Below are positions 1 to 59,881 of a DNA stretch of 59,881 bases, one piece after another. Under the pieces are notes generated by a model that worked only from the letters and a program-made list of their open reading frames with translations, did no database searches and was not told where the DNA came from. Positions within the stretch are counted from its first letter, which is position 1. Each line of letters begins with the position of its first letter. The DNA is from Nitrosomonadales bacterium. Its GTDB lineage: Bacteria; Pseudomonadota; Gammaproteobacteria; Burkholderiales; Gallionellaceae. The DNA lies in NCBI GenBank assembly GCA_025350915.1, contig JANXWX010000172.1:1-59881 (forward strand), read 5' to 3'. The position numbers and the translations under genes are program-made.

Positions 1-600
1 GGGGAACGCCCAGTTCACGCCCAGATCAGCTCTGATACCGATAATAACAACACGCTCCCGCGTTTGTGGCACCCCATAATTTGCCGCATTGACTAGCTTG
101 AATGTGACGTTATATTTTGTACCGGCATAAGAAAGCTTCCCGATGCTGCGCAGATCAGACAAATGTTCTTTCCAGTCTGCATTAGGCTTAGCGGCAAAAC
201 CAGGGTAAGTTAAACGTAGGATGATGTATTCGAAATAATCCGCGAAGGATGCTCTGAGCAAGCCCTTAACGTTTTCGAATACGAAAGCCTTCGGGGTGAG
301 TTGTTCGATGGCACGGATGGCATAGGGAAACATGTCGCGGCTATCTTGATCCGCTTTATGTTTGCCGCCCAACGAGAATGGCTGGCAAGGCGGGCCACCC
401 GCCACGACATCCACAGCGCCTATAGCTTTGAGGTCAAAATCTTTAATGTCTCCAAAAAATACTTTTCCTGCTTCAAAATTTTCATAGAGCGATGCGCAGG
501 CATGTTTGTTGAATTCCACAAATGCGGAATGCTTGAATCCGGCAAGCTCCAGCCCCTTCGCCAATCCGCCCGCCCCTGAAAATATCTCCAGCGATTTCAT
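1..600 (-). CDS. DNA (cytosine-5) methyltransferase, C-terminus cut by window edge
   Basis: Modification half of a type II restriction-modification system; it methylates cytosine C5 in the recognition site. The reading frame is open from the ATG at 600 to the window edge (200 codons). It shows motif I near the N-terminus (EIFSGAGGLAKGLELAG), the catalytic motif IV with GGPPCQPFS near residue 70, the ENV motif near residue 107 and the QTRER motif VIII near residue 180. The target-recognition domain and motifs IX-X lie outside the window. The start overlaps the stop of the upstream nuclease gene (ATGA, 597-600), so translation is probably coupled. The site is inferred to be CCGCGG only because the partner nuclease is Eco29kI-like. 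Confidence 0.93.
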   Translation of the reverse strand, partial: MKSLEIFSGAGGLAKGLELAGFKHSAFVEFNKHACASLYENFEAGKVFFGDIKDFDLKAIGAVDVVAGGPPCQPFSLGGKHKADQDSRDMFPYAIRAIEQLTPKAFVFENVKGLLRASFADYFEYIILRLTYPGFAAKPNADWKEHLSDLRSIGKLSYAGTKYNVTFKLVNAANYGVPQTRERVVIIGIRADLGVNWAFP

Positions 601-1244
601 TTTTTGCGCTCGATACTTTTGAAGTGATTTTTGATACAGGAAAGGATGGCGCTTTTTTCGGCATGGGCACCGTTGCATTTCTCCGCCCATGCACGTCCGG
701 GGTGAAGCGCATCCCAATCAGATTTCGCTTGCTCGTAGCGCCCGCTGCCGGGGTCGTGGTTGCCGAAGCCATCCACGGCCGTATTCCACAGCGGCATGTT
801 TATTTTGATGAGTGCCGCTTCGATGCTGCCTATCATGTCCGAGCTGGCATCTTCAAAAATAACAAATCGGCAGCTAAAGTCCTTGAGTTCTAGCCCTTGA
901 CCTGTACCGATGCTCCGGCTGTGCTCGCGGAGTCGGCTAAACAGCTCTTTGGATTGATCGAGGTGATTGTCGGAGAGCCTCGCCTGTCGCCAACCCTTGG
1001 GCACAGCCTTGCCGACATAAATCGGATAGCTATAAGACAGGCGGTTCAATTCCGCATATTTTTTATATATGGGATTTTTGCCTGTGTAATAAATGGCATA
1101 TACGCCTGTGCCGAGAAACGGCTCCGGTGGTGGTAACGTATGAACAGGTGTGCCGTTAAAAAACCTGATCGCATCTTTGACAAGCTCGGCAAAAGCATCG
1201 TTTTTGTATACGTGTTCACTTCTGTCGAAAGGCCTGGATTTCAT
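597..1244 (-). CDS. Type II restriction endonuclease, Eco29kI-like GIY-YIG family
   Basis: A 215-residue GIY-YIG nuclease. GVY lies at residues 47-49 and the YVG of the second half-motif at 76-78. The residues I recall as catalytic in Eco29kI (Tyr49, Tyr76, Arg104, Glu142, Asn154) are all found at exactly those numbers here, so alignment with Eco29kI should be nearly gap-free. Eco29kI cuts CCGCGG; the same specificity is inferred. The nuclease gene precedes the methyltransferase gene and overlaps it by 4 nt. No clear Shine-Dalgarno sequence precedes the ATG at 1244. The ORF is intact, so the nuclease is likely active, which would require a functional methyltransferase beyond the window edge. 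Confidence 0.93.
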   Translation of the reverse strand: MKSRPFDRSEHVYKNDAFAELVKDAIRFFNGTPVHTLPPPEPFLGTGVYAIYYTGKNPIYKKYAELNRLSYSYPIYVGKAVPKGWRQARLSDNHLDQSKELFSRLREHSRSIGTGQGLELKDFSCRFVIFEDASSDMIGSIEAALIKINMPLWNTAVDGFGNHDPGSGRYEQAKSDWDALHPGRAWAEKCNGAHAEKSAILSCIKNHFKSIERKK

Positions 1245-1484
1245 AAGTGTGGGACGCGTATAGTCTAGTTGAACTGTATTTTCTCATCTTGGCATGGTAA
1301 ATGTCCAATTAAGGAGAGGGAGAACAAGAGGTTTTGAAATGAAACTCCTCGATTTGCTACCACCCTCCGCAGTGCCGAGAAGCGGGCATTCACAACTGCC
1401 CCCCCGCACGTCGTCTGGTGGCCGATTGCAGAAGTCTACATCTTTTGAATCACTGTGCCCCCCGTGGGGGATATTTTGCCGGAG

Positions 1485-2336
1485 TTAATTATTGTTTTCT
1501 TTATACTCCAGCTCAAACTCCGCCCCTTCATCCTGCCCCAGCACCTGCACCAGATATGGCATCACCTGTTTCAGCTCATCATGCAAGGTCCACGGCGGGT
1601 TGAGGATAAACATGCCGCTGCCGTGCATGCCGAAACCTTCCGCGCTGGGTGTTTGTACATTGAGCGACACATGCAGCCAGCTTTTGACTTCCAGCTGTTT
1701 CAATTGCTGCGGCAACTGGCGCGACTCGCTGCGTTGCAGTTGCGGGTACCACACGGCATACACGCCGTTGGCGAAGCGTTTCAGCCCTTCATTCAATGCT
1801 GTCCCCACCCGCTGGTAATCCTGCTTTTCTTCATAGGGCGGGTCGATCAGCACCAGTGCGCGGCGCGGTGGGGGCGGCAGCAGGGCTTTTAGCGCGCCGA
1901 AGCCGTCGGCCTTTTGCAGCAGCACACGGCGGCTGTCGGCGGCAAAATTTTCCTGCAAGATCTCATGGTCGGTGGGGTGCAGTTCAAACAGGCGCATTCT
2001 GTCCTGCTCGCGCAGCAGCTCGTGCGCGATCAGCGGTGAGCCGGGATACAGTTTTAATTCACCTGCGGGATTCAGTTTTTTTACCAGCGCCACATAGTCA
2101 TGCAAAGGGGCGGGCAGGTCGTCGCGGTTCCACAGGCGCGCAATGCCGCTTTCAAACTCCGCATTTTGCGTGGCATAACCCGTGTCCAGCTCATAGCAGC
2201 CGGCGCCGGCGTGGGTATCGATGTACCAGTAAGGTTTGTCTTTTTGCGCCAGATAACGCAGCAGTTGCACTTCGATAAAGTGTTTCAGTACATCGGCATG
2301 GTTGCCGGCATGGAAGGCGTGGCGGTAGCTCAGCAT
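1485..2336 (-). CDS. rlmJ: 23S rRNA (adenine2030-N6)-methyltransferase RlmJ
   Basis: Methylates N6 of A2030 in 23S rRNA using S-adenosylmethionine. The 283-residue protein has the family start MLSYRHAFHAGNHADVLKH, an SAM-binding loop DTHAGAG at residues 40-46 and the catalytic DPPY at 165-168, typical of N6-adenine methyltransferases. Length matches the family (about 280). It is divergent from lgt with about 120 bp between the starts, which must hold both promoters. It stands alone on its strand, separated from the restriction genes by 240 bp in which I see only a short CCCC/GGGG hairpin near 1459-1470. Confidence 0.95.
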   Translation of the reverse strand: MLSYRHAFHAGNHADVLKHFIEVQLLRYLAQKDKPYWYIDTHAGAGCYELDTGYATQNAEFESGIARLWNRDDLPAPLHDYVALVKKLNPAGELKLYPGSPLIAHELLREQDRMRLFELHPTDHEILQENFAADSRRVLLQKADGFGALKALLPPPPRRALVLIDPPYEEKQDYQRVGTALNEGLKRFANGVYAVWYPQLQRSESRQLPQQLKQLEVKSWLHVSLNVQTPSAEGFGMHGSGMFILNPPWTLHDELKQVMPYLVQVLGQDEGAEFELEYKENNN

Positions 2337-2455
2337 GATATTGAAAATGAGACAATAGGACGTTGGTACATTATATATTCGGAAAATCCCAAGTTTAATG
2401 TTTGTAATATTTTTTTGATGTGTGCATGGCCCGCATTGTGGTAAATTCCCAGACT

Positions 2456-3250
2456 ATGCTTACACATCCCCAAATTGACCCCGTCGCCATCCATCTCGGC
2501 CCGTTGGCCGTGCACTGGTATGGCCTTATGTACCTACTGGGATTTGGCCTGTTCCTGCTTTTGGGTAAGTATCGTTTGCGTAAACTCAAGCGACCTGGCT
2601 GGAATGAAACCTTGCTGGACGACCTGTTGTTTTATGGTGTGCTTGGCGTGGTATTGGGTGGCAGGCTGGGTGAGGTGTTGTTTTACCAGCCGGGGTATTA
2701 TTTTTCGCATCCGTTTGAGATAGTTGCCGTCTGGCGCGGTGGTATGTCCTTTCATGGTGGTTTTATCGGCGTCATGGTGGCGATGGCCCTCTTCGCGCGC
2801 CAGCGAAAAATTGTGTGGTTTGAGTTGATGGATTTTATCGCTCCCCTGGTTCCGCTGGGTTTGGGTGCGGGCCGCATCGGCAATTTTATCAATAGCGAGT
2901 TGTGGGGAAAGCCCACCGATCTGCCGTGGGGCATGGTCTTTCCCAACGTGGATAATCTGCCGCGGCATCCTTCGCAGTTGTATGAGTTTGCACTGGAGGG
3001 TCTGGCCTTGTTTGTGCTGCTGTGGCTGTATTCAAGCAAGCCACGCCCGGTAGCAGCGGTCTCCGGATTATTTTTAATCGGCTATGGTAGCTTCCGATTT
3101 ATCGGGGAGTTTGCGCGTACGCCCGATGATGGAATTTTCGGCTTGATGACATTTAATGTCAGTATGGGCCAATGGTTAAGCCTGCCGATGGTGCTGGCGG
3201 GTGTGGGGATGATGTGGTGGGCGTATCGAAAAGCAATCATGGCTAAATAA
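2456..3250 (+). CDS. lgt: Prolipoprotein diacylglyceryl transferase
   Basis: Inner-membrane enzyme that transfers diacylglyceryl from phosphatidylglycerol to the lipobox cysteine of prolipoproteins. The 264-residue protein has about seven membrane segments, HWYG at residues 20-23, the HGG motif at 100-102 and the Lgt signature [13 protein letters not shown] at 139-151, followed by RHPSQLYE near 170. The start ATG at 2456 gives the usual N-terminus MLTHPQIDP; an in-frame ATG lies 36 nt upstream (2420) but would add a non-conserved leader. The gene is essential in most proteobacteria. Confidence 0.96.
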
Positions 3251-3312
3251 TTAGCCCAGGATAAAATAATCCTGACTAGTATGTAACGTACTCAAAGAGT
3301 TTGGGGGAGCAC

Positions 3313-3855
3313 ATGGAACGCATCAAACTGGCGATTGAAAATGCCAAAAACCCCGATTCAGGTGGTAATGGTAAGCTTGAAGAAATTAATCAGGGCAGCC
3401 GGCAACAAAGAACACCGCCTGCGGATAATGCTCATTTTGACGTGAAAAATACGGTCAAAATAATTCTCGCCGCAGTGCTAATCTTTTTTGCGGGCTGGTT
3501 GTGGTTGCGCCTCGATTTTATGAACCAGCTCGAGCTACTCGCCAGTGAATATATACACGAAGGAGTCAAACAAGCCCAAGCTGAGGCAAAGAAAAGAGTA
3601 GCGGATGAGGAAAGGTTTAAGCAATTCATTCTCGACAACCTTACTCATTGCCAGGCTGCTGCAGAAAATAATAAGGAAAGTTATATAAAACTAGTTAAGG
3701 ACGCAGTGCGTAATAAAAATCTAACGGCTGTCCAAGGTAAAAATGATATTTTTTACATTCCTAAAGCAACTAAAAACAAAGCAGACATGATGCTGCTGGA
3801 CGCCAGGGCAGAATGTCAGCAAATATATGATGTTCAGTTGAGAAATGGTAAATAA
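3313..3855 (+). CDS. Hypothetical single-span membrane protein with coiled coil
   Basis: A 180-residue protein I cannot assign. Residues 1-45 are polar and basic; a membrane helix lies at about 47-67, followed by a long acidic/Lys-Ala-rich helix likely to form a coiled coil. Two cysteines lie near residues 113 and 169. The start ATG at 3313 is preceded by a strong GGGGGAG ribosome site; a TTG at 3301 is less likely. The N-terminal MERIKLAIENA resembles the start of some exosortase-linked tyrosine kinases, but nothing else does. It is co-directional with lgt, 62 bp downstream, and may be co-transcribed. Confidence 0.6.
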   Translation: MERIKLAIENAKNPDSGGNGKLEEINQGSRQQRTPPADNAHFDVKNTVKIILAAVLIFFAGWLWLRLDFMNQLELLASEYIHEGVKQAQAEAKKRVADEERFKQFILDNLTHCQAAAENNKESYIKLVKDAVRNKNLTAVQGKNDIFYIPKATKNKADMMLLDARAECQQIYDVQLRNGK

Positions 3856-3965
3856 ATTGCAGAAACATTTACATAGTCATTGGTTTATTTGCATACAACG
3901 TGATGCAAAATAGACATCCCTTTAAATATATATAATAAAATCAAATGACAACGCCCCTTCTTTCC

Positions 3966-3994
3966 TTGACACTCTCGACTCACTCCCCGATACT
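3966..3994 (+). promoter_or_regulatory. Candidate sigma-70 promoter for the CorC/HlyC gene
   Basis: A perfect -35 hexamer TTGACA at 3966-3971 is followed after 17 nt by GATACT at 3989-3994 (4 of 6 matches to TATAAT). A start near 4001 would give a leader of about 24 nt before the TTG start codon at 4025. The assignment is by consensus only. Confidence 0.45.
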
Positions 3995-4024
3995 TCAGCT
4001 TCCCTTTAGTACAGGTTAACTGTC

Positions 4025-5308
4025 TTGGACGATATATCGCTGGGTGTGCTGTTTACTGCCCTCGTAGTTATTCTGATTTGTTCCGCATTTTTTTCGGCAT
4101 CCGAAACCAGTATGATGGCGTTAAATCGCCTGCGCCTCAACCATCTGGTTCGTAAAGGCAACAAAAGCGCAAAGCTAACCGCCAAGCTACTTACGCATAC
4201 TGATCGTCTGCTTGGCTCCATGTTGTTTGGCAACACCTTACTGAATGCAGCGGCAGCTTCGCTTACCGGTATCATTGTGATGCGCATGTTTGGCCACAAT
4301 GACTGGTATCTACTGGGCGGGACGGTAGCCATATCCTTTGCGCTGCTGGTATTCAGTGAAATCATGCCCAAGGTTATCGCAGCCAGCCATCCAGAGCGTA
4401 TCGCGTTGTTCGCAAGTTATCTGTTGTCACCGCTGAATAAATTATTTTACCCGGTCGTATTTTTCGCGACTGCCATTGTTCGTGGTTTTCTCAAAGTTTT
4501 GCGCATTAAAGTTCAGGCGGATCAGAGCCGGCACAAAGTAAGTCTGGAAGAAGTGCGCATGCTGGTGCTGGAGGGCGAGCATTATTTGCCGCGCAAACAT
4601 CAGAGGATGCTGCTTAACCTGGTCGATATCGAGCGTATCGCCGTTAACGATGTGATGATCCCGCGCAACCAGATTGAAGCGCTAGACCTCAATGCGTCGA
4701 TTGAAGTGCTGCGCGAACAGTTGGCAACTTGTCACCATACGCTATTGCCGATGTATGAGGGCGAGCTGGATAACATTATCGGCATTTTGCATGTGCGCAG
4801 GGCCTTGGCGTTGTTGCAACGCGAGTCCTTCAGCAAGGAAGATCTGCGTGACGTGTTGCAGGACGCCTATTTCATCCCGTCCGACACGACGCTGTTATCA
4901 CAGTTGCAGCATTTTCAGGAACGAAATTTGCGTGTGGGCCTGATCGTGGATGAATATGGCGAACTTCTTGGTCTGGTGACGCTGGAAAATATCCTGGAAG
5001 AAATTGTCGGCGATTTCACCACGCAATCACCCTCACGCACCGGCAAGTTTATGCGCCAGATGGATGGCAGCATGTTTGTTGAAGGCGGTACTTTGCTGCG
5101 TGATCTTAATCGCAAAATGGGTATGCATTTTCCGGTTGACGGAGCTAAAACTTTAAACGGTTTGATACTGGAGCACCTGCAGGATATTCCCGAATCCGGC
5201 ACCAGCATTAAAATCAGCGGTTACCCGATTGAAATCATCCAGACGCAGGACCGTGTGGTTAAAGTAGCCAGAATTATGATCGCTCCGGCAACCAAAATTG
5301 TAAGTTAA
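4025..5308 (+). CDS. HlyC/CorC (CNNM) family transporter with CBS pair
   Basis: Predicted inner-membrane divalent-cation (magnesium/cobalt) transport protein of the YfjD/CorC type; the substrate is inferred. The 427-residue protein has an N-terminal DUF21/CNNM membrane domain (about 1-180, motif FFSASETSMMALNRLRL near 20-36), two cytoplasmic CBS repeats (about 200-325; second with VDEYGELLGLVTLENILEEIVGD) and a C-terminal CorC_HlyC domain (about 345-425). An in-frame TAG at 4007 leaves TTG 4025 as the only plausible start. It has its own candidate promoter and is not overlapped by neighbours. Confidence 0.9.
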   Translation: MDDISLGVLFTALVVILICSAFFSASETSMMALNRLRLNHLVRKGNKSAKLTAKLLTHTDRLLGSMLFGNTLLNAAAASLTGIIVMRMFGHNDWYLLGGTVAISFALLVFSEIMPKVIAASHPERIALFASYLLSPLNKLFYPVVFFATAIVRGFLKVLRIKVQADQSRHKVSLEEVRMLVLEGEHYLPRKHQRMLLNLVDIERIAVNDVMIPRNQIEALDLNASIEVLREQLATCHHTLLPMYEGELDNIIGILHVRRALALLQRESFSKEDLRDVLQDAYFIPSDTTLLSQLQHFQERNLRVGLIVDEYGELLGLVTLENILEEIVGDFTTQSPSRTGKFMRQMDGSMFVEGGTLLRDLNRKMGMHFPVDGAKTLNGLILEHLQDIPESGTSIKISGYPIEIIQTQDRVVKVARIMIAPATKIVS

Positions 5309-5378
5309 CACTTGATTAAAAAATCACGAACTATTATATAAAACATTAGTCAGACTGCATCTTCTGAAAGGGTTGTTT

Positions 5379-5828
5379 ATGAATACAGCAACAAAAAAAA
5401 CCATTCTGGTAGTCGATGATGTACCTGTGAATATTGAAGTCCTGGCCGGTATATTGGGTGATGACTATAACGTGTTGGTTGCCACCAGCGGCGCACAGGC
5501 GCTGGAAATGGCAACACAGCAGCCTGATCTGATCTTGCTGGACATCATGATGCCTGAAATGGACGGCTATGAGGTGTGCAGAAGGCTAAAAAGTGCGCCG
5601 GCGATCAGCGGGATACCGGTCATTTTTGTCACCGGCATGGATGACGCCGAAGATGAAATTAAAGGCCTTTCGCTGGGGGCGGTAGATTATTTAACCAAGC
5701 CCATACACGTTGCGATAACCCTTGCACGCATCAAGAGTCACCTGGAATTAAAACAAAATCGGGATGAGTTGCAGGAGTTGAACCGGAATCTCAAGCAGCA
5801 AGTCCGGAATGAAGTGGCCAAAAAATAG
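5379..5828 (+). CDS. Stand-alone response regulator receiver protein
   Basis: A 149-residue CheY-like receiver with no output domain. The acidic pair is at residues 13-14, the phospho-acceptor Asp55 sits in LLDIMMPEMDGYE, the switch threonine is near 85 and the conserved lysine is Lys107 in YLTKPI. Residues 115-149 form a charged C-terminal helix, often seen in receivers fused to or acting with GGDEF or kinase partners. The ATG at 5379 has GAAAGGG 6 nt upstream. It converges with the REC-EAL-REC gene and may be a phosphate sink or relay element of the adjacent kinase; this is inference from proximity. Confidence 0.85.
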   Translation: MNTATKKTILVVDDVPVNIEVLAGILGDDYNVLVATSGAQALEMATQQPDLILLDIMMPEMDGYEVCRRLKSAPAISGIPVIFVTGMDDAEDEIKGLSLGAVDYLTKPIHVAITLARIKSHLELKQNRDELQELNRNLKQQVRNEVAKK

Positions 5829-5902
5829 TTTGGCTTTCAGCCCCATTGCCGTTGTGCGACGCTAAGCCTGCCAGTCAAGTTGTCGCAGCAGTAGGCGAGT
5901 GA

Positions 5903-7840
5903 TTAAACCTTGTTTGGTGGTGGCACTATCACGGTAGCGCTCTTGAGCGGATCTTCCACCGTTATGGTTTCGCTCTTCAATATACCAATCAGCTCCTTGA
6001 GCCGATTAATGGATACCTCGTTAAATACCCGTCCCGCACTCACCATCAACGTGCCATCCTTGGCAAAAATATTAGCCCTGAGTATCATGTTGGGGCGAAC
6101 TTCGCGCACGCTTATTTGCACTATATTTGCAGCTGTTTTGACTTCGACTTTGGGAGCGGGCGCTTTAATAACTTCAGAATGCGGCAGATTTTGCAAACGG
6201 GTCATTACTGATTGATATGCCAATGGTGAACGCAAATGGAGCTTTTCTTTCGCTGCCTTTTCCATTTTTTCATATAACACGGCCGGCACCACGGGTTTTA
6301 CCAAAAATCCATTTACATCGAGCGCCAACGCCACGCTCATCAACTGCGCGTTGGAATGACCTGTCAACACTAAAACTCGCGTATCCGCTTTGGCATGGGT
6401 CTTGCCGGTGCGTATCAATTGGACGAGCTCAAGCCCATTCATTCCCGGCATATCCACATCAGTGATGATCAGGTCAAAGGTTTGTTTACCCATGAGTATG
6501 CGCGCGTCCATCGCGTTATCTACATCGATGACTTGTGTTGAATTTATTTCGTCCAGTACCTGCACAATGATTGCGCGCATAAATTTGTCATCATCAATCA
6601 CCAGAATTCTTTTTACAGCTAGTGCCTTTGCGGCATCTGACTGGGCGGGTGCTTTGTAATTCTTGATATATTCTGTAAAGGCAGCGAGCGACATTGGTGC
6701 CGCGATAAAATAACCCTGGGCGGTATCGCAGCCCATGCTCTGCAACATATCCCAATCCTGCTGTGTCTCCACCCCTTGGGCAACACTTTTCACTTCAAGT
6801 TTGCTGGCCATCTCAATGCTGGATTCAACCGCCATGTGCATTGCTTCGTTCTGCGCAAAGTGTTTTATGAACGACTGGTCAATTTTCAGCTCGCCAAAAG
6901 CAATGCGTGTGAGCTGCTGGATACTGGTCATGCCGGTACCGTAATCGTCAATGGACAGCATCAGGCCGTTCATGCTCATGCGGATCAAGTTTTCCAGTGC
7001 ATGGCCCGAATCGGTCATCGCGGTAGTTTCGCTGATTTCCAGCACGATGTAATGCGGGTCTACTCCGGCATCTTTCACCATTTTGATGATCTGGTCTGCC
7101 AGCTCAACATCGTTGAGCGACGTCAACGAAAGGTTCACTGAAATCGTAAAAGTATTTCCGCCTTTGTGTAAATCCCGGCAGGCCTCGGCGGATTTCTTCA
7201 GAATCAAATAGGTCAGCTCGTCCATATGACCGTGCTTTTCCAGCAGCTTGATAAACGCATAAGGCGCGATGACACCGGCTTCCGGGTGTATCCACCGTGC
7301 CAGCGTTTCCGCGCCCACCAGTCGTCCCGATTTCAAATCCACCTTGGGCTGGAAGAACGGTTCGAACTGGTTTGCGCGCAAGCCAGCCAATATTTCCTCT
7401 ATGGAAAAAGTTCTTGCTGCATCCGGCGCCTGTAATTTTTTGACGGACTGCTTGTGTTTGCCGAGCAGTTCTTTGAGTTGAATCAGTGTGACGGGCTTTT
7501 CCAGCGTACCCAGCAAATGCACGCCATAAATTTCCGTCATGCGTGCAGCTGATGCCAGTAGTTTTTTATCCAGGCCGCTTACGATGATGACTTCGGGCCG
7601 CTGGTTTGCTTCACTGATGTGGCGTATGAGCTCCAGTCCATCCATACCGGAAAAATTCAAATCGGTAATCAGGACATCAACAGGTTTGTTGCCGGCGTCT
7701 TGTAATATTTTCAAAGCCTTGTTGCCATCGGCTGCTTCAAGGACTTCGGTTATGCCAAGAGAGCGCAGCAGTTTGACGATCAGCTGGCGCTGAAATACGT
7801 CATCTTCCACTACCAGCAAATGCAGTGCATTAATATTCAT
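5903..7840 (-). CDS. REC-EAL-REC protein, likely c-di-GMP phosphodiesterase
   Basis: A 645-residue protein with an N-terminal receiver (1-125, acceptor Asp60), an EAL domain (about 150-395), a second receiver (about 410-530) and a C-terminal segment (about 570-640) of the kind seen in some HD/EAL regulators. The EAL motif reads ETL in GAETLARW. The other catalytic residues appear present: Asn in ISVNLS, Glu in LEISET, the DD pair in IDDYGTG, Lys in LKIDQSF and Glu in AQGVET, so hydrolysis of c-di-GMP is likely. It lies 54 bp downstream of the hybrid kinase gene on the same strand and is the obvious phosphorelay target. Confidence 0.9.
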   Translation of the reverse strand: MNINALHLLVVEDDVFQRQLIVKLLRSLGITEVLEAADGNKALKILQDAGNKPVDVLITDLNFSGMDGLELIRHISEANQRPEVIIVSGLDKKLLASAARMTEIYGVHLLGTLEKPVTLIQLKELLGKHKQSVKKLQAPDAARTFSIEEILAGLRANQFEPFFQPKVDLKSGRLVGAETLARWIHPEAGVIAPYAFIKLLEKHGHMDELTYLILKKSAEACRDLHKGGNTFTISVNLSLTSLNDVELADQIIKMVKDAGVDPHYIVLEISETTAMTDSGHALENLIRMSMNGLMLSIDDYGTGMTSIQQLTRIAFGELKIDQSFIKHFAQNEAMHMAVESSIEMASKLEVKSVAQGVETQQDWDMLQSMGCDTAQGYFIAAPMSLAAFTEYIKNYKAPAQSDAAKALAVKRILVIDDDKFMRAIIVQVLDEINSTQVIDVDNAMDARILMGKQTFDLIITDVDMPGMNGLELVQLIRTGKTHAKADTRVLVLTGHSNAQLMSVALALDVNGFLVKPVVPAVLYEKMEKAAKEKLHLRSPLAYQSVMTRLQNLPHSEVIKAPAPKVEVKTAANIVQISVREVRPNMILRANIFAKDGTLMVSAGRVFNEVSINRLKELIGILKSETITVEDPLKSATVIVPPPNKV

Positions 7841-7894
7841 AATAAGTATTTCACCTGTTTTCTGTCTCCAGGGGGCAGGAGGCTGTTTTGCTAG

Positions 7895-10372
7895 CTACCC
7901 GACAAACCTCTCTAATTCCTTCAACGCATTATCCAGTTCTGCAACAATCTCATTTACCTTGGCCATGTCGCCAGTAGCGGCGACCTTCTCGATGCCGGCG
8001 CAAGCACTGCTCAAGCGTGCGGCCCCAACCATATTACAGGAGCCCTTCATCCGGTGGGCGGTGCTGCGCAAAGAAGCGCCATCCTGTTGCGCCAACATTT
8101 CGTAAAGTTTGCTGCGGTCGGTGTGTATGTGGTTGATAAATTCACGCAGCAGCTGTGGCTGCTCGTCTTTGTTGGTTATGATGATATCCAGCACTGAATA
8201 GTCGATTGGAGAACGCTTGCGTGGAGCGGTATGGATATCCGGCTGACTCATTTCCCCCTGAGTCATTTTATCTGCCTCCCCGATTGGTACAAGCCATTTG
8301 GACAGCGTCCTACGCAACACCTTCATACTCACCGGTTTGACCAATAAAGCATCCATCCCCGCAGCCGCAATATGCTCACTCTCTTCTTTTAGTGCGTTGG
8401 CTGTCCATGCGATAACAGGAATGCGGGGAAGTCCCTCCAGCGTTTCAATGTTACGTATTGTCCGCGTCATTTCATAACCGTCCATGTCTGGCATATGGCA
8501 ATCTGTAATGATCATAGCAAAACGTATATCGCGCCACAATGCTATTCCTTCCCGACTGTTCTCCGCGGTTGTGACACGAAATCCCAACATTTTTATCTGC
8601 CGTGACAACAACTCGCGATTTGTGGGATGGTCGTCTACTACCAGCACCTCGGGAGAGTGGGCGCCGGTGATTTGAAGCGGTTGTGTAATGAGTTGCGCGA
8701 CATCCAGCTGAGGCGGCAATTTCAATTCCGTATCCAGGTGTGAACGCTGCAAGGTCAGGGTAAGACTGAATGTGGCGCCTTTGCCGGGTTCGCTGAACAG
8801 CGATATTTTTCCGCCGAGCATATCAGCGAGGCGACGACAAATCGCCAGCCCCAACCCCGTTCCGCCATACATCCTGGCCGTGTCCGCAGTGCCTTGTGTA
8901 TAGTTCTGAAACAAGTTTTTCTGCACTTCCGGGCTAATGCCTATGCCGGTGTCTTTCACCGAGAAGCTCACAAGGTCACCGCTTGTCACAGATTCCACAA
9001 GCGCAATGTCAATCTCGATTTTGCCATGCCTGGTGAATTTGATCGCATTGCTGACAAAGTTATTTAAGATTTGCGACAGGCGCAACTGGTCTGCAAAGTA
9101 TGCTGTAGTCAGTCGTGTATCAATGTGCTTGGTAATTACCAGTGATTTAATGCTGGCAACATGCGTATAGGTGTTGATTACCTCTTGCGACAGTGCGTCC
9201 AGCCGGGTGGGTGCAGGTATGATTTCCAGCTTGCCTTGTTCAATTTTTGACCAGTCAAGAATATCGTTCAGGATGCGCAACAGGCTTCTGCCGGAAGCCG
9301 AGGCAGTATCCAGCGTGGCTGTTTGTTCGGCATCCAGCGGCGTCATGGAAAGCAACTCAAGCATGCCCAACATGCCGCCCAGCGGTGTGCGGATCTCGTG
9401 GCTCATGGTGGCAAGAAATGAATCTTTGGCCTTATTGGCATGCTCCGCCGCTTCACGGGATAAAATGAGTGACATTTCCAGCTGTTTACGCACTGTAATG
9501 TTTTGTGCGGTACCGGTCAGAGAGATGGGTCTGTTGTCGTGGTCATAATTTAATTCGCCATGACCGCTAATATAATTATCCGAACCGTTGGGCAAAACAA
9601 TACGGAACTCGAGCTCTCCGGGATTCGCACCAGCACTGTACGCCTGCAACCAGTTTTGCATCAAAGGCTGATCTTCAGGATGTACCAGGCTTAAAAAAGT
9701 CTCGGCGGTTAAATTAAATGTATCCGGTGATACCCCGTATACACGATACATCTCATCAGTCCATGTTAGCTGTTGATTGGCCAGTTCGTAATGCCAGCTG
9801 CCTATGTGGCCGATGCGTTGTGATTCTGAAAGCAGATGTTCCTTTTTCTTGAGTTCCTCCTCTGCACGTTTGCGCTTGGTGATGTCGCGGGCGATTGTTG
9901 ATACGCCTACAACCTTTCCTTCACTGTTTAGCACAGGTGAAATGGTTGCGGAAATATCAATCAGGCTGCCGTTCTTGCGGCGCAGCACTGTTTCAAATTG
10001 ATCAATGTGTTTTCCCTGTTCGATGCGGACCAGAATGTCCAGCTTATCCTTGATGTTGTCTCCCGGTATCATCAGTACGATGGGGTTACCGATAACTTCT
10101 TTTGACGTATAGCCGAATATTTTTTCCGCAGCGGGATTCCAGCTTTGAATGATGCCATCGAGTGACAGGCTGATGACAGCGTCATCGGTACACTGAATGA
10201 TTGATTCAAGCTTCAGCAAGGTGTTGTAATCGGACGAGCGTTGCGTGATCAACTCTTCAAGTTTTCCCCACGCCAATTGAGATTCGGAAAGTTCGACCTG
10301 ATATTGTTTGCGGTAACTGTGCGATGCCTGGATCAAAAACGACAGGAATATGCCGTCAATCAAAAAAACCAT
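7895..10372 (-). CDS. Hybrid sensor histidine kinase PAS-PAS-HisKA-HATPase-REC-HPt (main part of a frameshifted gene)
   Basis: The 825-codon frame encodes two PAS domains (about 45-170 and 180-300), a dimerisation domain with the H-box SHEIRTPLGG, an ATPase domain (N-box NNFVSNAIKFT, G1 DTGIGI, G2 GGTGLGLAI), a receiver (about 580-700, acceptor in ITDCHMPDMDGYE) and a C-terminal HPt domain with AHRMKGS. The ATG at 10372 is not a natural start: the frame stays open upstream to a TAG at 10409-10411 and reads R-T-A-L-S-R-D-F-W-S-G before the Met. The membrane-sensor N-terminus lies in the other frame at 10360-10698. The gene is therefore split by a single-base frameshift, or there is a sequence error. 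It leads a two-gene operon with the REC-EAL-REC gene. Confidence 0.9.
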   Translation of the reverse strand: MVFLIDGIFLSFLIQASHSYRKQYQVELSESQLAWGKLEELITQRSSDYNTLLKLESIIQCTDDAVISLSLDGIIQSWNPAAEKIFGYTSKEVIGNPIVLMIPGDNIKDKLDILVRIEQGKHIDQFETVLRRKNGSLIDISATISPVLNSEGKVVGVSTIARDITKRKRAEEELKKKEHLLSESQRIGHIGSWHYELANQQLTWTDEMYRVYGVSPDTFNLTAETFLSLVHPEDQPLMQNWLQAYSAGANPGELEFRIVLPNGSDNYISGHGELNYDHDNRPISLTGTAQNITVRKQLEMSLILSREAAEHANKAKDSFLATMSHEIRTPLGGMLGMLELLSMTPLDAEQTATLDTASASGRSLLRILNDILDWSKIEQGKLEIIPAPTRLDALSQEVINTYTHVASIKSLVITKHIDTRLTTAYFADQLRLSQILNNFVSNAIKFTRHGKIEIDIALVESVTSGDLVSFSVKDTGIGISPEVQKNLFQNYTQGTADTARMYGGTGLGLAICRRLADMLGGKISLFSEPGKGATFSLTLTLQRSHLDTELKLPPQLDVAQLITQPLQITGAHSPEVLVVDDHPTNRELLSRQIKMLGFRVTTAENSREGIALWRDIRFAMIITDCHMPDMDGYEMTRTIRNIETLEGLPRIPVIAWTANALKEESEHIAAAGMDALLVKPVSMKVLRRTLSKWLVPIGEADKMTQGEMSQPDIHTAPRKRSPIDYSVLDIIITNKDEQPQLLREFINHIHTDRSKLYEMLAQQDGASLRSTAHRMKGSCNMVGAARLSSACAGIEKVAATGDMAKVNEIVAELDNALKELERFVG

Positions 10373-10698
10373 GCCAGACCAGAAGTCTCTGGATAGGGCG
10401 GTTCTAAGCTAAGTTCCCAGTAGGGCGGAGTGAAAACATAACCGCCTAAAAATATCCCGATGGATGTGGCAAGCATGCCTGGACGAAAACCGCCGAAGAA
10501 GGCTACAAGCGTGACAGCAGGGAAAAAGGTGACGTACTGCAATCCTGCTTCGACAGGTGCAATGACGAGGCGTATGCCCATTGCCAGGAGCATGACCATT
10601 ACGGCCGCCAGATATGAAGTCAACGGCCTGTCGTGCAGGGTATGGTTGCCGACCCAGCGTCCTGCATGATCAATACTGGCCTTGAGTGAAAGTTTCAA
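10360..10698 (-). CDS. N-terminal membrane-sensor fragment of the split hybrid kinase
   Basis: A 112-codon frame starting at TTG 10698, with GGAG six bases upstream. It contains about three hydrophobic helices (residues 28-105) of the DUF4118/MASE-like type found at the N-terminus of sensor kinases (FFPAVTLVAFFGGFRPGMLA). It ends with GLAWFF at 10360, inside the beginning of the kinase frame. Re-reading one base near 10405 would join WELSL to RTALSRDFWSGMVFLID and create a single protein of about 930 residues. On its own this fragment has no output domain and is unlikely to function. Confidence 0.75.
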   Translation of the reverse strand: MKLSLKASIDHAGRWVGNHTLHDRPLTSYLAAVMVMLLAMGIRLVIAPVEAGLQYVTFFPAVTLVAFFGGFRPGMLATSIGIFLGGYVFTPPYWELSLEPPYPETSGLAWFF

Positions 10699-11118
10699 GC
10701 GCGGCTCCTGCTTATGCTATGGTGAATGCGGCCCGGGTTAAATATATAATCTCCTGTTTTTTTGCATTCAATATCACGCAACCTGCATTACTGCGTAGTG
10801 CCTTCCCGGCGCGCTTGAGTTTACGTTACAACAGGTTGGCATGCAATGTTGAGATTGGACGGAATGCAGATTGAATTTCGTATGGCTTATAAATAATATA
10901 TGCGCCTGTTTTGCATATTCGAAAAATATTATTTGAAAATATCGTGTTTGTAGCAACAGGGAACTTTTTCCGAAGCGCGCTGTTCTTAGAAGCAGTATCG
11001 AGTACTGCCCCCGCATAGACAGGTTTTTAACGGATTTTAAAAGGACCGCCTGGTTTGTTATGCCTTGCTTCAGGCCGGGCTTTGTTGACATTAAAGCAAT
11101 AATTGACAGGAGTGTGTA
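10699..11118. other. 420-bp intergenic region, no gene supported
   Basis: This divergent region separates the split kinase (minus) from moxR (plus) and should carry both promoters. It is A+T-rich around 10880-10950. A TTGACA lies at 11085-11090 but has no acceptable -10 before the moxR start. A minus-strand frame at 10774-11091 has atypical composition and no ribosome site, and I do not believe it is a gene. I see no tRNA or riboswitch. Confidence 0.5.
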
Positions 11119-12138
11119 ATGGATAGCGCCGCAGTAAATGCTACATCTGTAATGAATTCAAACAAATCCCCAAGCAGTAACCTTAAAACCTTCAAAGAAC
11201 TGCAGCGATACCTCAATACACAAATTCTCGGTCAGCCAAGCCTGGTTGAAAGCCTGCTAGTCGCCTTGCTGGCCGAGGGGCATTTGCTCATCGAGGGTCC
11301 CCCGGGACTGGCCAAGACACGTGCGATCAAAGCATTGGCTCACGGCCTGGAATGTGACTTTCAGCGGGTGCAATTTACGCCGGATATGCTGCCGGCTGAT
11401 CTTACAGGGTCGGATATTTACAGGCCGGAAGACGGTAGTTTCCGCTTTCAGCGCGGCCCCCTGTTTCATAATCTGATACTGGCCGACGAGATCAACCGTG
11501 CGCCGGCCAAGGTGCAGTCCGCCTTGCTGGAAGCGATGGCCGAACGGCAGATCAGCGTGGGTATGACCACCTATGAACTGCCGCGTTTGTTTCTGGTGAT
11601 GGCGACGCAGAATCCGATAGAGCATGAAGGAACCTATCCTTTACCGGAAGCACAGCTTGACCGTTTTATGCTGCATACCCTGATTGATTATCCCGACAGG
11701 GCGACTACGCGTTTGATTATGGACCTGGCACGCCATGAAGCGCTGGATGGTCGCGAACTGCCACCGCCAACCCGGCCAATGTCTCAGGACACGGTATTTG
11801 GTGCACGACGTGAGGCATTGAACCTGACCCTGGCTGACTCGGTTGCCGACTACATCGCCGCGCTGGTGGATGCAACCCGACGTCCGGACACCTATAGTAA
11901 AAATCTGAAAGAGTGGTTGCGCTGGGGTGCGAGTCCGCGCGCTGCTATATCGATTGAGCGTGGCGCTCGTGCGCTGGCGTGGCTGGATGGGCGCGATTAC
12001 GTTAGTCCTGAGGATGTGCAGGCCATCGCGCCCAATGCCTTGCGTCACCGTCTTTTGCTCGATTACACCGCGCAAGCGCGCGGCATCAGCGCACAGGATT
12101 GTGTCAATGAATTGCTGCAGAAAGTTCCGGCTCCATGA
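11119..12138 (+). CDS. moxR: MoxR family AAA+ ATPase
   Basis: AAA+ chaperone-like ATPase of the MoxR class, thought to help mature or activate the von Willebrand A (VWA) proteins encoded beside it. The 339-residue protein has Walker A GPPGLAKT at 60-67, Walker B LILADEINRAP near 119-129, sensor 1 ATQNP near 165 and the family stretch EGTYPLPEAQLDRF. The ATG at 11119 has GGAG nearby. It is the first gene of the seven-gene moxR-bat operon and overlaps the next start by 4 nt. Confidence 0.94.
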   Translation: MDSAAVNATSVMNSNKSPSSNLKTFKELQRYLNTQILGQPSLVESLLVALLAEGHLLIEGPPGLAKTRAIKALAHGLECDFQRVQFTPDMLPADLTGSDIYRPEDGSFRFQRGPLFHNLILADEINRAPAKVQSALLEAMAERQISVGMTTYELPRLFLVMATQNPIEHEGTYPLPEAQLDRFMLHTLIDYPDRATTRLIMDLARHEALDGRELPPPTRPMSQDTVFGARREALNLTLADSVADYIAALVDATRRPDTYSKNLKEWLRWGASPRAAISIERGARALAWLDGRDYVSPEDVQAIAPNALRHRLLLDYTAQARGISAQDCVNELLQKVPAP

Positions 12139-13037
12139 TCGTTCCAGATTTGGCCGAATTATCAGGTTTGCGCGGTGCGGTAAGAGGTTTGAGTTTGCGC
12201 GCACACCGACCCGCGATGGCACAGTTGCAGGGTGGTCACCGCAGTGCGCAGCGTGGGCGCGGTCTCGAATTTGAAGAGGTGCGGCTCTATACGGCCGGTG
12301 ACGATACGCGCAACATCGACTGGCGCGTGACAGCCCGCCGAGGCAAAACGCATACCAAACTTTTTCGTGAAGAACGCGAGCGCCCCGTTTGGCTGGTGGC
12401 CGATTTGCATGCGGGCTTATATTTTGGCAGTCGCCGGCAGTTCAAATCGTCGGTGTTGTTGCGCACGGCGGCCATGCTCGCGTGGGTGGCCGCACAGGGT
12501 GGCGACCGCGTCGGCGCGGTGATCGCCAACGGCGATAGCGAGCCGCTTATTTTCCCGCCACGCAGCCGCGAAGCGGGCGTATTGCCCATTCTGCAAGCCT
12601 TGATAGAAAAACAACCGCGCGCGCCCGGTATCCCCGCGCGTGGCGGTTTGCTCAATGCAGCCACAACGTTGCGTCCCTTGTTGCAACCCGGCAGTCTGGT
12701 GCTGATGCTGAGTGATTTTGCCGAATTTGATACGGCTACTGAGGAAATCATCGCCAGCGCAAACCAGCACAGCGATATTCGCATGTTATGGATCACCGAT
12801 CCGCTGGAAAGTGGCGGTCTCCCGGCCGGCACTTACCGTGTTGGATTGCCCGACCGTCTATGGTGGATGAATGGGGATGATACCCGCACGCAGTGGCAGA
12901 AAACCTGGCATGCGCGTGAAGAGCAATTAAAAGAATTGGCATTAAAGCTAAACCTGCCCCTTAGTCGCCTGAATACGCATGACGCGGTGATTGAAAGCAT
13001 GGCCGCCCTGTTAAAGGAGCCAAAATGGGCAGCGTAA
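12135..13037 (+). CDS. DUF58 domain protein of the Bat cluster
   Basis: A 300-residue DUF58 protein, the usual partner of MoxR ATPases. The family motif GDDTRNIDWRVTAR is at residues 55-68, followed by a VWA-like fold from about 85 with LVADLHAG. There is no membrane anchor. The start overlaps the moxR stop (ATGA). The molecular role is not established; the association with MoxR and Bat proteins is consistent across proteobacteria. Confidence 0.92.
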   Translation: MIVPDLAELSGLRGAVRGLSLRAHRPAMAQLQGGHRSAQRGRGLEFEEVRLYTAGDDTRNIDWRVTARRGKTHTKLFREERERPVWLVADLHAGLYFGSRRQFKSSVLLRTAAMLAWVAAQGGDRVGAVIANGDSEPLIFPPRSREAGVLPILQALIEKQPRAPGIPARGGLLNAATTLRPLLQPGSLVLMLSDFAEFDTATEEIIASANQHSDIRMLWITDPLESGGLPAGTYRVGLPDRLWWMNGDDTRTQWQKTWHAREEQLKELALKLNLPLSRLNTHDAVIESMAALLKEPKWAA

Positions 13038-13486
13038 CACCGGACTGGCTGGCACAACTGGCACCTTCCCACGCACCGCCACCGGCCGGCTGGTGGCCGC
13101 TGGCACCCGGCTGGTGGGTGCTGCTGACGCTGCTGGTGCTGATTATTTCACTGTTTATTTATTGGCAAACTCGTCCGCAAGTCCGGCTGCGCCGCATCGC
13201 TTTGCGAGAGCTTGAAAATCTGCAAACGACTATCACCGACGATAGTAATTTAGCGCGAGAACTGGAACATTTGCTGCGGCGCTATGCGGTTGCACGTTAC
13301 GGGCGAGACACAGTGGCAAGCCTGAGCGGCGAGCGTTGGATTGCTTTTGTGATTGAGCATGGTGGAACAGCCTGGGGTGGAAATATCGGTAGTGCTTTGT
13401 TATGTATCGCTTATGGCGGCGAGGCGACAGCGGAACGCACGGCCTGGCTGGCAGGTGCCCACGCATTTATCAGGGGGCGCGCATGA
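13025..13486 (+). CDS. DUF4381 family membrane protein of the Bat cluster
   Basis: A 153-residue protein with one membrane helix at about 33-47 (PGWWVLLTLLVLIISLFIYW) and a cytoplasmic helical domain with RRIALREL and a conserved WIAFV near 107. This is the DUF4381 pattern found between DUF58 and batA. The ATG at 13025 has AAAGGAG upstream and lies inside the end of the DUF58 gene (13-nt overlap). It probably anchors or assembles the VWA proteins; this is inferred from position only. Confidence 0.85.
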   Translation: MGSVTPDWLAQLAPSHAPPPAGWWPLAPGWWVLLTLLVLIISLFIYWQTRPQVRLRRIALRELENLQTTITDDSNLARELEHLLRRYAVARYGRDTVASLSGERWIAFVIEHGGTAWGGNIGSALLCIAYGGEATAERTAWLAGAHAFIRGRA

Positions 13487-14466
13487 TCAACATTGCCTGG
13501 CCGCTGATGTTTTTATTTTTGCCCTTGCCCTGGTTGTTGCGCCGTTTTATGCCTGAGGCCATGCTGCAAGGTACTGCCCTGTTCCTGCCCTTTGCCGCTG
13601 CGGTAACGATGGATCTCGCACCGGTTATCAACGTCAATTCACGCAAGCGCAGTGTGCTGTTTGTGCTGGTGTGGCTGTTACTGGTCGCGGCGGCGATGCG
13701 GCCACAGTGGCTGGATGATCCCCTGCCTGTGCCGACGACAGGCCGGCGCTTGTTGTTGGCAGTCGATGTTTCCGGCTCGATGGCCACGCCAGATATGGCG
13801 GGTAATGCCCCGCGTCTGGCGGTCGTACAAAAAGTGGCGGGTGATTTTATAAAGCAACGCAAGGGTGATCAAGTGGGGTTGATACTGTTTGGCACGCAAC
13901 CTTATCTGCAGGCGCCATTGACGGCTGATCTTGATACTGTCAGCCAGTTTTTGCATGAGACAGTCGTGGGTGTGGCCGGGCCGCAAACCGCGATCGGTGA
14001 TGCGATCGGGCTTGCGTTGAAGCGCTTGCAAAATGACCGGGGTGATGAGAAAACTGGCGCTACAGAAAAAAAGAAAGGCGAGATGGCGCTAATCCTCCTT
14101 ACCGACGGCGGAAATAACGCCGGCCTGATGGAACCGTTGGCCGCCGCAAAAATGGCCGCCAGTGCAGGTTTGCGCATTTACACCATCGGCGTGGGTGCCG
14201 CAGTACAGCAGGGATTCTTTGGCGGCAGCGGCAATATGGATCTGGATGAGGGCACACTCAAGGCAATCGCAAAAATAACCAGCGGTGAATATTTCCGTGC
14301 GGCTGATGCCACCGCGTTGCAAAAGGTTTACGCGCGTATCGACAAACTTGAACCCAGTGCCGGACAAGAACAATGGTACCGCCCGCACAGCGAATGGTAT
14401 ATCTGGCCGCTAGCTTTCGCGCTGTTGCTCAGCATACCCGCAGTACTGGTGCGGGGCCGTACATGA
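13483..14466 (+). CDS. batA: VWA domain membrane protein BatA
   Basis: A 327-residue inner-membrane protein: N-terminal helices (about 5-20 and 57-72), a VWA domain with a complete MIDAS motif DVSGSM (Asp95-Ser97-Ser99) and a C-terminal helix near 305-322. Bat proteins were linked to aerotolerance in Bacteroides; the biochemical role is unknown. The start ATG at 13483 overlaps the upstream stop (ATGA); the frame is open further upstream but lacks a ribosome site. It overlaps batB by 4 nt. Confidence 0.92.
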   Translation: MINIAWPLMFLFLPLPWLLRRFMPEAMLQGTALFLPFAAAVTMDLAPVINVNSRKRSVLFVLVWLLLVAAAMRPQWLDDPLPVPTTGRRLLLAVDVSGSMATPDMAGNAPRLAVVQKVAGDFIKQRKGDQVGLILFGTQPYLQAPLTADLDTVSQFLHETVVGVAGPQTAIGDAIGLALKRLQNDRGDEKTGATEKKKGEMALILLTDGGNNAGLMEPLAAAKMAASAGLRIYTIGVGAAVQQGFFGGSGNMDLDEGTLKAIAKITSGEYFRAADATALQKVYARIDKLEPSAGQEQWYRPHSEWYIWPLAFALLLSIPAVLVRGRT

Positions 14467-15467
14467 ATTTTAATGGCATCATGAATCACTTTCATTTTCT
14501 GCGGCCGTGGTGGCTGATCTCGTTACCGCTGTTGTGGGCACTCGTATGGTGGCTGGCACGGCGGCGCAAGGCTGAGGGTGACTGGTCGAGTTTTATCGAT
14601 GCAGAGCTGCTGACAGCACTGCGGCTGGATGCAGCCAGTGTTGGCGGTATGCGCCCCTGGCCTATGTTGGCATTGCTGTGGACAGTGATGGCCCTGGCGT
14701 TGGCAGGCCCCAGCTGGGAACGCGATTTGACCGATGCCTATCGTGCGCCGGCAGATTGGGTTTTTGTACTCGATCTATCCCCCTCGATGATGGCCACTGA
14801 CATGCCGCCCAATCGTATTACCCGTGCCCGCTATGCGCTGGATGACTTGCTCGGCGCGGCACATGATGCACGTGTCGGTCTCGTCGCATTCGGCGAAGAG
14901 GCCTTCACTGTTACACCGCTTACTCAGGATGTGGCCACTGTGCGCGCTTTGTTGCCGCCTCTCGCGCCGGACATTATGCCCACTCCGGGCGATCATCTTG
15001 CGCCAGCACTGGAGCAGGCAGAAAAATTACTGCTGGCTGGAGGCACGCATGATCAACGCATCGTGGCGCTGACTGACGGGTTTGATGACCCTGCCGCCGT
15101 GCTCGCCTCCGCCGCCAAACTCAAGGCGCGAGGTATCACGCTGAGTGTGGTGGGTATAGGTACAGCCGGCGGTGCGCCACTGCAGAATGCGGCCGGGCAA
15201 TTTGCACAGGATGCACAGGGGCGCTCTAAATTGGCCCGCCTTGATATTGATAAATTAAAACAACTCGCAAACACAGGCGGTGGTGGCTATGTTGATATTG
15301 CACAGGTGCAAGGCCTGATCAATTATTTGCAGGCCGCTCCGCATGCGGCGGGCAGCGCCGAAGCGGCAAAGGGTATTGAAGTGTCGCACTGGCGCGATGA
15401 AGGCGTGTGGCTATTGCCGCTGCTGTTATTTTTTGCCGCTGTGCTCGCGCGTAGGGGCTGGTTATGA
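14463..15467 (+). CDS. batB: VWA domain membrane protein BatB
   Basis: A 334-residue paralogue of BatA: N-terminal helices at about 15-32 and 67-82, a VWA domain with the MIDAS-type motif DLSPSM at 104-109 (Pro in place of the usual Gly, common in BatB) and a C-terminal helix ending ARRGWL. The start overlaps the batA stop (ATGA). BatA and BatB probably form a periplasm-facing heteromer; this is inferred from the family. Confidence 0.92.
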   Translation: MNFNGIMNHFHFLRPWWLISLPLLWALVWWLARRRKAEGDWSSFIDAELLTALRLDAASVGGMRPWPMLALLWTVMALALAGPSWERDLTDAYRAPADWVFVLDLSPSMMATDMPPNRITRARYALDDLLGAAHDARVGLVAFGEEAFTVTPLTQDVATVRALLPPLAPDIMPTPGDHLAPALEQAEKLLLAGGTHDQRIVALTDGFDDPAAVLASAAKLKARGITLSVVGIGTAGGAPLQNAAGQFAQDAQGRSKLARLDIDKLKQLANTGGGGYVDIAQVQGLINYLQAAPHAAGSAEAAKGIEVSHWRDEGVWLLPLLLFFAAVLARRGWL

Positions 15468-16537
15468 AACGTATATTATTTACACTTTCCCTGCTTGCAA
15501 TGAGTACGCAGGTGCATGCCGGTGAGTTTTGGACCAAACTTTGGCGCAATGCCGACCAGCAGGGTGAAGCCCTGATGCAGCAGGGTGATGCCGGCAACGC
15601 GGCCAAGGTTTATGCCGATCCCCATCGCAGAGCCTATGCAAAAATTAATGCCGGTGACTATCAGGGTGCCGCAAAGGAACTGAATGAGTTGCACGACAGC
15701 GATGCCGACTACAACCGCGGCAATGCGCTGGCACATGCGGGAGATCTGCAGGGTGCGCTGGATGCCTATGATGCGGCAATCAAGAATAACCCGAACAATC
15801 AGGACGCCAGACATAACCGCGAACTGGTGGCCACTGCGCTGAAACAACAACCGCCGCAACAACAACCGAAAGAACAGCAAAAGACGGGAGATAAAAAATC
15901 GCAGGACGAAAAGAAGGATGGACAGCAGGGTAAGGATGCCTCCGATTCAGGCAAGCAGGATGGCCAGGAAAAACCAGGCGACAAAGGAAAGCAGGAGGAA
16001 AAGCAGGGTGGCAAGGATGGCCAAGGTAAAAATGAGCAAGGTAAGCCTGGTCAGTCAGACAATAAATCCGGCAAGGGTCAGGACTCTTCAGGAAAAGATA
16101 ATGCCGGTCAGCAGCCCAAATCTGGACAGCAACAAAAGGATGGAAAATTACAAGACGCTAAATCCAAAGATGGAAAACCCGAGCAGGGCAAACAAGCCGG
16201 GCAAGAGAAAAACAGCCAGCAGCCCCAGCCCGGCCAAGCTGATAACCAGCCAAACCAGGCCGATAACAAGTCGGGCAAGGATCAGCATGCCGCTGCAAAA
16301 GATGATACCGAGCAGGCGCGCCGCGATGCCGAAGCCAGCCTGGGAAAACCCGCTAACGATACAAAGAAAGGCGATGCAATTAACGCCACTCAGGCTATCC
16401 CTGCCAACACGCCAAAAAGTGAAAAACAAATCGCACAGGAGCAATGGTTGCGCAGTATTCCCGATGACCCGGGCGGATTGCTGCGGCGCAAATTTTTGAT
16501 TGAGCACATGATGAAACAACAAAAGGCACAACAATGA
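15464..16537 (+). CDS. batC: TPR and low-complexity protein BatC
   Basis: A 357-residue exported protein with a signal peptide (1-19, ending VHA), tetratricopeptide helices at about 45-115 (DYNRGNALAHAGDLQGALDAYDAAI) and a Gln/Lys/Gly/Asp-rich low-complexity linker at about 123-295, made of short degenerate repeats around GKxGQxxK. A conserved tail near 315-350 contains EQWLRSIPDDPGGLLRRKF, the family signature. The linker is unusually long. The start overlaps the batB stop by 4 nt. Confidence 0.9.
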   Translation: MKRILFTLSLLAMSTQVHAGEFWTKLWRNADQQGEALMQQGDAGNAAKVYADPHRRAYAKINAGDYQGAAKELNELHDSDADYNRGNALAHAGDLQGALDAYDAAIKNNPNNQDARHNRELVATALKQQPPQQQPKEQQKTGDKKSQDEKKDGQQGKDASDSGKQDGQEKPGDKGKQEEKQGGKDGQGKNEQGKPGQSDNKSGKGQDSSGKDNAGQQPKSGQQQKDGKLQDAKSKDGKPEQGKQAGQEKNSQQPQPGQADNQPNQADNKSGKDQHAAAKDDTEQARRDAEASLGKPANDTKKGDAINATQAIPANTPKSEKQIAQEQWLRSIPDDPGGLLRRKFLIEHMMKQQKAQQ

Positions 16538-18315
16538 AAAACCTGTTTTATAGTGTTGTTGCACTGCTGGCATTAGGCATGAGTACGTCTGTGCAGGCCG
16601 CAGTCACTGCAACGGTCAATAAAAATGTTCTGGCAGCGGGCGATACCCTGCAGTTGCGGATTCAGCGGGACGGCAGTGCCGACGGTCAGCCGGATATCAG
16701 CGCGCTGAAAAAAGATTTTGATGTGCTGGGCAGCAGCCGCGGTTCCAATGTGCAGATCATCAATGGACATATATCCACACAAACGCAGATAACCGTTTTG
16801 CTGGCGCCCAAGCACACCGGCAAGATTCAGATACCGCCGCTGCAATGGGGCAATGAACAGTCTGCTGCGATAGAGCTTACGGTTGGAGGCAGCGGCGGGG
16901 GGGCAGCTCAGCAGGGTGGGGGACAGGGAAGTGGCCAAGGAAATGGACAGACATCGAACGAAAATTCACATGTTTACCTGACCACGGCTCTGGACCAGAA
17001 ACAACCCTATGTGCAGGCGGCTGTCGTCTTGACCGTCCGCCTGTATGCAGATCAGGCTTTGTATCAGGCCAGTCTTGATTTCCCTGCCGGTAGTGACGTG
17101 CTGGTCAAGCCGCTGGGCAAGGATGTGCAGGCAACCGAGACACGCAACGGGCGCACCTATCAAATCGTTGAGCGAAAATATCTGCTGTTCCCCCAGCGCA
17201 GCGGCAAGCTTACTTTGAACGGGCCGGTACTCGATGCGCAAGTTCCCGACACTAATAACAACGATCCCTTTGATAATATTTTCAGGCAGATGCCGTTTGG
17301 CGGCATGGTGAATTCGACGCGTCCCATACGTGTACACGCCAAAGCGATAGAGCTGAATGTGTTACCGCGTCCTGCCGGTGCAGGCAGTGCCGCCTGGCTG
17401 CCCGCGCAAAAAGTAACGCTTGAAGAAAATTGGCGGGCGGACATGTCGACTATACATATCGGCGAGCCGCTTACACGCCACTTCCATCTCGAAGCGTTGG
17501 GATTGACGGGCGCGCAACTGCCGGACCCGGGCAGCTTCATGACCGTACCCGAAGGTGTCAAGGCCTATCCGGATCAGGCAACGATCACCGATACGCCTCA
17601 GGGCAATAGCGTGCTCGGTAGCCGCGACCAGAATATTGCCCTGATCGCCAGCCGCACCGGCCATTATGAATTACCTGCCGTACGCTTGAGCTGGTGGGAT
17701 ACCACAAAAAACGAAAAGCGTGAAATTACACTGCCGGCGCATACGCTGGAAGTATTGCCTGCCGTGGCGGGGTCAGGCACGATGACCATGTCACCCGCCA
17801 TTGCGGATTCATCCGCTTTATTGAATCCGGCTGAGCAATCAAGCGCAATCGGACAGGTCGGCAAACTTGCAAACAATCCGGCATGGATGTGGCTGAGTTT
17901 AATACTGGGGTTGCTCTGGACAGTGACGTCTGCGGCGTGGTGGCGCGCACGTCATTGTGTACAAGCGCAGCGGCCGGCAAAAATAGTTGCAGAGAAAAAA
18001 ATTGCACCGCCACGGGGCGGCAGCGAATTCAAAGCGTTGAAACTAGCCTGCCAAAACAATGACCCGCAAGCTGCACGACAACATGTGCTTGCCTGGGCCA
18101 GTACCATTTGGCCGGAGGCGCCGCCACACGGTTTGAATGAACTTTCGCGTCAATTTGATGATGCAAATATTGTCGAGGCACTCCGACAGCTCGATCGTGC
18201 CTGTTATACGGGTAGCGTCTGGGATGGTGCCTTGCTGTTACAGTCTTTGCCTAATGCTCCCGCTCAGGCGTCTGCTAAAGAAAGCAAAAAGGTGCTGCCA
18301 CAACTGTATCGATAG
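16534..18315 (+). CDS. batD: BatD (oxygen-tolerance) protein
   Basis: A 593-residue exported protein with a signal peptide (1-23), several Ig-like beta domains, a Gly/Gln-rich stretch near 115-140, a membrane helix near 450-470 and a cytoplasmic helical tail. The DUF/BatD family features are clear: early VDRN-like repeats and a KYLLFPQRSGKLTL segment near 213. It is the last gene of the coupled moxR-bat operon (ATGA overlap with batC). Confidence 0.9.
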   Translation: MKNLFYSVVALLALGMSTSVQAAVTATVNKNVLAAGDTLQLRIQRDGSADGQPDISALKKDFDVLGSSRGSNVQIINGHISTQTQITVLLAPKHTGKIQIPPLQWGNEQSAAIELTVGGSGGGAAQQGGGQGSGQGNGQTSNENSHVYLTTALDQKQPYVQAAVVLTVRLYADQALYQASLDFPAGSDVLVKPLGKDVQATETRNGRTYQIVERKYLLFPQRSGKLTLNGPVLDAQVPDTNNNDPFDNIFRQMPFGGMVNSTRPIRVHAKAIELNVLPRPAGAGSAAWLPAQKVTLEENWRADMSTIHIGEPLTRHFHLEALGLTGAQLPDPGSFMTVPEGVKAYPDQATITDTPQGNSVLGSRDQNIALIASRTGHYELPAVRLSWWDTTKNEKREITLPAHTLEVLPAVAGSGTMTMSPAIADSSALLNPAEQSSAIGQVGKLANNPAWMWLSLILGLLWTVTSAAWWRARHCVQAQRPAKIVAEKKIAPPRGGSEFKALKLACQNNDPQAARQHVLAWASTIWPEAPPHGLNELSRQFDDANIVEALRQLDRACYTGSVWDGALLLQSLPNAPAQASAKESKKVLPQLYR

Positions 18316-18366
18316 ATTAAAAAATTCTGAAGGTTCAGTAATATTTACAATCAAAAAGGATAGCGT

Positions 18367-18663
18367 ATGTATGATCGTAAAGATTTGCCGCAACATATAC
18401 TCCCCAACTCAGCCCAATTGGTGGGTGTCTGTATCACGGTAATCTCACTGGTTAAGGCGCTGCACATCGGTCATGCAGGATCGGTACCCGATAAACTGCT
18501 GGCTATTGATACACTTCTTTTTACCGTTAGTGCGGTTCTTTCGTATGCCTCGATGCGTGGAATACGCTCGGCGAATTCAGAAAAATACGCAGATTATTTT
18601 TTTATGCTGGGTCTGGTTGAATTGGGAGTTTGTGCATTTCTGTTGGCTTTTGAGATAATTTAG
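18367..18663 (+). CDS. Hypothetical small membrane protein, three helices
   Basis: A 98-residue protein with hydrophobic helices at about 17-35, 45-62 and 78-97; I do not recognise the family. The start has AAAGGA about 8 nt upstream. It follows batD by 51 bp in the same direction and may be the tail of that operon or independent. It converges on the HiPIP gene. Confidence 0.6.
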   Translation: MYDRKDLPQHILPNSAQLVGVCITVISLVKALHIGHAGSVPDKLLAIDTLLFTVSAVLSYASMRGIRSANSEKYADYFFMLGLVELGVCAFLLAFEII

Positions 18664-18686
18664 AAAGCAGTAGTATCCATACATAC

Positions 18687-18729
18687 ACGGGTTCAAGCCC
18701 GAGCGTCGCACTTCAAACTTGAACCGGTG
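18687..18729. repeat. Imperfect inverted repeat between convergent genes
   Basis: Arms CACGGGTTCAAG (18687-18698) and CTTGAACCGGTG (18718-18729) match at 11 of 12 positions around a 19-nt loop. It lies between the small membrane protein and the HiPIP gene, which converge. It could act as a bidirectional terminator, although neither side has a T-tract. The GGTTCAAG arm looks like a tRNA T-loop, but no tRNA fold surrounds it. Confidence 0.4.
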
Positions 18730-18756
18730 TAACTATTCAATTGGCGATACCTGTTT

Positions 18757-19038
18757 CTACATTGTGTTCCAGCTGACGCAATACCCGTTGGGTGAAATTT
18801 CATCATCGCCCGGTATGACATTGCATTTCCCCAAATCAGTTTGAGTTTTTCCGGCTACAAACTCCAGGCAGGTTGCGCATATCATTTTATCTCTGGGCGT
18901 GTCCTGATATTTCAGTTTTGCACGGACAGCTGCATTGGTGGCTGCGGTAGCTGAGTTGGTTGCGCAGGCCAGCGGTATCAGGGCAAATGAAACACCGGCA
19001 ATTTTCAAAAATTTACGGCGGTTTTGATTGGTATTCAT
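18757..19038 (-). CDS. High-potential iron-sulfur protein (HiPIP)
   Basis: Small periplasmic electron carrier with one [4Fe-4S] cluster. The 93-residue precursor has a twin-arginine signal (NRRKFLKIAG, 6-15). The mature part carries four cluster cysteines at 54, 57, 72 and 87 (CxxC-x14-C-x14-C), with the usual KMICATCLEF and GYCVSW contexts. The start ATG at 19038 has AAGGAG upstream; an earlier in-frame codon lacks support. HiPIPs typically carry electrons between the bc1 complex and reaction centres, oxidases or sulfur/iron oxidation enzymes. No partner is adjacent. Confidence 0.93.
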   Translation of the reverse strand: MNTNQNRRKFLKIAGVSFALIPLACATNSATAATNAAVRAKLKYQDTPRDKMICATCLEFVAGKTQTDLGKCNVIPGDDEISPNGYCVSWNTM

Positions 19039-19121
19039 AACACTCCTTTGAATTTTCAGATTACAGTCCATTTGCCTGTATACCTGTTTGGCCAGGGTTA
19101 ACTAAAACAGGCACAGCAAGA

Positions 19122-19544
19122 TTAATATTCAGCTTCGCGAACAACCGGATTACCTTCTGATTCCCAGCGCGTATAGCCGCCGGCGAGATTGAGTACATTT
19201 TTGTAGCCCATCATCTGCAATACAGCGGCAGCCATGGCTGAGCGGCCACTGGTTGCGCAGTAGACGACGATCTGCTGGTTGCGTGCGCCGGAGAGGGGAG
19301 GGTAGTGCTTGGGGTAGCTGGTATCGGCGGCCGCTTCGATAATGCCGCGTGGTACGAGATGCGCACCGCCGATACGGCCATGCTCAAACTCGGATGACTC
19401 ACGCACATCAACCAGTAAAAAATCTTCCTTGGCGTTCAGTTTCGCCTTGAGTTCGTCAGGTGAAATTTCCTTGATGCAAGACTTGGCCGCACGGACAAAA
19501 TCCATCAGTCCTACGGGTTGTTCGGGTTTGAATTTGTCATACAT
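19122..19544 (-). CDS. Rhodanese-like sulfurtransferase
   Basis: A 140-residue single-domain rhodanese. The active-site loop is CATSGRS with Cys96, preceded by the LLVDVRES motif near 44-51 and H-G-R-I-GGAHLVPRG. There is no signal peptide, so it is cytoplasmic. An N-terminal extension of about 25 residues precedes the domain. It lies just upstream of the HiPIP gene on the same strand (84 bp) and may be co-transcribed. The substrate is unknown. Confidence 0.88.
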   Translation of the reverse strand: MYDKFKPEQPVGLMDFVRAAKSCIKEISPDELKAKLNAKEDFLLVDVRESSEFEHGRIGGAHLVPRGIIEAAADTSYPKHYPPLSGARNQQIVVYCATSGRSAMAAAVLQMMGYKNVLNLAGGYTRWESEGNPVVREAEY

Positions 19545-19640
19545 AATTTCTTCCTTTGTTTGTGTTGCGACAGAGTTTGTAATTTTACCTTTTTGACGCT
19601 TTAATTTTCTGAAAATGTGAGTCAGGTATGCGAAATCAGC

Positions 19641-20075
19641 TTATCGCTTGAGCGCAAGGAGCAGGACACCACCCGCAACCATCGCAATGCCGGCCCAATC
19701 CCGTAGAGAGGGACGTTCTCCCAGAAAGGTAAATGCGAATATCGCGACCAGCACCAGGCTCAGTTTATCTACCGGGGCGACCTTTGAAGCTTCCCCTATC
19801 TGTAAAGCACGGAAATAGCAGACCCATGATGCACCTGTGGCCATCGCGGAAAGCGTAAGAAAAATCCAGGTTTTAGGTTGCAATGAAAATGGATTGCTCC
19901 ATTTTCCGGCGAACCAGACGAATGCGGCAAGTATCACAATAATGATGGCCGTTCTGATCAGTGTGGCAAAGTCAGAATCGATACCTCTGATGCCAATTTT
20001 GGCAAAGATGGCCGTCAGTGCGGCGAAGACTGCCGACATCAACGCCCAGTAAAACCAGCTGTTGTCACTTGTCAT
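19641..20075 (-). CDS. Half-size EamA-type transporter
   Basis: A 144-residue membrane protein with about five helices and one EamA unit (WALMSAVFAALTAIFAKIGI at the start; GERPSLRDWAGIAMVAGGVLLLAL at the end). Canonical EamA transporters carry two units, so this form probably dimerises. The ATG at 20075 gives a natural start (MTSDNSWFYW); the frame is open further upstream with polar non-membrane sequence. The substrate is unknown. Confidence 0.85.
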   Translation of the reverse strand: MTSDNSWFYWALMSAVFAALTAIFAKIGIRGIDSDFATLIRTAIIIVILAAFVWFAGKWSNPFSLQPKTWIFLTLSAMATGASWVCYFRALQIGEASKVAPVDKLSLVLVAIFAFTFLGERPSLRDWAGIAMVAGGVLLLALKR

Positions 20076-20118
20076 AAATGAATGAATCCCCTGTTCGTTT
20101 TTGAAAATACAGATTGTT

Positions 20119-20316
20119 TTATTTTCGCCTGTTTGCTTGCTGAGCTTCACGGCGAAGTTTTGCACTTTGCAAAATGACAAGGCGCGCTTCATTGTCAGAT
20201 TCGGCCCAGTGCATGATCTCTTCTATTGTGCGGAAACAGCCGAGGCAAACATCCTCCTTATTCAGGCAGCAATTTCGAATGCATGGGGAAGGTACTGTGT
20301 TGTCCTGCTCACTCAA
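20119..20316 (-). CDS. DUF1289 family protein
   Basis: A 65-residue protein with the DUF1289 pattern PCIRNCCLNKEDVCLGCFRTIEEIMHW and a basic C-terminus. The four to five cysteines may bind a metal or cluster, which is unproven for the family. It is often found beside transporters or redox genes. Its stop is 44 bp upstream of the EamA start on the same strand. Confidence 0.88.
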   Translation of the reverse strand: MSEQDNTVPSPCIRNCCLNKEDVCLGCFRTIEEIMHWAESDNEARLVILQSAKLRREAQQANRRK

Positions 20317-20407
20317 TTGTAATTCTCCATGATATCGAAAATAATCAGTGTGTCGTTGATCTGGAACATGATGGAATAATCAGTGCCGGCACAATTCTAT
20401 TTCTTGT

Positions 20408-20962
20408 TTAGTTATGCGCTCTCAGTGCGTGCCACAGCCAAAACAGCAAGCCGAGCACCAGTATGATGACCAGGCTGATTTCTTCAATTTGTTTCACGTC
20501 GGAAAGCAAAGCATTTACAGCCAGACCAAACACGTAACCAAGCTGTGTGATGAGCAGCGCCCAGAATGCGGCACCGATTACATTAAATGTCGCAAAGCGC
20601 ATGATGTGCATGCGACTCGCGCCCATAATCAATGGCCCGGCTATGCGCAGACCGTAAATAAAACGGTTGGTGAGGATAAATAGCGCGTCATAACGCGCAA
20701 GCAAATTGTCAACTTTAGCTTTATGTTTGGCCAGAGAAGGGAAACGAATGATGAGTAACTCGCCTTTCCAGCGGCCCAGAAAAAATGCCAGTTGATCTCC
20801 CAGTGTAGCGCCTGTCATGGCCACCAAAACAACCAGACGAGCATCGAGTAAGCCCTGATGCGCTGCAAAACCCGCTGCGATCAACAGAGTTTCGCCTTCG
20901 AGCAGTGTTCCAACAAACACGGCAACATAGCCATAGGTAGCGACGAACTCCTCAATCATCAT
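20408..20962 (-). CDS. DedA family membrane protein
   Basis: A 184-residue DedA/SNARE-associated (VTT domain) inner-membrane protein. The family motifs are seen: EGETLLIAAGFAAHQG near 22-37, GDQLAFFLGRW near 55, and the arginine-containing NRFIYGLRIAGPLIMGASRM near 98-117. Members are linked to lipid scrambling or flipping and to membrane homeostasis. The start overlaps the stop of the COG4705 gene by one base (TGATG), so the two are translated together. Confidence 0.9.
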   Translation of the reverse strand: MMIEEFVATYGYVAVFVGTLLEGETLLIAAGFAAHQGLLDARLVVLVAMTGATLGDQLAFFLGRWKGELLIIRFPSLAKHKAKVDNLLARYDALFILTNRFIYGLRIAGPLIMGASRMHIMRFATFNVIGAAFWALLITQLGYVFGLAVNALLSDVKQIEEISLVIILVLGLLFWLWHALRAHN

Positions 20963-21720
20963 CAGTGGCTCCGTTCGGCCGCCTTCTGCTGAAATATCAG
21001 GATGCAGGCGACTATAAAGACAATTAGCACCGCCGATGCGGTGTAGCGACTGAGTGCCAGACCGCCGGCGCTGAGCGGTTTGTCAAGAAAATCACCGACG
21101 ACAGCACCCAGCGGGCGGGTCAGAATGAAGGCAGCCCAAAACAACACGGTATGAGAAATTTTTGTCCAGAAATAGGCCGCAATCACGAGCAGTAATAATG
21201 CGCTAAAGAACAGCGCACTTCCGCCGTAACCCAGCCCTGCCGTACTGGCCGTCCAGTCGCCCAGTGCGGTGCCCAGCGTTTGTGAAAACATGATGGTTAA
21301 CCAGTAAAACATTTCGGCTTTCGATGAACTGATGTTCTCTACCGACACAGAACCCAGTGTGCGATACCAGATAGCCAATGATGCCATTAACAACAGGAAC
21401 AATAATGTTGATCCGCCCGCATAGCCAATGCCGAGAGAGCGGTCTGCATAATCGGCGAGGGTTGTGCCGACGGTTGTCGTCGCGATGATGGTCGTCCAAT
21501 ACAGGAAAGGGTGAAATCCTTTGGCCCTGATTTGTGCAAAAACTGCGAGGAAAAAGATGACTGCAAAAATTCCTGTCCCCACCAAATAACCCAGATGCAT
21601 CGACATGGATACGGCATCACCACCTGTTTCACCCAGGGTTGTTGCAGCGATTTTGATAATCCAGAAGAGCAAGGTGACTTCCGGAACTTTGCTCAGTGTG
21701 TGTTGGGAAGAGGTATTCAT
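20962..21720 (-). CDS. COG4705-type multi-span membrane protein
   Basis: A 252-residue protein with eight predicted membrane helices in two internal halves. Each half repeats a T-TxGExGGD/TxGTxLxD-like motif (ATTLGETGGD, TTTVGTTLADY, SQTLGTALGDW, TRPLGAVVGDF), the hallmark of COG4705, a family without a settled function. The four acidic re-entrant motifs suggest cation handling; this is inference. It is coupled upstream to the ankyrin gene (ATGA overlap) and downstream to dedA. Confidence 0.82.
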   Translation of the reverse strand: MNTSSQHTLSKVPEVTLLFWIIKIAATTLGETGGDAVSMSMHLGYLVGTGIFAVIFFLAVFAQIRAKGFHPFLYWTTIIATTTVGTTLADYADRSLGIGYAGGSTLLFLLLMASLAIWYRTLGSVSVENISSSKAEMFYWLTIMFSQTLGTALGDWTASTAGLGYGGSALFFSALLLLVIAAYFWTKISHTVLFWAAFILTRPLGAVVGDFLDKPLSAGGLALSRYTASAVLIVFIVACILIFQQKAAERSH

Positions 21721-22679
21721 TTAGGAGTGGAAGCCTTTCGTAGTAATTCAACCAACTCATCAGGCCCCCGGGCAATCGCATAATACATGGCATTTTTTCC
21801 AGCCTGATCTTTGCTATTCACGTTGGCGCCTTTTTTAAGCAACATCTCGGAAATTTCAACATTTCTATTTCTTGCCGCCATGATTAACAGGGTGGAATTT
21901 GCCATGCTGCTGACTGTAATATGCGGATCGGCATTATGCTCAAGTAGCATGCGCACCAGGTCTGGGTTGTTATTGATCACAGCATAGCCAAGTGCGGCCT
22001 GCCCATTGCGGTCGACGGTGTTGATATCGGCTTTATGCGCCAGCAGCATTGCCACAATTTTAAGTGAACTACTTGATGCTGCGGTGATTTGTAGTGCGGT
22101 CTTATTGGAATATGTATCATTTAAATTGGGTGAAGCTGCTATGGCGGCTAATAGTGGCGTTTGTCCATTCGCGTCCGCATAACCGTTAATCCGTGCGCCA
22201 TGATCAAGCAGTAACTTCACAATTTCGGGTTGCAGGCTTTCTGCTGCGATAAACAGCGCGCTTCTGCCATCTTTAGTCAGTGCATTAACGTCTTCGCCAT
22301 ATTTCAGCAACAAGGCCACACTGCCTGCATACTGGTTGGAGCAGGCCGCCATGAGTGTGGTGTAACCGTTGATGTTGCTGTGATGGTTTACTGTTGCGCC
22401 ATGCTGCAATAAAAATTTAACGGCCTCTGTGCTGCCCTTGAATGCTGCCTGTGTACGTGTGGCGCCGGCCGCAAAATATAATGCAGTAGAGCCCAGTTTG
22501 TTGGTTTGATTTATATCGGCACCCTGCTTAAGCAATTGCCGCATTTTATTCAGGTCACCGTCGTATGCTGCCATCATCAATTCACTGTTGCCATGATTCT
22601 CAATTGATTGACTGGCAAATACCGGCAGCATGAGTGCGCAGATTGATGCAGATAAGAATAGTAGAACTGGATTTTTCAT
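21717..22679 (-). CDS. Exported ankyrin-repeat protein
   Basis: A 320-residue protein with a signal peptide (1-22, ending VFA) followed by about eight ankyrin repeats, seen as recurring D-x-x-G-x-T-A-L and LLxxGAxxN units. The start ATG at 22679 begins MKNPVLLFL; the frame is open 36 nt further upstream. It is predicted periplasmic, where ankyrin proteins often pair with catalases or membrane partners. It overlaps the start of the COG4705 gene by 4 nt, suggesting a physical partnership. The ligand is unknown. Confidence 0.88.
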   Translation of the reverse strand: MKNPVLLFLSASICALMLPVFASQSIENHGNSELMMAAYDGDLNKMRQLLKQGADINQTNKLGSTALYFAAGATRTQAAFKGSTEAVKFLLQHGATVNHHSNINGYTTLMAACSNQYAGSVALLLKYGEDVNALTKDGRSALFIAAESLQPEIVKLLLDHGARINGYADANGQTPLLAAIAASPNLNDTYSNKTALQITAASSSSLKIVAMLLAHKADINTVDRNGQAALGYAVINNNPDLVRMLLEHNADPHITVSSMANSTLLIMAARNRNVEISEMLLKKGANVNSKDQAGKNAMYYAIARGPDELVELLRKASTPK

Positions 22680-22726
22680 TTTATCGGGTGCGTTGGCAAT
22701 AAATGTACTGGCCACTCAATTCAGGA

Positions 22727-24007
22727 TCATGGTGTAACAGGGGAGGGTAGTCCGCCAATAATGCGTACATCGCGTTGCGGGTAGGGTATTTCAATGCCGG
22801 ATTGTTTGAATTGCCGCCATATTTCCATATTGATGTCGGAGCGAAGATTGAGTTGACCTTCTTCCGGGTCGCTAATCCATATGCCCAGTTCGAAGTTGAT
22901 ACCGTTGTCACCAAATGATTTCAAATAGACTTTTGTTTCGGGCGTGGCGAGCACTCTTGCATGACCCACGGCAGCCTGCTTCATGATATCCATCGCACGT
23001 TGCACATCGCTCTGGTAACTGATTTGTATAGGTATGCCGATACGTATTTGACGATTGGAATAGGAATGATTGATGACAGTGGAGCTGACCAGTGTCTCAT
23101 TCGGAATGATAGCCTCGGTGCCGTCATTGCTCATCAACACCATATAGCGGGTGGTTAACTGGGTAACTTTGCCAAAGCGGCCATCAACTGTCAGGACATC
23201 ACCAGGATGGATGGAGCGATCTAGCAGGATGATAAAGCCGCTGACATAGTTGCTGGCAATTTTTTGCAAACCAAAACCGATACCGATACCCAGTGCGCCA
23301 CCAAAGACAGAAAGTACGGTGATGTCGATACCCGCCAAAGGCAGTGCAATCAAAATACCGATTATCACAAGGGCAGACTGGAGCAGCTTGGACAGGACCA
23401 CACGAAAATTCATGTCCATATGTTCTGAAGCCATTACTTTTTCTTTTGCCGTACGCCCTATCCACATCGCCAGGAGCATAGTGACAAGAATGGACAGTAT
23501 GCCATTCAGGATATTCAAAACCGAGATGCGTTGTTGGCCCACGTTAAAGCTCAGGTTATTTAAGGCATCCAGAATATCAGGCAGCAGGCCGGTCAGATAC
23601 AAAGCAAATCCTAACCAGATAGCCGTTGCAATAAATCGCTCGGAGCTGCGTAGCCAACTGCTTGAATTAAATACCTGGCGCAGGGCGTAGACAAAAATCC
23701 GGATCAGCATCATGGCTATCAACAGCGGTACAACGATGTTGAGCAGATTGACCGTCACATACTTTTTGAGTATGAGTCTACCTGCCAGCACCAGCAACAA
23801 GGCAATCAGTGGAAAAGAAAGGCGTGACAGGCTGCCAAATCCGATTTTTGCCATACCCTGCGTTTTGGGTATCCTGACCAGAATCATCTGGTATATACCC
23901 CAGGCTACCAGCAAGCTGAAGGTCAAAACTGCCACCTGCCACAGGATGGTGGTTTGTTCCATGTTGGAAATAAAGTCAGTGAGCAGGTTGCTGGTGGTAA
24001 GGTTCAT
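22727..24007 (-). CDS. MscS-family mechanosensitive channel
   Basis: A 426-residue small-conductance mechanosensitive channel. It has about five membrane helices, with the pore helix region SVFGGALGIGIGFGLQKIASNYVSGFIILLDRSIHPGD near 230-270, then the MscS beta domain (GRFGKVTQLTTRYMVL) and a cytoplasmic alpha/beta domain to residue 426. It is likely the first gene of the run mscS-ank-COG4705-dedA. No obvious Shine-Dalgarno sequence precedes the ATG at 24007. Confidence 0.93.
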   Translation of the reverse strand: MNLTTSNLLTDFISNMEQTTILWQVAVLTFSLLVAWGIYQMILVRIPKTQGMAKIGFGSLSRLSFPLIALLLVLAGRLILKKYVTVNLLNIVVPLLIAMMLIRIFVYALRQVFNSSSWLRSSERFIATAIWLGFALYLTGLLPDILDALNNLSFNVGQQRISVLNILNGILSILVTMLLAMWIGRTAKEKVMASEHMDMNFRVVLSKLLQSALVIIGILIALPLAGIDITVLSVFGGALGIGIGFGLQKIASNYVSGFIILLDRSIHPGDVLTVDGRFGKVTQLTTRYMVLMSNDGTEAIIPNETLVSSTVINHSYSNRQIRIGIPIQISYQSDVQRAMDIMKQAAVGHARVLATPETKVYLKSFGDNGINFELGIWISDPEEGQLNLRSDINMEIWRQFKQSGIEIPYPQRDVRIIGGLPSPVTP

Positions 24008-24140
24008 GGGCAGAAATTTTTATGTGAGAATTGTTTTGATTTTAGCATGCTCATTATGCGCTATTGCAGCACATAACCTGTATCAATGACCTTGCTAACA
24101 GCGCTTTTGTATCCGAACTGGGCAAGCTTAATGCAACAGA

Positions 24141-24159
24141 TTTGTATAGCATATACAAA
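24141..24159. promoter_or_regulatory. Perfect 19-bp palindrome, candidate operator
   Basis: TTTGTATA-GCA-TATACAAA has perfect 8-bp arms around a 3-nt spacer, the size of a dimeric repressor site. It lies 54 bp upstream of the beta-propeller start and 134 bp upstream of mscS, in the divergent region. The binding protein is not known. Confidence 0.45.
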
Positions 24160-24212
24160 GATACCGCATCTTGAGCCAGACATACTGCGCCCAATTTTTA
24201 TTGGGACTTAAA

Positions 24213-25349
24213 ATGTATCTAAGCACTATCCGCAAGTTGGGTCTCGTATTGGCCATGCTATGCCCGTTACTCTTACCCACAGCCTGCGAAAATCCCAGTT
24301 ATGACTACAAGATAGGTGGAACCTTGAATGGACTCACCGGCTCGGGTTTGCCCGGCTCGATCGTGTTGCAAAATAACGGCGGTGACAACCTGGCTCTTTC
24401 AGTGAACGGAAGCTTTACGTTCGCCAGCACTGTTCATGCAAATGCCTTTACCGACGCTAATTATAATGTGACCATTCTGACCCAGCCTCTGGGCCAGACT
24501 TGTACGGTAACGGGCGGTAGCGGGAAGGCGAAGGCAGACGTTACAAGCGTGATCGTCAATTGCGGCACTACTGCAGCTACACTTGGCGTATATGTGGCCA
24601 ATTCGGGTAGCAGTAATAATGTCGCCCAGTTTTCCATCAACTCCACTAGTGTTTTGTCGGCAAGCCCGACATCTACGGCTTCCACCGGCATACCACCTAC
24701 TGCGCTGGTCATTGATGCCACGAATCAGTATTTGTATGTTGCCAACGCCAGTAACAAGACCATAACTCAATTTAATCCGGGCTCAGCCGGTGTCTTGCCC
24801 TCAACGCCAACCTCAACGGTCTCTATGGTAGCCGCGCCCAAGGCGCTCGCCATTGATCCCACGGGCAAGTATTTATATGTGGCGGTTTACGGCAACAACA
24901 CCATACTGCAATATACCCTGGGAACGGATGGCAGATTGCCGGTCACATACGCGACCTCCGCAACGTCCGGGACCAGCCCGAATTCCATCACAATAGACCG
25001 GAACGGGCAGTATGTTTATGTGGCGAATTATGGTGACGACACACTCTCTCAATACACGATAGGTGCCGCCGGTGCGTTACCGGTGAGCCCGACAACCTCG
25101 ACAGCAACAGGTTCGCATCCCTATGCGGTTGCGATTGATCCCGCTGGATTGCATGTCTATGTGAGCAATTACAGTGACAATACTTTGTATCAATATACCC
25201 TCGGAGCGGCCAGAGCCTTGCCTGCGAGCCGTAGTGCATCTGCAGCCACGGGTTTGTCGCCCACCTCGGTTATCTTCGACCCGGCGGGCAACTATATTTA
25301 TGTCGCCAACTCCGTTGCCAACTTGCTATCCCAATATACCACTCGGTAG
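24213..25349 (+). CDS. YVTN/beta-propeller exported protein, 5' part of a frameshifted gene
   Basis: The frame starts at ATG 24213 with a signal sequence and a cysteine (LLPTAC) that may be a non-canonical lipobox. An Ig-like segment (about 30-110) is followed by propeller blades of roughly 45 residues. Each blade pairs a YVYVANYGDDTLSQYTIG-like strand with GALPxSPTxxxxTGxxPxxxAxDPxGxYxY, as in lactonase/YVTN propellers. Reading stops at 25347-25349 inside a blade (QYT-TR-stop). The next frame continues the blade exactly (LGSGAALPVT), so one extra base near 25341 breaks the gene. It may act as a cell-surface or periplasmic binding protein; no enzymatic residues can be pointed to. Confidence 0.8.
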   Translation: MYLSTIRKLGLVLAMLCPLLLPTACENPSYDYKIGGTLNGLTGSGLPGSIVLQNNGGDNLALSVNGSFTFASTVHANAFTDANYNVTILTQPLGQTCTVTGGSGKAKADVTSVIVNCGTTAATLGVYVANSGSSNNVAQFSINSTSVLSASPTSTASTGIPPTALVIDATNQYLYVANASNKTITQFNPGSAGVLPSTPTSTVSMVAAPKALAIDPTGKYLYVAVYGNNTILQYTLGTDGRLPVTYATSATSGTSPNSITIDRNGQYVYVANYGDDTLSQYTIGAAGALPVSPTTSTATGSHPYAVAIDPAGLHVYVSNYSDNTLYQYTLGAARALPASRSASAATGLSPTSVIFDPAGNYIYVANSVANLLSQYTTR

Positions 25350-25578
25350 TGGCGCTGCCTTGCCGGTAACCGCCACAAGTTCAGTATCCACAGGCTCCGG
25401 GACAGCGCCAAATGCTATTGCGATGGATGCTGCGGGCTTGTATTTATATAGCGCAAATTACACCACGGGCACGATCTCCCAGTTTGCCATCGGTGCGGCC
25501 GGCGCCCTGCCTGCAAGTGCTGCGGCGACTGTTGCATCAGGCGGCACAAATCCGGTGGATCTGATCCTTTCCAAGTAG
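25342..25578 (+). pseudogene. Continuation of the beta-propeller gene after the frameshift
   Basis: In the next frame, codons from 25342 onward read L-G-S-G-A-A-L-P-V-T and then one and a half further blades (YLYSANYTTGTISQFAIGAAGALPAS), ending with a stop at 25576-25578. There is no start codon or ribosome site of its own. Together with 24213-25340 it would make an uninterrupted protein of about 455 residues. Confidence 0.75.
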
Positions 25579-25632
25579 CTGTATAAGATGCGGAAGAATT
25601 CTGCGTTGAAACGCCGGTTGTTCAGCACATGG

Positions 25633-27024
25633 CTAAAGTTCGAAACTTTCATTCAATGCCGGCATCACGACTTCGGTTCCTGTCAATTTGCCGGCAAATT
25701 GACGCATGGTTTCCTGCTCGCCATGCACGAGAAATGTTCGTTGGGGGTTGCCGATTTTCTTGTGCCATGCCAAAAGTTCAGCCTGATCGGCATGGGCAGA
25801 GAAACCGTTGATGGTAAAAATTTTCGCGTGTACGGGAATCTTGACGCCGTAAATTCTCACTTCCTTTTCACCATCGATAATTTTACGCGCCAGTGTTGCG
25901 GCGGCGGCAAAACCGACAAAAACAATGCTGCATTCTTCACGCGAAATATTATTTTGCAGGTGGTGCCGTATGCGCCCGCCTGTGCACATGCCGGAACCGG
26001 CCATGATTACCGCACCGCCTGCGATATTGTTGATCGCGATGGAATCCGGCGTGTCGCGGGTAAAGTGCAGCCCCTGCAAGTAAAAGGGATCCTTCCCATC
26101 ACGAAAAAGTTGGTCAGTTTCTTCGTCATAGCAATCGGGATGACGCTGGAATATTTCAGTGGCCGAGATGGCCATCGGCGAATCAAGAAATACCTGCATC
26201 GAATGGGGTAGCAGATTTTTTTCTATACCTTCCCGCAGAAAGAATAGCAGTTCCTGCGCACGTTCCAGAGCAAAAGTCGGAATGATGACATTGCCACCCC
26301 GTTTAAAAGTGTCAGTAATGGCGGCATAAAATTCTTCCACCGAAGGCTGAAAGGGTTTGTGCAAGCGGTCACCATAAGTGGTTTCCATGACGACGATATC
26401 CGCATGGGGAGGTGTTGCAGGATCGCGCAGCAGGGGGCGGCCGCTATTGCCGAGATCGCCGGAGAACAGCACACTACGTTTCTGTCCGGCTTCTTCCAGC
26501 TCAAGAAACACACTTGCGGAGCCAAGAATATGCCCGGCATCGATGAAGGTAGCGCGTATGCCAGGGGCCAGCTGTAGCGGCTCGCCGTAACGGGCAATGC
26601 GGCCAAAATAATCCAGCGCCAGAAACGCATCCAGAATTGAATACAGCGGCGCTTCGGTTGGCTTATGTTTGCCGTGGTGTTTTGACCGGTGTTCTCGGTG
26701 CTTTACTTCTTCTTCCTGCAGGTGCGCAGAATCGACCATCACCAGCCGCGCCAGTTCGCGCGTAGCCGCCGTGGTAATAATTTCACCGTGGAATCCGCGT
26801 TTGGCCAACAAAGGCAAACGCCCGCAGTGATCCAGGTGGGCATGGGTCAGTAGCACATAATCAATCTGCACCGGATCGAAGCCGAAGGCGTTGTGGTTCC
26901 CCTCTTCCAGCTCACGGCCGCCCTGATACAGCCCGCAGTCAATCAGTATCTGCTTGCCGGCGCAGCTCACCAGATGGCAAGAACCGGTAACACCCTGGTC
27001 AGCCCCGTGAAAAGAAATTTTCAT
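25633..27024 (-). CDS. Metallo-beta-lactamase/beta-CASP RNA-processing nuclease
   Basis: A 463-residue protein of the MBL-beta-CASP (CPSF/Int9-like) family, a predicted zinc-dependent RNA endo- or exonuclease. The metal site is complete: THAHLDH at 60-66, a later GHILGSAS histidine near 165 and SGDLG aspartate near 186. The beta-CASP part carries GGRIRHH and the final motif INGFSAHADQ; KIPVHAKI precedes it. The second ATG (27024) is chosen because AGGGAG is 7 nt away; the ATG at 27030 is too close. It closes a 14-gene minus-strand cluster; such nucleases accompany phosphoketolase genes in other low-oxygen clusters. Confidence 0.9.
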   Translation of the reverse strand: MKISFHGADQGVTGSCHLVSCAGKQILIDCGLYQGGRELEEGNHNAFGFDPVQIDYVLLTHAHLDHCGRLPLLAKRGFHGEIITTAATRELARLVMVDSAHLQEEEVKHREHRSKHHGKHKPTEAPLYSILDAFLALDYFGRIARYGEPLQLAPGIRATFIDAGHILGSASVFLELEEAGQKRSVLFSGDLGNSGRPLLRDPATPPHADIVVMETTYGDRLHKPFQPSVEEFYAAITDTFKRGGNVIIPTFALERAQELLFFLREGIEKNLLPHSMQVFLDSPMAISATEIFQRHPDCYDEETDQLFRDGKDPFYLQGLHFTRDTPDSIAINNIAGGAVIMAGSGMCTGGRIRHHLQNNISREECSIVFVGFAAAATLARKIIDGEKEVRIYGVKIPVHAKIFTINGFSAHADQAELLAWHKKIGNPQRTFLVHGEQETMRQFAGKLTGTEVVMPALNESFEL

Positions 27025-27045
27025 ACGCATACTCCCTATGCTTGT

Positions 27046-27300
27046 TTACTTAACGAGATCGATAAGTTTGTTATATACCCATGCGAAGATAATGCCACCG
27101 GCAAAGCCGTCTGCCAGCGCCCACAGCAGACCAATCACACTGCCCGCAGGCGTGATCGTGTAGCCCCGATAAAGATGGCCGATAAGGGTAGGCGTATCCG
27201 ACGCACCATCAAAGAAAATGACCCACCAGGTGACTGAAAATAATCCCAAACCCCACACCAGGCCGCAAGCAAGGCCAAATGCTTTCACGTTTAGTTTCAT
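27046..27300 (-). CDS. Small two-helix membrane protein (holin-like annotation family)
   Basis: An 84-residue membrane protein with helices at about 8-28 and 54-75. It resembles a family that databases label bacteriophage holin, here in a chromosomal stress cluster with no phage genes nearby, so that label is probably misleading. The ATG at 27300 is preceded by GAGAGGAAAT. It sits 21 bp upstream of the nuclease start and is likely co-transcribed. Confidence 0.7.
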   Translation of the reverse strand: MKLNVKAFGLACGLVWGLGLFSVTWWVIFFDGASDTPTLIGHLYRGYTITPAGSVIGLLWALADGFAGGIIFAWVYNKLIDLVK

Positions 27301-27370
27301 ATTTCCTCTCTTGCGTAGTTTAAATACAATTGGACAGGCAAATAGTTTGTGCAGAATTGCGAAATATTAT

Positions 27371-27682
27371 TCATGTGTACAAATGTTTTGCAAAAGCCTT
27401 CCACACTTCGCCACCATGTACGTCGCGATTATCCAGTGCGGCGCTTTCCATCGTTTGTATCATTATCGATACCAGACCAAATAATTTGGCTTTGGTGATG
27501 AGCATCTGATCGTTTGAGGCGTAAGCCATCTGGGCATTGTTGGGGCCAAAGTTTTTACTTTCGGCTGCGAGTTGCGCCATCGAAACTTCGTCATGCCAGT
27601 CCAGGCCGAGTGCAATCATATAGCGCTGCAATTCAAGCTCGATATTTGCAACCTCGGCCCAGTGATTTTCAGTTTGACTCAT
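27371..27682 (-). CDS. Hypothetical protein between xfp and the holin-like gene
   Basis: A 103-residue soluble, helical protein I do not recognise (MSQTENHWAEVANIELELQR at the start). It has no cysteine and no signal peptide, and is weakly acidic. CAGGAA precedes the ATG by about 10 nt. It follows xfp by 46 bp in the same direction, so it probably belongs to the same transcript. Confidence 0.7.
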   Translation of the reverse strand: MSQTENHWAEVANIELELQRYMIALGLDWHDEVSMAQLAAESKNFGPNNAQMAYASNDQMLITKAKLFGLVSIMIQTMESAALDNRDVHGGEVWKAFAKHLYT

Positions 27683-27728
27683 GTTGTGTCGTTCCTGTGT
27701 AACGCTTGTTAGGCGATAAAAATCCGGC

Positions 27729-30095
27729 TCAAGTTGGCATATGCCACTTCCAGTTACGTATCTCCGGCATATCCTGACCGTGCTTGTTGATGTATTGCCG
27801 GTGTGCTATCAGTTTATCCTTGAGTTGCTGCTTCAGGTAGAAGCCTTTGTCACCGGTTTGCGGCAGGCGGTCTATGGTATCCATCACCAGATGAAAGCGG
27901 TCAAGATCATTCAACACGGTCATGTCGAAAGGCGTGGTGATGGTGCCTTCTTCCTTGTAACCGCGCACATGAAAATTGTTGTGGTTGGTGCGGCGGTAGG
28001 TCAGACGGTGAATCAGCCACGGGTAAGCGTGATAGGCGAAAATGACCGGTTTATTCTTTGTGAAGAGCTCGTCAAAATCCATATCGCTCAGCCCGTGCGG
28101 ATGTTCGCTGGGTGGCTGCAATTTCATCAAGTCGACGATATTGATCACGCGGATTTTCAAATCGGGCAGGTGTTCGCGCATGATTGTAACAGCGGCGAGC
28201 GTTTCCAGCGTGGGCACATCGCCACAACAGGCCATCACCACATCGGGTGCAACTGCCTGATCGTTGCTGGCCCACTGCCAGATGCCGATGCCTTCGGTGC
28301 AATGCTTGACCGCGGCTTCCATCGTCAGCCATTGCGGGGCAGGGTGCTTGCCCGCGACTACCACATTGACGTAATGGCGGCTGCGCAGGCAGTGATCCAT
28401 CACCGATAACAGGCAGTTGGCATCCGGCGGAAAATACACTCGCACCACCTCGGCTTTTTTGTTCACGACATGGTCGATAAAACCCGGGTCCTGGTGTGTA
28501 AAACCATTGTGATCCTGACGCCACACATGCGATGCCAGCAGGTAATTCAGCGAAGCAATTTTTCTGCGCCACGGCAGATGCGCGGTAATTTTCAGCCACT
28601 TCGCATGCTGGTTAAACATCGAATCGATAATGTGGATAAACGCTTCGTAACAGTTGAATAGTCCGTGACGTCCGGTAAGCAGATAGCCTTCCAGCCAGCC
28701 CTCGCTCTGGTGCTCACTGAGCATTTCCATCACACGACCATTGGGCGCAAGAAATTCGTCGTTCGGTAAAGTATCTCCTTCCCATTGCCGATTAGTAACT
28801 TCAAACAGCGCTCCCAGACCGTTGGAAAGTGTTTCATCGGGGCCGAATACGCGGAAATTGCGCTGCTCGCTGTTCAGCTTGGCGATATCACGCAGGAAGG
28901 GGCCGAGCACATGGGTGTCGCCGATTCCTTTTATCCCCGGTGCAGGTACATCGATTGCGTAGTCTCGAAAATCCGGCATACGCAGATCGCGTAACAACAT
29001 ACCGCCGTTGGCATGCGGGTTTGCACCCATGCGTCGTTCACCCTTTGGTGCCAGTGCGGCCAGTTCGGGCTTTAGTTTGCCCTGTTCATCGAAAAGCTCT
29101 TGCGGACGATAGCTTCTCATCCAGTCTTCCAGCAACTTGAGGTGCTCAGGTTCGGCATTCGGATGCAGGGGTACCTGATGCGCACGGAAGGTACCTTCAA
29201 TCTGCAGGCCATCAACCACCTTCGGGCCAGTCCAGCCCTTGGGTGAGTTGAGCACAATCATCGGCCAGCGCGGACGCGTTTTACTTTTACCGCTGCGCGC
29301 ATCCTGCTGGTATTGCTTGATCTGCTTGACCGCAGTGTCGAGTGCCGCAGCCATCGCTTCGTGCATCAAAGCCGGCTCGTGACCTTCGACAAAAATCGGT
29401 GTCCAGCCGTAGCCCTGGAATAATTGCTCAAGCTCTGTGTGTGTAATGCGCGCGAGCAGGGTCGGGTTGGCAATTTTGTAGCCGTTGAGATGCAGTATAG
29501 GCAGCACCGCTCCATCGTTGACCGGATCGAGAAATTTGTTCGAGTGCCAGGCGGTTGCCAGCGGACCCGTTTCGGCTTCACCGTCACCGACGACACAGGC
29601 AACGATAAGATCGGGATTGTCGAACGCAGCGCCGAAGGAGTGGCTGAGTGAATAGCCCAGTTCACCACCCTCGTGTATAGAACCGGGCGTCTCCGGTGCA
29701 GCGTGACTGGGTATGCCGCCAGGGAAGGAAAATTGCAAAAACAGTTTTTGCAAGCCCGCTTCATCCTGGCTGATGTTGGGGTAAACCTCGCTGTAAGTGC
29801 CTTCCAGATAGGTATTGCCGACGACAGCGGGGCCACCATGGCCGGGACCGGAGATAAAGATCATGTTTAGATCATACTGCTTGATGATCCTGTTTAAATG
29901 CACATAGATAAAATTTTGCCCGGGTGCCGTTCCCCAATGCCCAAGCAACATACGCTTTACATCGCCAGGTACTAACGGGCGTTTTAGCAGCGGGTTGTCG
30001 TAGAGAAAAATTTGTCCGACAGAAAGATAATTGGCAGCACGCCAATAGGCGTCCATTTGATTTAACAGCTCCGCTGGCAGTGTACTGGATTTCAT
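27729..30095 (-). CDS. xfp: Xylulose-5-phosphate/fructose-6-phosphate phosphoketolase
   Basis: Thiamine-diphosphate enzyme that cleaves xylulose-5-P (and often fructose-6-P) with phosphate to acetyl-phosphate plus glyceraldehyde-3-P or erythrose-4-P. The 788-residue length fits the family. Diagnostic motifs are [15 protein letters not shown] near 94, [16 protein letters not shown] near 141 and the cofactor-binding [21 protein letters not shown] near 169. ATG 30095 is chosen because AAAGGA sits 9-10 nt upstream; a start 18 nt earlier has no site. Acetyl-phosphate can go to acetate and ATP through the ackA of the same cluster. Confidence 0.96.
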
Positions 30096-30161
30096 GGTTT
30101 CAATTCCTTTCATTGATATGATTCACAAGCCGGTTTGCGCAATACTCCTGCAAGCACAGAG

Positions 30162-32708
30162 TCATCGCTGCCAAAGAATATGAGCGGCTTCAAGTGGAAC
30201 CGACACGCCTTCGTGCCGCGGTATCAGGCGCGCTGTATAGTCCGATGCCGGGCGAGTCGCATTTACCTCGGCACGGTAAGCGTAACCGTTCGTGGTCCCC
30301 GTCAGTAGTCGCATGCGTTTCATTTCCGGAATTTCCGCGTCGCTACCGCCTTGGTCATTGGCGAAAAGCTCAACCTGCACGGCCTCCGGATCTAGCTCGT
30401 CGAGATAAACTTGTGTTTCAAAAATATATTTATCACCCGTAGTTTCGAGTTTCATTTCGCCGAAGCGAAGTCCGGTCCATTTTTTTGCCAGTTCATGTTG
30501 CCATCGAACGATGTTAACGCCAAGCTTGCCGTTGTCGGCTGCGCGTTCCCGATAGGCAGCCGCTGCCGGCAGGTAATGCTGTTCGGTATATTCGCTTACA
30601 GCGCGATTGGTGGAAAATTGCGGCGTTAATTGCGCCATGCTTGCGCGCATTCTATTTACCCAGGCAACGGGTATGCCCTGTGCGTCACGTGTATAAAACT
30701 CGGCTATCACATCACGTTCAAGCAGTTCATACAGAGCATCGGCTTCATGTGCATCCCACGCCGAGTTGTCGCCGTGTTCCAGTCCGTCACCCAGTGCCCA
30801 GCCTACTTCAGGCGTATAGGCTTCTGCCCACCATCCATCCAGCTCAGACAGATTGATGCCACCGTTGACCAGCACCTTCATACCACTGGTGCCGCACGCC
30901 TCCCACGGCCGCTTTGGTGTGTTAAGCCAGACATCCACGCCCTGCACCAACTGTTCGGTCAGGTCCATGTCGTAGTCACTGAGGAAGATCACATGCGGCC
31001 GGGCTTCTGGCCGACGGATAAACTGCATCCATTGTTTGATCAGCGCTTGCCCCGCCAGATCTGCTGGATGCGCCTTGCCCGCAATGATCAATTGCACCGG
31101 ACGTTGCGGATTGGTTAAAAGTCGAAGTAAACGCTCGGGATTGTGCAACAGTAAATTGGGCCTTTTGTAGCTGGCAAACCGGCGCGCAAATCCCAGTGTC
31201 AACGTGTTGCTGTCAAACAGATGCCGAACGCCTTCGATGTCTTCCTCTGTTGCACCTGAAGTAGCCAGTTGTCTTGCCAATCGCTCGCGCGCGTAATCGA
31301 CAAGTACTGCACTGGTGGCAGTGCGGAATTTCCACAGCCTTTCATTGGAGAGGCTGTGTATATCTTGTGCCAGCGTCTCCGCTTTATCCAGCCAACGCGC
31401 TTTGCCACAGGCTTCAGTCCATAGTTCATCTGCCAGGGCCGAATCCCAGGTTGGCACATGGATACCATTGGTGACATGACCAACCGGTACATGCCGGGTT
31501 GGCCAGCGCTGAAACAGCGGCTCAAACAAATGCCTGCTCACGCGGCCATGCAGGCTGCTAACACCGTTGATCGCGCCACTGCCACGTATGGCGAGATAAG
31601 CCATGTTGAAGGGCTCCTCAGCGTCATTTGGATTTTGGCGTCCCAGTGCGAGTAAATCATGGCGGGTAATTCCGAGCTTTAGCTCGGCGTAACCGGTGAG
31701 GTACTGCTCTATCAGTGCGGGGGCAAAACGATCAAATCCTGCTGCAACAGCAGTATGTGTGGTGAAGAGATTGCCAGCACGGGTAACGGCCATTGCAACC
31801 TCGAATGTTGTCCCAGTTTCCATCATAAAGCTGCGCGCGCGTTCCAGTACTGCGAATGCGGCATGCCCTTCATTCAAGTGGCAAACTTCGGGCTTGATAC
31901 CAAGTGCCGTAAGCAAGCGCCAACCACCAATGCCGAGCAGCATTTCCTGCTTGAGACGCAACTCCGGACCGCCGCCGTAGAGCTCGCTGGTAATGCCGCG
32001 ATGCGCGGGATAGTTGGCGGCATCATTGCTGTCAAGCAAATACAGTTTCACACGCCCAACCTGAACCTGCCAGGCACGCAGCCACACCGAGTAACCGGGC
32101 AAGGCTATTTCCAGACGTAACCATTCTCCATTGGTATGGCGCAAAGGTGTGATGGGGAGCTGCCCCGGATCGTTGTAAGGGTAGAGGGCTTGTTGCGCAC
32201 CTTCCTTGTCGATCACCTGCCTGAAATACCCCTGTTGATACAGTAGCCCGATCCCAATTACCGGTACACCAAGATCACTGGCGGCCTTAAGCTGATCGCC
32301 TGCCACATTACCCAGTCCGCCAGAGTAAATGGGCAGTGCCTTGCTCAACATATATTCCATGCTGAAATAAGCGACACAACTCAGTTTGGATCGCGGGTAT
32401 GCCTGCTGAAACCATGCGGGTGCTTCGGCTGCCTCCCTTCTTGCCTGCAGCAGTGTATCAATTTTTGTGCGGAACTCAGGATCGGCCAACACCTGCTTGA
32501 GTTTTTCACGTGAGACGGTTTGCAACACTACCCAGGGGTTTTGCGTTAACGCCCACAGTTCCGGATCAAGCTTACGCCACACCTGGTCGGTAGCGTGGTT
32601 CCATGATGAACGCATGTCGAGAGCAAGTTCAGACAGCGCATCAAAACCCTCGACATCAGCGCATAAAAGTTGCGCTTTAGGATGACCGGATTGCAGCGGT
32701 TCGCTCAT
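30162..32708 (-). CDS. glgP: Alpha-glucan (glycogen/maltodextrin) phosphorylase
   Basis: Releases glucose-1-phosphate from glycogen using phosphate and pyridoxal phosphate. The 848-residue protein is of the DUF3417-bearing type, with the N-terminal domain at about 10-115, the glucan-binding core (SMEYMLSKALPIYSGGLGNVAGDQ near 122) and the cofactor lysine in ACGTSGMKVLVNGG near 605. CAGGAGGAG precedes the ATG at 32708. It is 66 bp upstream of xfp and supplies the sugar phosphate for that branch. Confidence 0.94.
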   Translation of the reverse strand: MSEPLQSGHPKAQLLCADVEGFDALSELALDMRSSWNHATDQVWRKLDPELWALTQNPWVVLQTVSREKLKQVLADPEFRTKIDTLLQARREAAEAPAWFQQAYPRSKLSCVAYFSMEYMLSKALPIYSGGLGNVAGDQLKAASDLGVPVIGIGLLYQQGYFRQVIDKEGAQQALYPYNDPGQLPITPLRHTNGEWLRLEIALPGYSVWLRAWQVQVGRVKLYLLDSNDAANYPAHRGITSELYGGGPELRLKQEMLLGIGGWRLLTALGIKPEVCHLNEGHAAFAVLERARSFMMETGTTFEVAMAVTRAGNLFTTHTAVAAGFDRFAPALIEQYLTGYAELKLGITRHDLLALGRQNPNDAEEPFNMAYLAIRGSGAINGVSSLHGRVSRHLFEPLFQRWPTRHVPVGHVTNGIHVPTWDSALADELWTEACGKARWLDKAETLAQDIHSLSNERLWKFRTATSAVLVDYARERLARQLATSGATEEDIEGVRHLFDSNTLTLGFARRFASYKRPNLLLHNPERLLRLLTNPQRPVQLIIAGKAHPADLAGQALIKQWMQFIRRPEARPHVIFLSDYDMDLTEQLVQGVDVWLNTPKRPWEACGTSGMKVLVNGGINLSELDGWWAEAYTPEVGWALGDGLEHGDNSAWDAHEADALYELLERDVIAEFYTRDAQGIPVAWVNRMRASMAQLTPQFSTNRAVSEYTEQHYLPAAAAYRERAADNGKLGVNIVRWQHELAKKWTGLRFGEMKLETTGDKYIFETQVYLDELDPEAVQVELFANDQGGSDAEIPEMKRMRLLTGTTNGYAYRAEVNATRPASDYTARLIPRHEGVSVPLEAAHILWQR

Positions 32709-32850
32709 GACTCCTCCTGTTGGTATGGTCAGGACAGGCTACGGTAAGTGTCTGCCGGAATTTATTTTTGGACAATAAAATATATTGCCATTGTTGCGCG
32801 GTTGAAAATAATTTTTCATAAAGCAGTCGAAAAAAAAGCGTTTTTCCCTT

Positions 32851-33939
32851 TTATTTGGACTGCGACAGTACGTCAGTTTTAGCGGCAATACGGGCAAGAA
32901 GATCGTGCCAGGATTTTGTAAAGGATGCGGTACCTTCTTCCTGAAGCTCGGCAGCAAGTGCGTCTACGGCCACATCTTCGCGCGCCAAACTTGTGATTAC
33001 TCTGTCTGCATAAGCTTCATCCTGTGTTAAGGCGCTGCCTATGCTGTCATGCGTGCCTAACGCAAGCAGTGTTTTTTCAGGAATGGTATTGACTGTATTC
33101 GGTGCGGCGAGCGCATCCACATAAAGGGTATCCGGAGCAGCGGGATCCTTGGTTCCCGTGCTGGCCCATAGCAACCGCTGAGGCAAGGCTCCGGCTTTGG
33201 CCAGTTTTTGCCAGCGTGCTGATGCCAGCAATTCACGATAAGCTTTGTAGGTGCGTATCGCGACGGCAATACCCAGGCTGTTGTTTTTCAATTCAACTTG
33301 CAAATTGCTTTTGGCCGCGACATCCCAGCGGCTGATGAAGACTGATGCCACAGAGGCGATCTTTGGATCTCGTCCTGCAGCAATGCGACGTTCGATGCCG
33401 CGCATATAGGCTTCAGCCGCTGCGAGGTAATGCCCGGCTGAAAACAGCAGCGTGACGTTCACCGGTACACCCGCAAAGATGGCTTCTTCGATCGCCGGTA
33501 TTCCGGCGGGCGTACCGGGAATTTTAATGAAAAGATTTGGGCGCTTTGCATCGGCATGTAACTGCAGTGCAGCCCTGATGGTGGCGGCCGTATCATTGGC
33601 AAGCAGTGGTGAAACTTCCAGCGAGACCCAGCCGTCGATACCGCCGGTGGCATCATATACAGGACGGAAAAGGTCGGCAGCCTGTTTCAAGTCTTCGAGT
33701 GCGAGTTCAAAAAATAATGTCTCGCCAGATTTTCCCGCCAGCATTTTTGTGCGTATCGCGTCATCGTAGAAATCGCTATTCTTGATCGCATGTTCGAAGA
33801 TGGTGGGATTGGAGGTTAGTCCCGTCACCGACAATTCCTTTATATAACGTGCCAGCGTGCCGCTGCTCAGCAGCCCACGCGTGATGTTGTCGAGCCAAAG
33901 ACTTTGGCCGAGATTGTGCAGTTGTTGTGTGGCTTTCAC
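32851..33939 (-). CDS. tal: Transaldolase
   Basis: Pentose-phosphate enzyme exchanging a dihydroxyacetone unit between sedoheptulose-7-P and glyceraldehyde-3-P. The 362-residue protein is of the long bacterial class: [13 protein letters not shown] near 39-51, the Schiff-base lysine in LFIKIPGT near 136-143 and a conserved SRWDVAAKS near 205. The start is GTG at 33939, overlapping the zwf stop (GTGA), with AAAGGA 6 nt upstream, so it is coupled to zwf. Confidence 0.95.
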
Positions 33940-35348
33940 TTCTTGTCCTTTATCAATTTAGGGTTGTGCCAGTGACTGTCTGCCGCAATGAGTGCATCGG
34001 CTTGTTTCGGTCCCCAGCTACCGGCTTTGTAGCGGTAAACCTCACGCGGTTTATCCAGCACGGGATCAACCACTGCCCAGGCAGCCTCGATCGCATCCTC
34101 GCGTGTGAAGAGCCCGCCATTGCCGGCCATTGCGTCGGTTAACAGCCGTGCATAGGGTGATTCATTTCCCAGCTGTTCTTCCAGCAGGTAGAGCTCGTGC
34201 TGATCACCGATAAATTCTTCGCCCGCACGTTTGACGCGTGCGGCGAGTGCGACGGCGGTATTGGGCGAGAGCCGAAAGCGAACATAATTTGCGTGCCCGT
34301 TTGTAGGCGCGGAGTCGTCAAATAGCCGTTGCGGTGGCGGCTTTAATTCCACCAGCACTTCGGCAGCGGTAGCGGCCATGCATTTGCCGGAACGCAAATA
34401 CCACGGCACGCCTTGCCAGCGCCACGAATCAATGTGTAGCTTTAGCGCGCAGAACGTTTCAACCCTGGAATTTTTCGCGACACCGTGCTCCTTGCGATAG
34501 CCGGCATACTGGCCGTACACCATATCGTCCGGCTGCAAGGGACGCATTGCCTGGAAAACCTTGGCCTTTTCGTTGTGTACCGCGGCATAACCCTGGAATA
34601 CAGGCGGCTCCATTGCCAGCAGCGCGACTATCTGGAACAGATGATTCTGGATCACGTCGCGCAGACAGCCTGCGCTTTCGTAGAACACACCACGGCCTTT
34701 TACACCAAAATCTTCGGAAAGCGTAATCTGCACACTGGCCACATTGTTGCGGTTCCAGATAGGCTCCAGAAATGAATTGGCAAAGCGGAAATAGAGGATA
34801 TTCATGATCGCCTCTTTGCCGAGATAATGGTCGATGCGGAAAATCGAGTCTTCCGGAAACACAGACAGCGCGATGTCGTTGAGTTCCCTTGCGGAAGCGA
34901 GGTCGCGTCCGAAGGGCTTTTCCACAATAACGCGTGCCTGTGCGGCCAAGCCCGCTGCCGCGAGGTTTTTAATCACTGTTGCGAATAGTGCAGGTGGAAT
35001 TGCGAGATAGTGAGCCGGTCTTTTGGCGTTGCCCAGCGCTTGATAGAGCGACATGAATGTAGCCGGGTCGTTGTAATCGCCTTTTACGTATTGCAGCAGC
35101 GAAAGCAGGTGACTGAGCGCCTTGCGGTCATCAGTTTTTCCGGCTTCACTGATGCTGTCTTTCACACGTTTACGCAATTGTGCCTGGCTTAATTTGGAGG
35201 AGGCCACGCCGATTACCGGCACGTTAAGTGCACCGTGTTTGACCATCGAATAGAGCGCCGGGAAAATCATTTTGTATGCGAGATCACCCGTTACACCGAA
35301 AATGACCAGTGCATCGGCACAACTGTTACGGCAATTGCTTGTGTTCAT
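33936..35348 (-). CDS. zwf: Glucose-6-phosphate 1-dehydrogenase
   Basis: First enzyme of the oxidative pentose-phosphate path, making NADPH and 6-phosphogluconolactone. The 470-residue protein has the dinucleotide loop [17 protein letters not shown] near 18-34 (Tyr-Lys-Met where many have Lys-Arg-Lys) and the active-site [13 protein letters not shown] near 170-182. The ATG at 35348 follows AGGGAG by 5-6 nt. It is coupled to tal by a 4-nt overlap. No 6-phosphogluconolactonase or gnd/edd lies in the window. Confidence 0.95.
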
Positions 35349-35401
35349 CAAAGCTCCCTGTTATTTTTTATCGCGTCAGGCTGCTATTTAATTTTGCAGG
35401 G

Positions 35402-35731
35402 TCAGGCTTCAATATTTTCACCCAGCGCCCGCAGCCGCGTTTTAAGCTGTGTAATCTCGTCCAGCAGTTCCAGCACCAGCGCGGTGCCGGCAACATCGAT
35501 ATGGAGATCGCGCTGCAAGCGCAATGCAGCTCGTGAACGTTGCAGGCTGGAACCGGTGAAAATCCAGCGTGAAGGTTCACGACCCTGCGGTTCCAGCACG
35601 CCAAAATCAACCAGCTCGATTATCCGTTCTGCATGCACCGCGCAGGCACGACAGAGGTCGGCGAGCGTCAATTGGGCTTGTTCTTCCAGTATGCATATTG
35701 CAAATGAGGGCAGGTTATTTTCAGTATTCAT
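35402..35731 (-). CDS. cbpM: Chaperone modulator CbpM
   Basis: A 109-residue MerR-like helical protein of the CbpM family (LTLADLCRACAVHAERIIELVDFGVLEPQG near 22-51, then an arginine-rich helix and a C-terminal coiled coil). CbpM binds the J domain of CbpA and restrains it. It starts 3 bp after the cbpA stop, so production of the two is coupled. Confidence 0.9.
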   Translation of the reverse strand: MNTENNLPSFAICILEEQAQLTLADLCRACAVHAERIIELVDFGVLEPQGREPSRWIFTGSSLQRSRAALRLQRDLHIDVAGTALVLELLDEITQLKTRLRALGENIEA

Positions 35732-35734
35732 GTC

Positions 35735-36673
35735 TCAAACTCCCAGTTTGGTGCGTGGATTGAAGTTAAGTTCCATTCCCATTTTTTTGTAGAACGCTTT
35801 GGCTGCATCGGTATTTGCCGGTGGCAGCGCGATTGTCAAAATCACGTAGCAATCGCCGGGCGGGTTTCCCGGTATGCCACGGCCTTTCAAGCGCATTTTG
35901 CGCGCGGACACTGAACCCTCGGGTATCTTGAGTTCCACGATGCCTTCAGGTGTGGGTACCTTAACGGTGGCACCCAGTGCAGCCTCCCACGGGGCCACCG
36001 GCAAGTCGAGATAGATGTCGCGGCCATCGACCCGGTAAAGGGGGTGCGGCTGGAATTCAACTTGCAGATACAGGTCTCCCGACTTGCCGTCGTGTCCGGG
36101 GCTGCCCTGGCCACTGAGACGGATGTGCTGTCCTTCGCGAATGCCTTTGGGTATGGTGACATTGAGCACGCGTTCACGGGTGACGACATGACCCTGTGCA
36201 TCCACAGCGGGTGCATGCAGCGTAATGGTGCGTGTTGCGCCGTGGAAGGTGTCTTCCAGATTGATTTGTATCTTGGCGTGGTGGTCTTCTCCTTTGGCAT
36301 GTTGGGTGGAGCGTTCGCCGCCGGCGCGGAAACCTTTGCCAAACAGAGACGAGAAAAAGTCGCTGTAATCTTGACCGCCATCCCCGGTGTAGCCGCCACC
36401 GCTGAATTCAAAACCGGTGTCCCAGTTTGGTGGTGGTCGAAAGTCCTGTCCCCCCTTGTAATTGGCGCCAAGCTGGTCATAGGCAGCACGCTTCTCGGCA
36501 TCTTTCAGTACTTCATAGGCTTCGCCAATCTCCTTGAAGCGTGCTTCCGCATCTTTTTCTTTGCTGACATCGGGGTGATATTTTCTGGCCAGCTTGCGAT
36601 AGGAACGCTTGATTTCATCCTGGGTTGCATCACGCGCAACTTCCATGATCTTGTAGTAGTCCTTGAATTCCAT
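35735..36673 (-). CDS. cbpA: DnaJ-class co-chaperone CbpA
   Basis: A 312-residue type II J protein that stimulates DnaK. The J domain (1-70) has the HPD tripeptide at 33-35; a Gly/Phe-rich linker (about 75-120, FRPPPNWDTGFEFSGGGYTGDGG) follows, then two C-terminal substrate-binding domains. There is no zinc-finger CxxCxGxG repeat, which separates it from DnaJ. CAGGAG lies upstream of the ATG at 36673. Its location with fermentation genes suggests a role in starvation or low-oxygen stress. Confidence 0.94.
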   Translation of the reverse strand: MEFKDYYKIMEVARDATQDEIKRSYRKLARKYHPDVSKEKDAEARFKEIGEAYEVLKDAEKRAAYDQLGANYKGGQDFRPPPNWDTGFEFSGGGYTGDGGQDYSDFFSSLFGKGFRAGGERSTQHAKGEDHHAKIQINLEDTFHGATRTITLHAPAVDAQGHVVTRERVLNVTIPKGIREGQHIRLSGQGSPGHDGKSGDLYLQVEFQPHPLYRVDGRDIYLDLPVAPWEAALGATVKVPTPEGIVELKIPEGSVSARKMRLKGRGIPGNPPGDCYVILTIALPPANTDAAKAFYKKMGMELNFNPRTKLGV

Positions 36674-36754
36674 CTGGCGGGTACTCCTGTAATGAAAATG
36701 TGATCGTCGTTTTTAAATCCGGGCTGATAGTTAAAAGTATACGCCTCTGACATG

Positions 36755-37528
36755 TCAGCGCAATCGTGGCTGCCGGTAAAACAGAGCCAGTTGTTTATGC
36801 ACTGCTGGACAACATTCCTCCAGTAATGCCGGTGCGGTAAAAAAATACTCGCTTATAACCGCAAAATATTCTGCCGGGTTGGTCGCAGCATAGGAATTGA
36901 TCACGGTAGATTCGCCTGCTTCCACTTGGCGGCAAAGTGTTTCATAGGCGGTATTCAATGCTGCGGCCCAGTCTTGCAGCTTCATGCCACCCCGCAACGG
37001 CGGAAGACCATTTGTCCTGTTGTTGAGCCCGTCAAGTTTGTGTGCAAACTCGTGTATCACCACGTTGTGCCCGGCACGGGATGCATAGCTGTCACGTTCG
37101 ACATCATCCCAGGATAAAATCACCGGGCCGCGCAACCACGATTCGCCGCTTAAAACATTTGCATCATTATTGACCAGGCCGTTTTCATCACGCTGCTCAT
37201 GCACAACGATGAATGCGCCCGGATAGAGGATGACTTCAACCCAGTTGTCAAAGTAATCAATATCAAGATTCAATATCAGCAAGCAGGCTTGAGCTGCCAC
37301 TATGATGCGCATGGGCATGGTCACATTCAAACCGTGCGCGCCATTAATAGATTTGTTATGCAGAAACCATGTCGTCAGTTCGCGCAAACGCGCCATTTGC
37401 ACGGCATCCAGTCCCTGCAGGACGGATAAGCGCCGGGTGACCTTGTGCCAAAGTGCAAGGGGAATACGATTGCGCCGCAGAACGCGACGCATATTCCAGC
37501 GACGAAGTGTTTCACTAATGGAGTTCAA
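36755..37528 (-). CDS. mtfA: MtfA-type zinc peptidase
   Basis: A 257-residue M90-family metallopeptidase. The zinc site HEFAH is at 159-163 (HEFAHKLDGLNN), with a downstream glutamate in AVISEYFFTAP. In E. coli MtfA binds the repressor Mlc and so affects the glucose phosphotransferase system, and it has aminopeptidase activity. The start is TTG 37528 or the ATG at 37492; neither has a strong ribosome site. Its position among glycogen and pentose-phosphate genes is suggestive of sugar control. Confidence 0.9.
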   Translation of the reverse strand: MNSISETLRRWNMRRVLRRNRIPLALWHKVTRRLSVLQGLDAVQMARLRELTTWFLHNKSINGAHGLNVTMPMRIIVAAQACLLILNLDIDYFDNWVEVILYPGAFIVVHEQRDENGLVNNDANVLSGESWLRGPVILSWDDVERDSYASRAGHNVVIHEFAHKLDGLNNRTNGLPPLRGGMKLQDWAAALNTAYETLCRQVEAGESTVINSYAATNPAEYFAVISEYFFTAPALLEECCPAVHKQLALFYRQPRLR

Positions 37529-37552
37529 CGTTTATCTATCAAGGTGGTTGCG

Positions 37553-37738
37553 TCACTGCACCGTAATATGGCCGAGTGCGCCATGCATAGCCGCCAGTAT
37601 GAGTTTGTCTGCGGCTTTTTGGTTAACTTCGGGAATATCCCAGTCGAAGATGGCACGGTATTTTTCAAACAACTTGCGCATATCCGCAATAATTGCGTCG
37701 CGATGCGAATCCAGTTCAAGCTGTTCCATATTTTTCAT
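37553..37738 (-). CDS. Hypothetical small protein upstream of mtfA
   Basis: A 61-residue acidic helical protein (MKNMEQLELDSHRDAIIADM at the start) of unknown family. AAGGAG precedes the two adjacent ATGs (37741, 37738). The gap to mtfA is 24 bp and to DUF1840 is 38 bp, so it is within the operon. Confidence 0.65.
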   Translation of the reverse strand: MKNMEQLELDSHRDAIIADMRKLFEKYRAIFDWDIPEVNQKAADKLILAAMHGALGHITVQ

Positions 37739-37776
37739 CATGATGCTCCTTTCAGAATATGTTTACGCCGGTTATG

Positions 37777-38073
37777 CTATTTCCACATTACATTTGCTTT
37801 TGCCTTTGCGGCGGCTTGCAGCAGGTTGAACAACGGGATTGCGCGATTGGCCATGCTTACTCCCGGCTCGTCCGTATCCGGGTTGTTGATCCGTTCAGCA
37901 TCATGTGCCGCATTAATTGCGGCGGACAGGCGGTTGAGTGCAGCAGGAACATCTTCTGCCATCACCGCACTTGGCACGGTTCCGCTGTGCCCCATCATTT
38001 TTAGTAAATTTATGGCGACATCGCCGAACATCGTGATATCGGCATAGGCATCGGTCGAAAATGCCACCAGCAT
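37777..38073 (-). CDS. DUF1840 family protein
   Basis: A 98-residue protein with the DUF1840 start pattern (MLVAFSTDAYADITMFGDVAINLLKMMGHSG) and a C-terminal helix. The family is mainly betaproteobacterial and has no known function, which is one clue to the host lineage. AAGGAG lies 6 nt before the ATG. It lies between ackA and the small protein upstream of mtfA. Confidence 0.9.
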   Translation of the reverse strand: MLVAFSTDAYADITMFGDVAINLLKMMGHSGTVPSAVMAEDVPAALNRLSAAINAAHDAERINNPDTDEPGVSMANRAIPLFNLLQAAAKAKANVMWK

Positions 38074-38218
38074 CGTGTTCTCCTTGAATAAGAATTTAAA
38101 AGCGTGTTCGGTTAGCGCAAGCCAGTCGATATGGAATTATCTGCGGTCAGCTGGCCTGTGTATGTACGCTGGCGAACAATTCGAGATTGGCAAGAATATT
38201 TTATTGTCAGCAAGATTT

Positions 38219-39418
38219 TTACGCGGTAGTGGAAAGTTCCAATATCTGACAGACCGATTTGGCGATCATGAGTTCCTCATCCGTGTGAATAACGCGCACA
38301 GTGACCCGGCCCCCGATCCTGGAAATTACGCCGGCATGGTTGGTATTAAGTTCTGCATTGAGCTCAATGCCAATAAATTCCAGGCCGGCACATATCCGCG
38401 CACGGATGTCGGCAGCGTTCTCGCCGATACCGCCGCTAAACACCAGGGTATCCAGCCCATTCAGAGCAGCGGCATAGGCACCAATCCATTTTTTTGCCTG
38501 GTAACAAAATAGTTCGACAGCTTCGGCTGCACGGTTGTCAGTTGCGGCGTGTTCTGTCAGATCATGCATGTCAGAGCTAAAACCTGATACACCAAGCAAA
38601 CCGGATTCATGGTTGATAATCTGGTTAAATTGTGTGGGTGTCAGTTTTTCGGATTGCATCAAATACCAAGCCACACCCGGATCGAGGTCTCCTGTGCGGG
38701 TGCCCATCACCAGCCCGCCAGCCGGGCTAAATCCCATGCTGGTATCCTTGCTCTGCCCCCTGTGCACAGCCGCCATGCTCGCGCCATTGCCAAGGTGTGC
38801 AAGAATCACGCGTCCTTGCGCGACTTCAATTCCTGCCTGCCGTTCAAGCTCCTGCATCAAGTATTGATAAGACAGCCCATGAAAACCATAGCGCTGTATG
38901 CCAAGTGCATCATAGCGATGGGGGACAGGCAAAATTTTTGCAACACGTGGCAGGGTGTGGTGAAACGCGGTGTCAAAGCAGGCGATCTGAGGCAGTTTGG
39001 GAAAGCGCTGTTGAAATTGTTCGATCAGTTTTATTTCCAGCGGCAGATGCTCAGGATCATAGGCGCTGATTTGTCGCAGCTCATCGAGCAATGCCTGTGT
39101 GACAATTTCGGGCTTGCTATGCCGCAACCCATGCACAACGCGATGGCCGATCGCGACCGGCTTTGCATTGCCAAGATGAGGCTCAAGCCAGGTGATCAAT
39201 GCGTTTGTGGCAGCGGTATAGCCGCCTGCATCAATAGCGACACTGTTTTTTTGATTGTTGCTTGAGTCGGTATATGTGAGTGTCGCACCGCTTAAGCCGA
39301 TGCGTACAATTTTTCCGGACAGTTGTTTTCTGAGTGAATTATTGATTTGGTATAACGCAAATTTGATGCTCGATGAGCCGCCATTAATCGTGAGTACGCT
39401 TCCAGTTGCAGGGCTCAT
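38219..39418 (-). CDS. ackA: Acetate kinase
   Basis: Converts acetyl-phosphate plus ADP to acetate plus ATP. The 399-residue protein has the phosphate-1 motif TINGGSSSIKFALY near 9-22, FDTAFHHT near 147-154, AHLGNGAS near 204-211 and FSPAGGLVMGTRTGDLDPG near 227-245. AAGGGA is upstream of the ATG at 39418. With xfp it gives ATP from sugar phosphates without oxygen. No phosphotransacetylase gene is adjacent, consistent with acetyl-phosphate coming directly from phosphoketolase. Confidence 0.96.
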   Translation of the reverse strand: MSPATGSVLTINGGSSSIKFALYQINNSLRKQLSGKIVRIGLSGATLTYTDSSNNQKNSVAIDAGGYTAATNALITWLEPHLGNAKPVAIGHRVVHGLRHSKPEIVTQALLDELRQISAYDPEHLPLEIKLIEQFQQRFPKLPQIACFDTAFHHTLPRVAKILPVPHRYDALGIQRYGFHGLSYQYLMQELERQAGIEVAQGRVILAHLGNGASMAAVHRGQSKDTSMGFSPAGGLVMGTRTGDLDPGVAWYLMQSEKLTPTQFNQIINHESGLLGVSGFSSDMHDLTEHAATDNRAAEAVELFCYQAKKWIGAYAAALNGLDTLVFSGGIGENAADIRARICAGLEFIGIELNAELNTNHAGVISRIGGRVTVRVIHTDEELMIAKSVCQILELSTTA

Positions 39419-39460
39419 ATTTGATTCCCTTATTATCTGGCTGAATTTTTCTTCAGCAAC

Positions 39461-39480
39461 AAGCCATAAAGAGATGGCTT
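39461..39480. repeat. Short inverted repeat between the 54-aa gene and ackA
   Basis: AAGCCAT (39461-39467) and ATGGCTT (39474-39480) form a perfect 7-bp stem with a 6-nt loop. It lies 29 bp after the stop of the 54-residue gene and 43 bp before ackA. It may weaken or process read-through rather than terminate, since the T-tract is poor (TTGTTG). Confidence 0.35.
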
Positions 39481-39508
39481 GTGTATTTTAAAAACCATTA
39501 CAACAAAA

Positions 39509-39673
39509 TCAACGTTGCAAGACCGGGAAATACGGTAAAACCAAGGACATCAGTCGCGGCAATAAGCAATACACCGCCACAGCGGCAATCAGTGGGCGCC
39601 CCAGCAGGCCGTTCATCAGGCCAACAGCGAGCTCTGTGGTTGGTTTCTGTTTCGGAGTCGGATTCTGCTGCAT
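39509..39673 (-). CDS. 54-residue small membrane protein
   Basis: Short gene found by direct reading: ATG at 39671-39673, TGA at 39509-39511. Residues 1-13 are polar and Gln/Pro/Lys-rich (MQQNPTPKQKPTTE); residues 20-50 are hydrophobic with a kink (LGRPLIAAVAVYCLLPRLMSLVLPYF), so it has one long or two short membrane helices. TAGGAAA precedes the start by 8 nt. It is the first gene of the ackA-to-nuclease cluster and lies just downstream of the candidate operator. I do not know the family. Confidence 0.6.
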   Translation of the reverse strand: MQQNPTPKQKPTTELAVGLMNGLLGRPLIAAVAVYCLLPRLMSLVLPYFPVLQR

Positions 39674-39724
39674 GTTGAGTTTCCTATGTCGGGTTAGCGC
39701 TGTAAAAATCGGCTACTGATTTAA

Positions 39725-39773
39725 ATACTAAGTGTTGAAAATTTACAGTTGTAGAAAGGCAAAATACAACTGT
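39725..39773 (-). promoter_or_regulatory. Inverted-repeat operator and promoter heading the xfp/ackA cluster
   Basis: ACAGTTGTA (39745-39753) and TACAACTGT (39765-39773) are perfect 9-bp arms with centres 20 bp apart. On the minus strand a TAGTAT -10 hexamer lies at 39730-39725, which puts the repeat centre near -41 with no recognisable -35: the class II activator arrangement. The regulator is unknown. The rest of 39674-40027 holds no gene I can support, apart from the terminator at 39953-39991. Confidence 0.45.
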
Positions 39774-39952
39774 TTACTATGCGCATACCTGCAAGTAACG
39801 ATTAATTTTTGTACAAACATTATCGCATACATCGAAAGTGAGCCTAATATTCTAAATAGGTAATGTTATCTTGCAGCTATAAATGAGAACTCAAGCATTG
39901 CACTTGCAATCCGAGGTTTGGAATGTATTTTGGAATACGACGGAGGATAGCT

Positions 39953-39991
39953 TTTATAAAAAGCAAAACGGCGCCCCAATCCGGAGCGCCG
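39953..39991 (-). terminator. Rho-independent terminator of dsrE
   Basis: On the minus strand CGGCGCTCC-GGATT-GGGGCGCCG makes a 9-bp stem (one G-T pair, 39991-39969), followed by a TTTTGCTTTTT tract. It begins 37 bp after the dsrE stop. Confidence 0.8.
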
Positions 39992-40027
39992 CTTGTTTAC
40001 AACTAAAATCGTTTTGTTCGAACCGGG

Positions 40028-40459
40028 TTATGGTCGAATGTAAGCGTATCCAGCTCTTTCCTTTTTGATAATCTCAACTACACCAGAAGGTACATAGCTG
40101 GTATCAGGAAGCATGTCCTCTTTAGTCAATTTATTGGCTTTCATCGTGTTTTCACAGGCAACAACTTTAACGCCTGCAGCTTTAGCCTCGTCAATGCGGC
40201 TTCCAACTGTTGAGTCAGCTTTAAGCATGCCAATGCCGGGGCCGTAAACAACAATCTCAACCTCAATCTTATCTGCACCATAAGATTGCTGGACATTTTT
40301 AGCGTTATTCAATGCCAGATTCCACTTGCCGGCATCTGCATCACTTACCTGCATAACCACTTTTTCTTTGCTTGCAGAAGTTTTTGCTGCAACAGCACTT
40401 AATGAGGCTGTGGAGAGTGTAAGGGCAAGAGATACGATCATCAGATTGAGATATTTCAT
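40028..40459 (-). CDS. Exported DsrE-family protein
   Basis: A 143-residue protein with a signal peptide (1-24, ending VAA) and a DsrE/DsrF-like fold (KVVMQVSDADAGKWNLALNNAKN near 33-55; VYGPGIGMLKADS near 71-83). A single mature cysteine lies in VVACENTMKANK near 101, the position of the sulfur-carrying cysteine in DsrE/TusD relatives. A periplasmic location is unlike the cytoplasmic Dsr and Tus proteins; it probably binds or transfers sulfane sulfur, by inference. AAGGAA precedes the ATG. It has its own terminator. Confidence 0.85.
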   Translation of the reverse strand: MKYLNLMIVSLALTLSTASLSAVAAKTSASKEKVVMQVSDADAGKWNLALNNAKNVQQSYGADKIEVEIVVYGPGIGMLKADSTVGSRIDEAKAAGVKVVACENTMKANKLTKEDMLPDTSYVPSGVVEIIKKERAGYAYIRP

Positions 40460-40674
40460 TTATATACTTTCCTTGAATTGTTTGGTTGAAATTGTAGTAA
40501 GTCTACGCTGATGAAGACGGCATGGACAGATAAAATATTCCACTGGTAAGGAAATTATTGATTACATAATAATTTTGTATGTAAACGGTTACAAACACAT
40601 CCTCATGATGTAATTCAATGTGATTTCTGACGCTTACTTTTGATAGGAAAATTTGCGGCAGGCAGTTGTAGCAA

Positions 40675-43600
40675 TTAAAGCAAAACGCGTTCTATGCCGC
40701 CATGATTGGCCTTCTCCACATATTCCGCCATCCAGTTTTTTCCCAGAATATGCTTGGCCATTTCTATCACGATGTAATCAGATGTCGTTCCGGCATCATC
40801 GTTATAGCGTGACAAGCCCTGATTGCAGGATGGACACGAAGTGAGGATTTTGATCTCACCGCTGAAACCGTCGGCGCGCAGAGCATCAGCGCCGTTGCGC
40901 ATTTCTTCTTCCTTGCGGAAACGCACCTGGGTGGCAATATCCGGACGCGAAGCGGCAAAGGTACCTGACTCGCCACAGCAACGTTCATTCAGTGCAACCG
41001 CTGTACCCATCAGTTTGTTTACCACCTTGAGCGGGTCGTAGGTTTTCATCGGGGTATGGCAGGGGTCGTGGTACATATAGCGCGTGCCGGTGATGCCTTC
41101 GAGCTTGACATCTTTTTCCAGCAGGTATTCGTGGATGTCCAGCAAACGACAACCTGGGAAAATTTTATCGAACTGGTATTTCAGCAGCTGATCCATGCAG
41201 GTGCCACAGGACACAATCACGGTTTTAATGTCGAGATAGTTCAGTGTGTTGGCGACGCGATGGAATAGCACACGATTGTCTGCAGTGATCTGGCTGCCCT
41301 TGTCATCCTGGCCGGACGACGTTTGCGGATAACCGCAGCACAGATAGCCGGGGGGCAATACGGTGATCGCACCGGTTTCATAAAGCATCGCTTGTGTCGC
41401 CAAACCCACCTGGCCAAACAAGCGCTCGGAACCGCAGCCGGGGAAATAAAACACGGCTTCGGAATCTTCACTGGTTTTGTGCGGATTGCGGATGATAGGG
41501 ATGACGGTGTTGTCTTCTATATCCAGCAACGCGCGTGAAGTTTTCTTCGGTAGGCCGCCCGGCATCGGTTTGTTGATGAAGTGGATCACCTGTGACTTAA
41601 CGATCCCGCCAAGATAAGGAGCGCGTCCTACGGTGGAGGGCGGGTGTGCAATCTGCTTGCGCAGCAGGCCAAGCCGTTTTGCAACCTGATAGGTGAGGCG
41701 TTGCGCCTTGTACGCCCACTCGATCATCACCTTGCGTACCAGCTTGATGGTAAAGGGGTTGGTGGCATTGAGGAAGAACATGCCCGCCGTGGTGCCGAGA
41801 TTGAATTTTTTCTTGCCCTGTTTGCGCAGGAAGTTGCGCATCGCGACGGATACATCGCCGAAATCAATATTGACCGGGCAGGGATTCAGACATTTGTGGC
41901 AAACGGTACAGTGATCCGCGACATCCCCAAATTCATCAAAATGCGCGATGGAAATACCGCGTCGCGTTTGATTCTCGTAAAGGAAAGCCTCGATCAGCAA
42001 CGAGGTGGCGAGGATCTTGTTGCGCGGCGAATACAGCAAATTGGCGCGCGGCACATGGGTGGCGCATACCGGTTTGCATTTGCCGCAACGCAAGCAGTCC
42101 TTGATGGAGTCGGAGATATGGCTTAACTCGCTTTTTTCCAGAATGATACTTTCCAGCTCCATCAGATTAAAGCTGGGGGTATAAGCGCGCTCCAGATTGC
42201 CACCAGCCAGCAGCTTGCCCTTGTTGAAACGTCCCTCCGGGTCGACCCTGTTTTTATATTGGGTGAACTCGCTGATCTCTGCGCTCTCCAGAAAATCAAA
42301 TTTGGTAATGCCAATGCCATGCTCGCCGGAGATAACGCCGCCCAGGTTTTTAGCCAGATGCATGATGCGCTCAACCGCGTGGTTGGCCTGCTGCAACATG
42401 TTGTAGTCATCGGAGTTGACCGGGATATTGGTGTGCACATTGCCATCGCCTGCGTGCATGTGCAGTGCGACAAACACACGGCTTTTCAGAACGCTCTGGT
42501 GAACGGCATTGCATTGTTCCAGAATAGTCTGATAGGTGCGGCCGCTGAATAACTGGCTTAGCGGCTCGCGCAATTCAAGTTTCCATGAAGCGCGTATGCT
42601 GTGGTTTTGCAGCGCGTGGAATACAGACGCACCCTCTCCCGGCCTGCGGCCACCCTCTCCCACAAGTGGGAGAGGGGATATTTCGCTCCCTCTCCCGCTT
42701 GCGGGAGAGGGCTGGGGAGAGGGTATGAAAGGTAACGAATTGATCGGTGCATCCAGATTGTCCTGCAGCCACTGCCAGCGGGCACGTACTTCGGCCAATA
42801 AATCGCGTGCCTGTTGCGGGCGGTTACCCAATAATTCGGCACAGCCCAGCTGTGCATCGTCCTGATAGAACAGCGGCAGCTCGCCCGCAAAAAATTCGTC
42901 CAGTGCATCAACCAGCTTCAGTTTGTTATGCAGCGATAATTCGATATTGATCCGTTCCACGCCATCGCAATAGTCACCCATGCGCGGCAACGGAATCACC
43001 ACGTCTTCATTCAGTTTGAACGCATTGGTATGTTTGGCAATCGCGGCTGTGCGTGCACGATCCAGCCAGAATTTTTTGCCTGCTTCGGCCGAGACGGCAA
43101 TAAAGCCTTCGCCGCTGCGCAGATTGGCCAGCCTGACAATTTCCGATGCAGCCTGTGCCACCGCATTTTCATCATCACCCACCACATCGGCGAGCAAGAC
43201 CATTTTTGGCCGCGCCGCGCGTTTTGATTTGGTTGAGTAACCCACGGCCTTCAGATAGCGGTCATCCAGATGCTCCAGCCCGGCCAGTAGCGCTTGCGGA
43301 TGCGCGTCGATGTAGTTTTTGATCTCGACGATCGACGGTACCGCTTCACGCACCTGGCCAAAAAACTCCAGGCATACCGTGCGGGTGTAAGTGTGCGCAC
43401 GGTGCAGAATAAATCGTGCCGAGGTGATGATGCCGTCGCAACCTTCTTTCTGAATACCGGGCAGGCCGGATAAAAATTTATCGGTAACGTCTTTGCCGAG
43501 CCCTGTCTTGCGGAATTTACCGCCGGGAATTTTTAAAATTTCCGGTGTGCCGTGCGGTGTTGTTTCGTCCGCTTCAAAACGGCTGATGCGGAAAGTGGTC

Positions 43601-44574
43601 ATCTCGACATCGTGGATCTTGCCCAGATTGTGACCGAGGCGTTCCACCGTCATCCACAGGCCGTCCGGCGTGACCATGCGCCATGAGGCGAGGTTGTCCA
43701 GCGCGGTGCCCCACAGCACGGCTTTTTTGCCGCCCGCGTTCATTGACACGTTGCCGCCTATGCACGACGCATCCGCCGAGGTGGGATCAACCGCGAACAC
43801 CAGTTTATTATCGTCCGCGCGATCCATCACGCGGCGTGTCACCACACCCGCACCGCAGTGTATGGTGGCAGTCGGTTTAGCCAGGCCGGGCAATTGCAGC
43901 ATCTCTACATGCGACAGAGATTCCAGTTTTTCGGTATTGATCACCGCAGACAGTTTATCCAGCGGTATTGCGCCACCGGTGTAACCGGTACCGCCACCGC
44001 GGGGGATGATGGTGAGTTTTAGCTCGATACAGGCGCGCACCAGATGTGCGATTTCGGATTCGGTATCCGGATGCAGCACAACAAACGGATATTCCACGCG
44101 CCAGTCAGTGGCATCGGTGACGTGTGAAACGCGCGCGAGTCCGTCAAACTGGATATTGTCACTGCGCGTTATTTTACTCAGCACGCGCAATGCTTTTTTG
44201 CGCAATTGCAGCGTGGCTTCAAATTCGTCGGCAAAGGCATCTACGGCGCTATGGCTCAGTTCCAGCAGGCGTTTGACCGCTTCGTTACTCTGGCGGCGTT
44301 CTTCGATGGCATGCAGGCGATGGCGCAAAGCGGTGATCAGGGCGGCACGGCGACGGCGATTGCCGAGTAAATCATCCTGCAAATACGGGTTGCGCGAGAC
44401 TACCCAGATATCTCCCAGTACCTCATACAACATGCGTGCCGAGCGGCCAGTACGGCGTTCGTCGCGCAGCGTGTTGATGATCTCCCACCCCTCGGCGCCA
44501 AGCAGGCGAATAACAATTTCGCGGTCGGAAAAAGAGGTGTAGTTGTAGGGGATTTCGCGTAAACGAACGGTCAT
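40675..44574 (-). CDS. DUF3683-type FAD-linked oxidase/Fe-S (GlcD-GlpC-like) fusion oxidoreductase
   Basis: A 1299-residue fusion. The N-terminus (about 1-150) is the DUF3683 region; an FAD-binding PCMH domain follows ([23 protein letters not shown] near 195-217), then an FAD-oxidase C-terminal domain (to about 800). Two [4Fe-4S] motifs come next ([16 protein letters not shown] and [15 protein letters not shown]), then two CCG domains ([31 protein letters not shown]). This is the architecture of D-lactate/glycolate-type dehydrogenases that pass electrons to quinone; the substrate is not known. Residues of about 617-648 come from an inserted palindromic element (42631-42724) that keeps the frame. 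It is membrane-associated without membrane helices. Confidence 0.92.
42631..42724. repeat. REP-like double palindrome inserted in frame in a coding sequence
   Basis: Two perfect 11-bp-arm palindromes, CCCTCTCCCAC-AA-GTGGGAGAGGG (42653-42676) and CCCTCTCCCGC-TT-GCGGGAGAGGG (42688-42711), are bracketed by outer arms ACCCTCTCC and GGAGAGGGT (42631-42639, 42716-42724). Read on the minus strand it encodes a Pro/Ser/Gly-rich segment ([21 protein letters not shown]) with no stop. It is the only copy I see in the window. Such elements are dispersed in many bacterial genomes, usually between genes. Confidence 0.85.
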
Positions 44575-44666
44575 GGTCGATAATCTGGATAGAACAAGAT
44601 GCGCATTTTACCGCATTGAAATTATCTTTTCGCCCCTAACGCACACAAGGTAAAGGTGAAGGTTCG

Positions 44667-45233
44667 TCAGGGTGCGTCAATGAGTCCGCGTATTTGTGCC
44701 TGAAGGGCCGGGTCATCAAATTCTCTGCCACCCACGGCCCGGTAGATGATACGCCCCTGTTTATTCAAAATAAACGTGGTGGGTAGCCCCATTACCGGCC
44801 ATGTTTTCAGTACCTTGCTGTCCGTATCAAAGACAATTGGAAAAGTGGGTATTGGCTCGAGCGTGCCGGTAAAACTGAACACTGTATCCAGATTTTCAGC
44901 CACATTGACCGCTAAAATTTCAAAAGCTGCGCCTTTAAGCGCATGCGAAAGCCTTTCGATTGATGGCATCTCGCGTCTGCAAGGCGGGCACCAGGTAGCC
45001 CAGAAATTGACCAGTACCACTTTGCCGCGCAACTCAGAAAGACGGCGTTTATTGCCATCCATATCTGCCAGCAGGAAATCGGGTGCCTGTGGTTGTCCCT
45101 TCATTGCGAACAAAAGTTGCGCCGGGACTGTTTCTGCCGCACCTACAGAGTTGCCTGAAAGTAACAGGGCCGCCAGTGCAAAACTAGTGAGCAGTAGTTT
45201 CACTGGCACACTGAATGTCGTTAAGCGTTGCAT
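44667..45233 (-). CDS. TlpA-like thioredoxin-fold lipoprotein/periplasmic reductase
   Basis: A 188-residue exported thioredoxin of the TlpA/ResA type. The signal region (about 6-33) is followed by a thioredoxin domain with WATWCPPCRREMPS (CPPC active site), the LRGKVVLVNFW strand before it and the cis-proline stretch GLPTTFIL. It likely reduces periplasmic disulfides or supports cytochrome maturation. The start at 45233 has TGGAG upstream; an ATG 15 nt earlier (45248) is also possible. Its 5' end overlaps the 3' end of the preceding gene by about 50 nt. Confidence 0.88.
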   Translation of the reverse strand: MQRLTTFSVPVKLLLTSFALAALLLSGNSVGAAETVPAQLLFAMKGQPQAPDFLLADMDGNKRRLSELRGKVVLVNFWATWCPPCRREMPSIERLSHALKGAAFEILAVNVAENLDTVFSFTGTLEPIPTFPIVFDTDSKVLKTWPVMGLPTTFILNKQGRIIYRAVGGREFDDPALQAQIRGLIDAP

Positions 45234-45762
45234 GATGAATCGCTCCATTTACTGTCCACTGAAATTTGAGATTAAATATGCTGCCCAGTGGCATCGCATA
45301 TGTTGTCATGCCCTGATTCCAGTCACCCTTTTCAAAAGTTTGCGTGCTTGGATGCTGCGACCATTCAAATGCGATCAAGGATGGTTCGGCAAGCTTGCGC
45401 TGCCGCCATTCTGCCAGCCAGTCGTCTTTGAGTTTTAGTTTTTCGGGTTGGCCTTTTTTCAGGTAGAAACGCCAGTCAGCCAGATTGTAAGTGATAGCTT
45501 CCGCTACCGCCTCATTGCGCACGATCGTCATGAAGACGCAGTGGGAGGCATAGTAATCTGCCGCCGCCCGATCAAACCCCCGCGCCAGAAAAAATCCTCT
45601 CGCCTGATCAGGCGTGATTTGCATCAGTGTGAAGCCGACCCCCTGATCATGCAATTCCCAGGTCTGCACACCCGATTCCGGGTTTGTTTCATGGCTGGTG
45701 ACGGCAGCTACCGGTGTCGTCCATGACAAACAAAAACAAAGTATACAGATCAGTCGGGTCAT
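45184..45762 (-). CDS. Hypothetical exported protein
   Basis: A 192-residue protein with a signal peptide (about 1-20 from the ATG at 45762, ending VAA), no recognised domain and three mature-region cysteines or fewer. Segments such as FDRAAADYYASHCVFMTIVRNEA and NLADWRFYL look conserved-domain-like, but I cannot name the family. It overlaps tlpA by about 50 nt, so the two are probably made together and may act together in the periplasm. Upstream start codons at 45792-45795 are possible. Confidence 0.65.
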   Translation of the reverse strand: MTRLICILCFCLSWTTPVAAVTSHETNPESGVQTWELHDQGVGFTLMQITPDQARGFFLARGFDRAAADYYASHCVFMTIVRNEAVAEAITYNLADWRFYLKKGQPEKLKLKDDWLAEWRQRKLAEPSLIAFEWSQHPSTQTFEKGDWNQGMTTYAMPLGSIFNLKFQWTVNGAIHHATLNDIQCASETTAH

Positions 45763-45808
45763 AAAACAAAGGGACGCAATAAATTGTGTCATCAATCACA
45801 CGCCATAA

Positions 45809-45833
45809 AGCAGTAAAAGGTAACCACTGCTTA
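45809..45833 (-). terminator. Weak hairpin at the end of mtkB
   Basis: AAGCAGT (45809-45815) and ACTGCTT (45827-45833) form a 7-bp stem with an 11-nt loop directly at the mtkB stop codon; on the minus strand it is followed by TTTATGG. The T-tract is short, so termination may be partial. Confidence 0.35.
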
Positions 45834-46718
45834 TAAACCTGCCAATACCTTGGCAACTGTTTCACCCATGGCGGAAGGTGTGGGGCAGATGGTGACCCCC
45901 AGTTCTTTCAAGAGGGCGACTTTTTCTGCCGCACTTTCGCCCGCCGATGAAATGATCGCGCCGGCATGGCCCATACGGCGACCCTCCGGTGCGGTCAAGC
46001 CTGCGATATAGGCGACCAGCGGTTTTGTCATGTGATCGCGCGCATACATACCGGCATCGATTTCTTGCTGCCCGCCGATCTCGCCTATCATAAGCACGAC
46101 TTTGGTGTCGCTGTCTTCTTCAAATTTTTCCAGAATATCGCGGTGCGAACTGCCGTTGATCGGGTCGCCGCCAATGCCGACAGAGGTGGAGATGCCGATA
46201 CCCAGGGCTTTCATCTGGTCGGCAGCTTCATAACCCAGGGTGCCCGAGCGGCCTACAACACCGACATGTCCGCGCATATAAATATGCCCCGGCATGATGC
46301 CCAGCATCGCTTGGCCGGGGCTGATCGTGCCGGCGCAGTTGGGGCCGGTCAACATCATTCTGTTTTGTTTTGTCGCGCGCCGCAGATAGTTTTTAACTTT
46401 CATCATGTCCTGGGTGGGGATGCCGTCGGTGATCGCCACGCAGTACTGGATACCCGCATCGGCGGCTTCCATGATCGAGTCTGCCGCAAAAGCGGGCGGC
46501 ACAAATATAATGCTTGCTTCGGCGCCTGTTTCGGCTATTGCCTGCCTTACCGTATTGAAAACAGGCAGGCCCAGATGGCGTTGCCCGCCCTTGCCGGGTG
46601 TGACACCCCCTACTACATTGCTGCCGTAGTTAATCATGTCCTGGGCATGGAAAGAGCCGATCTTGCCGGTGAAGCCCTGCACGATAATGCGCGTGGTTTT
46701 ATTGATCAGGATAGCCAT
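45831..46718 (-). CDS. mtkB: Malate-CoA ligase alpha subunit (malate thiokinase small subunit)
   Basis: Forms malyl-CoA from malate, CoA and ATP with MtkA. The 295-residue protein is homologous to SucD: CoA-binding GFTGKIGSFHAQ near 16, GRSGTLGYEAADQ near 156 and the phospho-histidine loop EGRRMGHAGAIIS near 246. PINGSSHRDILEKFEED is typical of the Mtk branch (SucD has PIPGS). Assignment as malate rather than succinate ligase rests also on the neighbouring malyl-CoA lyase. Its start overlaps the mtkA stop by one base (TAATG). Confidence 0.88.
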   Translation of the reverse strand: MAILINKTTRIIVQGFTGKIGSFHAQDMINYGSNVVGGVTPGKGGQRHLGLPVFNTVRQAIAETGAEASIIFVPPAFAADSIMEAADAGIQYCVAITDGIPTQDMMKVKNYLRRATKQNRMMLTGPNCAGTISPGQAMLGIMPGHIYMRGHVGVVGRSGTLGYEAADQMKALGIGISTSVGIGGDPINGSSHRDILEKFEEDSDTKVVLMIGEIGGQQEIDAGMYARDHMTKPLVAYIAGLTAPEGRRMGHAGAIISSAGESAAEKVALLKELGVTICPTPSAMGETVAKVLAGL

Positions 46719-47926
46719 TATTCGCCCCTCCTGCGTTCTGCCATATTACTTTCGGCGGCGACTACTGCATTGCGTGCCTTCACCGCTTTTTCGGCTGCAT
46801 CCGCCAGCGTTTCAGCCATGATAATCGGCAGGCCACTGTCGGCAATAATCTTTCGGCCCGCCTCGACATTGGTACCCGACAAACGCACGATCAGCGGAAT
46901 TTTCATGTCGATGTTGCGCACCGCGGATACCACACCCTCGGCGATCCAGTCGCAGCGGTTGATACCGGCGAAGATATTGACCAGCATGGCCTTGACCCCC
47001 TTGTCGGCCAGTACCAGCCGAAACGCTTTTTCGGTACGCTCGGCGGAGGCGCCACCGCCCACATCGAGGAAGTTTGCCGGCTCACCGCCAGCCAGCTTGA
47101 TCATGTCCATGGTGGCCATGGCCAGACCTGCACCGTTGATCATGCAGCCGATATCGCCGTCCAGTCCGATGTAACTCAGGTCGTGGTCCGCCGCCGCCAC
47201 TTCACGCGGGTCGATTTGCGAGTTGTCGCGTAATTCAAATATCTTGTGGCGGCGAAACAAGGCATTGGTATCAAAATTCATTTTCGCGTCCAACGCGATC
47301 AATTCCCCGTTGTTTGAAACTACCAGCGGATTGATCTCCAGCATGTTGGCATCAAGATCACGCAAGGCACGGTAGCAGCCCTTGATGGTTTTGATCGCCT
47401 GATTCAGGAGAGAATCATCTATGTCCAAAGCGAACGCCATTTCGCGTGCCTGAAACTCCTGCAGGCCGACAGCCGGTTCGACGTAGATTTTTTTGATCAC
47501 ATCCGGATGGGTTTCAACCAGTTCTTCAATTTCCATACCACCCTGCGAAGAGCCTATCATCACGATGCGCTCGGTGCTGCGGTCGACCAGTATGCAAAAA
47601 TAAATTTCACGCGCGATGTCGGTTGCCGCTTCGACATACACTCTGGAACACACTTTTCCGGCCGGACCAGTTTGACGGGTAACCATGATCTTGCCCAGCA
47701 TATCCTGCGCGGCGGCTTCGACTTCGTCGTGGGTTTTGCAGAGCCGGATGCCGCCTGCTTTGCCGCGCGCGCCGGAATGTATCTGTGCTTTTACCACCCA
47801 CACCTTGCTGCTGATTTCTCTGGAACGTTGCACGGCCTCTTCGGGGCTATGTGCCACACCACCTTCAGCGATTCTGACACCATATCCTGTCAGAATTTCT
47901 TTTGCCTGATACTCATGGATGTCCAA
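46718..47926 (-). CDS. mtkA: Malate-CoA ligase beta subunit (malate thiokinase large subunit)
   Basis: ATP-grasp subunit of malate thiokinase. The 402-residue protein begins [17 protein letters not shown] and has [13 protein letters not shown] near 47-59, EINPLVV near 199 and [13 protein letters not shown] near 278. It resembles Methylobacterium MtkA in sequence stretches I remember ([25 protein letters not shown]), more than SucC. The start is TTG 47926 with GGGAG 7 nt upstream. It follows mcl by 83 bp and is coupled to mtkB. Confidence 0.9.
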
Positions 47927-48009
47927 ATAATTACTCCCATAATCAGTGTTGAATAAATAATGTGTTGAAATGCCAGAGCGGTCAAAAATAATACCGTTCG
48001 TAGTTGGTG

Positions 48010-48957
48010 TTATTTTTTGTTTTTGATTGCGGCCACGGTATTGACGATATTGTTGGCCATTTTTTCCGAGGCGGCATCGATCATGCGTCCATCCAGCGTC
48101 GCAGCGCCTTTGCCCTGGGCTGCCGCCTCTTTCAACGCGGTCAAAATGCGATGCGCTTTTTCCACTTCCGCCGCGGGCGGGGTAAACACTTCATTGGCGA
48201 GGGCGATCTGCGAGGGGTGTATGGCCCACTTGCCTTCAACACCCAGGGCCGCTGCACGGCGGGCAGCGAGCAAATAAGATGCCGGGTCTTTGATGTCGCC
48301 AAACGGGCCGTCAATAGGGCGCAAGCCATAGGCACGGCAGGCAACCGTCATGCGGCTAAGCGCAGCATGCCACTGGTCACCCGGATAGTCTGGATTGAGG
48401 CCGCCGATATTGGTTGTTCTTGCACGCGTGCTGGCCGCATAATCGGCGACACCGAAGTGCAGGGCTTCGAGACGCCCGCTTGCGCCATTGCGTGCGATGT
48501 CCTCGACATTGGCCATGCCCAGCGCTGTTTCGATCAGAGCCTCGATGCCTATTTTGTTGTGCAGATTCTGTTGTAATTCGAGCTGGTTCAACATGGCTTC
48601 CACCATGTACACATCGGCATAAACACCCACTTTTGGAACCAGTATCGTGTCAATTTTATGGCCGGCCTGTTCCACCAGGTCTACCACGTCACGCACCATG
48701 TATTGCGTGTCCAGCCCGTTAATGCGCACCGAAAGCGTGATGCCGCGTGCCTTCCAGTCCAGATCGTTGATCGCCTCGATAACCAGTTTGCGTGCCTTGG
48801 TTTTGTCGTCCGGTGCGACCGCATCTTCAAGGTCGAGAAAGACAAAATCTGCGCCGCTGTTTAATGCTTTCTCAAACATTTCGGGATTGGCTCCCGGTAC
48901 CGCAAGATCACAGCGTTGAACGCGTTGTACAGAAGCCTGATATAAAGTGTGACTCAT
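48010..48957 (-). CDS. mcl: L-malyl-CoA/beta-methylmalyl-CoA lyase
   Basis: Cleaves malyl-CoA to acetyl-CoA and glyoxylate. The 315-residue protein is of the HpcH/HpaI-CitE fold: [15 protein letters not shown] near 34-48 (acidic Mg ligands), [11 protein letters not shown] near 77, the glutamate in [12 protein letters not shown] near 137-148 and [20 protein letters not shown] near 168-187. The last stretch marks the Mcl branch rather than citrate lyase. It leads mcl-mtkA-mtkB; a consensus FNR box lies 75 bp upstream of its start. Confidence 0.92.
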
Positions 48958-49031
48958 TTATTTTCCAGAAAATTTAAGGATAGGTTGAAGTAAAGCGAAT
49001 TCGAATAGTAACTTATCTTTTGAAATTGTTT

Positions 49032-49045
49032 TTGATATTTATCAA
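49032..49045. promoter_or_regulatory. FNR/ANR-type box upstream of mcl
   Basis: TTGAT-ATTT-ATCAA is a perfect match to the 14-bp FNR/ANR consensus. On the minus strand a TACTAT hexamer at 49010-49005 would place the box centre near -40.5, a class II activator position for mcl-mtkA-mtkB. On the plus strand the thpR -10 (TATAAT, 49081-49086) would put it near -54, a poorer fit. Confidence 0.7.
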
Positions 49046-49080
49046 TGGCCGATTAAGAAAACTTAAGTATGTAAGGTTTT

Positions 49081-49086
49081 TATAAT
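49081..49086 (+). promoter_or_regulatory. Candidate -10 element for thpR
   Basis: A perfect TATAAT lies 54 bp before the thpR GTG start. I see no good -35 hexamer 17 bp upstream, so the promoter may be weak or activator-dependent. Confidence 0.35.
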
Positions 49087-49140
49087 GCCATATAAATTTT
49101 GTTGAAAACTCATGACATGCTGAATATTAAGGGAACCAAA

Positions 49141-49683
49141 GTGGTTGTAGCTGAAGTAAAAAAACAGGCCCGTGTTTTTTTCGCCCTATGGCCGGATTTA
49201 CACGCAAGGGCGGCTATCTCATCGTGGCAAGGGCCCTTGAGCAATCTAGTTGGCGGGCGTGGGCTGCCGGCAGAAAATCTGCACAATACCCTGGTGTTTT
49301 TAGGCGCTGTGGCGATTGAGCGTTTGGAAAATTTGCTGTTGGCTGCACAGGAAGTGAGTGGTGGAAAATTTCAGCTTGTATACACCATGGCCCGTTACTG
49401 GGGACACAGTCAAATCGTGTATGCCGCCCCCGGGATTGTACCGCCTCAATTGACGCAATTGGCGCAAACCCTGGAACACGCATTGCTGCGCCACCACTTT
49501 GCTTTTGAGCGGCGAATTTATAAACCACATGTTACTTTGTTGCGCCATGCAAAATGGAGCGATACTCCTCTGCCACCGATGGAACCGGTTAAGTGGAAGA
49601 TGCAGGATTTTGTGTTGTTGCAATCGCATGGTGAGGGTCAGGGCGTGCATTACGAAGTATTGGCACGCTTTCCTTTGCGTTAA
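49141..49683 (+). CDS. thpR: RNA 2',3'-cyclic phosphodiesterase (2'-5' RNA ligase family)
   Basis: A 180-residue 2H phosphoesterase. The two catalytic motifs are HNTL at 48-51 (LHNTLVFLG) and HVTL at 130-133 (KPHVTLLRHA). The family opens or ligates RNA ends bearing 2',3'-cyclic phosphates; the cellular role is uncertain. The GTG at 49141 is chosen as start because AAGGGA lies 6 nt upstream and it gives the normal length; the frame is open 42 nt further upstream without a ribosome site. Confidence 0.92.
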   Translation: MVVAEVKKQARVFFALWPDLHARAAISSWQGPLSNLVGGRGLPAENLHNTLVFLGAVAIERLENLLLAAQEVSGGKFQLVYTMARYWGHSQIVYAAPGIVPPQLTQLAQTLEHALLRHHFAFERRIYKPHVTLLRHAKWSDTPLPPMEPVKWKMQDFVLLQSHGEGQGVHYEVLARFPLR

Positions 49684-49693
49684 TAAACGCGAA

Positions 49694-49726
49694 GGGGAAT
49701 GCAATCGAATTGCACCCCCCTTGTTT
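49694..49726 (+). terminator. Candidate terminator after thpR
   Basis: GGGG(AA)TGCAAT and ATTGCA-CCCC form a 10-bp stem with a two-base bulge and a 3-nt loop (49694-49718), followed by TTGTTT. It lies 11 bp after the thpR stop and would limit read-through into the HlyD remnant. Confidence 0.55.
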
Positions 49727-49761
49727 ACAAGCTTGAAACAATGTTAGTCAGTTACTTTTGC

Positions 49762-49950
49762 TCATGCAAATACGCCCTGCAATTCCACCTTGAATGTACG
49801 CAGCACATAATTGAATGCGCGATTGCTGGCCGCCTGTGCCACGACATCAAAAATATCCCGATCGGTCCAACCCTGTGCCTTGGCGGTCTGTATGTCTTTT
49901 GCATCCACCTGTTCCGGTTTGTTAACCGACTTCAATGCAATCAAATGCAC
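49762..49950 (-). pseudogene. C-terminal remnant of a carboxymuconolactone decarboxylase/AhpD-like gene
   Basis: About 62 codons read as the C-terminal third of an AhpD-like peroxidase-related protein (LKSVNKPEQVDAKDIQTAKA, then WTDRDIFDVVAQAASNRAFN). The N-terminal part, with the CxxC active site, is missing. The recognisable sequence stops at about 49945-49955, exactly where the HlyD remnant begins on the other strand, so both were beheaded by one event. No promoter remains. Confidence 0.75.
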
Positions 49951-50658
49951 GAGAAGAATGCTGCTCAGGCTGCTGTTGCTTCGGCTACTGCAGCGCTGTC
50001 ATCAGCACGGCTTGATCAGGTCAGAACACATGCCGACGCGAGCGGTATCAGCAAGCTGCGCGCACAAACGCGCTTGCTCAGCCCGGTAGATGGCATTGTG
50101 GCCGAGCGGCTGGCCGAGCCGGGTGTCACGGTGGTTGCCGGACAAACACTGCTACAAGTTATCGATCCCGCCAGTGTCTGGGTGAAAACGCGCATCGAGC
50201 AGAAACAGGCGGGCCTGGTGCGTGTCGGGCAGCCGGCTGACATCGTGCTGCGTTCGCAACCGAATACCGTGTTGCAGGGAAAAGTTAAGCGTGTAGAACA
50301 AATCGGCGACGCTATCACTGAAGAGCGTATCGTCAATGTGATATTTGCAGATAAGGCGGTGGTGAAGATGGTGGGTGAGCTGGCTGAAGTCACGATCAAA
50401 TTGCCGCAGCTTGATCAGGCCCTCTCGATTCCTGCGGCAGCACTGAAGCAAAAAGATAAGCAGGAGGGTGTTTGGGCCATACAGGACGGGCGGGTGCAAT
50501 TCAAACCGGTGCGCACGGGCCTGTCTACACTGGAAGGGCGCGCACAAATCGTCTCGGGACTGGCCGAAGGTGAAGAGGTGATTGTGTATAGCCAGCAGGA
50601 ATTGTATGCAGGGATGAAAGTTAAAGTGGTGGCAGCCACCGTGAAAGCCAAACCATGA
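49945..50658 (+). pseudogene. 5'-truncated HlyD/MacA-type membrane-fusion protein
   Basis: From about 49950 the frame reads as the second half of a periplasmic adaptor: end of the hairpin (ATAALSSARLDQVRTHADAS), the lipoyl half-motif LLSPVDGIVAERLAEPGVTV, a beta-barrel domain and a membrane-proximal domain, ending at 50658. The N-terminal membrane anchor and first lipoyl/hairpin half are absent. The frame is open upstream but encodes antisense of the AhpD-like remnant. An ATG at 49945 could start a 237-residue cytoplasmic product, which would not function as an adaptor. Confidence 0.8.
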
Positions 50659-50668
50659 AAGTAACACC

Positions 50669-51880
50669 ATGATCAATCTGGCGGGTCGCGATATTCTGCA
50701 CGGGTGGGGAAAGTTTGTCTTCACCGGTGTCGGCCTGGGCTTGTTGATCGGCGTGACACTCACGATGGCGGGGGTGTATCGCGGTATGGTGGATGATGCC
50801 AAAGTCATGATCGATAACGCGGGTGCGGATCTGTGGGTGGTGCAGCAGGACACCCTGGGCCCCTATGCCGAACCTTCCAGCGTGCGCGACGATGTGGCGC
50901 GTGACCTGCTCGGCCGCAGCGGCATTATGGCAGCCGGTAATGTTACTTATCTGACGATGCAGGCAAGTTCGCTCGTACAAACAACCGGGCAGGACAAGGA
51001 AGTGCGCGTGATGCTGGTGGGTTTTGAACCGGGCAAGCCCGGAGAGCCCGCCTATCTGATTGCCGGCAGGCCTATTTTACGTTCACATTACGAGGCGCTG
51101 GCCGATATTAAAACCGGCTTCGCTTTAGGTGCAAAAGTCAGCATACGCCGTCACGAATATACCGTGGTGGGGCTGACTCAGCGCATGGTTTCATCCGGCG
51201 GCGACCCCATGGTGTTTATCCCGCTCAAGGATGCGCAAGAGGTGCAGTTTCTCAAGGATAACGATGCATTGTTGAATGAGCGTGTACGTACCGCCAGTAA
51301 TCCTGCTTTTAATCGCCCTGGGGTACCCGGTTTGCTGGAAGCCGTGCAGGACAGCCAGACGACAAGCCACTTTGTAAATACAGTGCTGGTGCGTGTCACC
51401 CCCGGTGCGGATGTGGAGGAGGTGGCAGGTGAAATACGCCGCTGGAAACACCTTCAAGCATATACCCGCGCGCAGATGGAAGAAATTCTGGTGGCCCGCC
51501 TGATTGCCACTTCGTCGAAACAGATTTTCATGTTTTTGGTGATACTCGCGATTGTCAGCGCCGCGATAGTGGCGTTCATCATCTACAGTATGACGCTCAA
51601 CAAAATTCGCGAGATTGCCGTGCTCAAGCTGGTCGGCGCTACCAATCGCACCATCAGCAGCATGATCCTGCAACAGGCATTGGGCCTGGGCTTGATCGGA
51701 TTTGTGGTGGGTAAACTGGCAGCCACGTTCTGGGCACCGCTGTTCCCCAAGTATGTACTGTTATTGCCGGGTGATGCCGTGCTCGGTTTTTTTCTGGTGA
51801 TGCTGATGTGCGCTTTTGCCAGCAGCTTCGCGATACGCGCCGCTTTGCAGGTTGACCCTGCCAATGCGATAGGAGGCTAA
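50669..51880 (+). CDS. ABC transporter permease, MacB/FtsX type
   Basis: A 403-residue permease: one membrane helix near 17-38, a large periplasmic domain (about 40-280) and three C-terminal helices (about 285-310, 332-355, 370-392) with the FtsX motif MTLNKIREIAVLKLVGATNRTI near 305. It should pair with the downstream ATPase and, originally, with the now truncated HlyD adaptor, as a tripartite efflux or lipoprotein/peptide export unit. The gene is intact but probably lost its native promoter with the deletion. Confidence 0.9.
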   Translation: MINLAGRDILHGWGKFVFTGVGLGLLIGVTLTMAGVYRGMVDDAKVMIDNAGADLWVVQQDTLGPYAEPSSVRDDVARDLLGRSGIMAAGNVTYLTMQASSLVQTTGQDKEVRVMLVGFEPGKPGEPAYLIAGRPILRSHYEALADIKTGFALGAKVSIRRHEYTVVGLTQRMVSSGGDPMVFIPLKDAQEVQFLKDNDALLNERVRTASNPAFNRPGVPGLLEAVQDSQTTSHFVNTVLVRVTPGADVEEVAGEIRRWKHLQAYTRAQMEEILVARLIATSSKQIFMFLVILAIVSAAIVAFIIYSMTLNKIREIAVLKLVGATNRTISSMILQQALGLGLIGFVVGKLAATFWAPLFPKYVLLLPGDAVLGFFLVMLMCAFASSFAIRAALQVDPANAIGG

Positions 51881-51884
51881 GCAG

Positions 51885-52592
51885 ATGAGCACACCAGCGA
51901 TACAAATAGAGAATCTGACCAAGCGCTACGGCGAGGGTGATACGGCCGTTGATGCGCTCAAAGGTGTTGACATGGCCATCTGGCCTGGTGAGGTTGTTGG
52001 CCTGGTTGGCCCCAGCGGTTCGGGTAAAAGCACCCTGCTTAAAAGCCTGGGTGCGGTAATCGCACCAACTTCGGGGCGCATGACATTGGGCGGGCAAGTC
52101 ATCTTCAATGAGGGCTGGAAAATTGATGATTTGCGCACGCTGCGCCGCGACCGCATTGGTTTCGTATTTCAGGCCCCTTACCTTATTCCGTTTCTGGATG
52201 TGGCCGATAACGTTGCATTGTTGCCAATGTTGGCAGGTGTTGCGAATGCGCCTGCGCGCAGCCGTGCTCTGGAGTTGCTACAAGCACTTGATGTCGGGCA
52301 TCGCGCCAAAGCCGAAGTAGCGCAGTTGTCGGGAGGGGAACAGCAGCGTGTGTCGATCGCGCGGGCACTGGCCAATCACCCGCCGATAATTCTCGCCGAC
52401 GAGCCTACCGCACCGCTGGATAGCGAGCGTGCGCTTACTGTAATGCGCATGCTCAAACAGATGGCGCAGCAATACCAGACCGCGATTATCGTGGTGACAC
52501 ACGATGAAAAAATTATACCGACGTTCAAGCGCATCTATCACATTCGTGACGGGCGGACGTATGAAGAAGCCGGTGAAGGAAGAGACGTATAA
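51885..52592 (+). CDS. ABC transporter ATP-binding protein, MacB/LolD type
   Basis: A 235-residue ATPase of the MacB/LolD/FtsE class: Walker A GPSGSGKST at 42-50, Q-loop FVFQAPYL near 93, signature LSGGEQQR near 146 and Walker B IILADEPTAPLD near 166. It lies 4 bp after the permease stop and is clearly co-transcribed. The substrate is unknown. Confidence 0.92.
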   Translation: MSTPAIQIENLTKRYGEGDTAVDALKGVDMAIWPGEVVGLVGPSGSGKSTLLKSLGAVIAPTSGRMTLGGQVIFNEGWKIDDLRTLRRDRIGFVFQAPYLIPFLDVADNVALLPMLAGVANAPARSRALELLQALDVGHRAKAEVAQLSGGEQQRVSIARALANHPPIILADEPTAPLDSERALTVMRMLKQMAQQYQTAIIVVTHDEKIIPTFKRIYHIRDGRTYEEAGEGRDV

Positions 52593-52614
52593 AATTTAAT
52601 TCCGGGAGCACAAA

Positions 52615-53250
52615 GTGAAGCAGGCGGTAGCGCCAGACATAATCAAAAGACGTATGTCATCAGTGGACAGGCAAGGCGAAATTGTTCGCGTCGCAATTGA
52701 GCTGGCGGCAGAAAAAGACGTAGGCAGTGTGACAACCCAGGACATGGCGGATGCCATGAAGCTCACTCAGGGTGCGATCTTCCGTCATTTCACAAGCAAG
52801 GATGAAATCTGGCTGGCAGTGATGCAGTGGATACGTGAAAATTTGATGAAGGTATTGAGCAAGGCAGCTGCTGAGGCGACTGATCCGCTGGATGCGATAC
52901 AGCGCATGTTTCTTGCCCACGTTGCTTTCGTTGGCAAACATCCGTCGATACCGCGTATTTTGTTTTCCGAGTTGCAGAACAAGCAGGACGGCAAGATTCG
53001 TCACCTGATACAGGAATTGGTGTCGGGCTATGAATCTCGTGTTACGGGGTTGCTGGAAGCTGCGAAGGAACAATCACTGGTGGATACCGAGCTGGATTGC
53101 AAGAGTGCGGCAGTACTGTATATCGGCCTGATTCAGGGCTTGGTAATGCAGGTATCGATATTCGGCGGCAAGCGCTCATTGATGCAGGAAGCGGAAAAAA
53201 TTTTCCCGATCTATTTAAATGGCATCAGGAAACGCGTCGTCAAAGCCTGA
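52615..53250 (+). CDS. TetR family transcriptional regulator
   Basis: A 211-residue regulator with an N-terminal TetR helix-turn-helix (about 18-65; VTTQDMADAMKLTQGAIFRHFTSKDEIW) and a ligand-binding helical domain. The start is GTG 52615 with GGGAG upstream. It lies 22 bp after the ATPase gene and probably controlled the promoter of this efflux operon, which the upstream deletion seems to have removed. Confidence 0.9.
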   Translation: MKQAVAPDIIKRRMSSVDRQGEIVRVAIELAAEKDVGSVTTQDMADAMKLTQGAIFRHFTSKDEIWLAVMQWIRENLMKVLSKAAAEATDPLDAIQRMFLAHVAFVGKHPSIPRILFSELQNKQDGKIRHLIQELVSGYESRVTGLLEAAKEQSLVDTELDCKSAAVLYIGLIQGLVMQVSIFGGKRSLMQEAEKIFPIYLNGIRKRVVKA

Positions 53251-53289
53251 AATAGACTGGAAATTAATTTATCCTTATGAAGGATTGAT

Positions 53290-53733
53290 ATGAAAATGAT
53301 AGTGGCAACAATAACGATTGCGCTCGTAACCCTTATGCTATCGGCACAAGCTGCGGAACCTCTAGCCTTTCAGGGTGTGATGCGAGATTTGGGAAAACAC
53401 ATGCAAACGGTCGTGGGTGCAATAAGTTATGAAGATTGGGAGCTGGTTGCCAAAACAGCGCCGTTGATTGCGGCGCATCCCCAGCCGTCTCTGGGTGAAA
53501 AGGCCAGAATCGTCGCTTATATCGGTTTGAATATGGGAACATTTAAAAGCTTTGATACGCAAACGCATGAGGCTGTACATGAAATGCAACATGCGGCAGT
53601 GGAAAAAGACGGGTTGCAAGTTATTGCTGCTTTTCAGAAACTCCAGACCGGTTGTTTGGGGTGTCATCAAAACTTCCGGGCCGCATTCGTGGAACATTTT
53701 TATGGCAAGAAAGTGATAGAAGCCGGTAAATAA
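53290..53733 (+). CDS. Periplasmic class II (c'-like) cytochrome c
   Basis: A 147-residue protein with a signal peptide (1-21), a four-helix-bundle composition and one haem site CLGCH at 122-126 close to the C-terminus, the arrangement of class II cytochromes c. The C-terminal haem helix continues HQNFRAAFVEHF. Such cytochromes bind NO or carry electrons; the role here is unknown. AAGGA precedes the ATG. It is independent of the TetR gene (39 bp). Confidence 0.85.
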   Translation: MKMIVATITIALVTLMLSAQAAEPLAFQGVMRDLGKHMQTVVGAISYEDWELVAKTAPLIAAHPQPSLGEKARIVAYIGLNMGTFKSFDTQTHEAVHEMQHAAVEKDGLQVIAAFQKLQTGCLGCHQNFRAAFVEHFYGKKVIEAGK

Positions 53734-53793
53734 TATAATCGGCAAGAAAGGTGGGTTGCAGGTCGAAGCATCAACTAATCTTTGACAGCAATA

Positions 53794-54162
53794 TTATTTT
53801 CGATTGCCCCGATCTTCCCCGCTAAATCTTTCAACCTGGGTGTGCTCTGGGCGGTTTTCTCTGGCTAAATTCGGCCTGTCTGAAGGTTCGCGTGAACGAT
53901 AACCCTGACCATAGGCACTGTTATGGCGACGCATTTCTACTCTGTCTTGAGGAGATGTGCCACGGCTCTGGGCTGGTGCGTTTTTATCCATATTCGCTTT
54001 ACCCATTTGCAGGCGCATATTTTCGCGGTATTTGGCATATTCCTCATAACTCATGCTTTGGCGGCGCGCCATATCGGGCGGGGCAAGTTCCTGCGCCTGG
54101 ACGGCAGGGACGAGCAGACTCATGCAAAGCAATATTTGCACGGCAAAGGATGATTTTTGCAT
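53794..54162 (-). CDS. Hypothetical exported Arg/Gln-rich protein
   Basis: A 122-residue protein with a signal peptide (1-23, ending VQA) and a polar, Arg/Gln/Pro-rich mature part without cysteines or recognised domains (MSYEEYAKYRENMRLQMGK near 37-55). It is probably periplasmic and largely disordered. The YEEYAKYRENMR helix resembles in character the repeats of the neighbouring exported protein, so a shared function is possible. Confidence 0.6.
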   Translation of the reverse strand: MQKSSFAVQILLCMSLLVPAVQAQELAPPDMARRQSMSYEEYAKYRENMRLQMGKANMDKNAPAQSRGTSPQDRVEMRRHNSAYGQGYRSREPSDRPNLARENRPEHTQVERFSGEDRGNRK

Positions 54163-54289
54163 GGCTGCCCCCCTGTAAAAAATTCGTTACGGTTTGAAGC
54201 TGACTTCGCACTGTTGTTGGTGTCGTGTTTTGCCACAACAGTACGTCACTGGTTAACCGTTAAACTCCAGTGAATAAACAACCGCTTTA

Positions 54290-54721
54290 TTACCGACCGC
54301 GTGCACCTGCACCACGCATGTCATCAGTGTGCGGACGATCCTGATGCATTTCCTGACGTTCCTGCTTCATCTCTTCCTTCAGTTCATGGCGTTCGTGACG
54401 TTCGGCCTTAATTTTTTCGCGGAATGCTGTACGCTCTTCCGGTGTCATACTCGCCATTTGTGAACGATTTTGGCCGGCAATTTCCTTGCGGAATGCCTTG
54501 CGCTCTTCGGGCGTCATGTTTTCCATTTTAGCTTCCATTTCCTTGCGATAGGCTTCACGCTGATCTGGTGTCATATTCGCCATTTTGGAACGAATTTCAG
54601 TTGCATAGGATGAGCCGGGTCCGGGAGGAGTAGGGGCAGCAGTTTCTTCGGCATAGCTTGCGCCGGCAGTAAACAGTCCAAACACCAGTGCGGCATTACG
54701 TAAAAAATTAGGGGTGATCAT
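54290..54721 (-). CDS. Exported MTPEER-repeat protein, Spy/CpxP-like in layout
   Basis: A 143-residue protein with a signal peptide (about 1-23, ending SYA) followed by tandem helical repeats of about 18 residues: MANMTPDQREAYRKE, MENMTPEERKAFRKE and MASMTPEERTAFREK. A charged Glu/Arg/His tail follows. The MTPEER pattern is reminiscent of the LTxxQ motif of CpxP/Spy periplasmic chaperones, but I cannot confirm homology. The start at 54721 has AAAGGAAA upstream. It is divergent from the OmpR/EnvZ pair with a tandem repeat between. Confidence 0.7.
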   Translation of the reverse strand: MITPNFLRNAALVFGLFTAGASYAEETAAPTPPGPGSSYATEIRSKMANMTPDQREAYRKEMEAKMENMTPEERKAFRKEIAGQNRSQMASMTPEERTAFREKIKAERHERHELKEEMKQERQEMHQDRPHTDDMRGAGARGR

Positions 54722-54824
54722 GGTATTTCCTTTCAATTGATTATTCTTGCACGGATCAGGTTGTTTTCCTGATGTGGCCATATTGCAGCAGAGCTATTGC
54801 ATAATAATGTCAGAATCGTAGCAA

Positions 54825-54864
54825 ATTGTAACAATGTGTATCAGATTGTAACAATGTGTATCAG
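54825..54864. promoter_or_regulatory. 20-bp perfect tandem repeat, candidate response-regulator operator
   Basis: The unit ATTGTAACAATGTGTATCAG occurs twice head to tail (54825-54844 and 54845-54864). Each copy holds the small palindrome TTGTAACAA. A 20-bp period (two helical turns) suits an OmpR-type dimer pair. It lies about 50 bp upstream of the regulator start and about 100 bp from the divergent exported-protein start, so it could control both. Confidence 0.6.
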
Positions 54865-54914
54865 CCGGACGCGCCCATGTGCCGCGGCAATATCACATCA
54901 TGTATAGTTATTAT

Positions 54915-55631
54915 ATGGATAATAAAAAAATATTGGTTGTTGACGATGATCCGGGTTTGCGCGAGTTGCTGCATGAATATCTGACTACGCAGGGTTACGA
55001 GGTAGAAGCAGTGGCAGATGGCAATATGATGGAGCAGGCGCTGGCGCGCAATCCTGTCAATCTGGTTATTCTTGACTTGATGTTGCCCGGTGAAGACGGT
55101 CTTTCGCTGGCGCGAAAACTGCGCGCACGCAGCAAACTTCCCATCATCATGTTGTCCGCAAGGGGGGAGGACGTAGACCGTATCATCGGCCTGGAAGTGG
55201 GTGCCGACGATTACCTTGCCAAACCATTTAATCCGCGAGAACTTTTGGCCAGAATTCGTGCCGTGTTGCGGCGTAACGACGAACCGAGTGCCGGTAACGA
55301 CATGCTGGAGCAAGGTGAAAAGTATCGTTTTGGAAGTTTTCAGCTGGACATGAATTCACGCAGCTTGGCCAAAGACGGGCTGGAAATTCCATTGACCGCC
55401 GGAGAATTCAACCTGCTGCGTATCTTTACTGAGCATCCCAATCGGGTGCTGAGTCGTGATCACTTGATGGATTTGATGAAAGGCTATGAACGATCACCGT
55501 TTGACCGCAGTATCGATGTGCGAGTGACACGATTGCGGCGAAAAATTGAAACTGATCCGGCAACGCCGGAATATGTTCGTACCGTGTGGGGTGAAGGATA
55601 TTTGTTTACCCCGGCAGGAAAAGTCGCCTGA
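54915..55631 (+). CDS. OmpR-family response regulator
   Basis: A 238-residue regulator: receiver with acceptor Asp54 and Lys103 (LAKPF), and a C-terminal winged helix (about 140-235) ending SIDVRVTRLRRKIE and VRTVWGEGYLF. The stretch VDRIIGLEVGADDYLAKPFNPRELLARIRAVLRR is OmpR-like. The start ATG at 54915 has no Shine-Dalgarno sequence and a TATAGT lies only 7 nt upstream, so the mRNA may be leaderless; ATGs at 54900 and 54879 are alternatives. The stop overlaps the kinase start (TGATG). Confidence 0.9.
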   Translation: MDNKKILVVDDDPGLRELLHEYLTTQGYEVEAVADGNMMEQALARNPVNLVILDLMLPGEDGLSLARKLRARSKLPIIMLSARGEDVDRIIGLEVGADDYLAKPFNPRELLARIRAVLRRNDEPSAGNDMLEQGEKYRFGSFQLDMNSRSLAKDGLEIPLTAGEFNLLRIFTEHPNRVLSRDHLMDLMKGYERSPFDRSIDVRVTRLRRKIETDPATPEYVRTVWGEGYLFTPAGKVA

Positions 55632-56944
55632 TGCACTCATCCCCAAAGCGTACATCCTTATTCCGGCGTACCGCCATAGCGGTAGCGGGTGCGTTGATCG
55701 TTCTGCAACTGGTGATCTTCAGCGCAAGCGCCTATTACATTGTGCTGCCCATGGCTAAACGTTCCACGGATGACCTTGCCGCATTGATGCTGTTGTCCGC
55801 TCAAACCTGGGTGGAATTACCGCCGCAGACACGCCCGGATTTTGAACTTGAATTGGCGCGACAGCATAATTTGTGGTTGCTGGATACGACAACTAAGTTG
55901 CCGGACTACGACCATCACAACCCCTATTTAATGTTGCTGGAAGAAGCGCTGGAGACCAGAACCGGCAAAGTCACCCACACCAAGGTGACCGAATTTGGCA
56001 AGACCTGGTACTGGGTGGAGTTCAGTATTGACGATAATCATATCAGCCTGGGCTTCCCGAAAGACCGCCTTGGTGTTCAGTCGCCGCTAGCCTTGATTCT
56101 GATTATGATTGCGACCGTAGTGCTTGCGCTGATTACGGCCATTATTCTGGCGCGCCGTATCACCCGCCCGCTGCAAAATATGGCTGATGCGGCAAGGCAT
56201 GTGGGCCTGGGAAATACACCGGAAAAACTGGCGGAAGACGGTGCGCAGGAATTGGCGGAGCTGGCACACACGTTTAATAATATGGCGCAGCAGGTGCAGT
56301 TATTGCTGGCCAATCGCACCACATTGTTAGCCGGGATTTCGCATGATTTGCGCACACCGCTGGCACGCATGCGCCTGGCGCTTGAAATGCTGCCGGAAAA
56401 TGCAGACCAGAAAATCGTCACCCGGCTCAAAAATGACGTTGATGAAATGAACCGGTTGATTGGTGAATTTCTCAACTTCAGTCGCGGCCTGGAAAAAGAA
56501 GTGTCGCAACCCGTTGACCTTAACGACCTGTTGCAGGGGCTGGTTGATAACACATTGCGCGAAGGCGCAACCGTGTTGTGGAGGCCCGTGCAGCAGTGCA
56601 AAGTGAAAGTTGGCCAAATGGCCCTGCTCAGAATAGTGGGCAACTTAATGAGTAATGCGGTGCGTTATGGCGCAGGACAAGCAATTGAACTCGTATGTGA
56701 ATGCGGTGCGATAGTAACGGTAATACGCGTACTGGATCGCGGGCCGGGGATTCCGGCAGAGGAGCTGGAAAATGTTTTCCGTCCCTTTTACCGGCTGGAA
56801 TCGTCGCGCAGCATCGCAACGGGGGGCAGCGGGCTGGGCTTGGCCATCGCCAGGCAACTGGCAGAGGTCAATGGCTGGGAAGTGGTATTAATGGCACGGG
56901 CTGGCGGTGGTACTGAAGCGAGGCTGACGATACCGTATCAGTAA
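55631..56944 (+). CDS. EnvZ-like sensor histidine kinase
   Basis: A 437-residue kinase: membrane helices at about 14-36 and 152-174 around a periplasmic sensor (about 40-150), HAMP linker (RRITRPLQNMADAARHV), H-box with His238 in GISHDLRTPLARMRL, and an ATPase domain (NLMSNAVRYG, DRGPGIPAEE, GGSGLGLAIARQ). It is coupled to the regulator by a one-base overlap. Its stop abuts the stop of the convergent phosphatase gene. Confidence 0.93.
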   Translation: MHSSPKRTSLFRRTAIAVAGALIVLQLVIFSASAYYIVLPMAKRSTDDLAALMLLSAQTWVELPPQTRPDFELELARQHNLWLLDTTTKLPDYDHHNPYLMLLEEALETRTGKVTHTKVTEFGKTWYWVEFSIDDNHISLGFPKDRLGVQSPLALILIMIATVVLALITAIILARRITRPLQNMADAARHVGLGNTPEKLAEDGAQELAELAHTFNNMAQQVQLLLANRTTLLAGISHDLRTPLARMRLALEMLPENADQKIVTRLKNDVDEMNRLIGEFLNFSRGLEKEVSQPVDLNDLLQGLVDNTLREGATVLWRPVQQCKVKVGQMALLRIVGNLMSNAVRYGAGQAIELVCECGAIVTVIRVLDRGPGIPAEELENVFRPFYRLESSRSIATGGSGLGLAIARQLAEVNGWEVVLMARAGGGTEARLTIPYQ

Positions 56945-57487
56945 CTACGTGTAGAGTGGCCAATTCAAATCCAGACGGCCACAGTTTTCCAAATGGTTAA
57001 ACACCACAGTCGATGCATCGTTCACGGTTAGTGCCAGTGCCGCAATAATAGGATTCTCATGCGATACCGCCAGAATGTTACCTTGCGGATAGCGCTCAGC
57101 CAGCTCATCCAGAAAGCTGCGTACCCGTGCCATTTGTTCGATGAATGACTCGCCATTTACCGTTTTAAAATGCAACGGATCGCGTTTAACCTGATCGTTA
57201 AATGTGTGTACGGGTAACCCATCCATGCCGGATTTTCGTTCATTCAAGCGTGCATCAATGTGCAGTTTGCAGGATTGGTATTGCAGTAAAATTGCAGCCG
57301 TCTGCCGGGCACGCGGAAATTCCGAGGCAAAAGCATGGGTAAACACATCATCACGCAAGTGCTGGGCACGGGCCTCTGCCTGTGCTTTGCCGTTGTCGGT
57401 TAAGCCCACCGGTTTGCCTGGATTATCATTGATGAAGTTCCCGACATTGGCAATGCTCTCGCCGTGGCGTATCAGGCTAATTTTCAT
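56945..57487 (-). CDS. Histidine phosphatase family protein
   Basis: A 180-residue phosphoglycerate-mutase-like phosphatase. The catalytic RHG is at residues 7-9 (LIRHGES), with ASEFPRARQTA near 55-65 and the second histidine in AVSHENPI near 140. The substrate is not known; relatives act on sugar phosphates, alpha-ribazole phosphate or proteins. No cobalamin genes are near. Confidence 0.9.
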   Translation of the reverse strand: MKISLIRHGESIANVGNFINDNPGKPVGLTDNGKAQAEARAQHLRDDVFTHAFASEFPRARQTAAILLQYQSCKLHIDARLNERKSGMDGLPVHTFNDQVKRDPLHFKTVNGESFIEQMARVRSFLDELAERYPQGNILAVSHENPIIAALALTVNDASTVVFNHLENCGRLDLNWPLYT

Positions 57488-57511
57488 GAATTGCTATGTT
57501 TTAAAATCGTT

Positions 57512-57538
57512 GCCGCATTTTATTCGAGAAAATGCGGC
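57512..57538. repeat. 27-bp perfect hairpin-forming inverted repeat in a divergent intergenic region
   Basis: GCCGCATTTT (57512-57521) and AAAATGCGGC (57529-57538) are perfect 10-bp arms with a 7-nt loop. It lies 25 bp upstream of the phosphatase start and 110 bp upstream of cytochrome b561. It could be an operator or a 5'-leader hairpin of the phosphatase; a terminator role is unlikely in a divergent region. Confidence 0.45.
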
Positions 57539-57648
57539 CAGGTTAAAAGATCTGTGGGCAAGAAAGAACCCGGTTGTCAAAATAATAGTATCCTGTCGCC
57601 TGTAAGGCAATTGAATAAACCCTGGTCAATCATGAATAAGGAGCGCAT

Positions 57649-58182
57649 ATGTCTGAAATGAAACGTTACAGCACGATGATGGTATTGCTGCATTGGGTAC
57701 TCGCTATATTTATATTGGGCGCGATTTTTGTCGGTGCTTTTATACTGGATGAAATGGAAAGCACGAATCCCCAAAAAATCACCTTGCTGCAAATGCATAT
57801 GCTGGTGGGTGTGAGTATTCTGCTGCTGACGGTATTTCGCTTGATTGTGCGATATCGCACGCAGCAACCCTTGCCGGCTTCAAGTCACAACAAACTGTTT
57901 GATATGATTGCAAAAGGCATGCATCACCTGCTCTATTTGTTGACTTTGTTGACGGCGTTGGCCGGTGTGGCATTGGCTTATACAGCTGATTTGTCAGCTA
58001 TCGTATTCAAGCACATAGGTACGCTGCCAAAAGATTTTGAAGATTATCTGGCACATGAAGTTCATGGCATATTTGCGCAACTATTATTGCTCACCATTTT
58101 GCTGCATGTCGCTGCCGCACTGTATCACCAGTTTATTTTGAAGGACGGCTTGTTGTCGCGTATGGCTTTGCATAAGGATTAA
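57649..58182 (+). CDS. Cytochrome b561
   Basis: A 177-residue di-haem membrane cytochrome with four helices. Candidate haem histidines are His15 (VLLHW), His50 (QMHMLVG), His92/93 and His136/139/153 (HEVHG, LLHVAAALYHQF), in the CybB pattern. It likely passes electrons between quinol or superoxide and a periplasmic partner. AAGGAG is 5 nt before the ATG. It is 3 bp upstream of corA. Confidence 0.92.
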   Translation: MSEMKRYSTMMVLLHWVLAIFILGAIFVGAFILDEMESTNPQKITLLQMHMLVGVSILLLTVFRLIVRYRTQQPLPASSHNKLFDMIAKGMHHLLYLLTLLTALAGVALAYTADLSAIVFKHIGTLPKDFEDYLAHEVHGIFAQLLLLTILLHVAAALYHQFILKDGLLSRMALHKD

Positions 58183-58185
58183 TAA

Positions 58186-59145
58186 ATGCTCAGTGCATTC
58201 ACGCTCAACAACAAGCGCCTAAGCCAGATTCATCTGGAGGAAGATGATGACCTGCGCAGCGACAGCCCGATCTGGATAGATGTCGTCGGCGCAACCCCGG
58301 AAGAGAGAAGCTGGGTGGAGCAAACTTATCAGTTGATCCTGCCCAAGCCCGAACACTTGCGCGACATCGAGGCGAGTGCGCGCTTTTATGACGAGAATGG
58401 CGAATTGCATCTCCGTTCAGATTTCCTGCTGGGCAAGCACAGCGATTCGCGCAGCGTGACGGTGGCCTTCGTACTGACAGGCAATATTCTGATCAGCGTG
58501 CATGAGGAAGATTTGCCGGTCTTTAAAAATATGCGTACGCGGACACATTTAAAAACCGGCGATATCGAGAGCAGCAAGGATGTATTGATAGACCTGTATT
58601 CAATGGATGTTGAATTTTCTGCCGATGCGCTGGAAGAAGTCTATGCCGATCTGGGGCAGGTCAGTCAAACGGTATTGCAAAACAAATTGAGTGACAGGGA
58701 AGCCGCCGACGTATTGGCCAGTATCGCCCAGGCCGAGCATCTGAACGGGCGTATCCGCCGCAATGTGATGGATACCCGCCGCGCCATTTCCTTCCTGATG
58801 CGCAGTAAATTACTGAGTGCTGAGCAGCACGAAGATGCGCGCCAGATCATGCAGGATATCGACTCGTTAGACGGTCATACTTCATTTTTGTTTGACAAAA
58901 TCAACTTCCTGATGAGCGCCACCGTTGGTTTTATCAACATCAATCAGAACAAAATCGTGCGCCTGTTTTCCGTCGCTTCAGTCGCGCTGTTGCCACCCAT
59001 GCTGATCGCATCAATTTACGGTATGAACTTCCATCATATGCCCGAGCTGGACTGGGCGGCGGGATATGCATTTGCAATAGTGCTGATGGTGTTGTCGGTG
59101 ATGTTGCCGTTCTGGCTATTCCAGCGCAAGGGCTGGCTGAAATAA
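58186..59145 (+). CDS. CorA/ZntB-type divalent cation transporter
   Basis: A 319-residue CorA-family protein with a cytoplasmic helical funnel (1-250) and two C-terminal membrane helices (about 255-275 and 292-312) joined by the signature YGMNF near 277, followed by the acidic loop HHMPELDW. It transports Mg2+, Co2+ or Zn2+; selectivity cannot be read from sequence. It is co-transcribed with the b561 gene. Confidence 0.93.
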   Translation: MLSAFTLNNKRLSQIHLEEDDDLRSDSPIWIDVVGATPEERSWVEQTYQLILPKPEHLRDIEASARFYDENGELHLRSDFLLGKHSDSRSVTVAFVLTGNILISVHEEDLPVFKNMRTRTHLKTGDIESSKDVLIDLYSMDVEFSADALEEVYADLGQVSQTVLQNKLSDREAADVLASIAQAEHLNGRIRRNVMDTRRAISFLMRSKLLSAEQHEDARQIMQDIDSLDGHTSFLFDKINFLMSATVGFININQNKIVRLFSVASVALLPPMLIASIYGMNFHHMPELDWAAGYAFAIVLMVLSVMLPFWLFQRKGWLK

Positions 59146-59148
59146 GCC

Positions 59149-59553
59149 ATGCGCCTTTGGTCGCTGCATCCGAGATACCTGGATAGCAAGGGGTTGGTTG
59201 CTTTGTGGCGCGAGGCTTTGCTGGCGCAAAAGGTGCTGCAGGGAGAAACCAAAGGCTACCGCAACCATCCTCAGTTAAGCCGTTTCAAGCTGCAGAAAAA
59301 TCCTGTTTCTGCCATAGCCAGTTACTTGCAGGAAGTGCAGCGAGAAGCGGAAACACGCGGCTACAACTTTGATGCCACTAAAATTGCAAAGCATAAACCT
59401 GTGAACAATATGCCGGTCACTGATGGACAGCTGGCTTATGAATTCATGCATCTGGAGAATAAACTCAAAGTGCGCGATGAGGCTGCCTGCAGGCGTTTGC
59501 GGAAGGCAAAAAAATTGCAAGTGCATCGTAAGCGTCCAGCCCCACCACCTTGA
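59149..59553 (+). CDS. Pyrimidine dimer DNA glycosylase (endonuclease V-like)
   Basis: A 134-residue protein of the Pyr_excise family (T4 DenV-like): MRLWSLHPRYLDSKGLVALWREALLAQKVL at the start, then GYRNHPQLSRF near 42-52. The family excises UV dimers or is uncharacterised in bacteria. Start 3 bp after the corA stop implies co-transcription. The C-terminus is basic and proline-ending (RKRPAPPP). The IS66 element begins just after it. Confidence 0.85.
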   Translation: MRLWSLHPRYLDSKGLVALWREALLAQKVLQGETKGYRNHPQLSRFKLQKNPVSAIASYLQEVQREAETRGYNFDATKIAKHKPVNNMPVTDGQLAYEFMHLENKLKVRDEAACRRLRKAKKLQVHRKRPAPPP

Positions 59554-59576
59554 ACTGAGCCTAATGATGTAAGAGC

Positions 59577-59607
59577 ATAGTGTCCACCAATTTTAAGCGG
59601 ACACTAT
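59577..59607 (+). repeat. Hairpin overlapping the tnpA translation start region
   Basis: ATAGTGTCC (59577-59585) and GGACACTAT (59599-59607) are perfect 9-bp arms with a 13-nt loop, ending one base before the tnpA ATG. The AAGCGG that could serve as a ribosome site spans the loop and right arm. Read-through mRNA would fold this hairpin and hide the start, a control used by other insertion sequences. Confidence 0.5.
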
Positions 59608-59608
59608 C

Positions 59609-59881
59609 ATGACTACCGTTCTCCCATCACGCCACCGCCGCAACTATTCAAATGAATTCAAGTCCGATCTGGTCACGATGTGCCGTCAGCCCGGCGTTTC
59701 CGTTTCAGCCGTGGCACAGGCGCACGGCGTGAATGCCAATCTGTTGCGCCGCTGGATGAAGCAATATCCTGATGACGGCAAGCTTCCACTTGCACCTGCA
59801 CATGCCAAGCTTGTACCAGTTCAAATTGAAACGGCCAATACGTCGCCAACGGATCAGGAAATCCACTTCGATATCCAGCAC
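59609..59881 (+). CDS. tnpA: IS66-family TnpA, cut by window edge
   Basis: 91 codons are visible (MTTVLPSRHRRNYSNEFK at the start). The region contains a helix-turn-helix typical of IS66 OrfA/IS3-like small proteins (VSVSAVAQAHGVNANLLRRWMKQY near 31-54) followed by a variable linker. The frame is open to the last base of the window. Confidence 0.88.
   Translation, partial: MTTVLPSRHRRNYSNEFKSDLVTMCRQPGVSVSAVAQAHGVNANLLRRWMKQYPDDGKLPLAPAHAKLVPVQIETANTSPTDQEIHFDIQH

Follow-up and report, generated by a model that had tools for sequence, protein, structure and literature searches.

A predicted FNR-activated class II promoter at the malate-cleaving mcl-mtkA-mtkB operon of a Gallionellaceae bacterium

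In the compilation given in PMC3688515, 19 of the 23 FNR-activated promoters of Escherichia coli with a known start have the FNR site at -41.5 ± 4, and the sites of focA-pflB and yfiD are both listed at -40.5. Malyl-CoA lyase (Mcl) adjoins candidate malate-CoA ligase (Mtk) genes in Methylococcus capsulatus (MCA1739-1741), as described in PMC517821. An E. coli strain lacking aceEF, poxB and pflB is rescued by Mtk and Mcl together, as reported in PMC5964204. No description of FNR control of mcl was found in those parts of the openly licensed literature that were among the matches listed (including PMC4344238 and PMC11218250), and the terms 'malyl', 'serine cycle' and 'glyoxylate' are absent from the main text of the Gallionellaceae pangenome paper (PMC10734462).

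The DNA considered here, called the window, is the whole stretch of 59,881 nucleotides that was analysed. It comes from a relative of Gallionella, an iron oxidiser, and carries an mcl-mtkA-mtkB operon preceded by a perfect FNR/ANR-type box. On the basis of the arrangement of this region and its comparison with related genomes, we hypothesise that the operon is probably driven by an FNR-activated class II promoter.

The operon and its predicted promoter

The first gene of the operon, mcl (48010-48957, minus strand), encodes a malyl-CoA lyase. Its best match among solved structures is 5ugr, a malyl-CoA/beta-methylmalyl-CoA lyase (E 4.5e-112). It is followed by mtkA (46718-47926, minus strand), the malate-CoA ligase beta subunit, which scores 687.3 bits against an NCBIfam cut-off of 604, and then by mtkB (45831-46718, minus strand), the alpha subunit; the ends of mtkA and mtkB overlap by one base. 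The name mtkB is given by the place of the gene after mtkA, its own family match being succinate-CoA ligase alpha. The matches of MtkA and Mcl bear out the identification of the operon made in a first-pass annotation, and three serine-cycle genes, mtkA, mtkB and mcl, are thus present in it.

Upstream of mcl lies a divergent gene for an RNA 2',3'-cyclic phosphodiesterase (thpR-like; 49141-49683, plus strand). Its frame is open from 49099, and 49141 was chosen as the start. The gap between the two genes is then 183 bp long with 27% G+C (141 bp with the start at 49099). It contains the box TTGATATTTATCAA at 49032-49045, which reads TTGATAAATATCAA on the mcl strand and fits TTGATnnnnATCAA, the binding consensus of FNR class II promoters. 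On the mcl strand, 21 bp separate the box from TACTAT (49005-49010, minus strand), the predicted -10, and the transcription start predicted from this -10 is at about 48998 (minus strand), which places the centre of the box at about -40.5. The sequences and coordinates given in the first-pass annotation for the box and for TACTAT are exact, and the class II geometry that it proposed is supported, relative to this predicted start.

The predicted -10 requires some care. TACTAT matches the -10 consensus at only four of six positions, and its quality was rejected as proof: hexamers with at least 4/6 are found at the same distance in 8 of the 20 site-directions of the ten perfect boxes in the genome (3/10 at boxes inside genes), and the chance of a hexamer as good as TACTAT at a spacing of 20-23 is about 0.4 in sequence of 30% G+C. 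Confidence in this -10 therefore comes from its retention in relatives, as part of the block GTTACTAT discussed below, rather than from its own score, and the earlier assignment of TACTAT stands on that footing.

No -35 above 3/6 was found in the window sequence at the mcl promoter. The best remaining candidate is AAAACA (49027-49032, minus strand; 3/6, spacing 16), and an initial view that the promoter has no -35 at all was softened to allow for it. A simple promoter scan of 48900-49200 returned no sigma-70-like promoter on either strand (shuffled sequences give an expectation of 1.2). Class II FNR promoters usually have a poor -35, and hence need the activator.

Several other features of the window may be recorded. 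The strand of the malate operon also encodes, downstream of it (40675-44574), a 1299-aa protein in which a GlcD-like FAD part is joined to an iron-sulfur part. Its substrate could be a 2-hydroxyacid with a link to glyoxylate metabolism. Genes for phosphoketolase, phosphorylase, transaldolase, glucose-6-phosphate dehydrogenase and acetate kinase are clustered at 27729-39418 (minus strand), and the window scan placed no FNR box there, whether perfect or with one mismatch. An ankyrin-repeat gene lies directly 3' of a mechanosensitive-channel gene on the same strand (21717-24007), and an Eco29kI-type restriction endonuclease gene (597-1244) is found at the window edge.

FNR and the other boxes of the genome

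The first-pass annotation had named the absence of an FNR/ANR homologue as a refuter, and one such homologue is present, a protein of 238 aa on contig C51. Its N-terminal region contains CxxCx7C, and a fourth cysteine aligns with the central cysteine of a solved FNR. The recognition helix reads METASR, aligned with VETISR of the solved FNR (ETxSR). From general knowledge of FNR, we take these to be the cluster-binding and DNA-reading residues.

The fnr gene is divergent from ccoN (above the NCBIfam ccoN cut-off), and two perfect boxes lie between them. The box nearer to ccoN has a perfect TATAAT at a distance of 22 bp, corresponding to -41.5. This region is an internal standard, within the same genome, for the predicted design of a class II site. 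It resembles the mcl region in having perfect boxes, one of them lying 22 bp from a -10 (21 bp from the predicted -10 at mcl), and differs from it in having two boxes, a perfect TATAAT and a respiratory target.

Within the window, the mcl box is the sole perfect instance of TTGATNNNNATCAA. Matches with one mismatch number three, against 2.79 expected, and so only the perfect match stands out. Calculated from base composition, a gap as long and as rich in A+T as this one would contain a perfect box with a chance of about 0.001. For a given -10, the chance that a perfect box falls at one of four class II spacings from it is about 2e-5, a value that is valid only if the -10 is fixed independently of the box; over an assumed 1,500 promoters the same chance becomes about 0.03.

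Genome-wide, the pattern has ten perfect sites, and the same pattern read backwards has none. The open frames around all ten were inspected: five sites lie inside larger frames and five are intergenic. Of the latter, the fnr/ccoN gap contains two and the rluC/rne gap one, a further site lies upstream of coxB, and the fifth is that of mcl. The identical 14-mer TTGATATTTATCAA is also found once within an unrelated reading frame on contig C81, and a perfect box alone therefore proves nothing. A looser pattern, TTGAYNNNNRTCAA, gives 21 sites in the genome against 6 for a reversed control. It was rejected as a route to a wider regulon: all 11 of the extra sites are inside open frames, and no regulon member was added.

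The perfect boxes are intergenic more often than the looser ones (5/10 against 0/11; Fisher p 0.012). Compared with the coding fraction alone, their intergenic share has p 0.004, or 0.018 with the fnr/ccoN pair counted once; when A+T richness is allowed for, these values become 0.06 and 0.13, coding fraction and composition being taken from the window in all these tests. The expected number of intergenic perfect boxes in the genome is 0.56 from base composition, or 1.5 once the excess observed in coding sequence is used for scaling. The intergenic excess beyond the A+T effect is marginal, and the mcl box by itself is moderate evidence. Its spacing adds to this, provided that the -10 is fixed independently.

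Two of the other intergenic boxes are of note. The box upstream of coxB, in a cytochrome c oxidase operon, is at L004:1856-1869 (contig C8). We take a short antisense frame over it as spurious, and coxB is likely to be a second respiratory target of FNR. The box in the rluC/rne gap (L005:4001-4014, contig C12) is perhaps a chance occurrence. Its best -10 at a class II distance scores only 3/6, from which it follows that chance intergenic boxes probably occur in this genome.

Homologous promoters and alternative explanations

Among the family's 158 genomes, Mcl of this type (E <= 1e-130) is encoded by six, one of which is that of the window. Four further genomes of the genus, two of them less than 90% complete, were covered, and the operon was found in none. 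Within the family its distribution is patchy and its neighbours differ among the relatives, as if it had often been gained or lost. In a tree of 86 Mcl proteins, the window sequence groups with five Gallionellaceae sequences (support 100/97, with the bootstrap not fully settled). The family is taken as Gallionellaceae on account of this grouping, and because the mcl promoter in three of its genomes is identical to that in named Gallionella records.

The promoters of these five relatives are informative. The block GTTACTAT is common to three of them (L133, L134 and L136), at 52-57 bp from the ATG, compared with 53 in the window. All three have TTGACC, a -35 matching at 5/6, at a spacing of 16-18, and the window box overlaps the place of this TTGACC. 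In the remaining two (L135 and L137) no block of this type was found within 250 bp. None of the five mcl promoters has a perfect box, the nearest site having two mismatches. This site is in L134, which reads TTGATAACGATTGACC where the window reads TTGATAAATATCAAAA and therefore departs from the box at two positions. In a hand alignment, L134 and the window differ in 16 of 43 columns, one of them a gap. What is new in this comparison is that three of the relatives share the predicted -10, and have a good -35 where the window has the putative FNR site. We read this as an ordinary promoter that would have become activator-dependent in the window lineage. The change may also have run in the reverse order, or the relatives too may hold a weak FNR site; because of sites such as that of L134, a recent gain of the box is not certain.

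A wider survey covered the 300 bp upstream of mcl in the best 80 of 583 loci, from named genomes (L053 and L078 have less than 300 bp upstream). Their Mcl identity is 82-89% (tblastn), and they comprise methanotrophs, ammonia oxidisers and three Gallionella records, each of which is the genome of one of the five relatives. The nearest operons, among these best matches, are those of Gallionellaceae, Nitrosomonadaceae (including Nitrosomonas) and Methylococcales. The earlier remark that the genes are best known from organisms with the serine cycle or the 3-hydroxypropionate cycle is in this respect incomplete. None of the 80 loci has a perfect box upstream of mcl. One-mismatch boxes occur in four, against 2.3 ± 1.3 expected, which is no enrichment, and conservation of the box across mcl loci was accordingly rejected. 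It follows that FNR control of the mcl operon is not general, and the predicted FNR site at mcl looks particular to the window lineage. Conservation in relatives, which the first-pass annotation had proposed as a check, thus fails for the box both in the family and beyond. Its interpretation as a whole is partly supported: it gains from the FNR gene, the ccoN standard and the promoter comparison, and loses from this absence of conservation.

These results bear on other explanations of the box. It may be a palindrome that arose by chance in A+T-rich intergenic DNA, with mcl being FNR-independent and transcribed either from a different promoter or from the -10 described above, together with a weak -35. 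Between 0.56 and 1.5 intergenic perfect boxes are expected by chance, five perfect boxes do lie inside genes, the rluC/rne box is without a -10 above 3/6, and the mcl box is found in none of the 80 best loci. A chance palindrome would nevertheless have had to fall at a class II distance from the -10 shared by the relatives, and exactly at their -35, and we consider this explanation possible but doubtful. It is improbable that FNR binds the box and represses mcl, or that the gene it tunes is not mcl but the divergent one for the RNA phosphodiesterase. At -40.5 a site covers the -35 and is in the usual place for activation (PMC3688515), which argues against repression. The box does lie between divergent genes, and TATAAT at 49081-49086 (plus strand) is a good hexamer and the likely -10 of the phosphodiesterase gene, but the centre of the box would then be at about -54.5 from the start of that gene, which is not a usual activating position. 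The reading of the box as an old element of the thpR promoter was likewise rejected: none of eight regions upstream of thpR homologues has a site with zero or one mismatch, and one of the eight has a site with two. The first of these counts also tells against tuning of the divergent gene.

The reader of the box could also be another regulator of the CRP/FNR family, for example a nitric-oxide regulator of the DNR/NnrR type, although this is highly improbable. Only a single gene in the genome is over the cut-off for either of the helix-turn-helix families; a second, weak match is Lrp-like and was rejected as a further CRP/FNR regulator. Regulators of the DNR/NnrR type are known to read boxes near-identical to those of FNR, and a second regulator could be missing since the genome is a draft in 263 contigs (estimated as 99.93% complete).

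Possible role and comparison with described systems

We therefore return to activation of mcl by FNR. At low oxygen, the single FNR would keep its [4Fe-4S] cluster and dimerise, and the dimer would bind TTGATAAATATCAA, centred at about -40.5. Bound FNR would recruit RNA polymerase to a promoter with a -10 and without a good -35, and the outcome would be that, when oxygen is low, malate is cleaved to acetyl-CoA and glyoxylate at the expense of ATP. In evolutionary terms, an ordinary promoter with TTGACC as -35 and TACTAT as -10 would have lost its -35, and the right half of the box would have formed in its place. The sequences themselves show the box and its spacing, the FNR gene, the -10 shared with relatives, the lack of a good -35 and the enzyme families; we infer that FNR binds, that mcl responds to oxygen, where transcription starts, and in which direction both the flux and the evolutionary change run. 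The mcl promoter is likely to be an FNR class II promoter, a known kind, at an uncommon target, and it is plausible that a low-oxygen switch on a malate-cleaving operon represents a rewiring.

The host genome provides some metabolic context. It encodes RuBisCO, PEP carboxylase, a MOFRL-type glycerate kinase and malate synthase. Two of these, PEP carboxylase and the glycerate 2-kinase, are serine-cycle genes unlinked to the operon, so that the earlier statement that the window holds no other serine-cycle gene is uninformative as regards the genome. On contig C234, a run of genes includes those for GlcE and GlcF, both above the respective cut-offs, and for GlcD, which falls slightly short of its own, together with malate synthase and two dehydrogenases, one for 2-hydroxyacids and one of the 3-hydroxyisobutyrate/tartronate-semialdehyde type. 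In the genome, no match to glyoxylate carboligase reaches the cut-off (TIGR01504, 711.2). The best match scores 266.8 bits over positions 3-413 of 589, in a frame cut by a contig end, and this partial frame scores 604 for acetolactate synthase, above the cut-off for that family. A complete natural malyl-CoA-glycerate pathway is hence not supported. Separation by oxygen of Mtk/Mcl from malate synthase would be sensible, because running them simultaneously would waste ATP.

A more far-reaching reading, which we regard as rather improbable when taken as a whole, is that a Calvin-cycle autotroph has brought the cleavage of malate under the control of its oxygen sensor. At low oxygen, acetyl-CoA would then come from PEP carboxylase, Mtk and Mcl, without the CO2 that is lost when pyruvate is decarboxylated, in the role that FNR-activated pyruvate formate-lyase has in E. 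coli, and the glycolate operon with malate synthase would work in the opposite direction when oxygen makes RuBisCO yield glycolate. The switch would have arisen by the change from a -35 to a half-box, and glyoxylate would leave by an exit other than glyoxylate carboligase. On this reading, the synthetic malyl-CoA-glycerate scheme would have a natural relative. The proposed FNR control of mcl, if true, would in itself link oxygen sensing to malate cleavage in a RuBisCO-bearing member of the Gallionellaceae, and would provide a clear example of regulatory capture, an FNR box standing here where the relatives have an ordinary -35.

The synthetic pathway, as described in PMC5964204, couples malyl-CoA-glycerate reactions to the Calvin cycle. 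RuBisCO, PEP carboxylase, Mtk and Mcl are encoded here too, as are a glycerate kinase and a dehydrogenase of the tartronate-semialdehyde-reductase type; the host differs in having no glyoxylate carboligase over the cut-off. The mcl-mtkA-mtkB operons of Nitrosomonadaceae and Methylococcales, including MCA1739-1741 (PMC517821), are orthologous to that of the window, and differ from it in having no perfect FNR box upstream, among the best 80 loci. On the regulatory side, the closest counterparts are E. coli focA-pflB and yfiD as listed in PMC3688515, which have the consensus TTGATnnnnATCAA at -40.5, the position predicted here, and whose target enzymes give acetyl-CoA at low oxygen, as those of the mcl operon would. 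The mcl operon would differ from these class II targets in cleaving malate rather than pyruvate, in belonging to a RuBisCO-bearing member of the Gallionellaceae, and in that its regulation is a prediction.
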